A stretch of 64,000 nt of DNA from Mya arenaria (taxonomy: Eukaryota > Mollusca > Bivalvia > Myida > Myidae): the NCBI RefSeq assembly GCF_026914265.1, contig NC_069124.1:10743723-10807722 (forward strand), in the 5' to 3' direction. The position numbers and the translations under genes were made by a program. Below are positions 1 to 64,000 of this stretch, one piece after another. The first letter of the stretch is position 1, and every line of letters starts with the position of its first letter. The notes beneath the pieces are model-generated. The model was given only the letters and a program-made list of their open reading frames with translations. It ran no database searches and had not been told where the DNA came from.

Positions 1-1905
1 ATATTTTTCAGTCAAATCTTTTCATTTGCAAAATGACTCAATTCGATAAAAGGGAGATAAACGTGTAATCTAAATAACACTCTGACTGGGTTATTTGTCC
101 ATAACATGACAACACAGTCATTAACTTCTAATTTTAACGCTTGATCTCATTCCGGACTACTACTTCACACAATCAATGTTTTTAAGCATCACAGTATCTT
201 TCAAAAAGTGTCATTAAATGGTTAAGATCAATTCAGACATTAGCATACAATTTCATCAAATGTTGTCACCACTGTTATTAAATACATACATATACAGAGT
301 CTAAATTAAAGAACTAATATTTATATTAACAGGAACTAAAACATCCGGGAAAATGATGATCATGAAAATATTCTCCATCCTTGTAAACATGTTCCTTTTC
401 AGCGGTAAAATAGTGTAAAACAGTTGTTGTGTTCAGTAGGAGAAAGAAATACTTCCATCGATGTCTACATTTCTTGATATGTATTGTAATGACAATTTGG
501 TTAACTTGCAATATTTGTATGAAAAACTACAGAAACAAGCTTAGTAGCCAAAAGTTTAAACATAAATTCCGTTTAATGACACTGGGTAAACGCCAAAGAC
601 ATAGAACACAAAAACAAAACATCATAAACAAGAAACATGGAACAACAACTCATAAAAGTTTCAATGCGACCTAATTACAGATACATATAATATTTCCGTT
701 GTAGAAATTACAGATAGTTGCCAATTTTATAAAGTAGATACAGATGGCTTTCGATATAACCTTCATGATTTGTAGTATTGTTGTTTAACTAATAGTTTGT
801 AAAAATAGTCGTTTTTTTCTCCATCATAGCTGAGCTGACTGTATTCTTATGATTATCATAACCAACTCCTCAAAATATTGATCTAATTAATAAATAAAAA
901 GAAATGTAAAGCACATGTGCATGCAATGTTATCTGGGTGCAAGGACAGGCACTGTGCAGTAAGCCATCTTCAAGTCCTTGAAATTAGCATATTCATATTC
1001 ATGTTAATACAAAATACTATATTATTTTTTGTACATTGAATTAAAAAATATCATGTATAAGACATGCTATATTTAAAGTTAACTGAATAATTTATTATGT
1101 CAAAGCAAAGAAATCAATCAATAATTGTGTTCAGCACAAGCTCATAACTTATAGAAGCTTCTTAGAGTAAATACTTAAACAATGTGACATAATTCAACCT
1201 AATTTGATAATAGTTACCATGAGAATGTGCCTTCATGAAGTGAATCTATCCTGATGCCCTGAATACATACGTATCATGGGTATCGCCAGGCACGATGGCA
1301 CAGGTGCTTGTAAATACACATTTGAAACACAAACAGTATATATTCGTTATCATTTGTTAAAAGGATTTAATACCACAATATACAGTATCCATCTTTTTTT
1401 CTTACCGTAATGTAAATTGCACATCATACTTAGTACATGCAAATACCTCATGTGGTGCCCCCATCATTTATAGAAAAGGGCTATAGGTAAACTATTGTAC
1501 ATGTATTGGGATTCCTTCTAACTGACAGCAGTACTTGAAAAAAGTCAAACATGCATGCTTATTTTTGTAGTAGCGATTCCTGCGAGTTTTTGTAGGCATC
1601 GCCACAATATTATCTGACAAGTAATGTAAACATATAGATTTCCAATTATAAAGATACTATAGTTTAATTTAATTTTACTGTTATAAAATTGCATTTGTTC
1701 ATTTTATGAAGCAATATCACGTTATAAAATCTAATTTACGTTAACTCTATTGTCGCAGCTGGCTTGCATGTTTAAGTTGTGGAAGTGTTTTCTATTCACA
1801 TATTGTTCCTCGTTTTCAAAAGGTGTTTGTATACGAATATATGTCCCATCTTCTGCGGATGTGATTTATAGGAATCCCTTATAGCATGAAATCCAGTCTT
1901 CGTCA
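1..1905. other. AT-rich non-coding stretch, no gene seen
   Basis: The stretch has only short open frames without recognisable motifs, plausible exon borders or paralogous copies elsewhere in the window. It may be intergenic or a 5' intron of the glycosyltransferase-like gene that follows, because a splice acceptor at 2,817 shows that gene has an untranslated exon further upstream. Confidence 0.5.
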
Positions 1906-1911
1906 AAGGAA

Positions 1912-2118
1912 ATTTATTCCTTTGGTTTGTGAGTTCTACCAACTGATCAAACTTATCCCTTCTTTAACATTCTTCACTATTGTAGATAAACGTTGGTCTG
2001 CAAACCCACTCAATTTATGTGCGTAAGAAAAACTGTACACAAAAGCATTTAATTTCGATTAAGATCGGAATTTTTTCAATAAATGACAGATACAAAACAA
2101 CGATGCATTCTGTGTCGA
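1912..2118. repeat. Dispersed repeat, copy 1 of 2
   Basis: About 205 bp are repeated in the same orientation at 6,208-6,412 with roughly 90-95% identity by eye, running from TTTATTCCTTTGGTTTGTGA to AACAATGCATTCTGTG-like ends. No terminal inverted repeat or reading frame is evident. The two copies flank the first two coding exons of gene copy A, so they could be a substrate for unequal exchange (inference). Confidence 0.65.
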
Positions 2119-2817
2119 TGTCTGTCTGCCGTCGGAAATTTTATCGCGCTGTCCTTCATGTCAAAAATGCAATCGGTCACTGCAGTTACAACTCGTGAAA
2201 CCGTGGCAACATCTACTACATGTGAATCTCCTATGACTTGTAAAACCATCCCTGTCCCGTAAAAACGTAATGGAATCATAATATGTTGCCTCGCTGTCAA
2301 GGGTTTATATCTGAGGGTCGGTCGCTTAGGTCTGTGGTCTATGAGTCGTTCTAATCTGTCGAGGTTGTGTGGAGTTAATCTGTTTTAAAGTCGGCCATCT
2401 TTGATTTGGTTAAGTCAGATAACCAAACTCTTTAAGGCCAGTTAAATTTTGTTCAAAAAGTTCCCGGATCAAACGCTGTTTAGGATAACTTTAGATTTAT
2501 ACACTCGCTTTTCGGATAATTTGATAACCAGAGGGATAATCAAAACTTAAACGCTAGTTAGGACTTCTAGTGCAGTAGTGCACTTCAAGTGCACAAGGGT
2601 GTCAAGTTTGTTGTTAACTGTTCTGTACTAACATATCTTTTTGCTGTTATATATGTTTTGCTTGAACATTAAATTATATGTGTATATGTCTTGAAATATT
2701 GTTAATGAGAAGGATATGGCCGCTTACATAAGGCAGTTGTTGTAGCAATATTTATATATTTAACCTTAATTTTACCTTGTATTATTTAAACCATTGTATT
2801 TTACTTTTTGTTTCCAG

Positions 2818-2913
2818 GTTAATCATTACATCCATTGGCATATACAAGTGCTGTTCTCGGATACCAAAATTAACCGTACAGTACCGTATTATTATACTCG
2901 GTGGAAAGTTAAC
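2818..2913 (+). other. 5' untranslated part of coding exon 1, gene A
   Basis: A good acceptor (TTTGTTTCCAG) ends at 2,817, so the first coding exon seems to begin with about 96 bases of leader before the ATG at 2,914. The frame is open upstream as well, but the paralogue at 18,028 starts at the same MRLF, and the extra upstream residues have no counterpart there. The later ATG was therefore chosen. Confidence 0.5.
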
Positions 2914-3455
2914 ATGCGTTTATTCAACTATACTAGAGCTACTGTAGGACGGTGTTTACCTTTCATTGTTATTTTTCTTGCGTTTGTGTCTTTGACATTA
3001 TGGTTTGAAAACAAATATACTTTGAAAATATACGATTTTAAGAAGTTTATCGGCGAGACGGACGATGGAATAGTATCAAGAAACGGACATTTTCTGGAAA
3101 GCGTCAATGCTTCCATCTTCTTGAATAAATGTCGCCTTGTGGCTAACAGGAGAAATACTGCAGATTTAAGAATTATAGTTCTTACTTACAATAGAAGTAA
3201 TGCTTTGATGAGACTTTTGGAGTCACTGGACAAGGCTGACTATGGAGGAAGTACCGTTGTGTTAGAAGTTTGGATTGATCGCAAACAAAATGAACAATAT
3301 TCCATACAAACGGTGGATACCTTGTCGAAATTCTATTTTGAGGCAGGATTCTGTGATATTCATTTACATCCAACACATGTGGGATTAAGAGGACAATGGC
3401 TTGACGTAAGATATTTGTTCGAGTAGTATTAATTATGATTTACATGGTTGTGACA

Positions 3456-3522
<67 letters not shown>

Positions 3523-3687
3523 CGACGACGATGATAATGATGATGATGACGATGATGATGATGATGATGATGACGATGATGATGATGATGATGATGAAAT
3601 GATGTTTGTGGTGTAGGTTGTGGTGATAACATGCTGCTGCTACTGCTGATGATGATATTGTTGATGATGTCGATGATGTAATTGTTG

Positions 3688-3753
<66 letters not shown>

Positions 3754-6700
3754 ATGATGTTGGTGGTGGTGTTGGTGGTGGTGTTGGTGGTGGTAAAGAT
3801 AGTGTGGATGAACAAAACGAGTTTTTCTCACGTGTAGCAAGGTCTACAACTTTGGGTTCGATATTTGTCGATAATATCTGATTAACTGACTTTTAACTGC
3901 ATTTTAAGAAAAAATGTTCTGTGAGAGTAACCTTGGGAGTTACGAGGAAAAACAGTGTCTATAATTCACGTTACAATTTACGACACGTCGTAAGTAGTCA
4001 CAGCTTATATACATTTTTAACGTGCATCAGTGTATACCACAACCCTCCCGTAAAACTAGTGCTGAAGCAGAATAATAATAATGCAACCAATGGATTGCCT
4101 GTCATGAGTTAAGACCATAGGTCGGCACAAAATTATATAAGTGTACTTGATATAAATTGATATAGTCTATAGTATGCATTGTGGCCCATCGAATTCAATT
4201 AGGAAAAAGGCCTTTCTTTGTCAAAATGTTGATTCACGTCTTGGGCAAATTAAATCCATTCGGAAGGGACTTCTAAAATTAAAAGATTTTTTTTCTTCTT
4301 TTAATTAATACATGATAGTGAATCAAAGCATTATTTTACCATATGAAATCAATAGCTTTCCTCCATCACAGTAGGTTTTGATAATAAATGGTTTGTTATT
4401 AAAGTAAAGGCTAAACATGCTTGATCTACTCCTCCTCCTTTTTATTGTTCACATTTTCATCATTGTTTGTACTTCTACCCGGTATTGTGCAGTTTTATCG
4501 AAGATATATTGGTTACGTTCAGTCAGCTTTATTGTTCTTATCCAAAACGTTATTTTCTTGTAATGCTGTTTTAAGTTTAGTTCATTAGTGAAACTTTCAT
4601 CCCATATTATAGTTTTGGGGTAGTGAAACACTGGAAATCTGTGTAATTTCGCGTCTTAATCTGTCAATTCACTATTTAATATAAAAACAAATTTAGTGAT
4701 CTATACCATTCTTAAATAGTTTTTCTGTATTTCAGACCTGGAAACCCAAGGACAAGGAAATTGCAGTGATTTTAGAAGATGACCTGACTGTGTCACCATA
4801 CTTTTACAAATATCTGCGACTCATGTTTGATCTTTACGGTAATAGATCAGATGTCAGTGGGTTTACCTTGCAAGGTCAAAGTATCAAACACGACCCTTCG
4901 GCGGGAGGACAACTGGACATAGACCCTAAACACAAAGTATTCCTCTATCCCACACTTGGGACGTCAGGTTTTGCACCGAATTTCCGCCAGTGGCAGGCAT
5001 TCAAAGGTATATTTCATGTTATGTTTAAAGAATATTGCGTCGCGAATTTTGTTTTAATTAGGAAGTATTTTAGCCTCGACTTTTATATAGATATATATAC
5101 TGAATAGTTTGGTGACTGATATATTGCGTGCATTTTATAGAAAGTTTGTTTAAAATAAATACGTGGATTCAACTCACATAATTTCACCCTGCCCATGTTG
5201 ATACTGTCATACATGTTGTCTTCTTTCATCTCTGATGTTTCAAGTTGACAAATTTGAAAAGAAATCAATCAAACAACTTGTGCTGCCATATTGATTTATA
5301 CTTGGAAAAGTATCAATGATGTTTAACGGTAAGCTGTCTAGTATATTCCTTTATCTATTCCGGCCTTATTTGCCAAATCGAATGTGTATCAAAAATCAAA
5401 ATATACAATTTCGAAAGAAGATTCTCAGTTACAAAGCTTCACCAATTATTATGAAGTTACAAACAAGTGCTAGAAATTGTGTTTCATTTGTTTATATTAG
5501 GTTATGACGGCAAATATGTATAATTTGAATGTTTTTACAATCATGTTATATATTTTGATAAAAAACAAAAACTTGACAGTCTTAAATATGTAATTCTATG
5601 CGGGCACAATTGTGCTACCAAAACAGGTTAAACCTTCCAATAATTCATTATTATGTTTTCTCTCAACATCCTCAGCCATTAATGTTTTATTAATTAACAA
5701 TTTAAAAATATAACAACGGCTGTATATGAGTGGTCTATACCGGGCAAGTATATTTTAATGGAAAAGAAGAGGTATTGCCTATATTTATTTTTAAATATTT
5801 TGATTGCATATTTTAACTAAAAACCGACGTCTACATCTTAACCTTCACGCATATAAATGTCTTCTACATATGTTTCTCAATATGTTTTCCGTCTTTCTGG
5901 AAACAATACATATTTATAAACCACTCAACTGAAGTTTGAGATAGTTAAGTCAAATTAATATACACTCGTAAACAACTTACTGACAACTTTTGATATTACA
6001 ACCAGATCTCCCTTTCCATATTGATCGCTTTTTTTGTTATTATCTTAACAACATCTCTATATAGATATAGTCCTCTTTAGACACTATGTCAGTACATCTT
6101 AAGGAAACTACCTCGCTAAATTTAAGGAAAACAGAAAAACGGATGCATGGTTGTTTATCAAATATGAATCATTCCAAAATATTTAACTATTTGAACTTTT
6201 CAATTTATTCCTTTGGTTTGTGATTTCTACCAACTGATCATACTAATCCCTTCTTTAACATTCTTTACTATTGTAGATAAACGTTGGTCTGCAAACCCAC
6301 TCATTTTATGTGCGTAAGAAAAACTGTACACAAAAGCATTTAATTTCGATTCAGATCAGAATTGTTTTCAATAAATAACAAATACAAAACAACAATGCAT
6401 TCTGTGCCAGAAACGGTTTTTTATTCATATTTCTTAAACCATTTGTAAAACACTTAAAAAGAGGGATTCATACAGTGTTTAGAGATAATGCTTCGTTGAC
6501 CCAACTTTTTAATTAGTTCGTGACTGTGAACACATATGTTTTCCTTTAAATGCCAACTTTGAAAGCATCTGAAAATATATAAAACAATAACCATTAAATG
6601 TTGTCTTGCGTACATTATCAACCATAAATTAAATTATAGATATGTTTATTAACCCTTAATGAACGTATACAAAGGTGTATGCACGTCAGGCGCAGTACAT

Positions 6701-9017
6701 TGTATGGCTTTACACATAGGTTACACATGCCTCTCATAGGTTTTCTGACATAAAAAATGAGCAAAAAATAATTTCCTTAATTGATTATTGCTATTTCTGT
6801 CCATGAACTTTAACATAGTTTGAAAAACGAATTAACACAAATTTCGCTTAAAAGCGAAAAACTGTCTATGAAACCTTTACTTTCTCCCTAAACATGTGAC
6901 TGAATGAGGCAGCATTCTCTTATATAGTGCATACTGAGTTTGAACACTGCGATATTCAAAGGATTTGGTAACTATTATTATAACTGTAATATAAACATTG
7001 ATTTTTGCAATAACTGGGTCGGGCGGGTTGGAATTGCAAAACATATGTTCCAGGATGGTGACTATTGAATGGCGAGTCCAAGCGCACAGCGGCTTAATGA
7101 CCATGACCAATGGTATATTCTTAGGTGTCTGAAACATGTATTGAAAACAATTAACCTATTAAAAATGATTTTTTCCATCCATTGATAACAAGACCGTCCC
7201 CATCCGAGACACCGTTCATTCCGAGCAAAATCGTCTCAAACTAAAACACTGCTCATTCACTGCAAATCCGAGCAAACCCGTCCCTATCCGAGACCGCACT
7301 CATTAAATTACATAGTATTTTGTGACAGCTTTGAAACTTACATAAATAGGATAGTGATTACATTCTCAGTCAAGTGAAAATATAGTTCAGAGAAGCAAAG
7401 CAAAATAGCAAACTACAGCCCATATAGTGAAAAAATCACCAGTCACTGGCAATAGATCATTATTTGTAAATGTGCTTATATCGTTCTCATCATACACAGA
7501 TAGAGTTTACACAGTCCTGGAAATGAGTTCCAATCTTCTTAAAACAAAAAGCGTGTACACAGTCCCAGGATGAGTTCCCATCATACTTAACTCGAATAGA
7601 GTTTGCACAGTCGGTTGAATGAGTTCCCATCCTATGTTATTTATGACGTTATATCAAAATAATTATATTAAACTCATATCAATTTGTATTGCTGAAAGTT
7701 AAACTTCTTCCATTGTACTCCAGAATGGCTAAAAGATGTTTTGACTTCGGGGACGAAAGTCCCCCTAGTTCCAAACCACATATCGTCCGTATGGTACAAA
7801 CAGTTCGAGGTGACAGGAAGGACAGACACGATGTGGGAGATGGAATATCTGTATTACACCTGGAAACACAAACAGTACACACTCTATCCGAACTTCAAAG
7901 GTACTAAATTAGTAATACACCATTTTATCCAAAAGATGGAAAAGGAAAAGCATCACAATGTACAGTCATCATATTTAGGAATATTATAAAACAGGAACGC
8001 TTACTTTTTTCAGCAAAAAGGATATCCACTTGCCTTTCTAAGCACCACGATATGCCGGGATTAATTTAACCATTAAACGAATTGAAACCATTTTAGTTGA
8101 TGAGAATGGCGTCGTTGGGTCCTGAAAGTCGAAAAAAGTTGTCTTGATGTTGACAAATTACAAACCGACCGTCAAGAAACTTCTTTCGATTTTTAAAATA
8201 ACGTCAATTTAAATTGACATCACGTAGCTATTTTTTATGTTAAAATGCTGTCACTCACTGTCATTAAGTATACCGCAAGCGAAAAAGACAACGGAAAACG
8301 TGCCGCAAAAACAGATCTTGTAAAAATCCAGATGGATCGTTTCTGTAGATGCCATAGATTTCGGCTTATTGATTCGTGTCCGTTTTTTGTTAATATCACA
8401 AAGGATTGGCGTTAAACTGATACAAAGATGGACCTCACTCGACCGGAGAGCGGCTAGGAAGCGGTGAGGACCATTTGGTAATGAATTGGACCCTGGGACG
8501 GATCCTATTCCGCGGATCACCGCATACATAAACAATGCAGGAGAAGAAATAAGGGATGAAGAGCCTTAAAATTAAAGTGATTTATATAGAATGAATTCCT
8601 CACTACTTTTGTTTTCAAAAACAATACAGAGGTTGCGAAACGGTACATGAATGAAGGAGTTTTTCGTCATTCATCATTTGGGTGTAACGGTCACAGGAAC
8701 AATCCATCATGAATTAAACAATATCTTATTCAGTTTTGCGGCACTAGTTGTTGGTTGTTGGGTTTTTTCAGTCTTATTAATGTAACCTAAATTGCTTCGT
8801 CTTGTCGATTTTAAATCATGTCAGTTTTTGTTAAGATCACAAAGGGTTGACGTTTAACTGGTATGAAGATGGACTTCACTCGACTGGTGAGCGGCGAGGG
8901 AGCGGTGAAGACCAACGACATTTGGTAATGAACTGGACCTTGGTTGCTGCGGCCCTTCCACGGATTCCCGCATACGTCAACAATGCCGGACAAGTGATCA
9001 AGGACGAAGTGCCTTAA
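2914..9017 (+). CDS. Type II membrane glycosyltransferase-like protein, copy A (4 exons)
   Basis: Coding exons are 2,914-3,405, 4,736-5,006, 7,724-7,900 and 8,836-9,017. Phases match at every junction (0, 1, 1) and all introns are GT-AG, giving 373 aa. A short cytosolic tail is followed by a membrane anchor at about residues 14-31, as in Golgi type II enzymes. Then come a GT-A-like nucleotide-sugar fold start (RIIVLTYNRSNALMRLLESL, from about residue 88), LEVWIDR, GQWLDTWKP across junction 1, and an acidic ILEDD motif (E178-D180) in the place of the metal-binding DxD. The C-terminal exon begins HKGLAFNW-like and ends at TAA. AATAAA signals follow at 9,066-9,075. I recognise the fold type, resembling GT2/GnT-I-like enzymes, but not donor or acceptor. 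A tandem paralogue lies at 18,028-28,208. Intron 2 carries a small VNTR and intron 3 a decayed extra exon 4. Confidence 0.82.
3458..3800. repeat. Compound GAT / CTG / GGT microsatellite in intron 1
   Basis: Long runs of GAT/ATG triplets (about 3,458-3,598) are followed by CTG runs (about 3,690-3,742) and TGG/TTGGTGG runs to about 3,795. They sit some 50 bp after the exon 1 donor of gene A. The same GAT plus GGT combination sits at the same place after exon 1 of gene B (18,672-18,795), so it predates the gene duplication. Long open frames of polyS/polyH here are artefacts of triplet repeats. Confidence 0.9.
5290..7490. other. Intron 2 of gene A, mostly unique AT-rich sequence
   Basis: Apart from the dispersed repeat at 6,208-6,412, I see no gene here. 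Weak similarity of 5,290-5,470 to 22,145-22,310, the same relative place after exon 2 of gene B, supports a common origin of the two introns. A short GC-richer patch with degenerate ATCCGAGAC/ATCCGAGCA words occurs at 7,185-7,310. Confidence 0.5.
6208..6412. repeat. Dispersed repeat, copy 2 of 2
   Basis: This is the second copy of the element at 1,912-2,118, in the same orientation. It lies in intron 2 of glycosyltransferase-like gene A. The sharp loss of similarity outside both ends suggests an inserted element rather than a large duplication. Confidence 0.65.
7490..7645. repeat. Degenerate 49-bp-type minisatellite, about 3 units
   Basis: Three diverged units built around GTTTACACAGTCC...GAGTTCCCATCATAC lie just before exon 3 of gene A. 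They are the counterpart of the large 49-bp array at 25,830-26,990, just before exon 3 of gene B. Copy number therefore differs about 3 versus more than 20 between the two paralogous introns. Confidence 0.75.
8395..8569 (+). pseudogene. Decayed extra copy of the gene A terminal exon
   Basis: This 175-bp piece matches the functional exon 4 at 8,836-9,017 (182 bp) and that of gene B at 28,027-28,208. Similarity extends upstream (TTTTTGTTAA...) and into the 3' untranslated region (AAATTAAAGTGATTTATATA). The acceptor AG is lost (GTTAAT instead of GTTAAG), an in-frame TGA replaces the TGG after LALN-, and small deletions shift the frame. It looks like a tandem duplication of the gene's 3' end about 440 bp apart, with the upstream copy decaying. 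Confidence 0.75.
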
Positions 9018-9235
9018 AATTAAAGTGATTTATATACAATGTATCCCAGCTCGTGTTGTTTTTAGAATAAATAAAGAGGTTGGGAAATGCTACTTGCATG
9101 TAGTTGTTCTACGTTTTTCGTAATTCGTCCGGTGGACGTGTGTACGGTGTACTTTTGTATAGGTACTTTAATGATGTGTTAATGTATATCAATGTATACA
9201 ACAGTTATGACATGTATATAAACTTGAGGAATTAA

Positions 9236-9521
9236 TGCATCTGTCAATTGTAACCACGCCCCCCCAGGTCCGGGGAATAGCGGGGACTTTGACTTTAGGT
9301 CCAGCCAACTCCGGGTAAAAATCCTGCTGGTAAAATGCCCGCCAAATGCCCGAAAACCCCAGGGACCCTCGTAAAGGTCTGTTCCCCGCTATGTTTGGTG
9401 CGATGACAAAACCACCCCATTCACCCGGCACTGCGGGGCCACTTGAAATGTAATAACTAGATCCATTTCCCCGGCTATCCCCGGTATACCCCCGGGGGCG
9501 TGGTTACAATTGACTGATGCA
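9236..9521. mobile_element. GC-rich MITE, family 1, full copy
   Basis: The ends are inverted repeats of about 20 bp, TGCATCTGTCAATTGTAACC on the left and its near complement ending TGACTGATGCA on the right. The inside is unusually GC-rich for this window, with words such as CCCCGGCTATCCCCGGTATA. A second full copy is at 15,997-16,309 and a truncated one at 51,692-51,850. The outermost TGCA may be part of the repeat or a target duplication. There is no coding capacity, so it is non-autonomous. Superfamily is not assigned. Confidence 0.8.
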
Positions 9522-9524
9522 TGA

Positions 9525-10055
9525 CGTATGCCATTACCGGTGATTAGGTGAAGTACACAGTAAATAAAGGATTTCTCAAACGTTTGTTTGCAACTCAGTT
9601 GCAATTTTGGTGTGTACCTGTAGCTTACAGTACACATACAAGTTGTATCACGCAAGTCCTCAATTATCGATATGTATGGTATATGTGGTAATTCTCGTCA
9701 TGTATCGCACTTTACAAGTACATGATGGAACAGAGTTAAACAGAGAAGGTACCTCCTTGACAATGTATGAAACGCATGTGCACTTTATTTTATTTACGTG
9801 TTGTTTGTTCATGCTGCTGTTACTTTGACTGTAATATGTAAAATAAATAAAGGGACATCTGGAAAGGAATATCATTTTGAATACTTATGGCTTTACATAT
9901 TAACAATGTATTCATTTGCTGTTCATGTATGGAGAAATTAAAAATATACGAGGTTCAATTCAATATATATACATGTATACGTGTCTTTGTATCTCCAAAT
10001 ACAGGTTTGCTTTGCATGGTTAGGTTGACACATTATCTATGTTTGCAGGTTTTTG
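9525..10055. other. Intergenic, no gene seen
   Basis: The short open frames have no supporting motif. The stretch bridges the MITE and the minisatellite that follows. Confidence 0.4.
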
Positions 10056-10059
10056 TTTT

Positions 10060-10840
10060 ATTTGTGTGACCATTTACTGTAGGTTATTGTGAACATCTTA
10101 GTCTAGGTTCGTGTGACCATCTACTGCAGGTTCGTTAGGCCATCTTGTCTAGGTTCGTTTGGCCATCTAGTCTAGGTTCGTGTAGCTTTCTGGTCTAGGT
10201 TCGGTTGGCCATCTCGTTTAGATTCGTGTGACCATCTTGTCTAGGTTCGTTTGGCCATCTGGTCTAGGTTCGTGAGACCATCTACAAAGTTTAGTCATCT
10301 AATCTAGGTTCGGTTGGCCATTTGTCTAGGTTCGTTTGGCCATCTGGTCTAGGTTCGTGAGACCATCTACAAAGTTTAGTCATCTTATCTAGGTTCGGTT
10401 GGCCATCTTGTCTAGGTTCGGTTGGCCATCTGGTCTAGGTTCGTGAGACCATCTACAACGTTAAGCTATCAAATCAAGGTTCGTTTGACCATCTAGTCAA
10501 GGCTTGTTTGGCCATCTAGTCTAGGCTCGTTTGGCCATCTAGTCTACGTTCAATTGGCCATCTAGTCTACGTTCGGTTTGCCATCTTATTTAGGTTCGTT
10601 TGGCCTTGTAGTTTAGTTTCGTTTGTCCACCTAGTTTAAGTTCGTGTGATCATCTAGTCTAGGTTCTTAGTCTGGCTATTTAGTAATGTTGGCAATCAAG
10701 TCTATGTTATTTTGGCCATCAAGTCCCGGTGCGTGTGTCCATCTGGTCAAGATTTTTGTGCCGTTAAGGTTAGGTATTTTTTGGCCTTTAAGACTAGGTT
10801 CTTGTTGCCATCTATTCAATTGCATCCTAGCCGCTATCAG
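10060..10840. repeat. 23-bp minisatellite array, 3' of gene A
   Basis: About 33 imperfect units of a roughly 23-bp motif, consensus GTTTGGCCATCTAGTCTAGG plus TTC. Units drift at the right end (10,640-10,840). The same motif builds two further arrays at 34,290-35,575 and 42,445-42,925. Unlike those, this one shows no clear two-unit (46-bp) alternation. Confidence 0.88.
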
Positions 10841-10924
10841 ACTTCAAACAATTGTTTTAATTAAATATCTATAAATTGTCAGTAATTCCATTGACTGACT
10901 TATTGTCATAAAAGTGATTTTGTT

Positions 10925-11248
10925 TCATTTTTTTCTCACTATCGTAAAAATTCCAGTACAGACTATACACTCACCATGTGTTATGCTCCTCGTCCAGGTT
11001 GTTAAAACGGCGATTATACCCAAACGCACTGTAGTTCTCAACGAATCGCATACAGTGGCCAGAACTTGCGTGTTATGCTTTGTCGATGAAGCTGTGCCGT
11101 TCTCGTATCCCTGGTAAACCGGAAGTATAATGACCGTAATCTGAATGAGCGGAAATACCGATGTCACAAACAAGAAGGGGTCCGTCGAAATGCCTTCGTC
11201 GTTGGTAATATTAAAGGATTCCAAAAATTCCGCGCATGCGTAAATCAA
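10925..11248 (-). CDS. Hypothetical 107-aa open frame with hydrophobic segments
   Basis: The frame begins MIYACAEFLE and has two hydrophobic stretches (around FLFVTSVFPLIQITVIILPV and GIIAVLTTW), like membrane segments. Local base composition is more balanced than in neighbouring non-coding DNA, which is mild support for coding. I see no matching exons, no start context and no known family. It may be a single exon or remnant of a membrane protein, or chance. Confidence 0.25.
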   Translation of the reverse strand: MIYACAEFLESFNITNDEGISTDPFLFVTSVFPLIQITVIILPVYQGYENGTASSTKHNTQVLATVCDSLRTTVRLGIIAVLTTWTRSITHGECIVCTGIFTIVRKK

Positions 11249-11365
11249 ATCCGTACTTTTAATGATTTATTAGGCTACTGACAGTCTTCCACCGGAACCG
11301 GAAATGTGTACTTCGGAGCTAGGCGTTAACTGTTTCTATATTTATTTATTTCAACCTTTCAATGA

Positions 11366-11472
11366 GTGCTATATATGTGTTATATATGTGTTATATATGT
11401 GTTATATATGTGTTATATATGTGTTATATATGTGCTATATATGTGTTATTTATGTGTTATATATGTGTATAA
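11366..11472. repeat. TATATATGTGT short tandem repeat
   Basis: About nine to ten units of an 11-bp TATATATGTGT-type repeat with few changes. Because 11 is not a multiple of 3 the array stays open in more than one frame, which explains the YMCYICVIYVL-type open frames here. Those are rejected as genes. Confidence 0.9.
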
Positions 11473-11499
11473 ACATATATACTATACAAACAATCGTTT

Positions 11500-12230
11500 A
11501 AACTACAGAACAAAAACTTACCCACTCAGTTTAAAAGGATTATATGTTAAATTAAAAAAAAAACGGGTCAAGATTTAAGATTCAACATATTTATAAACTA
11601 TTACTTAGTACAAGGATTCAATAATCAAGATTTTAACGCAATTTTTATGTCGAATACAAATCAATATTCTCCTTTCATATGTACAAACTGACCTTGCTAA
11701 TTCACTTTTGAATTTGAAGGTTGAGTGTCACATATCGTTCATAACGAAGTGTGGATTAACATTGTATAACTCAAAAAAATGCAAAACTAGCACAAAAGAG
11801 TCGAGTAAGATGTAGCAGACAGAAAACCTATTTTGCTCTATTTAATATTAGAATACAACATACATTATCAGATTTTACGTTGACAATGTGTCAGCCAATG
11901 CAGTAGTATTCTGAGACAGTATGATGACCTGAAGTAATGTTAAATGACTAAGAAGGGCTTGTTCGCCACGCTTGCAACGCCCATTCTTATTCATTAAATT
12001 GTTACTTCATGTCATCTAATTATTACAAGGTATTTGAAGTTCGCATATAACTTTCTTTGGAAAACACTTCACGTGTTTACAGAAATAAAGTTATCAGACG
12101 TTTAGATTGTTGTGTTTTATTGTCGGTATGTAATAAATAAAGACACCTTAGTGTTTCTACATTTATTTATCAATTGTATAACATGTGAGTACATCAATAA
12201 TCTGAATAATACTGCCTCTGTAAATGTACG
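11500..12230. other. Intergenic, with a short dispersed repeat
   Basis: No gene is seen. About 150 bp near 11,850-12,010 (CAGATTTTACGTTGACAATG, then CAGCCA... and TTACTTCATGTCATCTAA) resembles 42,030-42,120 and 46,610-46,700, downstream of the hairpin elements by the IL-17-like genes. It is therefore probably a piece of the same mobile family. Confidence 0.45.
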
Positions 12231-12232
12231 TG

Positions 12233-15200
12233 AAGTTAGCGGCCTAGCGGCGTGGAGTTAGCGGTCTAGCGGCCTAACAGCGTGAACTTAGCGGCCTGGC
12301 GGCCTAGAGGCCTAGCGGCGTGAAGTTGGCGGCCTAGCGGCCTGGCGGCCTAATTATTTTTTTCTATTTCCTTCCAAGCAATTGTTAATGCGTCTTTTTT
12401 TAAAACAATGATAAATCATTTTTTTTTATTCATATAGTTACATAGCGGCCTTAAATTATTATCTATTCATAATATTTTTCATAATCATAATCGCCTCAGA
12501 GTGAAAGTGTGTGCTTAAAACAGTTAATATATCATTGTTTTAGAAAAAAAATGCATGTATACATGCTTTGAAATAGGATAACATTTTAGGCCGCCAGGCC
12601 GCTAGGCCGCTAACTTCACGCCGCTAGGCCGCTAGGCCGCTGAAGTGCTTGATCGACTTTTTGGAAAAAAAAGTTGAAAACGCTTCAGAGTGATAATTTG
12701 TGCATAAAACAGTTAATATATCATTGTTATAGAAAAAAATGCATGTATACATGCTTTGAAATAGGATAGCATTTTAGGCCGCCAGGCCGCCAGGCCGCCA
12801 GGCCGCTAACTTCACGCCGCTAAGCCGCTGAAGTGCTTGATCGATTTTTTGAAAAAAAGTTGAAAAACGCTTCAGAGTGATAATTTGTGCATAAAACAGT
12901 TAATATATCATTGTTTAAGAACATGCTTTGATATAGGAAACCATTTTAGGCCGCCAGGCCGCTAACTTCACGCCGCTAGGCCGCTGAAGTGCTCGATCGA
13001 CTTTTTGAAAAAAATGTTTATAATTGCTTAAGAGTGATAATTTGGGCATAAAACAGAAAATGTATATAAAAAAATTAGAAGGAGAGGCATGTTAAATGAT
13101 TTGAAATAGCTGACTTCTTTATAGACTTTTTGAAAAAAAGGTTGATAATCGCCTCAGAGTGAAAGTGTGTGCTTAAAACAGTTAATATATCACTGTTTTA
13201 GAAAAAAATGCATGTATACATGCTTTGAAATAGGATAGCATTTAAGGCCGCCAGGCCGCTAGGCCGCTAACTTCACGCCGCTAGGCCGTTAGGCCGCTGA
13301 AGTGCTCGATCGACTTTTTTGAAAAAAATATGTTGATTATCGCTAATAGCTTCAAAGTGTTAATTTGTGCATTCAAACAGTTAATATGTCATTGTTTTAG
13401 AAGAAAATGCATGTATACATGGTTTGAAATAGGAAACCATTTTAGGCCGCTAGGCCGCCAGGCCGCTAACTTCACGCCACTAGGCCGCTAGGCCGCTGAA
13501 GTGCTTGATCGACCTTTTTGAAAAAAAGTTGAAAAACGCTTCAGAGTGATAATTTGTGCATAAAAACAGTAAATACATCATTGGTTTAGAAGAACAGGCA
13601 TGTTTAATGCTTTGAAATAGCTGACTGCTTTATCGACGTTTTTGAAAAGAAAATGTTGATAATCGCTTCGATGTGTTAATGTGTGAAAAAAAAAAACCAG
13701 AAAAAACAGTTAAAATGTCATTGTTTTAAAAGAAAATGCATGTATACATGCTTTGAAATAGGATTCAATTTAGGCCGCTAGGTCGCTGAAGTGCTTGATC
13801 GACTTTTTTGAAAAAAAGTTGAAAAACGCTTCAGAGTGATAATTTGTGCATAAAACAGTTAATTTAAAATTGTTTTAGAATAAAAGGTAAAGAAAAATAT
13901 TATGAATATATAACAATTTAAGGCCGCTATGTAATTATATGAATAAAAAAAAAGATTTATCATTGTTTTAAAAAAAGACGCATTAACAATTGCTTGGAAA
14001 TAGAAAAAAAATAATTAGGCCGCCAGGCCGCTAGGCCGCCAACTCCACGCCGCTAGGCCGCTAGGCAGCCAGGCCGCTAAGTTCACGCTGTTAGGCCGCT
14101 AGGCCGCTAACTTCACGCCGCTAGGCCGCTAGGCCGCTAACTTCACGCCGCTAGGCCGCTAAAAAAATGCATGTTAACATGCTTTGAAATAGGAAACCAT
14201 TTTAGGCCGCCAGGCCACTAACTTCACGCCGCTAGGCCGCTGAAGTGCTCGATCGACTTTTTTGAAAAAAACGCTTCAAAGTGATAATTTGTGCATAAAA
14301 CAGTAAACATATCATTGTTTTAGATGATCAGGCATGTTTAATGCTTTGAAATAGCTGACTGCTTAATCGACGCTTTTGAAAAAATATGTTGATTATCGCT
14401 AATAGCTTCAAAGTGTTAATTTGTGCATTCAAACAGTTAATATGTCATTGTTTTAGAAGAAAATACATGTATACATGCTTTGAAATTGGATACCATTTTA
14501 GGCCGCTAGGCCGCCAGGCCGCTAACTTCACGCCGCTAGGCACGTGAAGTTAGCGGCCTAGCGGCGTGAAGTTAGCGGCCTAGCGGCGTGAAGTTAGCGA
14601 GGCCGCGGCGTGAAGTTAGCGGCCTAGCGGCGTGAAGTTAGCGGCCTAGCGGCCTAATATGGTATCTTATCTCAAAGTATGAATATATGCTTTTTCTTCT
14701 AAACAATGATAAATTAACTCTTTTTGTGCACGAAATATCAATTTCAAGCGATTTTCAAAAAAAAATCAAAAATGTTTATCAAACATTTTTCTATTTTATA
14801 GCATGCAAACATGCCTTCTCAGCTAACAAACTGATATATTTGCTGTTTATATGCAATCAAAACATGTCGATCAAGCGATCCAGCGGCCTAGCGGCCTAGT
14901 GGCGTGAAGTTAGTTACAGTTTGTGCACAAAAACAGTTCATATATCATTGTTTAAGAAGAAAAGACATGTATTCGTACTTTGAAATAAGATACCATATTA
15001 GGCCGCTAGGCCGCTAGTCCGCTAGGCCGCTTACTTCACGCCGCTAGGCCGCTAGATCGCTTGATCGACTTCTTGGAAAAAATGTTGAAAATCGCTTCAG
15101 ACTGATGATTGGTGCATATAAACAGCAAATATATCATTGTTTAAGAAGAAAAGGCATGTGTTCGTACTTTGAAATAAGATATCATATTAAGCCGCTAGGC

Positions 15201-15275
15201 CGCTAACTTCACGCCGCTAGGCCGCTAGGCCGCTGGATCGCTTGATCGACTTCATGGAAAAAATGTTGAAAATCG
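12233..15275. repeat. GGCCGC-rich satellite block with internal inversions
   Basis: Long units of about 185-190 bp alternate between an AT-rich part (CATGTATACATGCTTTGAAA, GATAATTTGTGCATAAAACA) and a GC-rich part made of AGGCCGCTA/AGGCCGCCA subunits and AACTTCACGCCGCTAGG. At least ten units are recognisable. The motif runs in the opposite direction at 12,233-12,355 and 14,545-14,660 (GTGAAGTTAGCGGCCTAGCG). The sequence around 12,340-12,470 is the reverse complement of 13,910-14,025. No reading frame spans it. It may be a satellite, or tandem copies of a non-autonomous element with GC-rich ends. Confidence 0.85.
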
Positions 15276-15289
15276 CTTCAGTGGCAGTG

Positions 15290-15770
15290 GTGATGGTGGA
15301 CGTGATGATGGTTGTGGAGGAGTGTTTGTTACCATGATTTTGCTACCTATGTGATAGATTGTGGCCTTTTGATAATAAAGTCGAGGTTGATATTTTAAGA
15401 TGCACTTTTAATCCTAAACAAGATTTACCACAATTAATACATTTTTTTTAATATACCAGAAAGGATGAATAAATTGTTCTTATGAAGGTTACCGACTTAA
15501 ATTTGAAAGAAATGTGCAGAAAACACGGTATTTTTCTACCTTATGAGACAAGGTAAATCTTTTAGCACTCACCAATATTTTTGCATATTCAGCTATTTAA
15601 TACACGGTTACAATCTTGTTATCAGCAATTAATATTTTCCATAAATGCATTATTTAGTAAGTAGCTAAAGGTTTATCACTCAAAATGTTTGTTATTCATG
15701 TGTATGTATTGATTTTGAATATGAGTGTCACTCTAACCTTTTTTGTTTTCTTATCCGTTCTTATATTCAG
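15290..15770. other. Intergenic, no gene seen
   Basis: Unremarkable AT-rich sequence with a short GTGGTGATGGTGG-type patch at its left edge. Confidence 0.4.
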
Positions 15771-15779
15771 CATAAAGAA

Positions 15780-16625
15780 AAATGTATCGCTATTCTATAT
15801 TCAATATCGGAAACATGTCACGAGCAGGCCATAATGTATTGACGAACGTTGTCAAAAAGCCAAAAATGCATTTTTTTTCATGCCAGCACAAGGCTTGCAT
15901 CCTTACGGCCGAAAAATTGGTACAAGAAAATAATCATGCCGGTAGCCTTATATGGCTGCGAACTTTGGAACACCATAAATGACCATGACATATTTATGTA
16001 CCAGTCAATTGTAACCACGGCCTGCCCAGGTCTGTGGAATAGCGGGGACTTTGACTTTCGGTCCAGCCAACCCCGGGTAAAATATCCGCCCTGCGGGGAC
16101 GAACTGATGGTCAAATCCCCGCGAAATGCCCCCGCACCCCAGGGAGCCTAAGTAAGGCAAATTCCCCGCTATATTTTGCGCAAAGACACAACCACCGCAT
16201 TTACCCGGCACTGCGAGACCACCTGAAAGGTAAAAACACGGCCCATTTCCCCGGCTATCCCCGGTATACCCCCGGACCTGGGGGGCCGTGGTTACAATTG
16301 ACTGGTGCATTACTATCAATAGGCTACAACATTTTATTGTAAAATATATACACGTTTCCTTATTAGGGCGAGAGTTGATCTGATATGCGCGAATCCATGA
16401 TCGGTGTATATTTACTAGCAGGAATTTAGTTATAAAACGATACATTTAGTTAAATCTGAATAGAAATAGCATAGCGTTAGGTTTTAAACCATTATGCTTA
16501 ATTACTTATTACTGCTTGATTGTATTTGTTTCTTTACACGTATGTTGTGTGTTTTTTCTTTGCAGTTTGTGTTCACTGTTTGATAATTATCAGCTGGTGG
16601 AAATAAATAAAATTAAATTGAATTA
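15780..16625 (+). mobile_element. LINE 3'-end fragment split by a MITE
   Basis: At 15,850-15,990 one frame reads LYGCELWNTINDHDI after WYKKIIMPVA, the typical region downstream of the reverse transcriptase in many animal LINEs. It is broken off by the MITE at 15,997-16,309. Just after the MITE, SDMRESMIGVYLL continues the kind of sequence expected next. The fragment may reach the AATAAATAAAATTAAATTG-like tail near 16,600-16,625. It is 5'-truncated and has internal stops. The clade is not resolved. Confidence 0.6.
15997..16309. mobile_element. GC-rich MITE, family 1, nested in a LINE
   Basis: Inverted ends are (TGTA)CCAGTCAATTGTAACCAC and the complement ending GACTGGTGCA. Its interior matches 9,236-9,521 in the same orientation (GGAATAGCGGGGACTTTGAC). 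It interrupts LINE sequence that resumes on the other side, so it jumped after the LINE was already present. Confidence 0.82.
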
Positions 16626-16924
16626 AACGTTTAGATCATTGGTGGTCCCATATTAATGTTGGTATCATTCAACGGGTATTGCTTGCCGATTAACAATATG
16701 TAAAATCAATGACACAGTTTGTATTGTGGTTCTTTATTTCAACTGTAATCGGGCATGGAATAAAGTAATTTGCTATCGTTCAATAGCACAAAGTGTTCTC
16801 TGTAATATTTGTTCTGTATATGTTTAAATATTTTTTGTCTTAACGTAAAACTAGAATATTCAAAAAAGTCTAATGACTCCTTCAAGGGACACAATGTAGT
16901 TTAACAGTTAATGTTTGCATTTTT

Positions 16925-17262
<338 letters not shown>

Positions 17263-17431
17263 ATTCATTGGACTTTAATGATTTAACCAAAAGCAACATT
17301 TAGTTATCAATAAATTCAAATGCATTAAATGCGTTCCTGTTGTGCATCAAGCGTGAAGGAGGATATACAAAGACAAAATGTAATCGGGTAAGATCGCGAA
17401 CTGAGTTTTTTTATGTTTATAATATCATTAT

Positions 17432-17917
17432 CAGTGTGTGTATACCACGTGATAAATAACGTCATATATGCTACGTCGGAAGGCAAAAATTTGCTTAAAA
17501 TGGAGACTTAAATCAAAGATAACTTTTCATTTACAATACTATTTTAAATGAAACAAAGGGCAGTCTATGCCGCTTAAAGAGCCCCGCATTTGTATTATTT
17601 CCGAAATTTGATGAGGTCATTAGTTTCATCAAACACTTCGACAAACCTGTTTTCAAAATAATGTTTTGACAGTGCTCCGTCAGACGGCCGTATTGTGAAA
17701 AAGTTTGTCGAAGTGTTTCAAGAAGCTAAACTCGCAATCAAATTCTGATGAAAGACCGAAGTTGGGGCTCCGTAAGCGGCGTAGACTTCGCTATGTTTCA
17801 TTTAAAATGGTAAAGAAATAGTGAAGTTATCTTTGTTTAAAGTCTTTTTTCAAATCAAAATATTGCCTTCCGACGTAGCATTTATGACGCAATTTATCAC
17901 GTGGTATATACACACTG
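17432..17917. mobile_element. 486-bp palindromic MITE, family 2, copy A
   Basis: Ends are CAGTGTGTGTATACCACGTG and its complement CACGTGGTATATACACACTG. Nearly the whole element folds back on itself, with arms of about 220 bp. It is flanked by ATTAT at 17,427-17,431 and 17,918-17,922, a 5-bp target duplication. A second copy at 46,849-47,333 has the same features. CAGTG ends fit the hAT-type CAGNG pattern, and a 5-bp duplication would suit a hAT5-like subgroup. Transib is another 5-bp option. It ends 110 bp before the start codon of gene B. Confidence 0.88.
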
Positions 17918-18027
17918 ATTATGCTGGGTAATTTTCGCTATAAATTTAACTAATAACATGTCGATAATTCATCGTATTACTTACTCATTGCCACTGCCAC
18001 AGCTGTCGTGTTCGGTCGAAAGTGATA

Positions 18028-18669
18028 ATGCGTTTATTCAAACATATTGTAACAATTGTAAAAAGGAGTTTACCTTGGCTTGTTTTCTCCCTTGCGGTTG
18101 TGTGTGTGACTTTATTGTTTGAGACCAAATATACTTCAAATGTATATAAGGATTATACTGGCGGTACGGAAGTTGGCTTACAAACAAGAATAAGAAGGTT
18201 TTTGAAAAACATGCATAGTTCTATCTTCAGTTATAAATGTCAAATTGTCACTAAGACGAGAAATAATGCAGATTTAAGAATAATAGTCATAACTTACAAT
18301 AGAAGTAATGCTTTGATGAGACTTTTGGAGTCACTGAACAAGGCTGACTATGGAGGAAGTGCGGTTGTGTTAGAAGTGTGGATTGATCGCTTCAACTCTG
18401 AACAATATTCCATACAAACTGTGGACATCTTGTCTAAGTTTTATTTTGATGCAGGATTTTGTGATATTCATTTACATCCAACACACGTGGGATTAACAGG
18501 ACAATGGCTCCACGTAAGGTTTTATTTAAGTATTTATTATGGCATACAATTTATGCCCGGCTCTATGCCAGTTTATGTCAAACATATAAACGATAAGAGA
18601 AAGAACGGCATAGTGCCATTCCTTTGTTAGCGTGCTTATTTGATGTCAGTCTCTCGTAAAGTGTGAACT

Positions 18670-18701
<32 letters not shown>

Positions 18702-18741
18702 GTGGTGTTGGTGGTGTTGTTGTTGTTGTTGGTGGTGGTGG

Positions 18742-18795
<54 letters not shown>

Positions 18796-21700
18796 GTTGT
18801 TGCAAATTCTACAGTGCACATGACAACATTGACTTTAACAATGCTATTATGTTTTGTTTTGGAAAATTGTAACATTCTCTGTACTAAACTCTGTCCTAAG
18901 TACTGTCGATCAGTAGACTGATTCTTAACGCTGGCCTTTACACGCTTTTTAAGGCTTTCATTACTTTTCTTTTTCAAAAGCCATGTTCATATATTTTAAC
19001 AATTATTTCAACTACTTCACAAGTAAGTACACATTTCCGTGCAATTAACGGCGTCGAATAAACTTTAGTACAAATTTGCCAATCCTAAAAACAAAGTTAA
19101 TATTAACATGAACATATAACTTGCCAGTTTGAACACATGCAGCAAGATCCATAACTTTTTGTTTAATTTATTTCGAGTTTTGCCACTTGACCAACCGAAA
19201 TACTTACACCTGCCTGCGATAATTGTATTGCTTCCATTAAAGGTTTTATTGAAGTTTCTGACTGTTCATGGGTCACCATTAAAGCTTGTTTTGTTTATGC
19301 TCTACGGATTTAATATGATGCCCGTACCCTGGGAGTACTTCTTGGAATACCGCATATTAATATGTAATGTTGTTATGATGAATACCAAGTATAATTTCTT
19401 GGCTACTTATTGGACTTTTTGTTTCGTATATTTAAGGAATGAATTGCGGGGTTGATGTCATTATCGGGGTATGAACGCAATTGGGTTGGTCAATGTGTGT
19501 GGAGTCCGAAGGACTCCATGCGTACTTTGACCAACCCAATTGCGTTCATATCCCCGATAATGACATCAACCCCGCAATTCATTCCTTATATTTACACCAA
19601 TAGTTCATTATTTCATTCAAGAATTGTTAAAAAAATACTTCATTTCATTTAAGAAAACCTTTCAGTAATCCGTTCTTACCTATTCTGTAAATAGAACGAC
19701 CCGACTATAACCGGAAACATTCTTTTCAAATGACGTCACAATAACGCGGGAAAAGATCAACCACTTGAAATCACTTGAAAACGTAAAATTGAAACCCTTC
19801 TGGTACCAATATATTTAAAATATAATAAACTCACACTTTTAAAAATGTTGATCTATATTTTACGGGACCTGCAGACACAATACAACCAATAACAAGATCA
19901 ATAGCTTTCATGTATATTGTTATGCAATGAATTGCGATCCGAACATATCCGAAGATGTTGCGTTCATCGATTGATGAACGCAATTGCCAAAAGGCAGTTC
20001 ATTTAAGGAATGGAAGTTGAGGTGTAAATATTACCAATTGGATTGGACTAAGTACATATCATTCACCGCTTGCATGGAATATTCAGTCGCAAAAAAGAGC
20101 ATGCAATGGATTCCATTCGATAAGAATGTTGTTGTTTTTTATGCCAAGAATAAATGCTTCTGCTTTTTGAACAAGCCATGTCTCGGATAAAATTTAAAAG
20201 TCTGTTATGTTCATAGTATTAGAATGTCTGTTGAATTATTGGAGTTTGGTCGACAATTTAGAGTCTGTTTTGTGTGTTCATGGTATAAAAATGTCTAGCA
20301 GTTTGCTGGAGTTTTGACAAACATCAAGAGTCTGTCTTAGCAGTCTTTATCAATCATTTCTATAGTTAATGGATAATACAATAGTATTGGATTCTCATGG
20401 TATTATAACGACTTGTCGTGTTAAAGGGTAAATAAACACAATAACTCTTGTTTTTATTTTGTAAAATAAAGTGTACAACGGATATATGTTTGATAAAACA
20501 GTATTCTACGACTATTGGTTAATGACAGACAATTTACATGTTTAAGATGTTCACAGATTTATTATTAGAAACAACTGCTTTTGTTCATTATGAACGACGC
20601 CAAACAGTAAAGTGCAACTAAAATCTCAAATTCAAATCTTTATTGAGTTATCTGCAATTGTTTGTAGCGAATTCAATTGGGAATGTAGACATTCATAGAA
20701 GTTTCGGGGCCAAAACGACGGTTTCCCGTCTATGTCCAATAACGTTTTTGCATTACTGGCTTAATGTCTGTATTTCAAACGAAGAATATTAAACTGTGAC
20801 AGTTTCGAGTAAAATATAATGATCATAAGTTACAGTGTATTTAACGATATCTCGTTAGTTACGACAGCTTGAAGACACTGGTAAAAATGCCCATTACAAT
20901 CAGATGAGAATAGCCTTACAATACTTGGTCGGATGGTCGAACATGCAACCTCTGGATTGACAGTATATTATCTTACCACCAAACCATGGATCCGCCGATA
21001 ATGATTTAATTTTACTTGATATGCATCAATATAATCTTTATTATGCACTGTGGTACATCGAATGCGATTAGAAAAAAATGCATTTGTTTGTGGACATTTT
21101 TGCGTGGAATATTTAATTGTTGATTTACATCTAGGGCAAAAAACACCATTTGGAAGTGACTATCCAGTGTTGCATATATTTTTTCTTTTCATTTACTCAT
21201 GACGGTGAGTCAAAGCATTGTTATACCATATGAGATCATTAGCTACTTGTCATCTTTTTGAAGCTGAATGGTTTGTTATTAAAATAAAGTATTGCTGATC
21301 ATTCTGGATCTACTTTATCCCCATTTTTAAATGTACTCGTTACTCGATTGCGTAACTGAATCGAATTTAAAAAAAACGTGTGTAGGGTTATTCTTTTCAG
21401 AACCCAAGTGAAAGTTTCATACCATATATGATGTTAAAGGTCATGAAACACTAGAAATAAGTCTTGTTTCGTGGACAAATCGGCCAGTTCACTATAGAAT
21501 ATAAAGGAAATAAATTTAGTGGTCTATGACCTTCCAAAATAATCTTATCTTGTATTTCAGACCTGGAAACCCAAGGACAAGGAAATTGCAGTGATTTTAG
21601 AAGATGACCTGACTGTGTCACCATACTTTTACAAATATCTGCGACTCATGTTTGACCTTTACGGTAATAGATCAGATGTCAGTGGGTTTACCTTGCAAGG

Positions 21701-24700
21701 TCAAAGTATCAAACACGACCCTTCGGCGGGAGGACAACTGGACATAGACCCTAAACACAAAGTATTCCTCTATCCCACACTTGGGACGTCAGGTTTTGCA
21801 CCGAATTTCCGCCAGTGGAAGCCATTCAAAGGTATATTTCATGTGGTTGTTTAAAGAATATTGCGTCGCGAATTTTGTTTTATTAGGACAGAACAGAACA
21901 GAAGTATTTTACCCTTGATCTTAAATTCGAAATTCACAAAAAAATAAGTATGCAAAATCGACCGTTTTGTTTTCAATATAATAGATACTTTCATTATCTT
22001 TGTGAACACGTCGTTTTATGCGCCACGTTTGACTTTTCTTTATATAACATAGAATGGTATTCTGTTTTCTCTAACGATTCAAGTAAGAAGATACGAAAGA
22101 CAAATCGGAAAAGCAAGCGAATAACAATAATGTTGCCATATTGATTTATATCGGAAATATTATCACAGATGTTTTAATAAATAGCTGTATAACATTTCCC
22201 TTTATATATTTATACTTTGTCGTGTTTGCCAAGGTAAAAGCGCAATATTAAACAATTTCTAAAGAAGATTCGTAATTATTTAGCTTCACAAATCATCATG
22301 AATTTTGTTGAATGTTTTATTGGGTTTCATCAGCCAAATATGTTACATTCATTATGGAGTTATAATCATATTAGCTTTATAGCATATTTCTTTATCTATT
22401 TTGTCTTTATTTGCCTCTATATGTAAAGTTTACATAACGACAGAGTAAATTTTTCATAGTCTTAATAACACGGCCTCTAAACGCCAGCTCCACCACTTTA
22501 CGGTGGTGCAAAGAAAATGAGCTGTTGACACTTCCGTGGTGGAGCTGTGCCCTATGTGTACATGAACAAACGGGAGTATGATTTATATTTTATTTGATAA
22601 TTTCATTTAACGGACATATTTCGAAAATCGGAGAATGTGGTACCGTGTAAGAACACTTCTACCGTAGGCTGGTTACTTTTTCGTTTCAATACTGTGCAAA
22701 CTGTGGTGCCAGGAGCTTTTCTCCCGAATCGGTCTTGTGCATATTTTGAGATCTGATTGTCTAGCAAGTACATTTCGGTGCTTACACACACCGTAAGAAC
22801 AATCTCACGCATGCAAACATAACTGTTATGTAAAGTACCTATGCCGGAACACAACAAAACTGATAAGCACTTCTTAAAAAGGAAAAATGCACATATTTAT
22901 AAAAGTGGTGGCGCTGTTGCCCTAGTGGTGGCGCTGTCGAGTAGTGGTGGCGCTATCGAGTATGTTTTGCGCTTGAAGTAATATAAAAAGTTGACGCTTT
23001 TGGATTGAATACAAAAGTTGCTATGTTTATCATTGTTTGTAATGCTGGTTATGCATACTACTTGTGGAAACAAAACTCTTCGCGAACGACCTTATCCTTA
23101 CTGAAAACTATTTCGAAAACGGCTAGGTGCTGTAACCATAGAACTATAAGTATCTATCATGTGTGTCCGGTTATGAGAGAGGTATTTTTGCATACTGGAC
23201 GTGGGTTTCCGGTCATTTGACCAGTGCTGTAAAAACGCATCATACACCACCATGTAAGATGAGTTACGCGCAACAACGCGCTACTTCTTATTTCTTTTAT
23301 CGTATGGTTTATGAAAAGTACATTATTTCATTTCAATAAAGCGCAATCATATATATTAGTATGTAATTAATTAAAATAGATAATGAATCATCGTAAAAAC
23401 GCGATTTAAATAGTTACTATTTGACATCAATAGTTATTTAAAATTACTGCGCTTTATGACGTCAGTAAATAACGTTTCACGCGCTTTTTGGTAAAATGTA
23501 CAAAAGTGCGTTTTCTACGTCAATTCTTCCACAAATTGCTAATTTAAGATATGCAAGAAAAAATATCAATCATGTTTTTCCGGTCCGGATCGAAAATTCC
23601 ACCCTTCGGTCACGCTGCGTGGCCGGTAAGTCGGCAAGCCTCGTTACCGGCTTATGCGCGTGCACTCGGGTGGGATTTTTCTATCCGTACCGGAAACACA
23701 TGATAGATACTTATAGTTCTATGGTTAAAATTAAAAGCACCTAGCCGTTTGTTTTCGAAATAGTTTTCAATAAGGTTAAGGTAGTTCGCGAAGAGTTTTG
23801 TTTCCGCAAGTAGTATGCTCAATGAATGATAAACATAGCAACTTTTGTATTCATTCCAAAAGCGTTAAATTTCAATATTACTTCAAGCGCAAAACATACT
23901 CGATAGCGCCACCACTACTCGACAGCGCCACCACTAGGGCAACAGCGCCACCACTTTTATAAATATGTGCATTTTTCCTTTTTAAGAAGTGCTTATCAGT
24001 TTTGTTGTGTTCCGGCATAGGTACTTTACATAATAGTTATGTTTGCATGCGTGAGATTGTTCTTACGGTGTGTGTAAGCACCGAAATGTACTTGCTAGGC
24101 AATCAGATCTCAAAATATGCACAAGACCGATTCGGGAGAAAAGCTCCTGGCACCACAGTTTGCACAGTATTGAAACGAAAAAGTAACCAGCCTAAGGTAG
24201 AAGTGTTCTTACACGGTACCACATTCTCCGATTTTCGAAATATGTCCGTTAAATGAAATTATCAAATAAAATATAAATCATACTCCCGTTTGTTCATGTA
24301 AACATAGTGCACAGCTCCACCACGGAAGTGTCGACAGCTCTTTTTCTTTGCACCACCGTAAAGTGGTGGAGCTGGTGTTTAGAGGCCGTGAATAATAAAA
24401 TGATGAATAAAACAGGGGAAAGCCCAGTAGTTGAACAAATATATATTCCCTGCTAAGGGGCACACGACAAGGGTCCAAACGACCATGAACTATAGACACA
24501 CACATATCAACATCGTATGCACAAACATATCAGCATCGTATACACAAACATATCAACATCGTATGCACAAACATATCAGCATCGTATACACAAACATATC
24601 AGCATCGTATACACAAACATATCAGCATCGTATGCACAAACATATCAGCATCGTATACACAAGCATATCAGCATCGTATACACAAACAAATCAGCATCGT

Positions 24701-27700
24701 ATACACAAACATATCAGCATCGTATACACAAACATATCAGCATCGTATACACAAACATATCATCATCGTATACACAAACATATCAGCATCGTTTACACAA
24801 ACATATCAGCATCGTAGACACACACATATCAGCATCGTATACACACACATATCAGCATCGTTTACACAAACATATAAGCATCGTATACACAAACATATCA
24901 GAATCGTATACACAAACATATCAGAATCGTATACACAAACATATCAGCATCGTAGACACAAACATATCAGCATCGTAGACACACACATATCAACATCGTA
25001 TACACAAACATATCAGCATCGTATACAAAAACATATCAGCATCGTATACACAAACATATCAGCATCGTATACACAAACATATTAACATCGTAGACACAAA
25101 CATACAAACGACCATTAACTATAGACACAAACATACAAACGACCATGAACTATAGACACAAACATATCAGCATCGTATACACAAATAAAAACACTAAAAA
25201 CAAACGTACACCACATACACAAATATAATCACCACAAACGAACAATACCCTCATCAAAATGGCCTTACCGTTAAATGATGGGATTACCGATTTGGAACGG
25301 TCTGTGAAACAAGAGTTCACTGAAGCTCGCATCTGCTGGGGGCTAAAACTTGTTAGTATGGCCATAACCTCACACTTCTCCCATTATATATCAATAACAC
25401 TTAAATTAAAATATATACGCCTTATCAAAGCACGCATCAACTTGAAAAGACTAGCGCAAAACTTAACATATAGACTGTTAAATTAATTTCAAATACTAAA
25501 CGACAGGATGCCAACATTACCTTTAAACGAAGAAATCAAGCCGAAGCTGATGGCGTTTAAGAGGTATAATAAAGTCATTTAAAGACAACTACCAGACATA
25601 ACTCGCCCTAACATGGTTGAAAATTATGTCTTCATTTAGTATTTTAGTGAAAGTATCATTGTACAGGCTAGGAGGAAAAAACAATGAAAATGTAATATGA
25701 TAATAAAAGTGTATAAGTGCTGTATAATATACTTCGGGAAGTAAAATCGAAAACATTACAGACAGTCTTTTATAAATGAGGCAGAAGCGTCAGTCAAAAC
25801 AGTCTTATCATTTAATTGAATAAGACATGCAGAGTTAACACAGTCCGATGAATAAGTTCCCATCATACCTAAAACAGAAAGAGTTTACACAGTCCGGAGA
25901 ATAAGTTTCCATTACACCTAACACAGATAGGATTTACACAGTCCTGAGGATAAGTACCCATCATACTTAACACAGATTGAGTTTACACAGTCCGAAGAAT
26001 AAGTACCCATCATGCCTAACACAGATTGAGTTTACACAGTCCGAAGAATAAGTACCCATCATGCCTAACACAGATTGAGTTTACACAGTCCGAAGAATAA
26101 GTACCCATCATGCCTAACACAGATTGAGTTTACACAGTCCGAAGAATAAGTACCCATCATGCCTAACACAGATTGAGTTTACACAGTCCGAAGAATAAGT
26201 ACCCATCATACCTAACACAGATTGAGTTTACACTGTCCGAAGAATAAGTACCCATCATGCCTAACACAGATTGAGTTTACACAGTCCGAAGAATAAGTAC
26301 CCATCATGCCTTCACAGATTGAGATTACACAGTCCGGAGAATAAGTACACATCATGCCTAACACATATTGAGTTTACACAGTCCGGAGAAGAAGTACCCA
26401 TCATGCCTACACAGATTGAGTTTACACAGTCCGGAGAATAAAACCCCATCATGCCTAACACAGATTGAGTTCACACAGTCCGGAGAATAAGTACCCATCA
26501 TGCCTAACACAGATTGAGTTTACACAGTCCGGAGAAGAAGTACCCATCATACCTAACACAGAGTGAGTTCACACAGTCCGGAGAATAATTACCCATCATG
26601 CCTAACACAGATTGAGTTTACACAGTCAGGAGAAGAAGTACCCATCATACCTAACACAGATTGAGTTTACACAGTCCGGAGAATAAGTACCCATCATGCC
26701 TAACACAGATTGAGTTTACACAGTCCGGAGAATAAGTACCCATCATGCCTACACAGATTGAGTTTACACAGTCCGGAGAATAAAACCCCATCATGCCTAA
26801 CACAGATTGAGTTTACACAGTCCGGAGAAGAAGTACCCATCATGCCTACACAGATTGAGTTTACACAGTCCGGAGAATAAGAACCTATCATACCTTACAC
26901 AAATAGAGTTTGTATAGTGCGGAGAACGAGTTCCCATCAAACTTAACATAGATATAGTTAGCGAAGTCCGGGGAATGATGTCCTATCATACCTAACTTAT
27001 GGCGGAAAATAACAATACTATAAAAAGCATACACATCAACTCGTATTATTGGAGATACAACTGCTCAAATTTAATTCCAGAATGGCTAGCAGAATGTTTG
27101 ACTTTGGGGACGAAAGTACCTCTAGTTCCCAAACACAAATCGTCCATATGGTACCAGCAGTTCGAGGTGAGTGGAAGGACGGACACGATGTGGGAGATGG
27201 AATATCTGTATTACACCTGGAAACACAACCAGTACACGTTATATCCGAACTTTAAAGGTACTAAATTAGTAATACAGTATTGTTTCAAAATAAAGAAAAA
27301 ATTACATCACAGTGGATAATCGAGTCATAATATTCACGATGATAATGGAGCAGGTACAACACACAACTTACAGTGTCAGAAATTATTGCAAATGTTTGTG
27401 TGTGTGTGTGTGTGTGTGCGTGCGCGCGCGTGCGTGCGTGCGTGCGTGCGTGCGTGTGTGTGTTTTAATTCAAAACACTTCAAAGCTGCACTCCCACAGA
27501 TTGAACGTTTTGACAACTTTTTATTGTTTGACTTGGAACGAGCCAATTTATGCGAAAATCATGGAAACCAGTAATAACAGACTGCTGACAAAATATCAGA
27601 TCGCAGATTTTCATATTTCAGTTAAAAAAATGATGTTTAATGCAATTTTCTTAAACTGATAGTAACGCTTTAAGCCATAAAACATTATTTTTCGAACTGA

Positions 27701-28208
27701 AATGTGAAAGTGTGCGATCTTATCTTTTGTCAGCAGTTTTTTATCACTGGTTTGCAGATATTTGCGCAAGAATTTGCTCATTCAAGGACAAAAAAAAAGT
27801 TGTTAAAACGGTGAATCTGTGAGAGTGCGGCTTTAAAGTTCACAAATCAACATTCATGCAATTTCGCTCCTTTTTTGTCTTAACATGCAAACTGTGTAAA
27901 ACACTTACTGCCAATAGCATACCACAAGCAAAAAACACAGACAAACTAGACTTTGTTTGTTTGATTTATTTTGTAACTTTCATTGATTTCAGCTTGCTGA
28001 TCTTCATTTGTTTCATTTTTGTTAAGATCACAAAGGGTTGGCGTTTAACTGGTTCGAAGATGGACTTCACTCGACGGGTGAGCGGCGAGGGAGCGGTGAG
28101 GACAAACGACAATTGGTTATGAACTGGACCCTGGTTGCAGCGGCCCTTCCGCGGATTCCCGCATATGTTAACAATGCCGGACAAGTGATTAGGGACGAAG
28201 TGTCTTGA
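18028..28208 (+). CDS. Type II membrane glycosyltransferase-like protein, copy B (4 exons)
   Basis: Coding exons are 18,028-18,513, 21,561-21,831, 27,081-27,257 and 28,027-28,208. They have GT-AG borders and the same phases as copy A (0, 1, 1), giving 371 aa ending in TGA. The order is the same: membrane anchor in the first 35 residues, RIIVITYNRSNALMRLLESL, LEVWIDR, GQWLHTWKP, and ILEDD (E176-D178), with the last exon ending NNAGQVIRDEVS. The first 85 residues differ strongly from copy A (tail, anchor and stem), while the catalytic part is about 90% alike at DNA level and exon 2 about 99%. A possible acceptor at 18,002 suggests a leader intron that would contain the MITE at 17,432. Introns 2 and 3 are inflated by a foldback element, two minisatellites and a MITE. 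No defect is visible, so both copies may work. Sugar specificity is unknown. Confidence 0.82.
18672..18795. repeat. GAT / GGT microsatellite in intron 1 of gene B
   Basis: (GAT)n, then (GGT/TGT)n, then (GAT)n, some 150 bp after the exon 1 donor. It matches the position and make-up of the one after exon 1 of gene A. PolyM and polyH frames are artefacts. Confidence 0.92.
19435..19586. mobile_element. 152-bp near-perfect palindrome with 8-bp target duplication
   Basis: The left arm starts AGGAATGAATTGCGGGGTTG and the right arm is its complement. Arms are about 58 bp with almost no mismatch, around a loop that itself folds (GGAGTCCGAAGGACTCC). TATATTTA lies on both sides (19,427-19,434 and 19,587-19,594), an 8-bp target duplication. 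It is a young non-autonomous DNA element in intron 1 of gene B. An 8-bp duplication suits hAT, MULE-like, P or Merlin groups, and the ends do not decide among them. Confidence 0.88.
19958..19983. repeat. Short hairpin TTGCGTTCATC-n4-GATGAACGCAA
   Basis: A perfect 11-bp stem with a 4-base loop. Its stem word GAACGCAATT also occurs in the arms of the 152-bp palindrome at 19,435-19,586, so it may be a remnant of a related element. Confidence 0.6.
20200..21555. other. Intron 1 of gene B, no further feature
   Basis: AT-rich sequence. Its last 450 bp resemble the end of intron 1 of gene A (for example TTGTGGCCCATCGAATTC versus TGTGGTACATCGAATGC, and GTGAAACACTGGAAAT versus ATGAAACACTAGAAAT) at roughly 70% by eye, which confirms the introns are homologous. 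Confidence 0.5.
22603..22857 (-). CDS. 84-aa open frame in left arm of the foldback
   Basis: The frame runs from MLCSGIGTLHNSYVCMREIV to FRNMSVK. An almost identical frame (two residue differences seen, D/G and T/K) lies in the right arm at 24,002-24,256 on the other strand. Arm identity alone explains the conservation. No family was recognised, and it is probably not a gene. Confidence 0.2.
   Translation of the reverse strand: MLCSGIGTLHNSYVCMREIVLTVCVSTEMYLLDNQISKYAQDRFGRKAPGTTVCTVLKRKSNQPTVEVFLHGTTFSDFRNMSVK
24002..24256 (+). CDS. 84-aa open frame in right arm of the foldback
   Basis: Mirror copy of the frame at 22,603-22,857. Both being open over 84 codons is mildly unusual for such AT-rich DNA, but there is no independent sign of coding such as a motif, splice site or third copy. 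Confidence 0.2.
   Translation: MLCSGIGTLHNSYVCMREIVLTVCVSTEMYLLGNQISKYAQDRFGRKAPGTTVCTVLKRKSNQPKVEVFLHGTTFSDFRNMSVK
24495..25185. repeat. 23-bp minisatellite CATATCAGCATCGTATACAC+AAA
   Basis: About 28 units with few changes (GTATAC/GTAGAC/GTATGC). A unit length of 23 makes the array open in shifting frames and yields long HISIVYTNISASYTQTYQHR-type frames, which I do not regard as genes. It lies in intron 2 of gene B and is unrelated in sequence to the other 23-bp family at 10,060. Confidence 0.95.
25190..25825. other. Between two minisatellites, intron 2 of gene B
   Basis: One 75-aa frame at 25,259-25,486 (MALPLNDGITDLERSVKQEF...) has fairly balanced composition in its first 40 codons, but no family, partner exon or paralogous copy in gene A. 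Otherwise nothing is seen. Confidence 0.35.
25830..26990. repeat. 49-bp minisatellite, about 24 units
   Basis: Unit of 49 bp: CAGATTGAGTTTACACAGTC, then CGAAGAATAAGTACCCATCA, then TGCCTAACA. Central units are nearly identical over five or more repeats, and outer ones are diverged (CGGAGAATAAG), with 47-bp variants lacking AA. It lies directly upstream of exon 3 of gene B (27,081). Gene A has only about three degenerate units in the same place (7,490-7,645). Confidence 0.95.
27392..27464. repeat. TG / CG dinucleotide microsatellite
   Basis: (TG)n passing into (CGTG)n and (GCGC) and back to (TG)n, potential Z-DNA-type alternating purine-pyrimidine. A similar compound run is at 47,478-47,560. 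Confidence 0.95.
27484..27832. mobile_element. 349-bp MITE, family 3, copy 1
   Basis: Ends are AGCTGCACTCCCACAGATT and the complement AATCTGTGAGAGTGCGGCT. The interior has arms (ATCAGATCGCAGATTTTCAT / CGATCTTATCTTTTGTCAGC) that also pair partly. The second copy at 35,710-36,050 is about 80% alike. It sits in intron 3 of gene B. The target duplication is unclear. Confidence 0.8.
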
Positions 28209-28388
28209 AATTTAATCATTTATATAAAATTTATAACATAACTTACGGCGCAGGAGTGATATAACCCCATGCAATATTTTTTTATATATAACTGCATGTA
28301 GTATAATAACTATGCAAAAAATGTAAACACACATTAAAAACGATGTTTCAAAAAGAATCATGTCGGTGTCAAAAAACTCAGCTCCACG

Positions 28389-28643
28389 ATGAAACAAATG
28401 GTGAAGACGGCGGGGATTAATCCAAACAAACATCTCCTTGATCACAGCGCCAGAAAATACCTCGTCCAGAAGTTGAATGACAACAATCTTCCTGCGAATG
28501 ACATTATGCAAACATCGATATACAAGAACATTGCATCTATAAACAGCCACATAAATCCAAACCAACATAACGAAATGTCCAGCATCCTGTACTCCAGTGA
28601 AAATACCCCGTCTACCTCCTTGCAAAATGCTCATTCTAGCTAG
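28389..28643 (+). mobile_element. Crypton-like tyrosine recombinase C-terminal fragment
   Basis: An 84-residue frame reads MKQMVKTAGINPNKHLLDHS, ARKYLVQKLNDNNLPANDIM, then QTSIYKN and INSHINPNQHN. HSARK matches the conserved HxxR block of Crypton-type (DUF3504-like) tyrosine recombinases. The spacing to the next block (xSxYKN where GHKN is usual) also fits. Only the C-terminal end is present, and it starts 180 bp after the stop of gene B on the same strand. The second catalytic His of the family looks replaced. KIAA1958-like host proteins share this domain, so domestication cannot be excluded, but no neighbouring exon is seen. Confidence 0.55.
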
Positions 28644-28659
28644 TTCGCCAGCAATGCTT

Positions 28660-29430
28660 AAGTTCACACACTGTCACAGTCACTGATCAAGCCCCACCTT
28701 TCTGGTGGAATTTACTACATTTATGTTGCTACAATTCACGCAGGTAATGTCCTTGTACACATCCAGCAAAATAACAAATATCCGTGCTGAAAACCGCCAA
28801 ATGACATGTACACACTCACGTGATTACTAATGACGTCACGTAGTTATGACATTGCTCTTATTATTGATTTGCTTGATTTAAATGGATTGAAACATGCATT
28901 TGTGTTGTTTTTAAATGAAACCTTTTAAAAATCGGTTGATAATTGAGATATGAGATATGTTTTTTATTGTCAATAAAATGTTTTTATGTCGGGCTATGTT
29001 CTTTCCTTCGGATGAAGCATCCTAATAACACACAATGTAAATTCTTCGCACTATGACAGGGTGTCCAACGTGTTTTGTGTTTTCCAAATTTTAAGTGACA
29101 GAAATGTGTGATGCGGAATAAAATGACGGTGTTCGAAAAAAAAGTTGGTGTTTGGGGAGGATATGTTCACCTGGTAAGGTAAAATAAAAACTCATTTGAG
29201 ATCCTCTATGTATCACACACTCCTGTTGATAAGAAAAGTGAACATTTATTGTTTGTATAGTTAGGTTGTTATTCTCTTCGAAAAAAAGAAGAAATTCACG
29301 TCAACGGAGAGCAACCCCAGACTGCCCATGTTCACAACATCCCCCACCATAAATAAAATTGCCCCAAATTTTTCAAACAGATGCAGATCTAGGATGCCTC
29401 AATAGTTTCAAGAAACATTCAATTTAGGAC
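28660..29430. other. Intergenic, no gene seen
   Basis: Unremarkable AT-rich sequence between the recombinase fragment and a MITE. Confidence 0.4.
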
Positions 29431-29438
29431 AATCTTAT

Positions 29439-29716
29439 CACTAGCGGATTTAGAGGGGGGCGCATCCGGCGCGCGCCCCCTCTAAAATCGTCAAAGTTTA
29501 CTTTTTATGTCAATTTAGGAGATAAAAAATAATAAAATACGCCCATAATGCATCATTTCCAACTACAAATTGTTAATTTTTCTTGATTGCTTAACTCCCA
29601 ATCCATATGCAAACAGTTTATGCCATACACTTTCGGTTCAGAGGGAGGGGTGCATGTCAAAAGGTTGCGCCCCTAAGTTACGCCCCCTCTAACGTTAATT
29701 CCTGGATCCGCCCCTG
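29439..29716. mobile_element. 278-bp hAT-like MITE, family 4
   Basis: The right end complement reads CAGGGGCGGATCCAGGAATT and the left end CACTAGCGGATTTAGAGGGG. CAGGGGCGGATCCAG is the well-known end of many animal hAT MITEs. CTTAT flanks both sides (29,434-29,438 and 29,717-29,721). A full 8-bp duplication is not visible. Arms carry CGCCCCCTCTAA words. Confidence 0.8.
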
Positions 29717-29987
29717 CTTATGACAACACAACTTGGAGTTTGACAAGAGTCTATTCAATACTTAAAGATTGGGACAGTATAAGAACATATTAAATGTATT
29801 TTTAATGAGACATAATGATGTTCACAGCTTTACTAAAATCAGATACCGCGCAGCTTTCATCAGCTATTAGCACATGTTGACACAATAGGTAGATAGTTAC
29901 TTGCATACTGACACATATAATTTGATTCACATACTTTACATCAGCACATGCTATAAGTATAAAACCAAACCAATATATATGTTTCAT

Positions 29988-32060
29988 AGAAGAAGAAGAA
30001 GAAATTTTATTCAAGGAAATATAACACACAATATACATTTGAAATAGGCCAACATGACCCGTGATCAAATTTATCGAATACAATAGCTTACGTATAAAAA
30101 TTCAAAATTCAAATAGCGAACAAGTAAACAAGTATAATTGTATCAAATAAATAGCAGCTGTACAGTTTGATATACATATCTTAAATACATAAATTATCTT
30201 AACTATGAAATATTATATTTATGTCATAGTATTAACAACAGTGTCTACAAAATACAATTATACAACATGCATATGATATGTATTAAAATTGAAGTTTAAT
30301 TATTTTACAAAAGATACTACTTGTGCGTTATATTCTTAGAAGTACAAACGTGTCTAACTTAAATGAATATGTCCCATTCCCACCCCCACTAAAAGAGCGA
30401 AAACGAAATATTAGGAGGGTTTACAGGGTAATATGTCGATCTTAGTATTGTTTTGCTTACCAAATAAAATGCATTGTGATTTCAAAGAAAATGTTATACA
30501 GCTGAAAGCACACATAGTTTCTACTCATTAGAAATCTTTACGTGAACATACGTTTTCCTTATTTCATATGCATTAAATATATATACAGCTAAATTTTTTA
30601 AGATGTTTGCATTTTCAGACTTTAGCAACAAAACTGCCTTATACATGCTCGGTCTCTCCCTATAATATTTCTTAATGTATTTACATCGTATGTCGTTGTA
30701 CAAAAGACATTCAAATAACAGGTGGTACTCATCTTCTAACTTATTGCATGCTCTACATAAGCGATCATTTCTAGAAATATTTGTCCATCTTCCAGTCTCA
30801 ACCGAGAGCCGGTGTGATGATAATCGTAATTTAGTTAATGCTATTTTATATTTATTAATGTTTACATTCTTCAAATATGACTGAAACTCAAAATTTGCAA
30901 ACACTTTATAGAACGACGCTCTAATTAAGTTTTCTAGTCTGCTGTACCAATTTTGGATAAAGATATCCTTTACTCGACGCTGAAAAATACTGATAAATGT
31001 TTTTGTGTTCCCCACCCCTTGGGCAATCCAGACTTCATGAAAACCATAATTGCACAACATATTTTTAACATTTACTGCCCAATTAATTTTTCTTGGGTTA
31101 TTTTCAATTTCATTTAACATCGTTTTATACATAACCTTTGAATACTTTCTGTCACAGCAATCTACTATTTTGAACCAGTATTTTAAAATGTACGTCAATC
31201 GCATAGAAAACAAATGTATTCTTCCTAATTCACCATATACGAAATCATTTTGTGTCGAAGTTTTAACCCCTAATAAGTTCTTACAAAATAGTGTATGAAT
31301 TCTTTCTATATTGTTGTCACTGGAAAATCCCCAGACCTCACAACCATAAAATAAGATTAGCTTAACTAATTTATCAAATAGATCTAACACATGTTCAGTT
31401 GATATGTTGGCAAAACTCTGAAGATACCTTTTTAGTTTAAAAATAGCCTTATTTGCCTGACCTGATAGTGTTTTATAACATTCCATAAAAGAGCCCCCAG
31501 ATGTGAAAACAATACCTAAATAACAATATCTTGATACAACATCTATTTCTGAGTCTCCATAATGGAATTTCAAATTTTGAGGTAGTCTATCGCCTTTCCT
31601 AAATACAACAACTTTAGTCTTATCCTTATTTACAGATAGCTTCCATCTGTTATAGTAGTCATGTAAAATGTTTAAATTACGTTGCATTTCTTCACTTGTT
31701 TTGGCAAATATTACAATATCATCTGCATACATCAATAGAAATAACTTGATTGTATCAATATCTTTTCCTTTGGCTCCATTCAAAAATAATTCATCTTCTA
31801 AGTCATTTAGGTACATAGAAAAAATAAACGGGCTTAAACATTCCCCTTGACGAACACCAAGAAAACTTTCAAACAATTCACCAGTTTCTCCAAAAAGCTT
31901 CACTTTTGTTTTGACACTACTATATATACCTTTTATAACATTAAAAAGTTTTCCTCGAAGACCAGCAAACCAATAATAAGATGTTCTTATAACTATACTA
32001 ACGATGCCTTTAGATAACACCATTTTGAAATCGAAACACCACATATTAAAGGGAAATAGT
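29988..32060 (-). mobile_element. 5'-truncated LINE with reverse transcriptase
   Basis: A 507-residue frame (30,521-32,044, minus strand) holds reverse transcriptase blocks GVRQGECLSPFIFSMYLNDL, the catalytic YADDIVIFA, then LSVNKDKTKVVVF and YCYLGI. After it come LILFYGCEVWG and a C-terminal Cys/His cluster CRACNKLEDEYHLLFEC. The endonuclease and first RT blocks are missing, so the copy is 5'-truncated. After the stop come about 500 bp of 3' untranslated sequence ending in AATAAAATTTC and a (TTC)n tail at 29,988-30,003, as expected at a LINE 3' end. The long intact frame suggests a fairly young insertion. Clade (CR1/Jockey/RTE-X type) is not resolved. Confidence 0.88.
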
Positions 32061-32175
32061 TACAAAAATAATCTCAATAATTCAATATGAGTAAGCACCC
32101 CTGGTTGAGACAAACCAGATCAGGTACACATAACTGTAACTATGGATACTAAATTTTACACGTAAAATAAACTAG

Positions 32176-32311
32176 TAAATATGAGTGTGGAAATGAAAAT
32201 TGTAAAAATAATGGTAAAAAGAAAAAGTAGGAAGTAAACGATGTAAATATGAGTGTGGAAATGAAAATTGTAAAAATAATGGTAAAAAGAAAAAGTAGGA
32301 AGTAAACGATG
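32176..32311. repeat. Perfect 2 x 68-bp direct duplication
   Basis: Two adjacent 68-bp copies starting TAAATATGAGTGTGGAAATG, at 32,176-32,243 and 32,244-32,311, with no difference seen. A recent tandem duplication, or an assembly artefact. Confidence 0.9.
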
Positions 32312-32639
32312 TAATATAATATACGTAATTGGGAACTTAAAAATTTTAAAAGTTTAATGTAAGGAAAATGGAAAGGTAAAAATTCCATCTTAGTATAAAT
32401 TCAACAAAGTAACAATGTGGAATGAAACATTAAAAATAAAGTTTTCATTCATGTTCACTTAACAAACATTTGTAACACACAAACATAGTAGCAATAAAGC
32501 ATCATTTTCATGACGAACAACAATGCAAGCGAACATAGCACAGTATCAACTGATTATGACTACAAAATGAAGAAAAAAACACTTCAATCGGGACATACAT
32601 CCGACAAAACACTGACTACAATACAATGTGAAAAACTTA

Positions 32640-34270
32640 ATCTGAACAAAACAGTAATAATTTACAAAATCGATATAGTAGCAACATAGTTGACTTTAAC
32701 AACAGTTGGAGATTTACGAGTGGTAAAGGATGTAAATGCTGTTCTTCAAATGAACATTGTTTTCTTTCTAGCTTGACAAATATGACAAGACCGTACATAT
32801 TCACTAACAACATCAACAAGCCTAGCAAAATAATGGTGTTCCTAGATGCGATCAATAGTTTCGTGTATTCATCCATGTCCAGATAACGGTAAACCTGTGT
32901 GGGTTCATTTAATCCAGAAACAAAATTCTCGTTTGTGTGTTAAAAGACATTGTCCCTATCAAGAGGTGTAGGTATTATGGTCACTAACAATGCTACCTTC
33001 ATTATCAGTATGAATTAAAGACAGTCCATCAGTGTCGAAGTTCACACAGTCAACACACTGAGTATCAAATGAACGATTTGCACTGTCGTGTATAGTAATT
33101 TCTGTTTTCGTCGTGCCAAAAGTTTTCACTTGTTGATCCAAAGGCAAAATAGCATTTCAAAACGTTATACCATGTTATTGCGTTGAGAATGTAATTTTGT
33201 AAACACACTAACCATGTATTCCGTATCCCCTTCATATACATCACAAAGAGAAATGTCCACACGATTACTATCAACGGTGTGTGTCCATGACCAGACCAAT
33301 AGAGCTAAGTTGTCGGTTCTCCGGCAAACAAGGCAAAATTGCAACCCCTTTATCTAGACTACACAACAGCTTTTCAGAAAGGTGTGATGTGCAAGACTAA
33401 GTGTTTGGGCCAAAAATCTTTTCACTAGCTGATTTCCATTCAGTGCCACAATCCAACTGTTAAAGACCTAAAAGCTATTAATCTATCAAATGTAGCTCCT
33501 TTGAGTTGTTTCTGAAACAATGGTTTTAATGTTTGAAGACCACAATCGATAACAAAATGTACATAAGAAGCACACAAATGACAAATTCCAGCTTTGTATG
33601 GTCATATGATTGCTGCCACCTAGACAATCCTTTGGAACCAAACCTCATTTTACGATTTATTCCATCTTCATGAATTTCATACAACATAAATTATATCCAC
33701 TTCCCTTTGAACTGGTCTCAAAAGCAAAGCAAAAATCTAGATTGAACAGTGGAAATAATAATACTTTCGAATTGACCAATGATTTGAAACTGTCTTTACA
33801 TCTTTCAGTCCATTAAAATGATGAGCCTTTCTTCAAAGGTTACTATATAGGATGGGTTTAGGCACTGAAGTTTTCAAAATATTTACGAAACCAGTTGAAC
33901 AAACCCAACGCACTTTTAAGCTCTATAAGACTGGTTGGTGTTGGATAGTCGCGGATAACCTCTATATTATCCAATGGTGGGCGAAAAGACCTTACTACTA
34001 AATTCATGACCAAAACACACTCCATTCTTTACCGCAAGTTTGCATATAGCTGGTCAAAGTTTCATTCCCACTTGCTCACATCTTCTTAAGACTTCATCAA
34101 TGTCATGCAAATGTTTCTCAGATGTGGTTGAAAAAATACACACATCATCTAAGTAAATTTCAATTACGCTAAACTGTTAGTGTACTAAATGACTTTGCCT
34201 AACCAATAAGTCAACAAAGGACTTGCATGTTATAAATGCACCTTTGAAAGCAATGTTTTTTGCGGAGTCA
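32640..34270 (-). mobile_element. Fossil Ty3/Gypsy-type pol region
   Basis: The minus strand preserves, in order, traces of reverse transcriptase (about 34,260-33,850), RNase H (about 33,840-33,350) and the integrase zinc-binding region (about 32,900-32,680), with wording typical of Ty3/Gypsy elements. It is badly broken, with many breaks throughout, and no gag region or LTR pair is seen in or near it. It looks old. The adjoining LINE lies in the same orientation. Confidence 0.7.
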
Positions 34271-34289
34271 TCTGAAATACTGTGTTCTT

Positions 34290-35575
34290 GTGGCCATGTA
34301 ATGTTGGTTATCCTGGTTATCTAGTCTTGGTTTGTATGGCTATCTAGTCTAGGTTATAGTAGCCATCTAGTATAGATTCGTGTGGCTATCTAGTCTTGGT
34401 TTGTATGGCTATCTAGTCTAGGTTATTGTAGCCATCTAGTATAGATTCGTGTGGCTATCTAGTCTTGGTTTGTATGGCTATCTAGTCTAGGTTATTGTAG
34501 CCATCTAGTATAGATTCGTGTGGCTATCTAGTCTAGGTTCGTGGGGCTATATTGTCTAGGTTATTGTAGCCATCTGGTCTAGGTTTGTGTAGCTATCTAG
34601 TCAAGGTAATGGTAGCAACTAGTCTAGGCTCGTGTGTCTATCTAGTCTAGGTTATTGAAGCCATCTGGTCTAGGTTAGTGTGGCTATCTAGTCTTGGTCA
34701 TTGTAGCCATCTAGTCTAGGTTCGTGTGTCTATCTAGTCTAGGTTATTGTAGCTATCTAGACTAGGTTCGTGTGGCTATCTAGTCTAGGTCATTGTAGCT
34801 ATCTAGTCTAGGTTCGTGTGTCTGTCTAGTCTAGGTTATTGTAGCCATCTAGTCTAGGTTCGTGTGGCTATCTAGTCTAGGTTATTGTAGCCGTCTAGTC
34901 TAGGTTCTTGTGGCTATCTAGTCTAGGTTATTGTAGCCATCTAGTCTAGGTTCGTGTGGCTATCTAGTCTAGGTTATTGTAGCCATCTAGTCTATGTTAT
35001 TGTAGCCATCTAGTCTGGGTACGTGTGTCTATCTAGTCTAGGTTATTGTAGCCATTTAGTCTAGGTTGTTGTAGCCATCTAGCCTAGGTTCGTGTGGCTA
35101 TCTAGTCTAGGTTATTGTAGCCATCTAGTGTAGGTTGTTGTAGCCATCTAGCCTAGGTTCGTGTGGCTATCTAGTCTAGGTTATTGTATCCATCTAGTTT
35201 ATGCTCGTGTGTCTATCAAGTCTAGGTTATTGTAGCCATCTAGTCTAGGTTCATGTGGCTATCTAGTCTAGGTTCGTGTGACTATCTAGTCAAGGTCATT
35301 GTAGCCATCCAGTGTAGGTTCGTGTGGCTATCTAGTCTAGGTTCGTGAGGCTATCTAGTCTAGGTTATAGTAGCCATCTAGTCTAGGTTCGTGTTGCTAT
35401 CTTGTCTAGGTTATTGTAGCCATCTAGTCTAGGTTCGTGGGGCTATCTAGTCGTCTGGGTTATTGTAGCCATCTAGTCTAAGTTGGTGTGGCTATCTAGT
35501 CTAGGTTATTGTAGCCATCTAGTCTAGGTTCGTGGGAACACATAGTCTATGTTATTGTGGCCATCTAATACCGGT
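34290..35575. repeat. 23-bp minisatellite in 46-bp higher-order form, about 55 units
   Basis: Units of 23 bp alternate between GTGTGGCTATCTAGTCTAGG-type and ATTGTAGCCATCTAGTCTAGG-type, forming a 46-bp dimer over most of 1.3 kb. It stands upstream of the first IL-17-like gene. The matching array upstream of the second gene (42,445-42,925) shows the same two-type alternation, so the dimer existed before the segment duplicated. Confidence 0.93.
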
Positions 35576-35709
35576 TTAGTGGTCATCCGTCTATCATGTC
35601 ATGATGTGTGTGTTTGATTCATCAATATTTATTGATCAAGTAAAATTGTATTGAAAGATTGGTTCGGGGATTAGATAGCTCCACTGACCAAGCTTCAGCC
35701 CTGCGTTAT

Positions 35710-36050
35710 AGCTGCACTCTCACAGATTAAACCTTTTGACACCTTTTTTATTTTGTGTCTTGGAAAAAAACAATGTTTTGCGAAAACCCATGGAAATCAG
35801 TTATGTAAAACTGCTGACAAAAAAGCAGATCGAAGATTGTTATATTTAAGTTCAAAAATTGATGTTTTATGCATTTTTAACGTTTTAAACCATAAGCATT
35901 AATTTTCGTACGAAAATATGAAAATCTACGATCTGATTTTTGGTCAGCAATCTTATATCATTGGTTTGCAGATATTTACGCAAAATTTGCTCTTTCCAAG
36001 ACAAAAAAATAAAAAAGTTGTAAAAATGGTTTATCTGTGAGAGTGCAGCT
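35710..36050. mobile_element. 341-bp MITE, family 3, copy 2
   Basis: Ends are AGCTGCACTCTCACAGATT and the complement ending GAGAGTGCAGCT. Similar to 27,484-27,832 along its length. The corresponding interval of the second duplicated unit (about 42,960-43,020) lacks it, so it probably entered unit 1 after the duplication. Confidence 0.82.
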
Positions 36051-36424
36051 TTAAGGTACTGCTAAAGTTCGGTAACGTTAGGTACCTTTTTTGGTTTGCA
36101 TCTTTATTGCATCGCAGCGCATACACTGCAAGCTTGGAACCAATCCGCAAAAGTTGGACGCAAACGCCTCATATAGTTATCCTTAACTGAACAGTATATT
36201 TGTCGAGGTCTAGCTTCGAGCCAGGTGATAACTGTTAATAGTTTTAAATCTTTTTATTTCAATTTAACTTACGTTTCTATATATGTATGAAATAAAGATA
36301 AAATATTTAATTTATATACATGTATTTGATGAACGAAATAATGTTTGCAGATTGTGCCCGATTATTTATCTGTTTATGTAATATTTCGAGGGTGAAAGCC
36401 AAACGGTTCTAGTTGCGATTTTGT

Positions 36425-38405
36425 TTGATGGCACAATTCGTTTCCAACCCTCGACTTGAAGCCACAAATCGTTTCCAACCCTCGTCTTGAAGTCACAATT
36501 CGTTTCTATCTCTCGACTTGAAGCCAAAAATCGTTTCTAACTTTTGACTTAAGTCACAATTCGATTCTATCAATCAACTTCAAGTCACAATTCGTTTCCA
36601 ACGCCCGACTTGAAGTCACAATTCGTCTCTATCCCTCAACTTCAAGTCACAATTCGTTTCTAACCCTCAACTTGAAGTCACAATTCGATTCTATCCCTCG
36701 ACTTGAAGTTACAATTCGTTTTTATCTTTTGACTTGAAGTCATAATTAGATTATATCCCTCAACTTGAAGTCACAATTCGTTTCTAACCCTCAACTTGAA
36801 GCCACAATTCGTTTCCAACCCTCGACTTGAAGTCACAATTCGTTTCCAACCCTCGACTTGAAGTCACAATTTGTTTCCAACCCTCGACTTGAAGCCACAA
36901 TTCGTTTCTATTCCTCAACTTGAAGTCACAATTTGTTCCCACCCCTTCCTTGAAGTCACAATTCGTTTCCAACCCTCGACTTGAAGCCACAATTTGTTTC
37001 CAACCCTCGACTTGAAGACACAATTCGTTTCCAACCCTCGACATGAAGTCACAATTCTTTTTCAACCCTCGACTTGAAGTCACAATTCATTTCGAACTCA
37101 CGTCCTGAAGACACAATTCGTTTCCAACCCTCGAGTTGAAGTCAAAATTCGTTTCCAACCCTCGACTTGAAGTCACAATTCGTTTCCAACCCTCGACTTG
37201 AAGTCACAATTCGTTTCCAACCCTCGACTTGAAGTCACAATTCGATTCGAACTCTCGTCCTGAAGTCACAATTCGTTTCCAAGCCTCGACTTGAAGTCAC
37301 AATTCGTTTCCAACCCTCGACTTGAAGCCACAATTCGTATCCAACTCTCGTCTTGAAGTCACAATTCGTTTCCAACCCTCGACTTGAAGTCACATTTCGT
37401 TTCGAACTCTCGTTCTGAAGTCACAATTCGTTTCCAAGCCTCGCCTTGAAGTCACAATTCGTTTCCAACCCTCGACTTGTAGTCACAATTCGTATCAAAC
37501 TCTCGTCTTGAAGTCACAATTCGTTTCCAACCCTCGACTTGAAGTCACAATTCGTTTCCAACCATCGACTTGAAGTCACAATTCGTTTCTATCCCTCGAC
37601 TTGAAGTCATAATTCGTTTCCAACCCTAGACTTGAAGTCACAACTCGTTTCTAACCCTCGACTTGAAGTCACAATTCGTTTCTAACCCTCGACTTGAAGT
37701 CACAATTCGTTTCTATCCCTCGACTTGATGTCACAATTCGTTTCCAACCATCGACTTGAAGCCACAACTCGTTTCTATCCCTCGACTTGAAGTCACAATT
37801 CGTTTCCAAGCCTCGTCTTGAAGTCACAATTCGTTTCCAAGCCTCGACTTGAAAACACAATTCGTTTCTAACCCTCGACTTAAAGTCACAACTCGTTTCT
37901 ATCCCTCGACTTGAAGCCACAATTCGTTTCCAATCCTCGTCTTGAAGCCACAACTCGTTTCTATCCCTCGACGTGAAGCCACATTTCGTTTCCAATCCTC
38001 GTCCTGTAGTCATAATTCGTTTCCAGCCCTCGACTTGAAGTCAAAATTCGTTTCCAATGCTCGACTTGAAGCCACATTTCGTTTCCAATCCTCGTCCTGT
38101 AGTCACAATTCGTTTCCAACCCTCGAATTGAAGCCGCAATTCGTTTCCAACCCTCGACTTGAAGTCACAATTCGTTTCCAATCCTCGTCTTGAAGCCACA
38201 TTTCGTTTCCAATCCTCGTCCTGTAGTCACAATTCGTTTCCAACCCTCGGCTTAAATCCACATTTCGTTTCCAATCCTCGTCCTGTAGTCACAATTCGTT
38301 TCCAACCCTCGACTTCAAGACTCAGTTCGTTTCCAACCCTCGAATAGAAGTCACAATTCGTTTTCAACCCTCGACTTGAATCCACAATTCGTTTCAATCC
38401 CTCAA
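36425..38405. repeat. 31-bp minisatellite, about 64 units
   Basis: Consensus unit CACAATTCGTTTCCAACCCT, then CGACTTGAAGT. Variants (CGTCTTGAAG, TCTATCCCTC, CGTCCTGTAG) are clustered, as in arrays grown by unequal exchange. Unit length 31 keeps both strands open over about 100 codons in places (for example 36,784-37,083 and 37,669-38,013 minus), which I reject as genes. The second IL-17-like unit has only about four units of it (43,178-43,305). Confidence 0.96.
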
Positions 38406-38409
38406 TTTG

Positions 38410-38824
38410 TTTAAATTCATCAGTGTTAAAAGTTTGCAGTTTTCAATACTTACATGTACATTCAAAACACAAGGGAAATTTACTTGGTCAGCTTTTGACC
38501 CCTGAAACACTTCCAACCCCAGGGATTTATCTGCTCCAGGGATCGGATCTAGACAACAGAATTGCTGTTTACATCGATCCCTTAGGTGTTTCCGCCTCCC
38601 CCGTAAAATAAACTTGTCTATATCTGCCGAATAACTTCTTTATTAAGCTGCTTTATTTTAAGACCAATTCTTAAACTCGTCCACTTTTTTTCTGCTTTAC
38701 AAAAATAAACTTCTTAATACAAGCTTCTTCGAGCAAATGAATATCGTATAATAACAATATGTGGCTGACATTGAAGAGTTCAAATTATCGTTAACTAACC
38801 AATAAAGTTATTTGTTTCAATATA

Positions 38825-38884
<60 letters not shown>

Positions 38885-39590
38885 GTAATTTTAACCCGAA
38901 GAGCGATCGTACGATACAGTAACGTTGATGAGATTGGTAGTATAAAGTTATTTGCATGCGAATAAGGAAGTCAAATCGTATGGTACATTTTGCATCATCA
39001 AACATGCAAAAAAAATGCAAAGGGTTGATGTTTCTTTTTCAAAAGTCCTGAAACTAAGTACAATTAAACAAACGTGCTTTCATTAACTGTTTATCTCCAG
39101 TTTTCCAGAAAGGTCCTGTTTGTTTTTCCAAGTGTCTTGAGTGCTAAAAGGAACTCCTATTTTAATAAATGATGTAAAAGATGACGATAAACTACTTAAA
39201 GGCATGCCAGTTCATTTGCTTATGCGGCGGAAATGTATGAAGTATTAAAACCAAGAATCAAGGTAGTTCCATGGCTCTTGCTTTAAAACTTGAGATACTT
39301 AAACACAAAATTGCATACTCAATATGCCATATTTTTGATAAAGTCTAAATAGTCTAAAAGCTTTGTTTACCGCAGCCGTTTTGAACTTTCAACCCTATTG
39401 CGACTTTAACTATTTATTAATCAGACAACATTCAGACATGACTAACGGATGTAATAATGAGACATATTAAGCAACAGTGAGCTATATAAATCATGGTATC
39501 AATCTTTAAACCCGTTGTCCTTAAGAATAAAAAGGGAAACGGATACAATTCAATTTGATATCAATTGATACATCCGACGTAAGTCCGGCC
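38410..39590. other. Upstream region of IL-17-like gene 1, duplicated at 43,310-44,530
   Basis: The interval is alignable by eye with 43,310-44,530 (CAACCCCAG...GGATCGGAT, AAGGCATGC..GTTCATTTGCTTATGCGG, CAATCTTTAAACCCGTT), in the same order. An (ATT)n run at 38,827-38,883 is specific to this copy. Frames inside (38,423-38,611 here, 43,403-43,759 there) do not agree with each other, so they are unlikely to be genes. Confidence 0.7.
38827..38883. repeat. (ATT)n microsatellite
   Basis: About 19 triplets, absent from the equivalent place near 43,830 in the second duplicated unit. Confidence 0.97.
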
Positions 39591-39591
39591 C

Positions 39592-39600
39592 TATATAAAT
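39592..39600 (+). promoter_or_regulatory. TATA box of IL-17-like gene 1
   Basis: TATATAAAT stands 64 bases before the ATG in CCCTATATAAATATCCGGCT, about 30 bases before a conserved ACACAGTGGCCAGTTATCAG that could hold the start site. The second gene has the same flanks, but with a 12-bp (GTAT/GTGT) insertion inside the box. Confidence 0.6.
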
Positions 39601-39663
39601 ATCCGGCTCAATAATATAATAAAACACAGTGGCCAGTTATCAGTGTAGCAGCCATTAGCCACC

Positions 39664-40175
39664 ATGTCGTTAGTGTCAGTCACCCTACTGGTAGTGCTCG
39701 TTACAATAAGTGCCCATGTGCACGATTCGTTGCCAGATCGGGAATGTCCAGGGGTGCCGGAGAAGTTTGCGCACATTCAAGAGCAATATGAGAAGACCAT
39801 CGCAAATGTTGATGACAACAGGTAAGAGTTAAATTACGATCTGATGTGGCGAATAGTAGAGTTATACCTCGTTCTCAATGTTGCAGGCCGGTATTCATCG
39901 GCCATGATGTCAGCGTCACCTGTCCAAGTCCTTCGTCCGCAGCCGCATTTTTAAACGGAATTTTTCACAAAACATATACAGAAAAATCATTTAAAGTAGA
40001 AATAATACCTCATAATGATGATAAAGTAATTTTATATTTCATTTTTTGTCCACATTTACAGATGCAAATGTCTGATATGCAATCATAAAATGAGGTTTAT
40101 TAAAAAAAGAGTTTCCATGTAGGAAAACGTTCAAGCAATTGAGATTACAGATTGGAGGCACGAGCGGACGCAAAC

Positions 40176-40208
<33 letters not shown>

Positions 40209-40463
40209 CCCCTACATTATTTTGGTAGTGGGTATAGAGGTGTTATCGTATGCTTCGTACAACTTGAACACGGCTATTAAGTGCATACAAACATCTTAGT
40301 ACTAAGTATGTACAAAAAAAAATATTATATACGATGTGGTCTATATTTGTCGTTCTTATTGCAGTTTTGCTTTCCTTGTAATGATTCTGTTAATATATCT
40401 GTTAATCGATGATGATGATGATGATGATGGTGATGACGATGGTGTCGATAAGGATGATGATGG

Positions 40464-40506
<43 letters not shown>

Positions 40507-41093
40507 ATTTTCAGCAATGCGCTATGTCCCTGGGAAACTGCGTACAACACTGACTACTACCGCGTCCCCTGCAGAATACAATATGCAGTGTGCGTAACTC
40601 GGCACACCTGCAACTTTACATTCGAGAATCCAGTGCGTCCGGGGATCATCAACCGCTTACGGGCTGAGACTAAGTGTACAGAAGTATACAGAAGTATGTA
40701 AAGTTACCTAATTTTATCTCAAAGTCATAATTGGGTTTAAATCAAATGCGATGTATGCTCTCGCTTTGACAAGGTGTTGCTGCCTGCTGGTGTCGTACTC
40801 ATATTTATACATTGTAACTCATTTGTACAAATTATAAGAAACACATTGGAAGGAATTAAAAAAAAATAATGTATTAAATGGTGTTTGATTTTCAAACTTT
40901 CTGGTGTTTATTTTTCAAAAATGGATGTACTTGATTTTCAGGCTTCCGGGTGGTATATCACTATGACGACTTTTTCCCATGGGAGACGACAGAGGATTTC
41001 GCAGTAGCCTGTATCTGCGAAAAAAGATGGTATAGAGGTCTAATAAATATATATGAACTATTCCATGCCTACATAGAGCATAGCATAGTCTGA
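39664..41093 (+). CDS. IL-17-like secreted cytokine, gene 1 (3-4 exons)
   Basis: Exons are 39,664-39,821, 40,515-40,693 and 40,942 onward, with phases 2 and 1 matching and GT-AG introns. The signal peptide is about residues 1-18 (MSLVSVTLLVVLVTISAH). The mature part has ALCPWETAYNTDYYRVPCRI, then AVC, HTCNFT (an N-glycosylation site), KCTEVYRS, and near the end FAVACICEKRW. The CPW start, the R-P-x-I-x-A-x-C block and the closing V-x-C-x-C are the IL-17 family cystine-knot pattern. Reading through exon 3 gives 162 aa to a TGA at 41,091. Alternatively a donor at 41,030 joins an acceptor at 42,260, conserved in both copies, making TGA at the junction and 141 aa ending CICEKR. Mollusc IL-17s act in innate immunity and are often multigene. 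Exact orthology is not claimed. Confidence 0.8.
40180..40207. repeat. (GA)n microsatellite
   Basis: About 14 GA units in intron 1 of IL-17-like gene 1, absent from the second copy. Confidence 0.9.
40407..40505. repeat. (GAT)n abutting the exon 2 splice acceptor
   Basis: About 100 bp of GAT/GGT triplets run to within 10 bases of the acceptor (GATATTTTCAG) of IL-17-like exon 2. The second copy has the same at 45,555-45,692. Because the run continues in frame into the exon, it yields a false polyD-fused open frame. Confidence 0.93.
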
Positions 41094-41099
41094 AATATA

Positions 41100-41890
41100 A
41101 ATGAGCAAATAACTATAATCGATATATCTAAAATAGTCCATGTCTGGGTAACGAACAGGGCGCTTATCAATATCAGAAAAAAATCCACGTATGCATCTTA
41201 TCAATATCTGAAAAAGTCCGCGTATGCTCGGAGATCAGAAGGCACGATTCCCAATGTGTTACTCCTTACGTATATCGATATTCAAATGCAATTGATTTGC
41301 CGTGCATTTTTGACTTATTAAAAAGACAATATGTCAAGTTGATTACCGCCTGTGCATTTGACCGGGTTAGATTAGATATATCATAATGATATGATTTTAT
41401 TTCCAAACATTCGTCATGTAATTTAGAACATGCGGATCCAAATACAGGTATATAATATCAAATCAAATCAATTATGTAGCAAATTAGTATCGTCCCAATG
41501 TTAAGACGTTGAAAAAAAAAGCCTGGAACACCTTAGCTTTAGAGGTATAATCAATGTTTCTTGCATCCCGAATAGGCATTTTCGGTGAATTTGACGTGCC
41601 GGAAATTTTAATCCGGTACACCCATTCCTGTTTAGTCACGTTGCTAACGCGGTGCGTCTGATTTATTTTACAAGTGCAATAGAACTCGGTCGAATATATA
41701 TTTCGACAAGGAAAGTATTCAGAAAATGAATGTCAATCGTTTTTTAAAAAAAAACGTGGTTTGAGATGAAACATTTGACGCTTGCATTATACTAAATTAG
41801 TACGTGTAATGACGTCAGGTAAATTATACAAAAAGATAAACGTCATTTGTACACAAATTTATAAATAAGGGCATGCAAGAAAAAAGAACA
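41100..41890. other. Region 3' of IL-17-like exon 3, no further gene seen
   Basis: Either an intron, if the fourth exon is real, or intergenic. About 550 bp of it, near 41,160-41,720, has no counterpart in the second unit. Confidence 0.45.
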
Positions 41891-41892
41891 TT

Positions 41893-41999
41893 CATGCGTT
41901 TCCTGTCTGGATAATATATTGCGAGCCTCGGGCACGCTGCATTACTGCAAAATTGACAAGCCTCGTTTCAGGCTTACGCAAGTGCCCTTGAAACGCATG
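41893..41999. mobile_element. Hairpin element, copy 1
   Basis: Outer stem CATGCGTTTC / GAAACGCATG. Within it lie GGGCAC...GTGCCC and an inner CTGCAAA...TTTCAG stem around the loop word GACAAGCCTCGTT. The same architecture recurs at 46,333-46,466 and in the centre of the foldback element (23,571-23,702). Confidence 0.65.
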
Positions 42000-42260
42000 A
42001 TATATATTATCCGATACACACTCCCCGCATCAGATTTTGCGTTGACAATGTATCAGCCAGCTCACTTCGCCAATTCTTACTCACTTATAATTTACTTTAT
42101 GTCATCTAACTTTTACTTAATATGTAATAAAATCATTTAACGATTTACCTTCAATTCAACGATTATCCAACAAGTGCTTGTATTTATTCAGACAGCAAAC
42201 CCCTTTAACGTTATTAAATATACCATGCTTACAACTTATATAATGTTGCTCTTTTTTCAG

Positions 42261-42440
42261 ATCATGCAGATAAATACAGAACAGACCACTGAAAGTGCTG
42301 ATACATGTTCATCAATAAATAACATTTGTTTTAATATTTTTGTTGCATTTTAGTATTTTGACATGTTCATCAATAAATAGCAAACTTTATATACTTTTGT
42401 TGCATTTAAGTATCTTGACATGTTCATCAATAAATAACAA
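42261..42440 (+). other. Possible last exon and 3' UTR with triplicated polyA-signal unit
   Basis: A conserved acceptor (TTTTTTCAG|ATCATGCAGATAAATACAG) is followed by three tandem units of about 60 bp, each with GACATGTTCATCAATAAATA and TTTTGTTGCATTT. Each unit carries an AATAAA. The second IL-17-like copy has the same acceptor at 46,835 and one-and-a-half diverged units at 47,334-47,450, split from the exon by a MITE. Confidence 0.5.
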
Positions 42441-42444
42441 ACTA

Positions 42445-42925
42445 GTCTAAGTTCGTGTGGCCATCTACCCTGGGTTATTGTGGCCATCTAGTGTAGGTTC
42501 GTGTGGCCATCTACTCTGGGTTATTGTGGCCATCTAGTGTAGGTTCGTGTGGCCATCTACTCTGGGTAATGTGGTCATCTAGGGTCGGTTCGTGTGGCCA
42601 TCTACTCTGGGTTATTGTGGCCATCTAGTGTAGGTTCGTGTGGCCATCTAGTCTGGGTTATTGTGGCCATCTAGTGTAGGATCGTGTGGCCATCTACTCT
42701 GGGTTATTGTGGCCATCTAGTGTAGGTTCGTGTGGCCATCTACTCTGGGTTATTGTGGCCATCTAGTCTTGATTCATGTGGCCAGATAGTCTTGGTTAGT
42801 TTGATTATCTCGTCCAGGGTTCTTATAGGCATCTAGTTTAGTCTAGGATCGTGTGTTCACATAGGCTAGGTAATTGTGGCCATCTTATCTCGGTTTTGTG
42901 GCCATCTATCTATCATGTCAGCAAA
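42445..42925. repeat. 23/46-bp minisatellite, second duplicated unit, about 20 units
   Basis: Dimers of GTGTGGCCATCTACTCTGGG and TTATTGTGGCCATCTAGTGT type are highly uniform in the first 330 bp, then decay. Homologous to 34,290-35,575 but shorter and with its own shared variants (TCTGGG, GTGTAGG), so each array homogenised separately. Confidence 0.92.
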
Positions 42926-43177
42926 CATGTGTTTGATATATTAATATTTGTTACTCAAGTATAATTTAATTTTTTGTAGCACTGCGATATAATTTCAGGG
43001 TCTCGATAGCTTGAAGTATTTAAGTAAACTTAAAATAAAAATATTTAATTTATGTTTTTGATTCACGAAATACGAAATAATGTCTGAAGTATGTGCCCGA
43101 TTATTTATATATTTCATGTATCTATTTAGTCATATATCGAAGATGAAAGCCAAACGGTTCTAGTTGCGACTTTATTT

Positions 43178-43305
43178 GATGCCACAATTCATATCTATCA
43201 TTCGACTTGAAGTCACAATTCGTTTCTATCCCTCAACTAGAAGCCACAAATCGTATCAAATCTTCGTCTTGAAGTCACATTTTGTTTTGACCCCTCGATT
43301 TATTA
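43178..43305. repeat. 31-bp minisatellite remnant, about 4 units
   Basis: Units such as CGACTTGAAGTCACAATTCG plus TTTCTATCCCT match the large array at 36,425-38,405. They are flanked on both sides by sequence that also flanks that array (AGCCAAACGGTTCTAGTTGC before, CATCAGTGTTAAAAG after). Confidence 0.88.
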
Positions 43306-44615
43306 AACTCATCAGTGTTAAAAGCGACCTTTTTCATATTAAATGTACATTCAAAACGTGTTGTAAAGTTGTTTCAATGCCACCATATAGGTCCTAAACT
43401 GTGTGTCCCATGTATCTTTGATGCACGAAATACGACATAATGCGTGCAGGAAGTGCATAATTCTGATTTTACCATTCGTCAGACATGAAATGTTCGATAC
43501 AGATAATTATGGCATGTTGCCGATAGCATATGTCAACACCAGACCCTACCGGGGCGGTACAGCGGGCAGTATTGTGACAGGCCCTATGAGATCGCCAAAC
43601 GCGAAAAATGCTTGGTCAAATTTTGATTACTGGAACACCTCCAACCCCAGTATTATGGACAAATTTACGTTCTCTGGTGATCGGATTTATATCATGTTTA
43701 CATATATCCCCTGTGTGTTCCCCCTCCACCGGAAAATATTACTGTCTATAACTTTCTAATAACTTGCTTCCTTATTAAGTTAATTTTGTTTTATTTAAAG
43801 ACCAATTCTTTTACTCGTCAACTTGTCCATATATATATAACTACTAAGTGCTATCGATTTGAAAAGCGATCGTACGATAATAGATTGATAAGATGGGTAT
43901 TATAAAAAATATATGCCAGCGAATAAGGAAGTCATATCGTAGGATACATTTTTCATCAAACATGTAAAACAAATGCAAAAGATTGATGTTCCTTTTTAAA
44001 AATAATCCTTATACTATACTTGAACAATCGTACTTTCATTAAATTTTTATCTCCAGTTTTCAGAAATGTCCTGTTTTTCCAATTATCTTAAGTGTTTTGA
44101 TGGTGTAACAGATGGCTATGAACTACGTTAGACTCATTTAAAACATTCAATTAAAGGCATGCAAGGTCATTTGCTTATGCGGCCGAAACGTTTGAAGTAT
44201 CACAAAAAAATAAGATTCAAAGTTAAGTTCCATGGCTCTTGCTTTAATACTTTTTGAGATACTTTAACACAAAATTGGGCATACTCCATATGCCATATTT
44301 TTGATAACGTCTAAATAGAGAAAACACTTTGTTTACCGCAATTGTGTTTTAACTTCCATGCAACCCTTTTGGGACTTTAACTTTTAATCAGTAAACATTC
44401 AGACACGACTTACGGATGCAATAATCAGCCATATTAAGCATGGTGTCAATCTTTAAACCCGTTAAGAATAAAAAAGGAAACGGATACATTCAATTAAATA
44501 TCAATCGATATATCCGACGTTAGTCAGGCCCTATATGTATGTGTGTATATATATCCGGCTCCATAATATAATAAAACACAGTGGCCAGTTATCAGTGTAG
44601 CTACCATTAGCCACC

Positions 44616-45596
44616 ATGTCTTTAGTGTCGCTTACCATACTGGTAGTGCTCGTTACAATAAGTGCTCATGTGCACGATTCGTGGCCAGATCGGGAATGCC
44701 CGGGGGTGCCGGAGAAGTTTGCGCACATTCAAGAGCAATATGAGAAGACCATCGCAAATGTTGATGGCAACAGGTAAGAGTTAAATTACGATCTGATGTA
44801 TTTAGTATAGTTATACCTCGTTCTCAATGTGGCAGGCCGGTTTTCACCGGCCATGCTGTCAGCATCGGCTGTCCGCACCGTCGTTCGCATTTAAAAACTT
44901 TGTCCGCAAAAAATATACAAAAAAAATGCATTTTTTAGAAGAACATCTCATAAAAATGATTAAGTAACTTTTATAGTTTTTGTGTGTTTTTGTTTCCACA
45001 TTTACAGATGCAAAAGTCTGATATGCAATCATAAACTGGGGTTTAATAAAAAAATAGTGTCCATGTAGGAAAACGTTCAAGCAATTGTGTCATATAAAAA
45101 AAAATGTGTCGCCAAAATTGCAGTTCAGCGTCGTATCCACTGAGTCACGGCGAAGTTCTCTAAATGGATGACATATTTAAGCTATAGACCTACCTTGGTA
45201 ATATCACGTGATAACACCGACTAGCCGATCACGCATAAGGAATGAATTTTACCTGGTAGACATACCCAGTAATCTTTTTTTAATGGAAAAATACGAAATA
45301 ACTGCTAAACGTAAATAAATTGTAAACTATTTGGTACTTCAGTTAGTAAGTTTCAATGCATTGTACACATCGAAGCCAAGTTTATGTCAGTTTTCGACAA
45401 TTTTCTTTTTTTTTTCATTATTTTATTCGGAGTACAGCCCCTTTAAGTTCATACAAACATCTAACTTCTAAGTATGTACAAACAAATATTATATAAGATG
45501 TATTTATCGTTCTTATATTCATTGTAATGATTCTGTTAATAGATCTGTACATCGATGATGATGATGATAATGATGATGATGATGATGATGGTGGTT

Positions 45597-45658
<62 letters not shown>

Positions 45659-46105
45659 AATATCGATGATGATGCTGATGATGATGATGATATTTTCAGC
45701 AATGCGCTATGTCCCTGGGAAACTGCCTACAACACACGATTCGACCGCGTTCCCTGCAGGATACAATATGCAGAATGCAAAACTCTGCACGCATGCAATT
45801 TTAGAAGCAGGAATCCAAATGATTCACAAATCATCAATCGCTTACGGGCTGACTAAGTGTATAGAACTATACAGAAGTATGTAAAGTTACTTAATTTTAT
45901 CTCAAAGTCATAGTTGGATTTAAATCAAATTTGATGTATGTTTTATTCTAGCTCATAGTGCTATGGTGTTTGATTTTCAAACTTTCTGGTGTTTATTTTT
46001 CAAAAATTTATGTGATTGATTTTCAGACTTCCAGGTGGTATATCGCGAGGACGATGACGTTGAGACAGAGGAGTTCGCAGTAGCCTGTATCTGCGAAAAA
46101 CGATG
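44616..46105 (+). pseudogene. IL-17-like gene 2, frameshifted copy
   Basis: Exons corresponding to gene 1 are 44,616-44,773, 45,700-45,876 and 46,027-46,105 (or to a stop at 46,193). Splice sites and the signal peptide (MSLVSLTILVVLVTISAH) are kept. Exon 2 encodes ALCPWETAYNTRFDRVPCRI and the following Cys residues. It is 177 instead of 179 bp: two bases are missing near 45,853 (GCTGACTAAG versus GCTGAGACTAAG), so the frame meets TAA at 45,854. The product would be 104 residues, lacking the KC..VYRS strand and the closing VACICEK. Exon 3 itself remains open in its old frame, so the lesion is recent. A truncated, still secreted decoy is possible but less likely. A sequencing error at this point is another explanation. 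Confidence 0.75.
45555..45692. repeat. (GAT)n abutting the exon 2 acceptor, copy 2
   Basis: Longer than in gene 1 (about 138 versus 99 bp) and interrupted near the acceptor by TATCGATGATGATGCTG. It lies the same distance from the acceptor TATTTTCAG. Confidence 0.93.
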
Positions 46106-46332
46106 GTATAAAGGTCTAATTAATATATATGAACCATTCCATGCCTGCATAGAGCATAGCATAGTCTATAATATAAATAGAGCAAAAAAATAACTGTACA
46201 TTTGTAAATCATTTTAAAAAAACGTGATTTGAGATGAAATATTTGACGCTTTCATTGAACTAAAATTAATACGTTTAATGACGTCATTTGCACACAAATG
46301 TATAAATAAGGGTATGCAAGAAACAAGAACAT

Positions 46333-46466
46333 ACTTGCGTTCCTGTCTGGATAATATATTCCGAGCCTCCGGCACGCTGCATTGCTGCAAACTTGACAAG
46401 CCTCGTTTCAGGCTAACGCACGTGCCTTTGGCTCGGAATTATTCTTTCCGAATCAGAGACGCATGA
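46333..46466. mobile_element. Hairpin element, copy 2
   Basis: Stem words TCCGAGCCTCCGGCACG and CGTGCCTTTGGCTCGGAA enclose CTGCAAACTTGACAAGCCTC and GTTTCAG. It lies at the same relative place downstream of the IL-17-like gene as copy 1 (41,893-41,999), so it was carried by the segment duplication. The stem has diverged in matching pairs. Confidence 0.65.
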
Positions 46467-46848
46467 TAGATATTAGAATACAACCTACATTTTCAGCCAA
46501 TGAAATTGCAGATAGGCACTCATTATAAGTACAAGACTTTATCATTAAGAATTTCAACTTTCTGGGGGTATTTAAAGGTCCGTCCACTGCCACACATCCG
46601 ATACACACTCTCTGTGTCAAATATTGCGTCTACAATGTAACAGCCAGATCACTTCGCCAATTCTTAATCACTTTGAATTTACTTCATGGCATCTTACTAC
46701 TACTAAATATGTATTAAAACGAATGCTTTTATTTATTCTGACAGCAAATCCCTTTATCGTTATTATTTATCAACAGAGTTGTGCAAAGGGATATACCATG
46801 CTCACAACTAATATATTATTGCTCTTTTTATTTCAGATCACGCAGATA

Positions 46849-47333
46849 CAGTGTAATTATACCACGTAATAAATTACGTCATAAATGCACGTCGGAAGGC
46901 AATATTTTGCTTCTATTGAAGACTTAAAACACTGATAACTTTTTATTTTCTTTACCATTTTAAATGAAACTTAGCGCAGTCTACGCCGCTTACGGAGCCC
47001 CACCTTCGGTCTTTCACCAAAATTTGATTGAGGGTTTAGTTTCTTAAAACACTTCGACAAACCTTTTCACAATACGGCCGTCTGACTGAGCACTGTCAAA
47101 ACATTATTTTGGAAACAGTTTTGTCGAAGTGTATCATGAAACTAATGACCTCATCAAATTTTGGTAGTAAAACAAATGCGGGGCTCTTTCAGCGACATAG
47201 ACTGCCCTTTGTTTCGTTTAAAATGGTGTTGTAAATGAAAAGTTATCTTTGATTTAAGTCTTCAATTTAAACGATTTTTTGCCTTCCGGCGTAGCATATA
47301 TGACGTAATTTATCACGTGGTATACACACACTG
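46849..47333. mobile_element. 485-bp palindromic MITE, family 2, copy B
   Basis: Ends are CAGTGTAATTATACCACGTA and the complement of CAGTGTGTGTATACCACGTG. It is in inverse orientation to 17,432-17,917. AGATA flanks both sides (46,844-46,848 and 47,334-47,338). The paralogous, uninserted site is at 42,268-42,272, where GCAGATAAATACAG is continuous. This proves the borders and the 5-bp duplication. Confidence 0.93.
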
Positions 47334-47477
47334 AGATAAATACAGAACAGACCACCGAAAGTGCTGATACATGTTCATTAATATATTACAAACTTTGTAT
47401 ATTTTTGTTGCATTTTAGTATCTTGACATGTTAATCAATATAAAAAAAAACTTATAAACAAATATAAATATATATAT

Positions 47478-47494
47478 ATGCATGTGTGTGTGTG

Positions 47495-47541
<47 letters not shown>

Positions 47542-47560
47542 TTGTGTGTGTGTGTGTGTT
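47478..47560. repeat. TG / TGCG microsatellite
   Basis: (TG)n, (TGCG)n, (TG)n. Polythreonine-histidine frames on the minus strand are artefacts. Confidence 0.95.
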
Positions 47561-47564
47561 GTAT

Positions 47565-48460
47565 ATTTAGTATCTTGACTGTTGACAGGGTAAAGGTGGT
47601 ATTTTTTATATAATGCTAAACCGGATAACGACCGCCCTCGATAGTGACAAAAGAAGGCCATTAACGAATCCATTCATGTGACTAAGTCACGTGACTGCAA
47701 AGTAAATATTACTAATCACTGGGCTTAAAACATACATTTGGGTGGGGTTACCTGACCCTACGTACGTAATAGGCGTCGAACCTATCGTTTTTATAGTCAG
47801 TTAAAAAATAAAGAGCTTTTAAATATGTAGTTTAAAACCTTCAATGCTTTATACAGAAGATAACTTTAACACCATTCTCCAATGGTGACAATATTTTTTT
47901 TTATATAAAGCCTAATTAAAAAGCCTACCTTCCCTACCTTTTTTGAAAAAGATGTTACCCTAAGCAAATCATTTAGGCCTTGGTCAAAAGGTTATGAATA
48001 TTTATATCAGAATGCTTCGGCGTCTCCTTGACTGCGGCATTCACCGCACCGATATACCTTATCCATCAACTAAGTCATAAAGAGGTAACGTCTGGAAATG
48101 TTTAGGGAAAATATCGGTCCATTGGTCCAGAACAGTATACATTGATCTAAAAGGGTAAATAAATAGAAATGGTCTGTATTCAAGAATGATACTTGGTTAA
48201 TATAAGCTCAATCTCTTGTCGGGGATGCGCAATGGATTTCCTATAATTTACAACTTTAGATATGATACTAATTTATGTACATACATGATGTCTCTTTATG
48301 GATGATGACATAATAATACAAAAATAATAGCCGGTGCTCTACTAGACGAAAATTACAGAACCGAACAGAAGAGAACAAAACAAAACAGAACAGAGCGCAG
48401 GACTTAGTTTTTTGACTGCACCATTTTATAGATCTTTAAGAACTTTATAAAATACGCGTC
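47565..48460. other. Intergenic, no gene seen
   Basis: No reading frame or paralogy was found. A short GAACAGAA/AACAAAACA run is at 48,360-48,395. Confidence 0.4.
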
Positions 48461-48464
48461 CGGT

Positions 48465-49260
48465 GTTTGTCAGTTAAATATTCTAAGAAGTGGATTATGA
48501 TCGACATCATCGAACGCTGACTAAGCATCACGGAATTTCAAGTTCTAATTAGAGTCATGGTCCTTGCCTTCTCTATAAAATTGTTCGACCATAAGAGCTG
48601 ACTTGATTGGAGATGCATACTTAGTAAAACCTCTCTTGGCATTTTTGGGATTTGCTAAACAAAAGGCGATATATATATATATATTCTGTCTCGCAAGATT
48701 AGTTCAACAACTTTTCAAATGATTTGTAGAACAGTTATGCCCATGTAGTTGGTTGCACCATTGGATTGACCGTTGTTTTTGAACATGGGCGAAATAAGTC
48801 CATTTTTCAAAAGGCTTCAAAATTCACCAAAATTGAAATATGAGAAAGATCCTTACTTTGATTAACAGTTTAACAAATGTTCAATGGAGATATAGTAATT
48901 ATCTTGATATTTCCCTGTGTTAATGATATATTCTACAGGCTTTACCTCCACATTTGTCACAAGTGCTTTTATGTGTTTAATTTCATTACGTACATGTATG
49001 CTTGTTTGGCATTCTTCATCAAACATTTCATTTCTGGATTCCTTAGCCAGCTGTTTAAAGTGCGTATTGAACCCGTTAAGAATATACCCTATTTGCCTTT
49101 GACTATTCACAAGTTTATGAAAGTATTTAGAGTCATATTTTCTCGATTCAAGTATTTTCTTCTTCCGTTCAATGTCTCTTTTTGTAATTGTTTGTCTAAA
49201 TGAGTTTCTAAATAGCGTTTTGTATGTGTTCTTTTCAATATACAATTTAAGGTTGTGAAC
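48465..49260 (-). mobile_element. Degenerate LINE fragment (pre-RT and early RT)
   Basis: The minus strand frame 48,862-49,245 reads DSKYFHKLVNSQRQ, a type of linker seen between the endonuclease and reverse transcriptase of many mollusc LINEs. Further on (about 48,780-48,480) come fragments like SAFDDVDHNPLL and MGITVLQI in more than one frame, with stops between. It is an old internal fragment, not the same copy type as 29,988-32,060. Confidence 0.5.
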
Positions 49261-49539
49261 CGTTGGTCTCTCTCCTTTTAAGGTATGTTTTTTATAATTA
49301 GTAGGTTTTCTTTAAAATCCCATAACATGGTAGAAGATTGGCACGAACTTCAGGCCGATTAGTATAAACAAGCTTGGCAGATTAACTATGCATTTTTCAC
49401 ATATCTCTAAATTGTTATCCGTTAACTTGGCACTTCACGGTTATTACAAAGAAATTTGAAAAATGTCACTACGTTGCATATATGATGATAATTCAATTTC
49501 ACACCATAAATTATTAGAACAATCTGGGCTCCTGTCTTT

Positions 49540-50050
49540 TAAAGTTAGAAAGATGAGAAAAGTAGCTGTGGGAACGTTCAAAATTTTAAATAAATAAGGA
49601 CCCAGTTATTTAAGCGATCGTATTACCTTTAAAGATTCAAAATATAATTTGAGGTAACAGTAACTGTGTAAGAAATCCCTAACCAAGAACTCAAAGGTAT
49701 GGAAGAAACTCTTTCCGCTACTCGGCAGCTAGATTTAGGAACTCGCTGCCTGACACACTCAGACTGTGTTCGTCATACAATCAGTTCAAAACCCCGATCA
49801 GTGGCTGGAATGGAACAAAGTGTCCCTGCTCTGCGTGTGCCGGGTAAGGGGTCCACGTGCTGGCTTACGAGTAAGTTATCATGTTATGTTACCCTGTTCT
49901 TTTTTGTTACATTTTTCTTTGCCTTCTTTTTTAGTTTCATTTCAGTTTACTTGCATTTACTTATTTATCTGTTTTCTATTTATGTTTGCTTGCATGTTTC
50001 CGTGCTTCATATGTCACTTATTTTGCTATTTACCTTTTGCTCATTTTAAC
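49540..50050 (+). mobile_element. LINE 3'-end fragment
   Basis: GPSYLSDRITFKDSKYNLR and VWKKLFPLLGS, followed by NSLPDT-like and FKTPISGWNGTKC-like wording in neighbouring frames, resemble the extreme C-terminus of CR1/L2-like LINEs. Stops and shifts abound. It diverges from the minus-strand fragment at 48,465-49,260, so they are two insertions or an inverted one. The TTTTTGTTACATTTTTC-rich tail region is read as 3' untranslated. Confidence 0.45.
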
Positions 50051-50059
50051 ACTATAGCT

Positions 50060-51690
50060 AACATGTATATGTAAATGTATGAAACAGGGAATTGGCCTCA
50101 GACTGTCCATGCTGTTTGATTTGTTAAGAGTGTCTTGTTCTGTTATGCTAAGTCTATTGTGTCCTTGTGAGGTAGTTGCTGATCAGTTCTTTTAAAATCT
50201 GATAATGGGGGATAATCATTTTTTAGCAAACTCTTATCGGTCACACTTTTGTGTTTAGATTTTAGGCCAAGGCCAAGATCAGCAGCTTCCACACAAGTTT
50301 TAATGTTGTACTCATAAGCTTGTATGCATGTATTGTATTCATCTTAGCTTATAATACTTTCTGCCGGAGTTCGGCTTTCTCGCAAATTCTGTGATATATA
50401 TGTACAAATTGTGTTTTTATAGTATATATTATTGTAATCTTTAGTCCCCCATTTTACTCAGGTGATGGTTTTATAGGGTAAAAGCTGTATGTTTTTTTTT
50501 AATTTCATTTGATTCTGTGTTATATAATGTTATATATACATGTACTTTAAATATGTGCTATGTCTGTATCATGTTATATTACAACAGGTGACTGGTCGGC
50601 TGTGAACGTTTCAAATAAGCCTGTGAAATGTTTATATACAAGTTCATATGGGTTCATAAAAACACGTCCCTTCATCGCAACCACCGGAAAAGACCACAGT
50701 TATTTTTACTTTATGTTTCAGATAGACACTAACATGGCTTTTCACTTTAAAACAGCTTCAATTGAAAAACAAGTAACTGGCTGCTGTAGAACAATCCAAG
50801 ACATCTAATTTAATCACAAGAAAACATAGGGTTGACCAATGCGTTGTCTCACAAAATTGAGTAGTAGTACATGACCCTGGGGTCAAGACGGAATAAGGCT
50901 ACAAACAACCAATTTACATAGTTCCACAGGTAATGATTTTTCCAATTTTTACACTGAATACTATCAGTTTTTGCGATACAGTGTCAAATGATGTTAAGCT
51001 CTATACAAAAAGGTCATCTGTTTCTTCTTGACCAAGGGGGGGGGGCAGATAACTGTGGTCTTTAGCCAAAAGTATGTTTTTGTTCAACATTTCTTTCGTG
51101 CCGTTTTGACTTAATACAATTGTTTGAATTGCTTCCCTTATATCCAAAACAGCCACTGATTTAAAAATCAATTCTTGACAATCTGTTGCGTACAATCAAC
51201 AGTTTTCTTTATTGATCGAACATGTAAGTTGACACATGATCCATTTGTCATAGTCTATATTACAATATATACTCTCAGTTTTATAAGGTAAATTCTTTGC
51301 CTGTTGCAGAATGAAAACAGTTTCGTAAAAAACATTCGCGTAAATAAAATAATTATTATTGCATTTGACGTGTGTGTTACTTTTACTCGAATCAGTCTCA
51401 GTTGAGGTTAGAAACCAATTAATAAATTTCATGTGTATTCTTTAGTCAATTGCCCAATTTGAATGTCAAATAACACTGATTTCTAGTGTTTCACGACTTG
51501 CAACACCATACGGTATTAGGGAAAAAAGATTGACTTATGATTTAACAACATTAGAAAAAAGTTATGTTTTCTATAAGAAAAATGAAATTGTTTGAACATA
51601 ACCAGTGTGTATTTGATGACGTGGTCACATCTGGTGCAGGAAAGCAAACAATGCAGTGAATATGTAAACAAAAAAGTTCCAGCATGTTTA
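50060..51690. other. Intergenic, no convincing gene
   Basis: An 82-aa frame at 50,560-50,808 starts just after an acceptor-like ACAACAG and has balanced composition (TGDWSAVNVSNKPVKCLYTS...). No donor or partner exon follows, and it ends in a stop. I leave it as an unproven open frame. Confidence 0.35.
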
Positions 51691-51691
51691 A

Positions 51692-51850
51692 TGCACCAGT
51701 CAATTGCAACCACAACCCCACCCAGGTCAGGGGGTAAACCGGGGATAGCCGGGAAAATGGGCCGTGTTTTAACCTACCAGGTGGCCCCGCAGTGCCAGGT
51801 GCATGCGGTGGTTTTGTCTTCTCGTCATAAATAGCAAGGAATGGGCCTTA
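51692..51850 (-). mobile_element. GC-rich MITE, family 1, truncated copy
   Basis: It starts with TGCACCAGTCAATTGCAACC and runs about 150 bp matching the reverse complement of the right half of 15,997-16,309 (GGGGATAGCCGGGAAAATGG, GTGGCCCCGCAGTGCC). It then ends abruptly near GGAATGGGCC, without the other terminus. Confidence 0.8.
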
Positions 51851-51854
51851 TATA

Positions 51855-54235
51855 GGGTCACTGGGTAGTCCAAATAATTATACATTGGCGGATTATTTTT
51901 AGATTTTTGATATGGCAAATCCTTCACGTACAAATTGTTTAGTATCAAAAGTGGGTAGTTGTTCCGATCAGGATTCCGGGATAAAGCATATAGAGTCTAT
52001 AAAATATCATAAAAACAAGAAATATTACCAGATAATGTTATTTTATATTAGTTCCGTACACAAAAAATAAATATCCAACTTATAATTATGAGTTTGACGG
52101 CTTTTTTTCATTTCATTCTGTCAAAACATAACGATATATACATGAAGGGCACCTGCAAGGCTTCAGGGCACAGTTTTAAATCGCTCGGAACATTTCGGCC
52201 ATGGCCGAGTTGTTACGATTGTATAACGAGGTCTATCTCGAAGCTTTGTCGGAGGAGGCCGAGTTATTACGATTGTATCGAGTTGTTCCCCTTCGCATAA
52301 TTGTTTTCTTTGTCAGTCAACTTTCGTTTTATTGGAAAGGTAAACAACTTGTTTTAATGCATTAAATGCTTGTTTAGTGCAAAATAACATTTCACTTACA
52401 TGGTAAAATATGAATATAACTCTTTATGATCAATTTCAACCATAAATTACTTCACTTAAAACAATTTCAATATTTTTAAAACACCCCCGTTTTTTGCACA
52501 TTCCCGTTTAGACGTTAGGGATTGGAAGAATCCCATATAACACGTCTGTTATTTTAGACTAGGTCACTGGGTTGCGGGGGCATTATGATGAGTAAATTTT
52601 CTGCTGAGCTAATCGATGGCCAGCATGGTTCCGGTCGTAAAATAGGTTAAGTAAACAACATTTGTGCGAGCGTTTGATGATTTAGATCTTTTTATTCATT
52701 ACTTGGAAAACATTTATCGGCTTTCTTTTTGTAAAGAATTTTATGAGGGGGTAATAAAGTTAAACAGACACTCTGGACTGGATCTCTCAGCTGGATGACA
52801 CCGGATATTCCTGCCACATTACTGTGTATTATACACAAGAACATCAATTGTCGCCTTTTTAATCCAGATGTGTCTTTTTTATGATAGGGGTAATAAAATT
52901 TAGATCGATCCCAGCATATTATTACCCTTTGATTTAATGCAATTATGACATTTCAAAGAAATGTTACAATTCCATCTTGGAAATGCATTCACAGATGAAA
53001 TAAAAGAATTTTATATTTCATCATTGACACCATTTATTAGATAAATTAATTACCTATAAAAAATGTATTCACATAAAAAAGATTTGGAAACAATTATTTG
53101 GAGTAATATTGATTTTAAGGTCATACTGCTGTATTCATTTGCTCATTTTCGAATATCCTGAAAAGTACCTATACAGATAAGGACTGCTTATCAGTAAGAT
53201 GGCTATTGACTGGGAGGTGTAATCTGGCCACTTGTCTATGTGCTAAAGGGTTAAGGTAGCTGTTAATTTTCTGAAGGTTTTTTTTTCTTTGTTGTTGTAT
53301 AAATATAATTGTAGTCAGTTTTATAAAACTCATCCGAACTTTACTCGTAATCATCAAATCACTTGGTTCGTATTCAAACATAGTTTGATCCCTAAGAATT
53401 ATGCTTTGCAACTGTGAACATTTTCATTAAAATTACAATATTCCCATTGTACCCCCAGCACCTGTTAAAATACCTGGATATCGCAGTTAGCCTCATTGAG
53501 GCGATATGCCATGTGCAGATGAACACAGTGATACGTGTACCACTGTGTTGGCTACCACAGAATATTTCCCCGCGAATTGTCGCGATGATGCGATCTCTTG
53601 CGCGAAGGTAATGCATTTTTTGCATCAAACGTGTGGATACTAGTGTAGTTTGAAATGGTATATTTGGTCAAACTTGTTTTCATGCTTAAATTTTGTTTTT
53701 ATCCTTCCTGTGTAAGTGTTTTAAGGGCATTTTCACTTTCCTAAGCAGATTGCCAGAATTCAGCTACTTGACAATTAAAAAAAACAAAAACTTTTGTGCT
53801 GAATATTATAAAAAAAAATTATTGTGTGATAATTTTGTTTCTATTTGTATGTCAGTCACCAATTATTCAATGAATAAATAAGCTTGAAGTGCACACTTTA
53901 AATTTTACCAATTTGAAGCTTAATATATTAGAATTTCCCCAAACAAAAAGGCTCTTCCAAGTTTTCAAAGAAAAAGCCCTGGTTTGTGAAAAAATATGCT
54001 GTAAACAAAATATTATCAACTTGACCAGAATTCGAACATGAATGTGTTGAGTACCAAATAGCAAATGTTTTGATGGGAGCGTAACAAGTGAGAGTTGAAA
54101 AAGCTTGGACTACCAACCATGGTTTAATTTATGTTCCAGGCACATCCTACTTACATGGACGTATGCTGCTTTTAGTCTGCTAGGGTCCATAACAAACACA
54201 GATGTCACAAGATAACACTTGTTCAGGCATACATT
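51855..54235. other. Upstream of PDZD8, no gene seen
   Basis: AT-rich. A direct repeat of GGCCGAGTTRTTACGATTGT occurs twice at 52,204-52,277. PDZD8's promoter may lie here, but no TATA or start-site motif could be chosen with confidence. Confidence 0.4.
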
Positions 54236-54239
54236 CAAA

Positions 54240-57200
54240 ATGATCCTAGCAGCAGTGTTGGTCTCTTTTATACTTGGAGCGATGGTCACTCTAGTTACTC
54301 AGTGGTTGTTTGCAAGACAGTGGTTTTACAAGCAACCCTGTCTGTTGCCGCCTTACAGGGAACAGCATCATAAAATTGAACTCCCAAAGGTATTGTATAA
54401 ACATCAAAATCTAGAGATTTATTAACTGTTGAATAAACAGGTTATTTGTTCTGTTTGTAACAATTTATGATTGCTAAATTTTGCTGGCTAGTGCTATGAC
54501 TAGCCTGTGGATTTCATTTGTGAAACACATACATTATTAACTATTATGGCATTTTTAACCAGGTTTTTAAAAAGGGCAGTGTGTTGCAGAAGCATGACAG
54601 TGTTGAAAGAGAAAAGGCAGATTGTATAGAGTTGTGAAGGACTTTAAGATTATGAATTATGCAGGAAATATTTGAAATTGTGTTTAAGTAATTTTAGGTT
54701 TCACCTGTCATGCACCACATTACCAGGGTATGTAAAGTTTCAATGTATTTAATGTAGTCACCTATTATTATGACACTATAAACACTAATTTAAACATGGA
54801 TCGGTTATTCAAAAGTAAAATATGTTTTGCATGTCCTTTATTTCTTTCTAGCCACTGTCACAGAACTTGTCAGATGGAAAGAAGAGAGGGAGCACCAGAG
54901 ATTCAGGAGCACCATCAGAGACCTCGAGCCCGAGTCTTGACAGAGCTAGTGATCAGGGTCTCATTCTCAATATTCTGACTCATTTTCTTTTCAATGAACT
55001 GAAGGACACTGCAAGAGTTAGAAGGTATTTTCCTGACGAATAAAGTATGCATTTTTAGTCAGTTGATCCGTCTCTTAATATTTTTCCCCCTTTGGCATGT
55101 CTCTTTTTCTAAGGTTTCATGTGTCGGCCTTGTTGTGCACAAACTTTGGCATTGGCTTATTGTGTCTTCAAGACATACTTCATGAGCCATATGAGATTCA
55201 AATAATTTACAATTGTATTACAATTTGATAACTATTCAATCATTTCAGGGTACTAAAATTATGTCTGGGGTTTTTAATAGCTTTATTAAAAACATGATTA
55301 CTTCTATTCACAAGTAACACATTACAATCATACATTTCCACATGGCAATTGAAATAATGCCTAGCACTGAGTTCATAAACATATTTATTTATGTGTATTT
55401 CAATGTATATTTTGTATGTTCATATTTGAAGTAACTGTCAAGGATGCTGTTAATTATAGATGGTATACGTTAGTGTCATTTTATTATGATAACATGTTAA
55501 TAAACAGATTGTCTCCATTGGCAATTCCATAAAAAAACCTTAAACCTTGGCTGTTACTCAAAAATTGTTCGAGGTATATGAGATTAAAACGGGATACATG
55601 ATTTAAACTCGTTTTTTGTTCAATAAATTAAGTGGTTCCTTCCCTTTCAGATGGATGGCAAGGAAATTAAATGTTGAATTTGAAGAGATGCTGACATCTA
55701 CAACAGGAAAATTCATGAATCAGATTCAGGTCTCAAAATCTTTTACAACACAGTTCTAGCTCAGTATTTCAATTAACTGGTTATTATATTTTGCACAAAT
55801 ATCAAATGTTAAAATAATGTTGAACAAATGTGTGTCTGCGCAGTTGGTAGCAATGGAAACATTAAGCATTGTTTATTCAGGTACGAGACTTCAGTTTTGG
55901 TTCCTGTTTCCCAACAGTTAAGGCTGTGGAGCTGATCAGTGTAGAAATGGACAAAGAGAAAGATTTTATAAAGGTTAGTTCTCAATTACGGTATATAAAA
56001 GTTTATGTTTATCATCTTTTATTGGACTTACCTGTATGTTTCAAGACTCTAAGTTTAAGGTAAACACAGATTCTGTTGTCCAATGTATGTACGGAATTAA
56101 TGATAGATAATACTCCAGGATAGACTGAGTGCAGGGGAAAGATGGTGAGAAATATCAGATCATCATTTTCAAAATAGGAAATTTCAAGAACTTCCTGAAA
56201 TCAAACTTGGAAAAAAGAACTAACCCCTTACATTTTTTACACACTAGAAAGCAGACATAGCCCTTGACATTGACTACGAGGGTGGTTTCCGACTAACCCT
56301 TGATGTGGACATCATATTTGGGGCGTGGGCTTACCTGTCAATTCTAGTTACCCAATTGTCGGGCCGTGCGAGGCTCCAGATGTCTCGAACCCCTACCACT
56401 CATTGGTCATTCTCCTTCTACGACGTGAGTATTCTAATTCTGTGATTTCTTCAAGCCTGGTTTTGTTATTGACTTGTTTGACATATACGATTTTTTTCTT
56501 TTTTCATCCTTTTGGGAATAATATTTGGTAGTTCTTTGCATTGAAAAGACGCAAAAAATGTACCCAGACAAAATGGCGATGGTTTTCAGTGTGAAAATGA
56601 TATTCAGAAATGAATTTGCTTTCAGGACACTTATTAACATTTTAGTAATACAAATTGTTATTCCTATGTAACACTTCAGTTTAAATTAAATGGCTTTAAT
56701 AAATGATTATTTCCGAAGATCGATTACAATTTGAGACCAATTTTCAATTCTTAATCATGACTCATTGATATTATTCAAACAGGACCCAAGAATGGATTTT
56801 GAAGTTGATTCCAGATTTAATGGTCGGCCCATTCCACAGATTTCTTCATTGATTATAAACCAGGTATTTTTCTGAGACAGATGTTATAAGCTCGACTATT
56901 CGAAGAATAAGGAGAGCTATACTACTCACCCAAGCGTCGGCGTCGGCGTCACCCCTTGGTTAAGGTTTTGCATGTAAGTTAATATCTCAGCAACTACTTG
57001 AGGTTTTGCATTGAGACTTTATACAATGGTACCCAACCATCCAACCTACTTAATTTACCAAGTTAGATAACTCTAGTTTGCATTTAATGCAAAAAATAGG
57101 TCTTTATTATTTGACTTAGAAATTCTGGTTAAGGTTTTGCATGCAAGTACTCATAAGTTAATATCTCAGCAACTGCTTGAGGTATTGCATTGAGACTTGA

Positions 57201-60200
57201 TACAATGGTACTAAACCATCCAACCTACTTTATTAACCAAGTAAGATAACTCTAGTTTTCATTTAATGCAAATAATTTCCCTTTATTATTCGAGTTATAA
57301 ATTCTGGTTAAGGTTTTGCGTGCAAGCACACATAGGTTAATATCTCAGCAACTACTTGAGGTATTGCATTGAGACTTTATACAATGGTACTCAACCATCC
57401 AATCTACTTAAATAACCAAGTAAGATAACTCTAGTTTGCATTAAATTAAAAAAATGGCCCCTTTTTTATTCGACATAGAAATTCTGGTTAAGGTTTAGAA
57501 ATTCTGGTTAAGGTTTTGCATGTAACCACTTTTAAGTCAATACCTCAGCGAATACATCATGTATTGCATTGAAACTTTACACACAGGCTCCAAACCATTT
57601 AACCTTCTTATTTAATCAAGTAAGATAACTCTATCTTTCATATTATTTAATTTTTGCCCCTTTATTATGCAACTTAAAATTCTGGTTAAGGTCTTGCATG
57701 TAAGCACACATAGGATAATATCTCAGCAACTACTTGATGTATTGCATTGAGACTTTATACAATGGTATTCAACCACCCAACCTAATTGAATAACCAAGTT
57801 AAATAACTGTTTGTTACAAATAATTGCCCTTTATTATTACACTTAAAAATTCTGGTTAAAATTTTGCATGTAACCACATTTATGTTAATATCTCCGCACA
57901 TCATGTATTGCATTGAAATCTAATCTAACAGTGGTCCATGCATGTTTCGCCAAAACTTTTCAATCCTTACACTGAAAAGCGGCGGAATAGTGGAGCGCGC
58001 TGTCTCTGTGACAGCTCTTGTTTTTATCTTTTTATCAGCCTTAAGATTAAAAGCAATGTCTGCTGTTTCTGTTTCAACTGATTTGAGAGTGATTAGAACT
58101 TTGCATTTTAGCTTTTAATTTATTACTACATTAGCTTGTAAAATAAGTCAACACATTCGATTTTTCAAATGAATATCATGTAATAAATTGTAATAATTGT
58201 GTTATTTCTATTTCAGATAAAAAGGACTATTAGGAAGAAACACGTTTTGCCAAGCTATAAGATGAGATACAAGCCATTGTTCATTAAGCCAGAGGTGTCG
58301 TTTGTTGAACATGACATTTGTTTCCGTGGCAACAGGCTTGGACGAGGCAAATTATCCGTTAAAGTACTGAGGTGTAGCCGTCTACAGGAGTTGGATCGAA
58401 ACAGTAAACTGTACTGTACTCTGTCTGTTGGTAGGTATCTTATTGTACCCACACATGCTCTCATGACTTCTTTCGTACTGAGAAATATGTACAGTATACA
58501 TGTAGAAGATTTGATCATTATTTTTTGTTTACAGTTGGAAAAACAGTAAAAATAACTTAGGGGTACTCCATTTAAACATATAACCTCCTGGATGAAGGCA
58601 CTTAAATTATGCCACCCCCCTACAGAAGCAAAATTACCCTTGTGGGGTTCAAATTAGTGAAAAAAGACACCTACCTATATACTATTTAAATAATTGCCTT
58701 CCCCCCAGGGGTTGTATGTTTTACTGGAATAGCCCTTAGCATTATTATTTTGATTAAAAGTCAGTTGTTTTGAGAAAAAATAATTGGATATAAATAATTA
58801 ATTCATCATTACACCAGTTTAACACAAATGTTTATGTAAATGGGCTGTCTTAAAATACTGTTTAATGAATTTATTCACTAACAAATAAGTACAAATAGTG
58901 AAAAAGAACTTGATGTCTGTGTTTTCCAATATAAGTTTTGAGTGTTAAATATATATTAGACAAGGAGTCCATGGAAGATGTCTGGAAGCAGAGTTGGAGG
59001 GCCCTCACCATAACCTTGAAGCCTACGACCAACCATGGACTCTCACTAAAAGAGGTAACAACAGTTTTAAACAGCACAGAACCCTGTTTGTTCACTTTTG
59101 TGTAATGAGCATTCATTTATGTACTGGTACTTAAAGTGCACATATTTTTGCATGCTTAGATTTATTGAAATTGAGAGAAACAAAAGCTGTAATTTGTGCT
59201 GAAAAGTGTGCGCCAAAAATGTTTGATAAACAGTCGAGCCCCTTTGGCTCAAACTCCCAGGGACTGGCGAATATACCTCTAGTCTCGGAAAATTTGAGTC
59301 AAGCGGGAATGCTTACCTTCAGTATAAAGAAATCAGTCCATAACATCCAGTTCAAGCCAACGAGAAATTCGAGCCAAGCGAGTTCGAATCTACATGTGTA
59401 TTAGCACTTTTGTTACCGTTAGATTCAGAAGGAGTAAATAAGATTGTATGAGTTCTTTAAATGGAAAAGACATGAAATGTCCAAAATATTTTCTCAGTAT
59501 AACAAGATAGGGTAAATGTTTCCATCTGTTACAGCAATTATCTGGAGACAAGACAGAGAAGAAGAGGGTGGTTATTGATAGTGTTTTGCCTGCTAGCCCT
59601 GCCGCGGAAGCCGGCCTCTGTAGGGTAGGTGGAGTCAAAATAATGTCTACTGCTTAGATTTTGTGAGGGTTTAATATTAGTGATCTTTTTTTGTTATTTA
59701 ATCAAGATTGAATTTACACCAATCAAAATGTTAATTATTTGATATTTGTCAATAATAATATATGTCACGATTTTAAAACCTTTTTTAGTTGGCTGAAACC
59801 AATCCAAAAATATGAAAAAGGGACCAAGATGAGTTATAATGATCTACTGAAATTAGACTATAATTAGACCAAACTACTTCATGTCCTGGAAGGAATGTGT
59901 TATACTGCTATATAAATATTAATTTATAGTGACATGCCATGACTTAATGGTTTTATTACCATAAGTTTTTCAAACATGGTAAACTAAAGTTGAACATACT
60001 TGTACCTGGTGCCTCCACCCCCCCAACTCTGTTACTGCTTGTTGATTATAAAAGCAGTGTTAAGAAAGAACTAGTTTGGTCAATTCTTGTAGGTGTAATG
60101 TACATACATATACACAACAAGTATGTGTCATTTTAAGTTAACTCAATTTAATTTACCTAAAATTACCTTAAAAGTGCACTCACTCACTTTTTCAAAACTT

Positions 60201-63200
60201 GTTTAGTTTGTTATTATTTATTTTAGCTTGGTGAAACTTTATTTGAATCACTCTCGATAAACGATAAAACATTTAGTTGCTTATATATTTCTATTCACTA
60301 TACAGGGTGACATTATTGAGTTCATCTGCAATGTGCGAGTGTTATCTGTAAAGCATGCCAACAAGCAGATAAAGCTTGCCTCCGACCTTCTAACCTTCGC
60401 TGTAAAACGACACCAAAGCCGTATGAGCCTAGAGGCTGACCAGCAGTTCCTTGACTCGGAATCGCTCACAGATTTAGAGGTACGTTCATCACTGGTTAGG
60501 CTATTCCTTTCCTTTACATTTTGGCTTGTCTGATATCTGAAAAAAAAAATCCTAGTATTGACATAGTCTTAGTATTGTCATTCGTACCAACCTCATCAGG
60601 GAGACCACTGACCTTTGATATAATTTTCAACAAATGAATGATACAGACAAGCACTGGCATTGGCCTGTGATGCTCTTTTACATGTTGTTGTTGGTGTACA
60701 TTCGACATAAGATGTTAAGTATATAAGTGGTGGTGCTAGAGATGTTTATGTCTTTTATTTTAAGTTTTCCTGCTTTTTGAAGAAAAAATTCTAGGTATTC
60801 AATTGTCATAGCCTGGGTGTCACCAGAGCCTTATTCCAAAACATTTACTTTGTCAGTAATTCAAATCTTAGAAATATATAAATGAAATAAAATATGTTAA
60901 ACAAGGCACACATGTGTAGCACGGTCCATAACTCTGGCTTTAATAATTGTTGAGTTATGCCCTTTATTGGACTAAGAAGAATAATAGACTAGCATTGGTA
61001 TTCTTCATTACAGCACTCTTGTTTTCTGGTTTTCCAACAACAATTTTATTATAGTAAAATCTTAAATCTACTGGGTCGAGTTGCTTAAGCATTATCGAGC
61101 ACTTAACACTCAATTAGCAGAGAGCGTCACATAGGTCTATCTATTTTTATTCGGGTTATTGCTAAGGTAAGGATGGCTCTAATATTGTGCTGTTTGGCCC
61201 TCTCTGTCTACACAACTCAACCCTGAACTCTGCTGACTTGTGATTACCTTTCCTTTCCAGTTTGAAATTAAAGATTCAGACTTAGACAATAATGATGATG
61301 CGGGTGATTTCATCAACATCAATTTGAAAGAATCCCCCAAGGTCAGCAACAACAGCAGCAACAGTAACACCAACGCTGTCGACAATGTCGCCATGCCAAG
61401 CAAACCAGAGTCACAGAAACTCAGTGAAAAATTGGGAAGGAAAATTCAATCTGGCAAGCGTAAACTTCTTGGAATGCGTGGGAATGGGCAGAGTCATGAG
61501 GGGGACAGAAATACTGGAAATTCTGTGGACAGTAAGGGTGTGGCCATTGATGAAGACATTGGGTCTGGTACGAATTTTGGAACCAGTCCATCCGCTGGTG
61601 AAATAAGGAATGGTTCGCAGAGCGCTAAGTCATCACCACTCAAACAAGTGAAGGTTGATAAGCGACAAAGAGCGTTCAGTGATACAAGTCTGAATAGGGC
61701 ATGTTAATTTTTATTGTTTATTTTGGAAGTAATAGTAAGGAAATTCTAAGGATTATAATTATTCACTGATAGAAAATGCAAATATATAAAGCTTAATTCC
61801 TGACGAAGGACATATAGTCCCTTAATAATCTAATAAAAATCTTTCAGTTACCATATGATATAAGGTTTTAAAAATGATCAAATACATGGACAGAAATGGT
61901 TTTCGAACCAGCTTATTAATTAGTTATAAATGAGGATGTTGTTTTCTTTCACAGCAAAACCTTGATGGAGACTCTGGCAGTGTGTCGAGTGATGCTGGTA
62001 GTTATGGCAACCATTTACAAGAATTACGAGCTGGTGAAATCTCCACTAGAGAGTTGGAATTTGGCACTGTAAGTCTTGCATTATTAAATGCAATCTGGTA
62101 TTCAAATATCATTTATAATAATGTTTGATGATAATTTTTGGTACAAGTATTCTCCATGTATCTTTATAAAAGTACTGTTATAAAAATTGTTTTCTCAAAG
62201 TTTTGCCTTCAATCCTTAAATATAACTTAGCCATCTTTGAAACTGAATCATTTAAAGCATTTTTTATTATAAACTTAGAATTGTATTCGGTTTTCTGTTT
62301 GAATTCTCATCCAGATGTACATATTAATAATTACTGGTGCATTCAGGGCTGGTAGAGTTTACACTCCTTCATGTAATGGCACGCTCAATTGGAACTCTTA
62401 ACATCTCTGTTTTAAGGATCCCGAGTGGAATGAGGAGTTTGAATTTGCCTGTACAGATGAGGATCGTTACGTGAACGTGTGTGTCTGGTGTCGTTTGCTG
62501 CAGGTCGGCAGGGCAACAAAACAACCAATCGAAAGGATGAAAGATCCGGAACTTGTTAAACAGACACCACCAACAGATGAACTTCCATACTACAATGTGA
62601 CCACAAAAATAGGATATGTGAGCTTTTAACATAATTTGCATTATCTATTTGACATGATACATGTACACATAAACCCTTATTTATATATATTTAAAATAAG
62701 TTAAGATTTTAATGTTAAATGCCAGTGTGCTATTGTAGTAAATGGTATTTGCTGTTGTCCATTATAGGTTAGTATCCCCTTATCTGACATAGTGGCAGGC
62801 TGCCTGCTGACGTTACAAGGTGACACACAGTACACGATATATCTCCATCCCCCGGAAGAAACCATCACAGCCACGTATGCCACGGTTCAGATAAATAATT
62901 CACTATTTCATTGCTAAAAATGTTTAGATTTATATCTTTGTTTAATTGTACAGTTTTATATTATAACTATGTACAAAATAACACAATGGAAATGTAATGC
63001 ACGTATAGAATTCTACAAAAGTTGTCATTTAACATAAAAAATTATGAAACAAGTTTAGGAAATGTTATAAATCGAGGCTTTGGCAAGTTTATACTTTTCC
63101 AATAGATGCATTTTATAAATTTTTGTTCATATTTCTTTAATATTTTGTTCCCTTAAATTGTAGGGTGAAATGATGTCTATGTCAAGGTATATTACCGGTA

Positions 63201-63420
63201 CACTAGTGAAATACGTATTGACAATTAACAATTTCAGAAGAGCCAAAGTAGCGTATGCGAGCCATGCTGGGTTTGACCGCACCATTTGCCAAGGGGACAT
63301 CACACTGTCGTTTGCACACCAACCGTTTAAGGAGGTGGAGAAGAAGGAGAGAAGGAAGATTATTAACAATGTACTTAACCCGCCACCCCAAAGACTGAGG
63401 GCCATGTCTGTCCCACTGGT
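54240..63420 (+). CDS. PDZD8: PDZ domain-containing protein 8 orthologue, 5' portion (15 exons)
   Basis: Coding exons: 54,240-54,389; 54,852-55,024; 55,651-55,729; 55,881-55,973; 56,248-56,424; 56,783-56,863; 58,217-58,430; 58,960-59,054; 59,535-59,624; 60,306-60,479; 61,261-61,698; 61,955-62,068; 62,417-62,617; 62,768-62,874; 63,238-63,420. Phases agree throughout, giving 789 residues before the next, unseen exon. Domains: membrane anchor (residues 1-22); SMP lipid-transfer domain (about 87-272: FNELKDTARVRRWMARKLNV, VEFEEML, GGFRLTLDVDIIFG, THWSFSFYDDPRMDFEV); a C2-like region (GKLSVKVLRCSRLQELDRNS); PDZ (about 330-430: VLPASPAAEAGLCRVGDIIE); a disordered Asn/Ser-rich linker (exon 11); and a second C2-like region (DPEWNEEFEF to GFDRTICQGDITLSF). 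In animals PDZD8 sits in the ER membrane at contact sites with mitochondria and late endosomes and moves lipids. The C1 and coiled-coil parts lie beyond the window. Intron 11 has a GC donor. Confidence 0.9.
56889..58022. repeat. Tandem ~180-bp repeat element in PDZD8 intron 6
   Basis: About six units of 167-190 bp, each with CTGGTTAAGGTTTTGCATG, AATATCTCAGCAACTACTTG, TATTGCATTGAGACTTTATA and CCAAGTAAGATAACTCTAG. The block opens with GGAGAGCTATACTACTCACC and GCGTCGGCGTCGGCGTCACC, and closes with GGCGGAATAGTGGAGCGCGC and TGTGACAGCTCTTGTTT. The distinct head and tail suggest a mobile element with an expandable tandem core. I believe similar repeats are common in bivalves, from memory, not a search. 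Confidence 0.8.
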
Positions 63421-63720
63421 GTAAGTGTGGGTCTGAGATAGCTGTATAAAAATGATGTCCTTACGCAGGAAAACTCATTAAAAATGTACTTAACCTACCA
63501 CCCCAAAGACTAAGGGCCATGTCTGTCCCACTGGTGTAAGTGTAGATCTTAGACAGCGTATATATGTCGTTACACAGGAAAACTCATTACAAATGTACTC
63601 AACCCACCAGCCCAGAGACTGAGGGCTAAGACTGTCCCACTAGTGTAAGTGTGGTTCTCAGAAAATGCATATATATCCTTACAGATGAGATATCATTAAC
63701 AATGTGTTTATTCCTCCAGC
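63353..63720. repeat. Tandem triplication of a PDZD8 exon end with its donor site
   Basis: The last ~70 bases of exon 15 plus its donor (CCCACTGGT|GTAAGTGT) and about 45 bases of intron are repeated at 63,480-63,590 and 63,590-63,700, with a fourth decayed start at 63,700-63,730. Copies 2 and 3 keep GTAAGTGT donors at 63,537 and 63,645, and each has an acceptor-like TTACGCAG or TTACACAG before it. If spliced in after exon 15, copy 2 would meet a stop at once (GAAAACTCATTAA). Confidence 0.8.
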
Positions 63721-64000
63721 CCCATGCTTAAGCTTATTTATCCAAATCTGTAAACTTAATCATTTCAACACACACAACTAATGTGTTGAAGAAGGGTGAT
63801 ATGTAAGACTGAATACTACTCCCACCTCTGCTGGATTGTAACTGCCATCCTTTTATGACATGAATAAACATTGAGTGAGGAGACTTGTTATATTTTAAAT
63901 CATATATGACCATTTTTTTTTGGTAAAGTGCTGATATGTTATGGCAATTGGAGTTGTGATAAAAAATGTCTAGCTACTTATGAGTATATCTTGATCTTTT

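Follow-up and report, generated by a model that had tools for sequence, protein, structure and literature searches.

The 64,000-base window (the whole stretch of DNA analyzed here; 35.6% GC, no N), probably of invertebrate origin, contains two similar genes arranged in tandem on the + strand. The first is open from start to stop codon, while the second runs into a premature stop, and the question raised by this locus is what the second copy is: a disabled duplicate, one allele of a gene that is open elsewhere, a product of faulty assembly or the source of a shortened protein. We consider it quite probable that the pair arose by tandem duplication of a gene for a secreted IL-17-like cystine-knot protein of divergent sequence, with gene 1 open and gene 2 most likely null in this assembly.

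The two genes are built of three exons on a common plan, with a start-to-start distance of 4,952 bases. In gene 1, exon 1 (39664..39821) carries the start codon, a signal-peptide-like N-terminus and the beginning of the mature protein, as judged from its translation and from the donor that closes it. Within the IL-17-like domain, exon 2 (40515..40693) encodes the CPW motif along with five cysteines, as seen from its translation and from a match to the Pfam IL17 profile, and exon 3 (40942..41093) contributes by translation the CxC motif (here CIC) and the stop codon. The three exons are in phase, and the open product is 162 aa long. In gene 2, exon 1 (44616..44773) is 93.7% identical to its counterpart over 158 bp, a likeness that is not due to chance; exon 2 (45700..45876) was placed by alignment and by its own Pfam IL17 match ahead of the stop; and exon 3 lies at 46027..46193. 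The donors CAG/GTAAGA and GAA/GTATGT (a slash marks the exon end) and the TTTTCAG acceptors are identical in the two genes. The 5 kb spacing and the shared exon pattern claimed in an earlier note on this DNA are therefore borne out.

The similarity extends well past the coding sequence. Local comparison revealed blocks that span positions ~38,475-42,394 (the gene 1 unit) and ~43,603-47,459 (the gene 2 unit), the best of which is ~79% identical. Since these blocks reach beyond the exons, the pair reflects a segmental tandem duplication that took in upstream sequence, rather than a likeness limited to two exons. Past position 41,140, the copies were compared by local blocks; a single global alignment of that part gives a mismatch of 0.56 because of large insertions. 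Searches of the 64-kb window by blastn and tblastn with gene 1 as a query retrieved no convincing third copy. In each copy, GAT repeats (40408-40506 and 45554-45691) stop just 5′ of the acceptor of exon 2, and the frame of this exon is open backwards through the repeats, which would read as a run of aspartates.

When the full gene 1 product was compared with 24,736 Pfam models at E values up to 10, IL17 (PF06083) was the sole family matched, with an alignment covering profile positions 2-79 of 81 (17.1 bits, E 0.0075). Exon 2 of gene 1 by itself also matched IL17 (E 0.0064), as did the piece of gene 2 exon 2 located upstream of the stop (E 0.00073); exon 3 by itself matched no Pfam family in either copy. 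The earlier note had proposed a Pfam IL17 search with the spliced gene 1, and a match is indeed present, but it falls below the curated cut-off of 24 bits, which the mature part of gene 1 (17.8 bits) and the gene 2 exon 2 piece (20.3 bits) do not reach either. None of nine shuffled sequences with cysteines fixed in place matched IL17, and the one hit among them was to an unrelated family at E 0.62. A sequence search of solved structures found no IL-17; the few matches listed, none better than E 0.038, were to other proteins. A scan of viral contigs revealed no relatives, which is what one would expect of an animal gene.

Inspection by eye of the gene 1 protein is consistent with the profile match. 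The CPW motif, the further cysteines of exon 2 and the CIC of exon 3 fit published motifs; CPW is described as a recurrent motif of invertebrate IL-17 (PMC8353272), and the R.P..I...A.C and FAVACIC stretches resemble, also by eye, IL-17 motifs 1 and 2 as given in PMC4517768. The N-terminus is hydrophobic in both genes, by the same kind of judgment. Thus, the view that the pair is IL-17-like finds support in the only Pfam family matched, in the near-whole coverage of its profile and in a CPW and cysteine arrangement that fits the invertebrate pattern. Judged from its sequence, gene 1 can be taken with good confidence as IL-17-like, though the score set for curated membership is not attained.

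Alignment of gene 1 (CGGGCTGAGACTAAG) with gene 2 (CGGGCTGACTAAG) shows that gene 2 is one GA unit shorter near positions 45,850-45,853, and its frame therefore hits a TAA at 45854..45856 (+ strand), directly after the missing unit and 20 bases from the end of exon 2. Exons 1 and 3 of gene 2 are open. Read alone in the frame of gene 1, exon 3 contains no stop through CIC, which in gene 2 is located past the TAA, and its frame continues for 8 codons beyond the position of the last residue of gene 1. Both the two-base loss with an immediate stop and the clean third exon had been claimed before, and we find both. Rescue of gene 2 by splicing at a GT donor was considered and rejected: ahead of the stop, exon 2 has just two GT sites, and both are poor donors, with scores of 2/7 and 1/7 vs 6/7 and 4/7 for the donors in use.

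A simple history would lead to this arrangement. A tandem segmental duplication would have given rise to two copies of a small three-exon IL-17-like gene. For the gene 1 product we infer removal of the signal peptide, pairing of the cysteines of exons 2 and 3 in a folded domain, and secretion. Gene 2 would have lost one GA unit from a GAGA stretch, most simply via replication slippage, the direction of the change (a loss in gene 2 and not a gain in gene 1) being presumed. The stop would strip exon 3 from the product and, with it, the CxC cysteines required by the IL-17 knot. Because these cysteines are lost, the allele is most likely null, i.e., a pseudogene or a loss-of-function allele.

The gap may represent a null allele that segregates, with an open gene 2 in some individuals; we rate this as the best of the alternatives while tentative in itself. 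The lesion is simple and isolated, and high inter-individual variation is known for bivalve immune genes (PMC8353272), but Mytilus IL-17 isoforms are reported in the same work to be nearly all conserved across 16 genomes, and its authors regard the variability of IL-17 as seemingly distinct from presence/absence variation. This alternative also overlaps the main reading, a null gene 2 in this assembly, which needs no fixation; the sequence at hand is a single haploid one. Should the lesion be polymorphic, it would provide a natural comparison of gene doses for a cytokine of an invertebrate.

It is rather unlikely that the missing two bases reflect a fault of assembly or sequencing, with both genes intact. 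One small indel alone separates gene 2 from an open frame, no other coding lesion is present in its exons 1-3, and Ka/Ks between the copies is below 1, all of which would agree with an error; on the other side, the site differs as GAGA vs GA, with no long homopolymer, and the window has no N, which speaks weakly against it. By the usual rule for transcript decay, the distance from stop to junction that matters is 50-55 bases. A shortened secreted protein of ~104 residues, keeping the signal peptide and roughly the first five cysteines and serving as a decoy or antagonist, is very improbable. Exon 1 and the promoter-side sequence are well conserved between the copies, and the transcript, with 20 bases between its stop and the end of exon 2, could avoid decay provided that no exon follows exon 3; decay is expected instead if a fourth exon is present. 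A stable knot is unlikely in a product that lacks the CxC cysteines as well as the final strands of the domain. We agree with the earlier ranking of the decoy as the less likely reading. Equally slim are the chances that gene 2 works as a truncated IL-17-like protein tuning the signalling of the adjoining open copy, a protein that would be translated because no more than 20 bases separate the stop from the junction of exons 2 and 3.

We return to the reading of gene 2 as a null duplicate and to the time at which it was disabled. Among aligned noncoding positions, the share that differs between the copies is 11.3% for the upstream region, 12.0% for intron 2 and 24.8% for the 5′ part of intron 1, and the overall Ks is 0.26; very roughly, each copy has undergone 0.06-0.13 neutral changes per site since duplication. 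A rough model of the age of the lesion takes the indel rate from the flanks, assumes that 80% of indels are frame-shifting and treats the 395 coding bases of gene 2 as unconstrained. The probability of no further lesion under this model is 0.75, 0.56, 0.32, 0.18, 0.06 and 0.02 at 0.005, 0.01, 0.02, 0.03, 0.05 and 0.065 changes per site, respectively. The lesion is thus younger than the duplication, probably by a good margin. The earlier description of the loss as very recent exceeds the data and is weakly supported, given probabilities of 0.32, 0.18 and 0.06 at 0.02, 0.03 and 0.05 substitutions per site after the lesion, compared with the 0.06-0.13 or so that each copy has gathered after duplication.

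The Ka/Ks of gene 1 vs gene 2 is 0.49 overall, a value that describes the pair as a whole and not either copy alone; by exon it is 0.19 (exon 1), 0.63 (exon 2) and 0.57 (exon 3). Such values are expected if both copies remained coding genes through the greater part of the period after duplication. Divergence measured in 75-base steps is distributed unevenly: it amounts to 1-11% at positions 39,500-39,874 and around the exon 2 acceptor, rises to 19-27% over the rest of exon 2, and in exon 3 is 24% at the start and 7% in the later part. Exon 2 differs in 21 codons, and the residue is changed in 15 of them. It is more diverged than intron 2 plus the upstream region (33/153 vs 67/583, p 0.0021) but not more than the 5′ part of intron 1 (33/153 vs 135/545, p 0.45), both p values treating sites as independent and coming from comparisons picked after looking at the data. 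The synonymous sites of exon 2 are also raised in divergence. Out of 2000 bootstraps in each case, pN exceeded pS 258 times for exon 2, 276 times for exon 3 and 8 times when all codons were taken together.

Positive selection was considered as a cause of this pattern and is not shown, Ka/Ks being below 1 in every exon tested. Since exon 2 exceeds intron 2 and the upstream region but not intron 1, and since its synonymous sites are raised too, an uneven history, for example gene conversion around exon 1, is an equally good account. If exon 1 is constrained, the mature domain only loosely so, and gene conversion has acted as well, the uneven divergence would be accounted for.

Acceptor-like sites are located 3′ of both copies: TTTTCAG at 42,254-42,260 for gene 1 and ATTTCAG near 46,836 for gene 2. 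They might open a fourth exon, here a candidate: the acceptor-like site is strong in both copies, while the donor that such an exon would require at the end of gene 1 exon 3 is weak (2/7). In its 3′ part, the gene 2 unit carries a 485 bp foldback (MITE-like) insertion at 46849..47333 (no strand assigned), recognized by its inverted arms (40 nt at 88% and 184 nt at 75%) and by AGATA flanks on both sides; the gene 1 unit is uninterrupted at the corresponding place, near 42,271. The insertion would fall within the fourth exon of gene 2, if the candidate exon exists. A second foldback element extends from 17,432 to about 17,917, and its ends match those of the first (CAGTGT...TATACCACGT).

The pair fits a known kind, as IL-17 tandem arrays with pseudogenes have already been published for sea urchin (PMC5457136). 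Tandem IL-17 genes are reported within the expanded repertoires of mussel, scallop, octopus, sea urchin and acorn worm (PMC8353272), and 5 of 35 sea urchin IL-17 genes are given as pseudogenes with stops or frameshifts, or as truncated in the assembly (PMC5457136). With IL-17 of Mytilus galloprovincialis, as described in PMC8353272, the genes studied here share CPW, a cysteine framework ending in CxC, a short putatively secreted protein and an arrangement in tandem pairs. They differ in the strength of the profile match (E 0.0075 for gene 1 vs E 2.2e-12 and better among the Table 2 entries of that work considered here) and in having three coding exons in gene 1, whereas two are the commonest number in mussel. 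The sea urchin SpIL17 genes (PMC5457136) likewise form tandem arrays, have one to three exons and include some copies with premature stops or frameshifts; unlike those arrays, the present window holds only two copies, ~79% identical over their best block, and likely belongs to another phylum. A literature search for molluscan IL-17 pseudogenes returned, among the matches listed, no paper title on the subject. New here are the foldback insertion 3′ of gene 2 and the unevenness of the divergence, with high values over the mature domain as opposed to low ones in exon 1. The locus adds one more case of birth and death in the invertebrate IL-17 family, a pattern that is expected, and it does so with a pair in which one copy is disabled and the mature domains have diverged, while the signal-peptide exon and the regulatory side remain alike.

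Several other features were seen in the window. A 31-bp repeat array of ~64 copies (36425-38403) ends just upstream of the gene 1 unit, and a short piece of the same repeat is found upstream of gene 2 (43176-43279). A 23-bp minisatellite (TGGCCATCTAGTCTAGGTTCGTG-like) forms three separate arrays at 10064-10666, 34314-35534 and 42442-42800. On the - strand, an open frame of 512 residues at 30524-32059 encodes a reverse transcriptase domain (RVT_1, E 3.2e-17) and probably belongs to a LINE-type element. A second tandem duplication is located on the + strand, where 2770-3423, 4700-5104 and 7696-7986 correspond to 17968-18627, 21543-21851 and 26996-27316; by eye, these are three pairs of look-alike open stretches, perhaps of a glycosyltransferase, and one of the stretches has a weak Pfam GNT-I match (E 0.022, below the cut-off).
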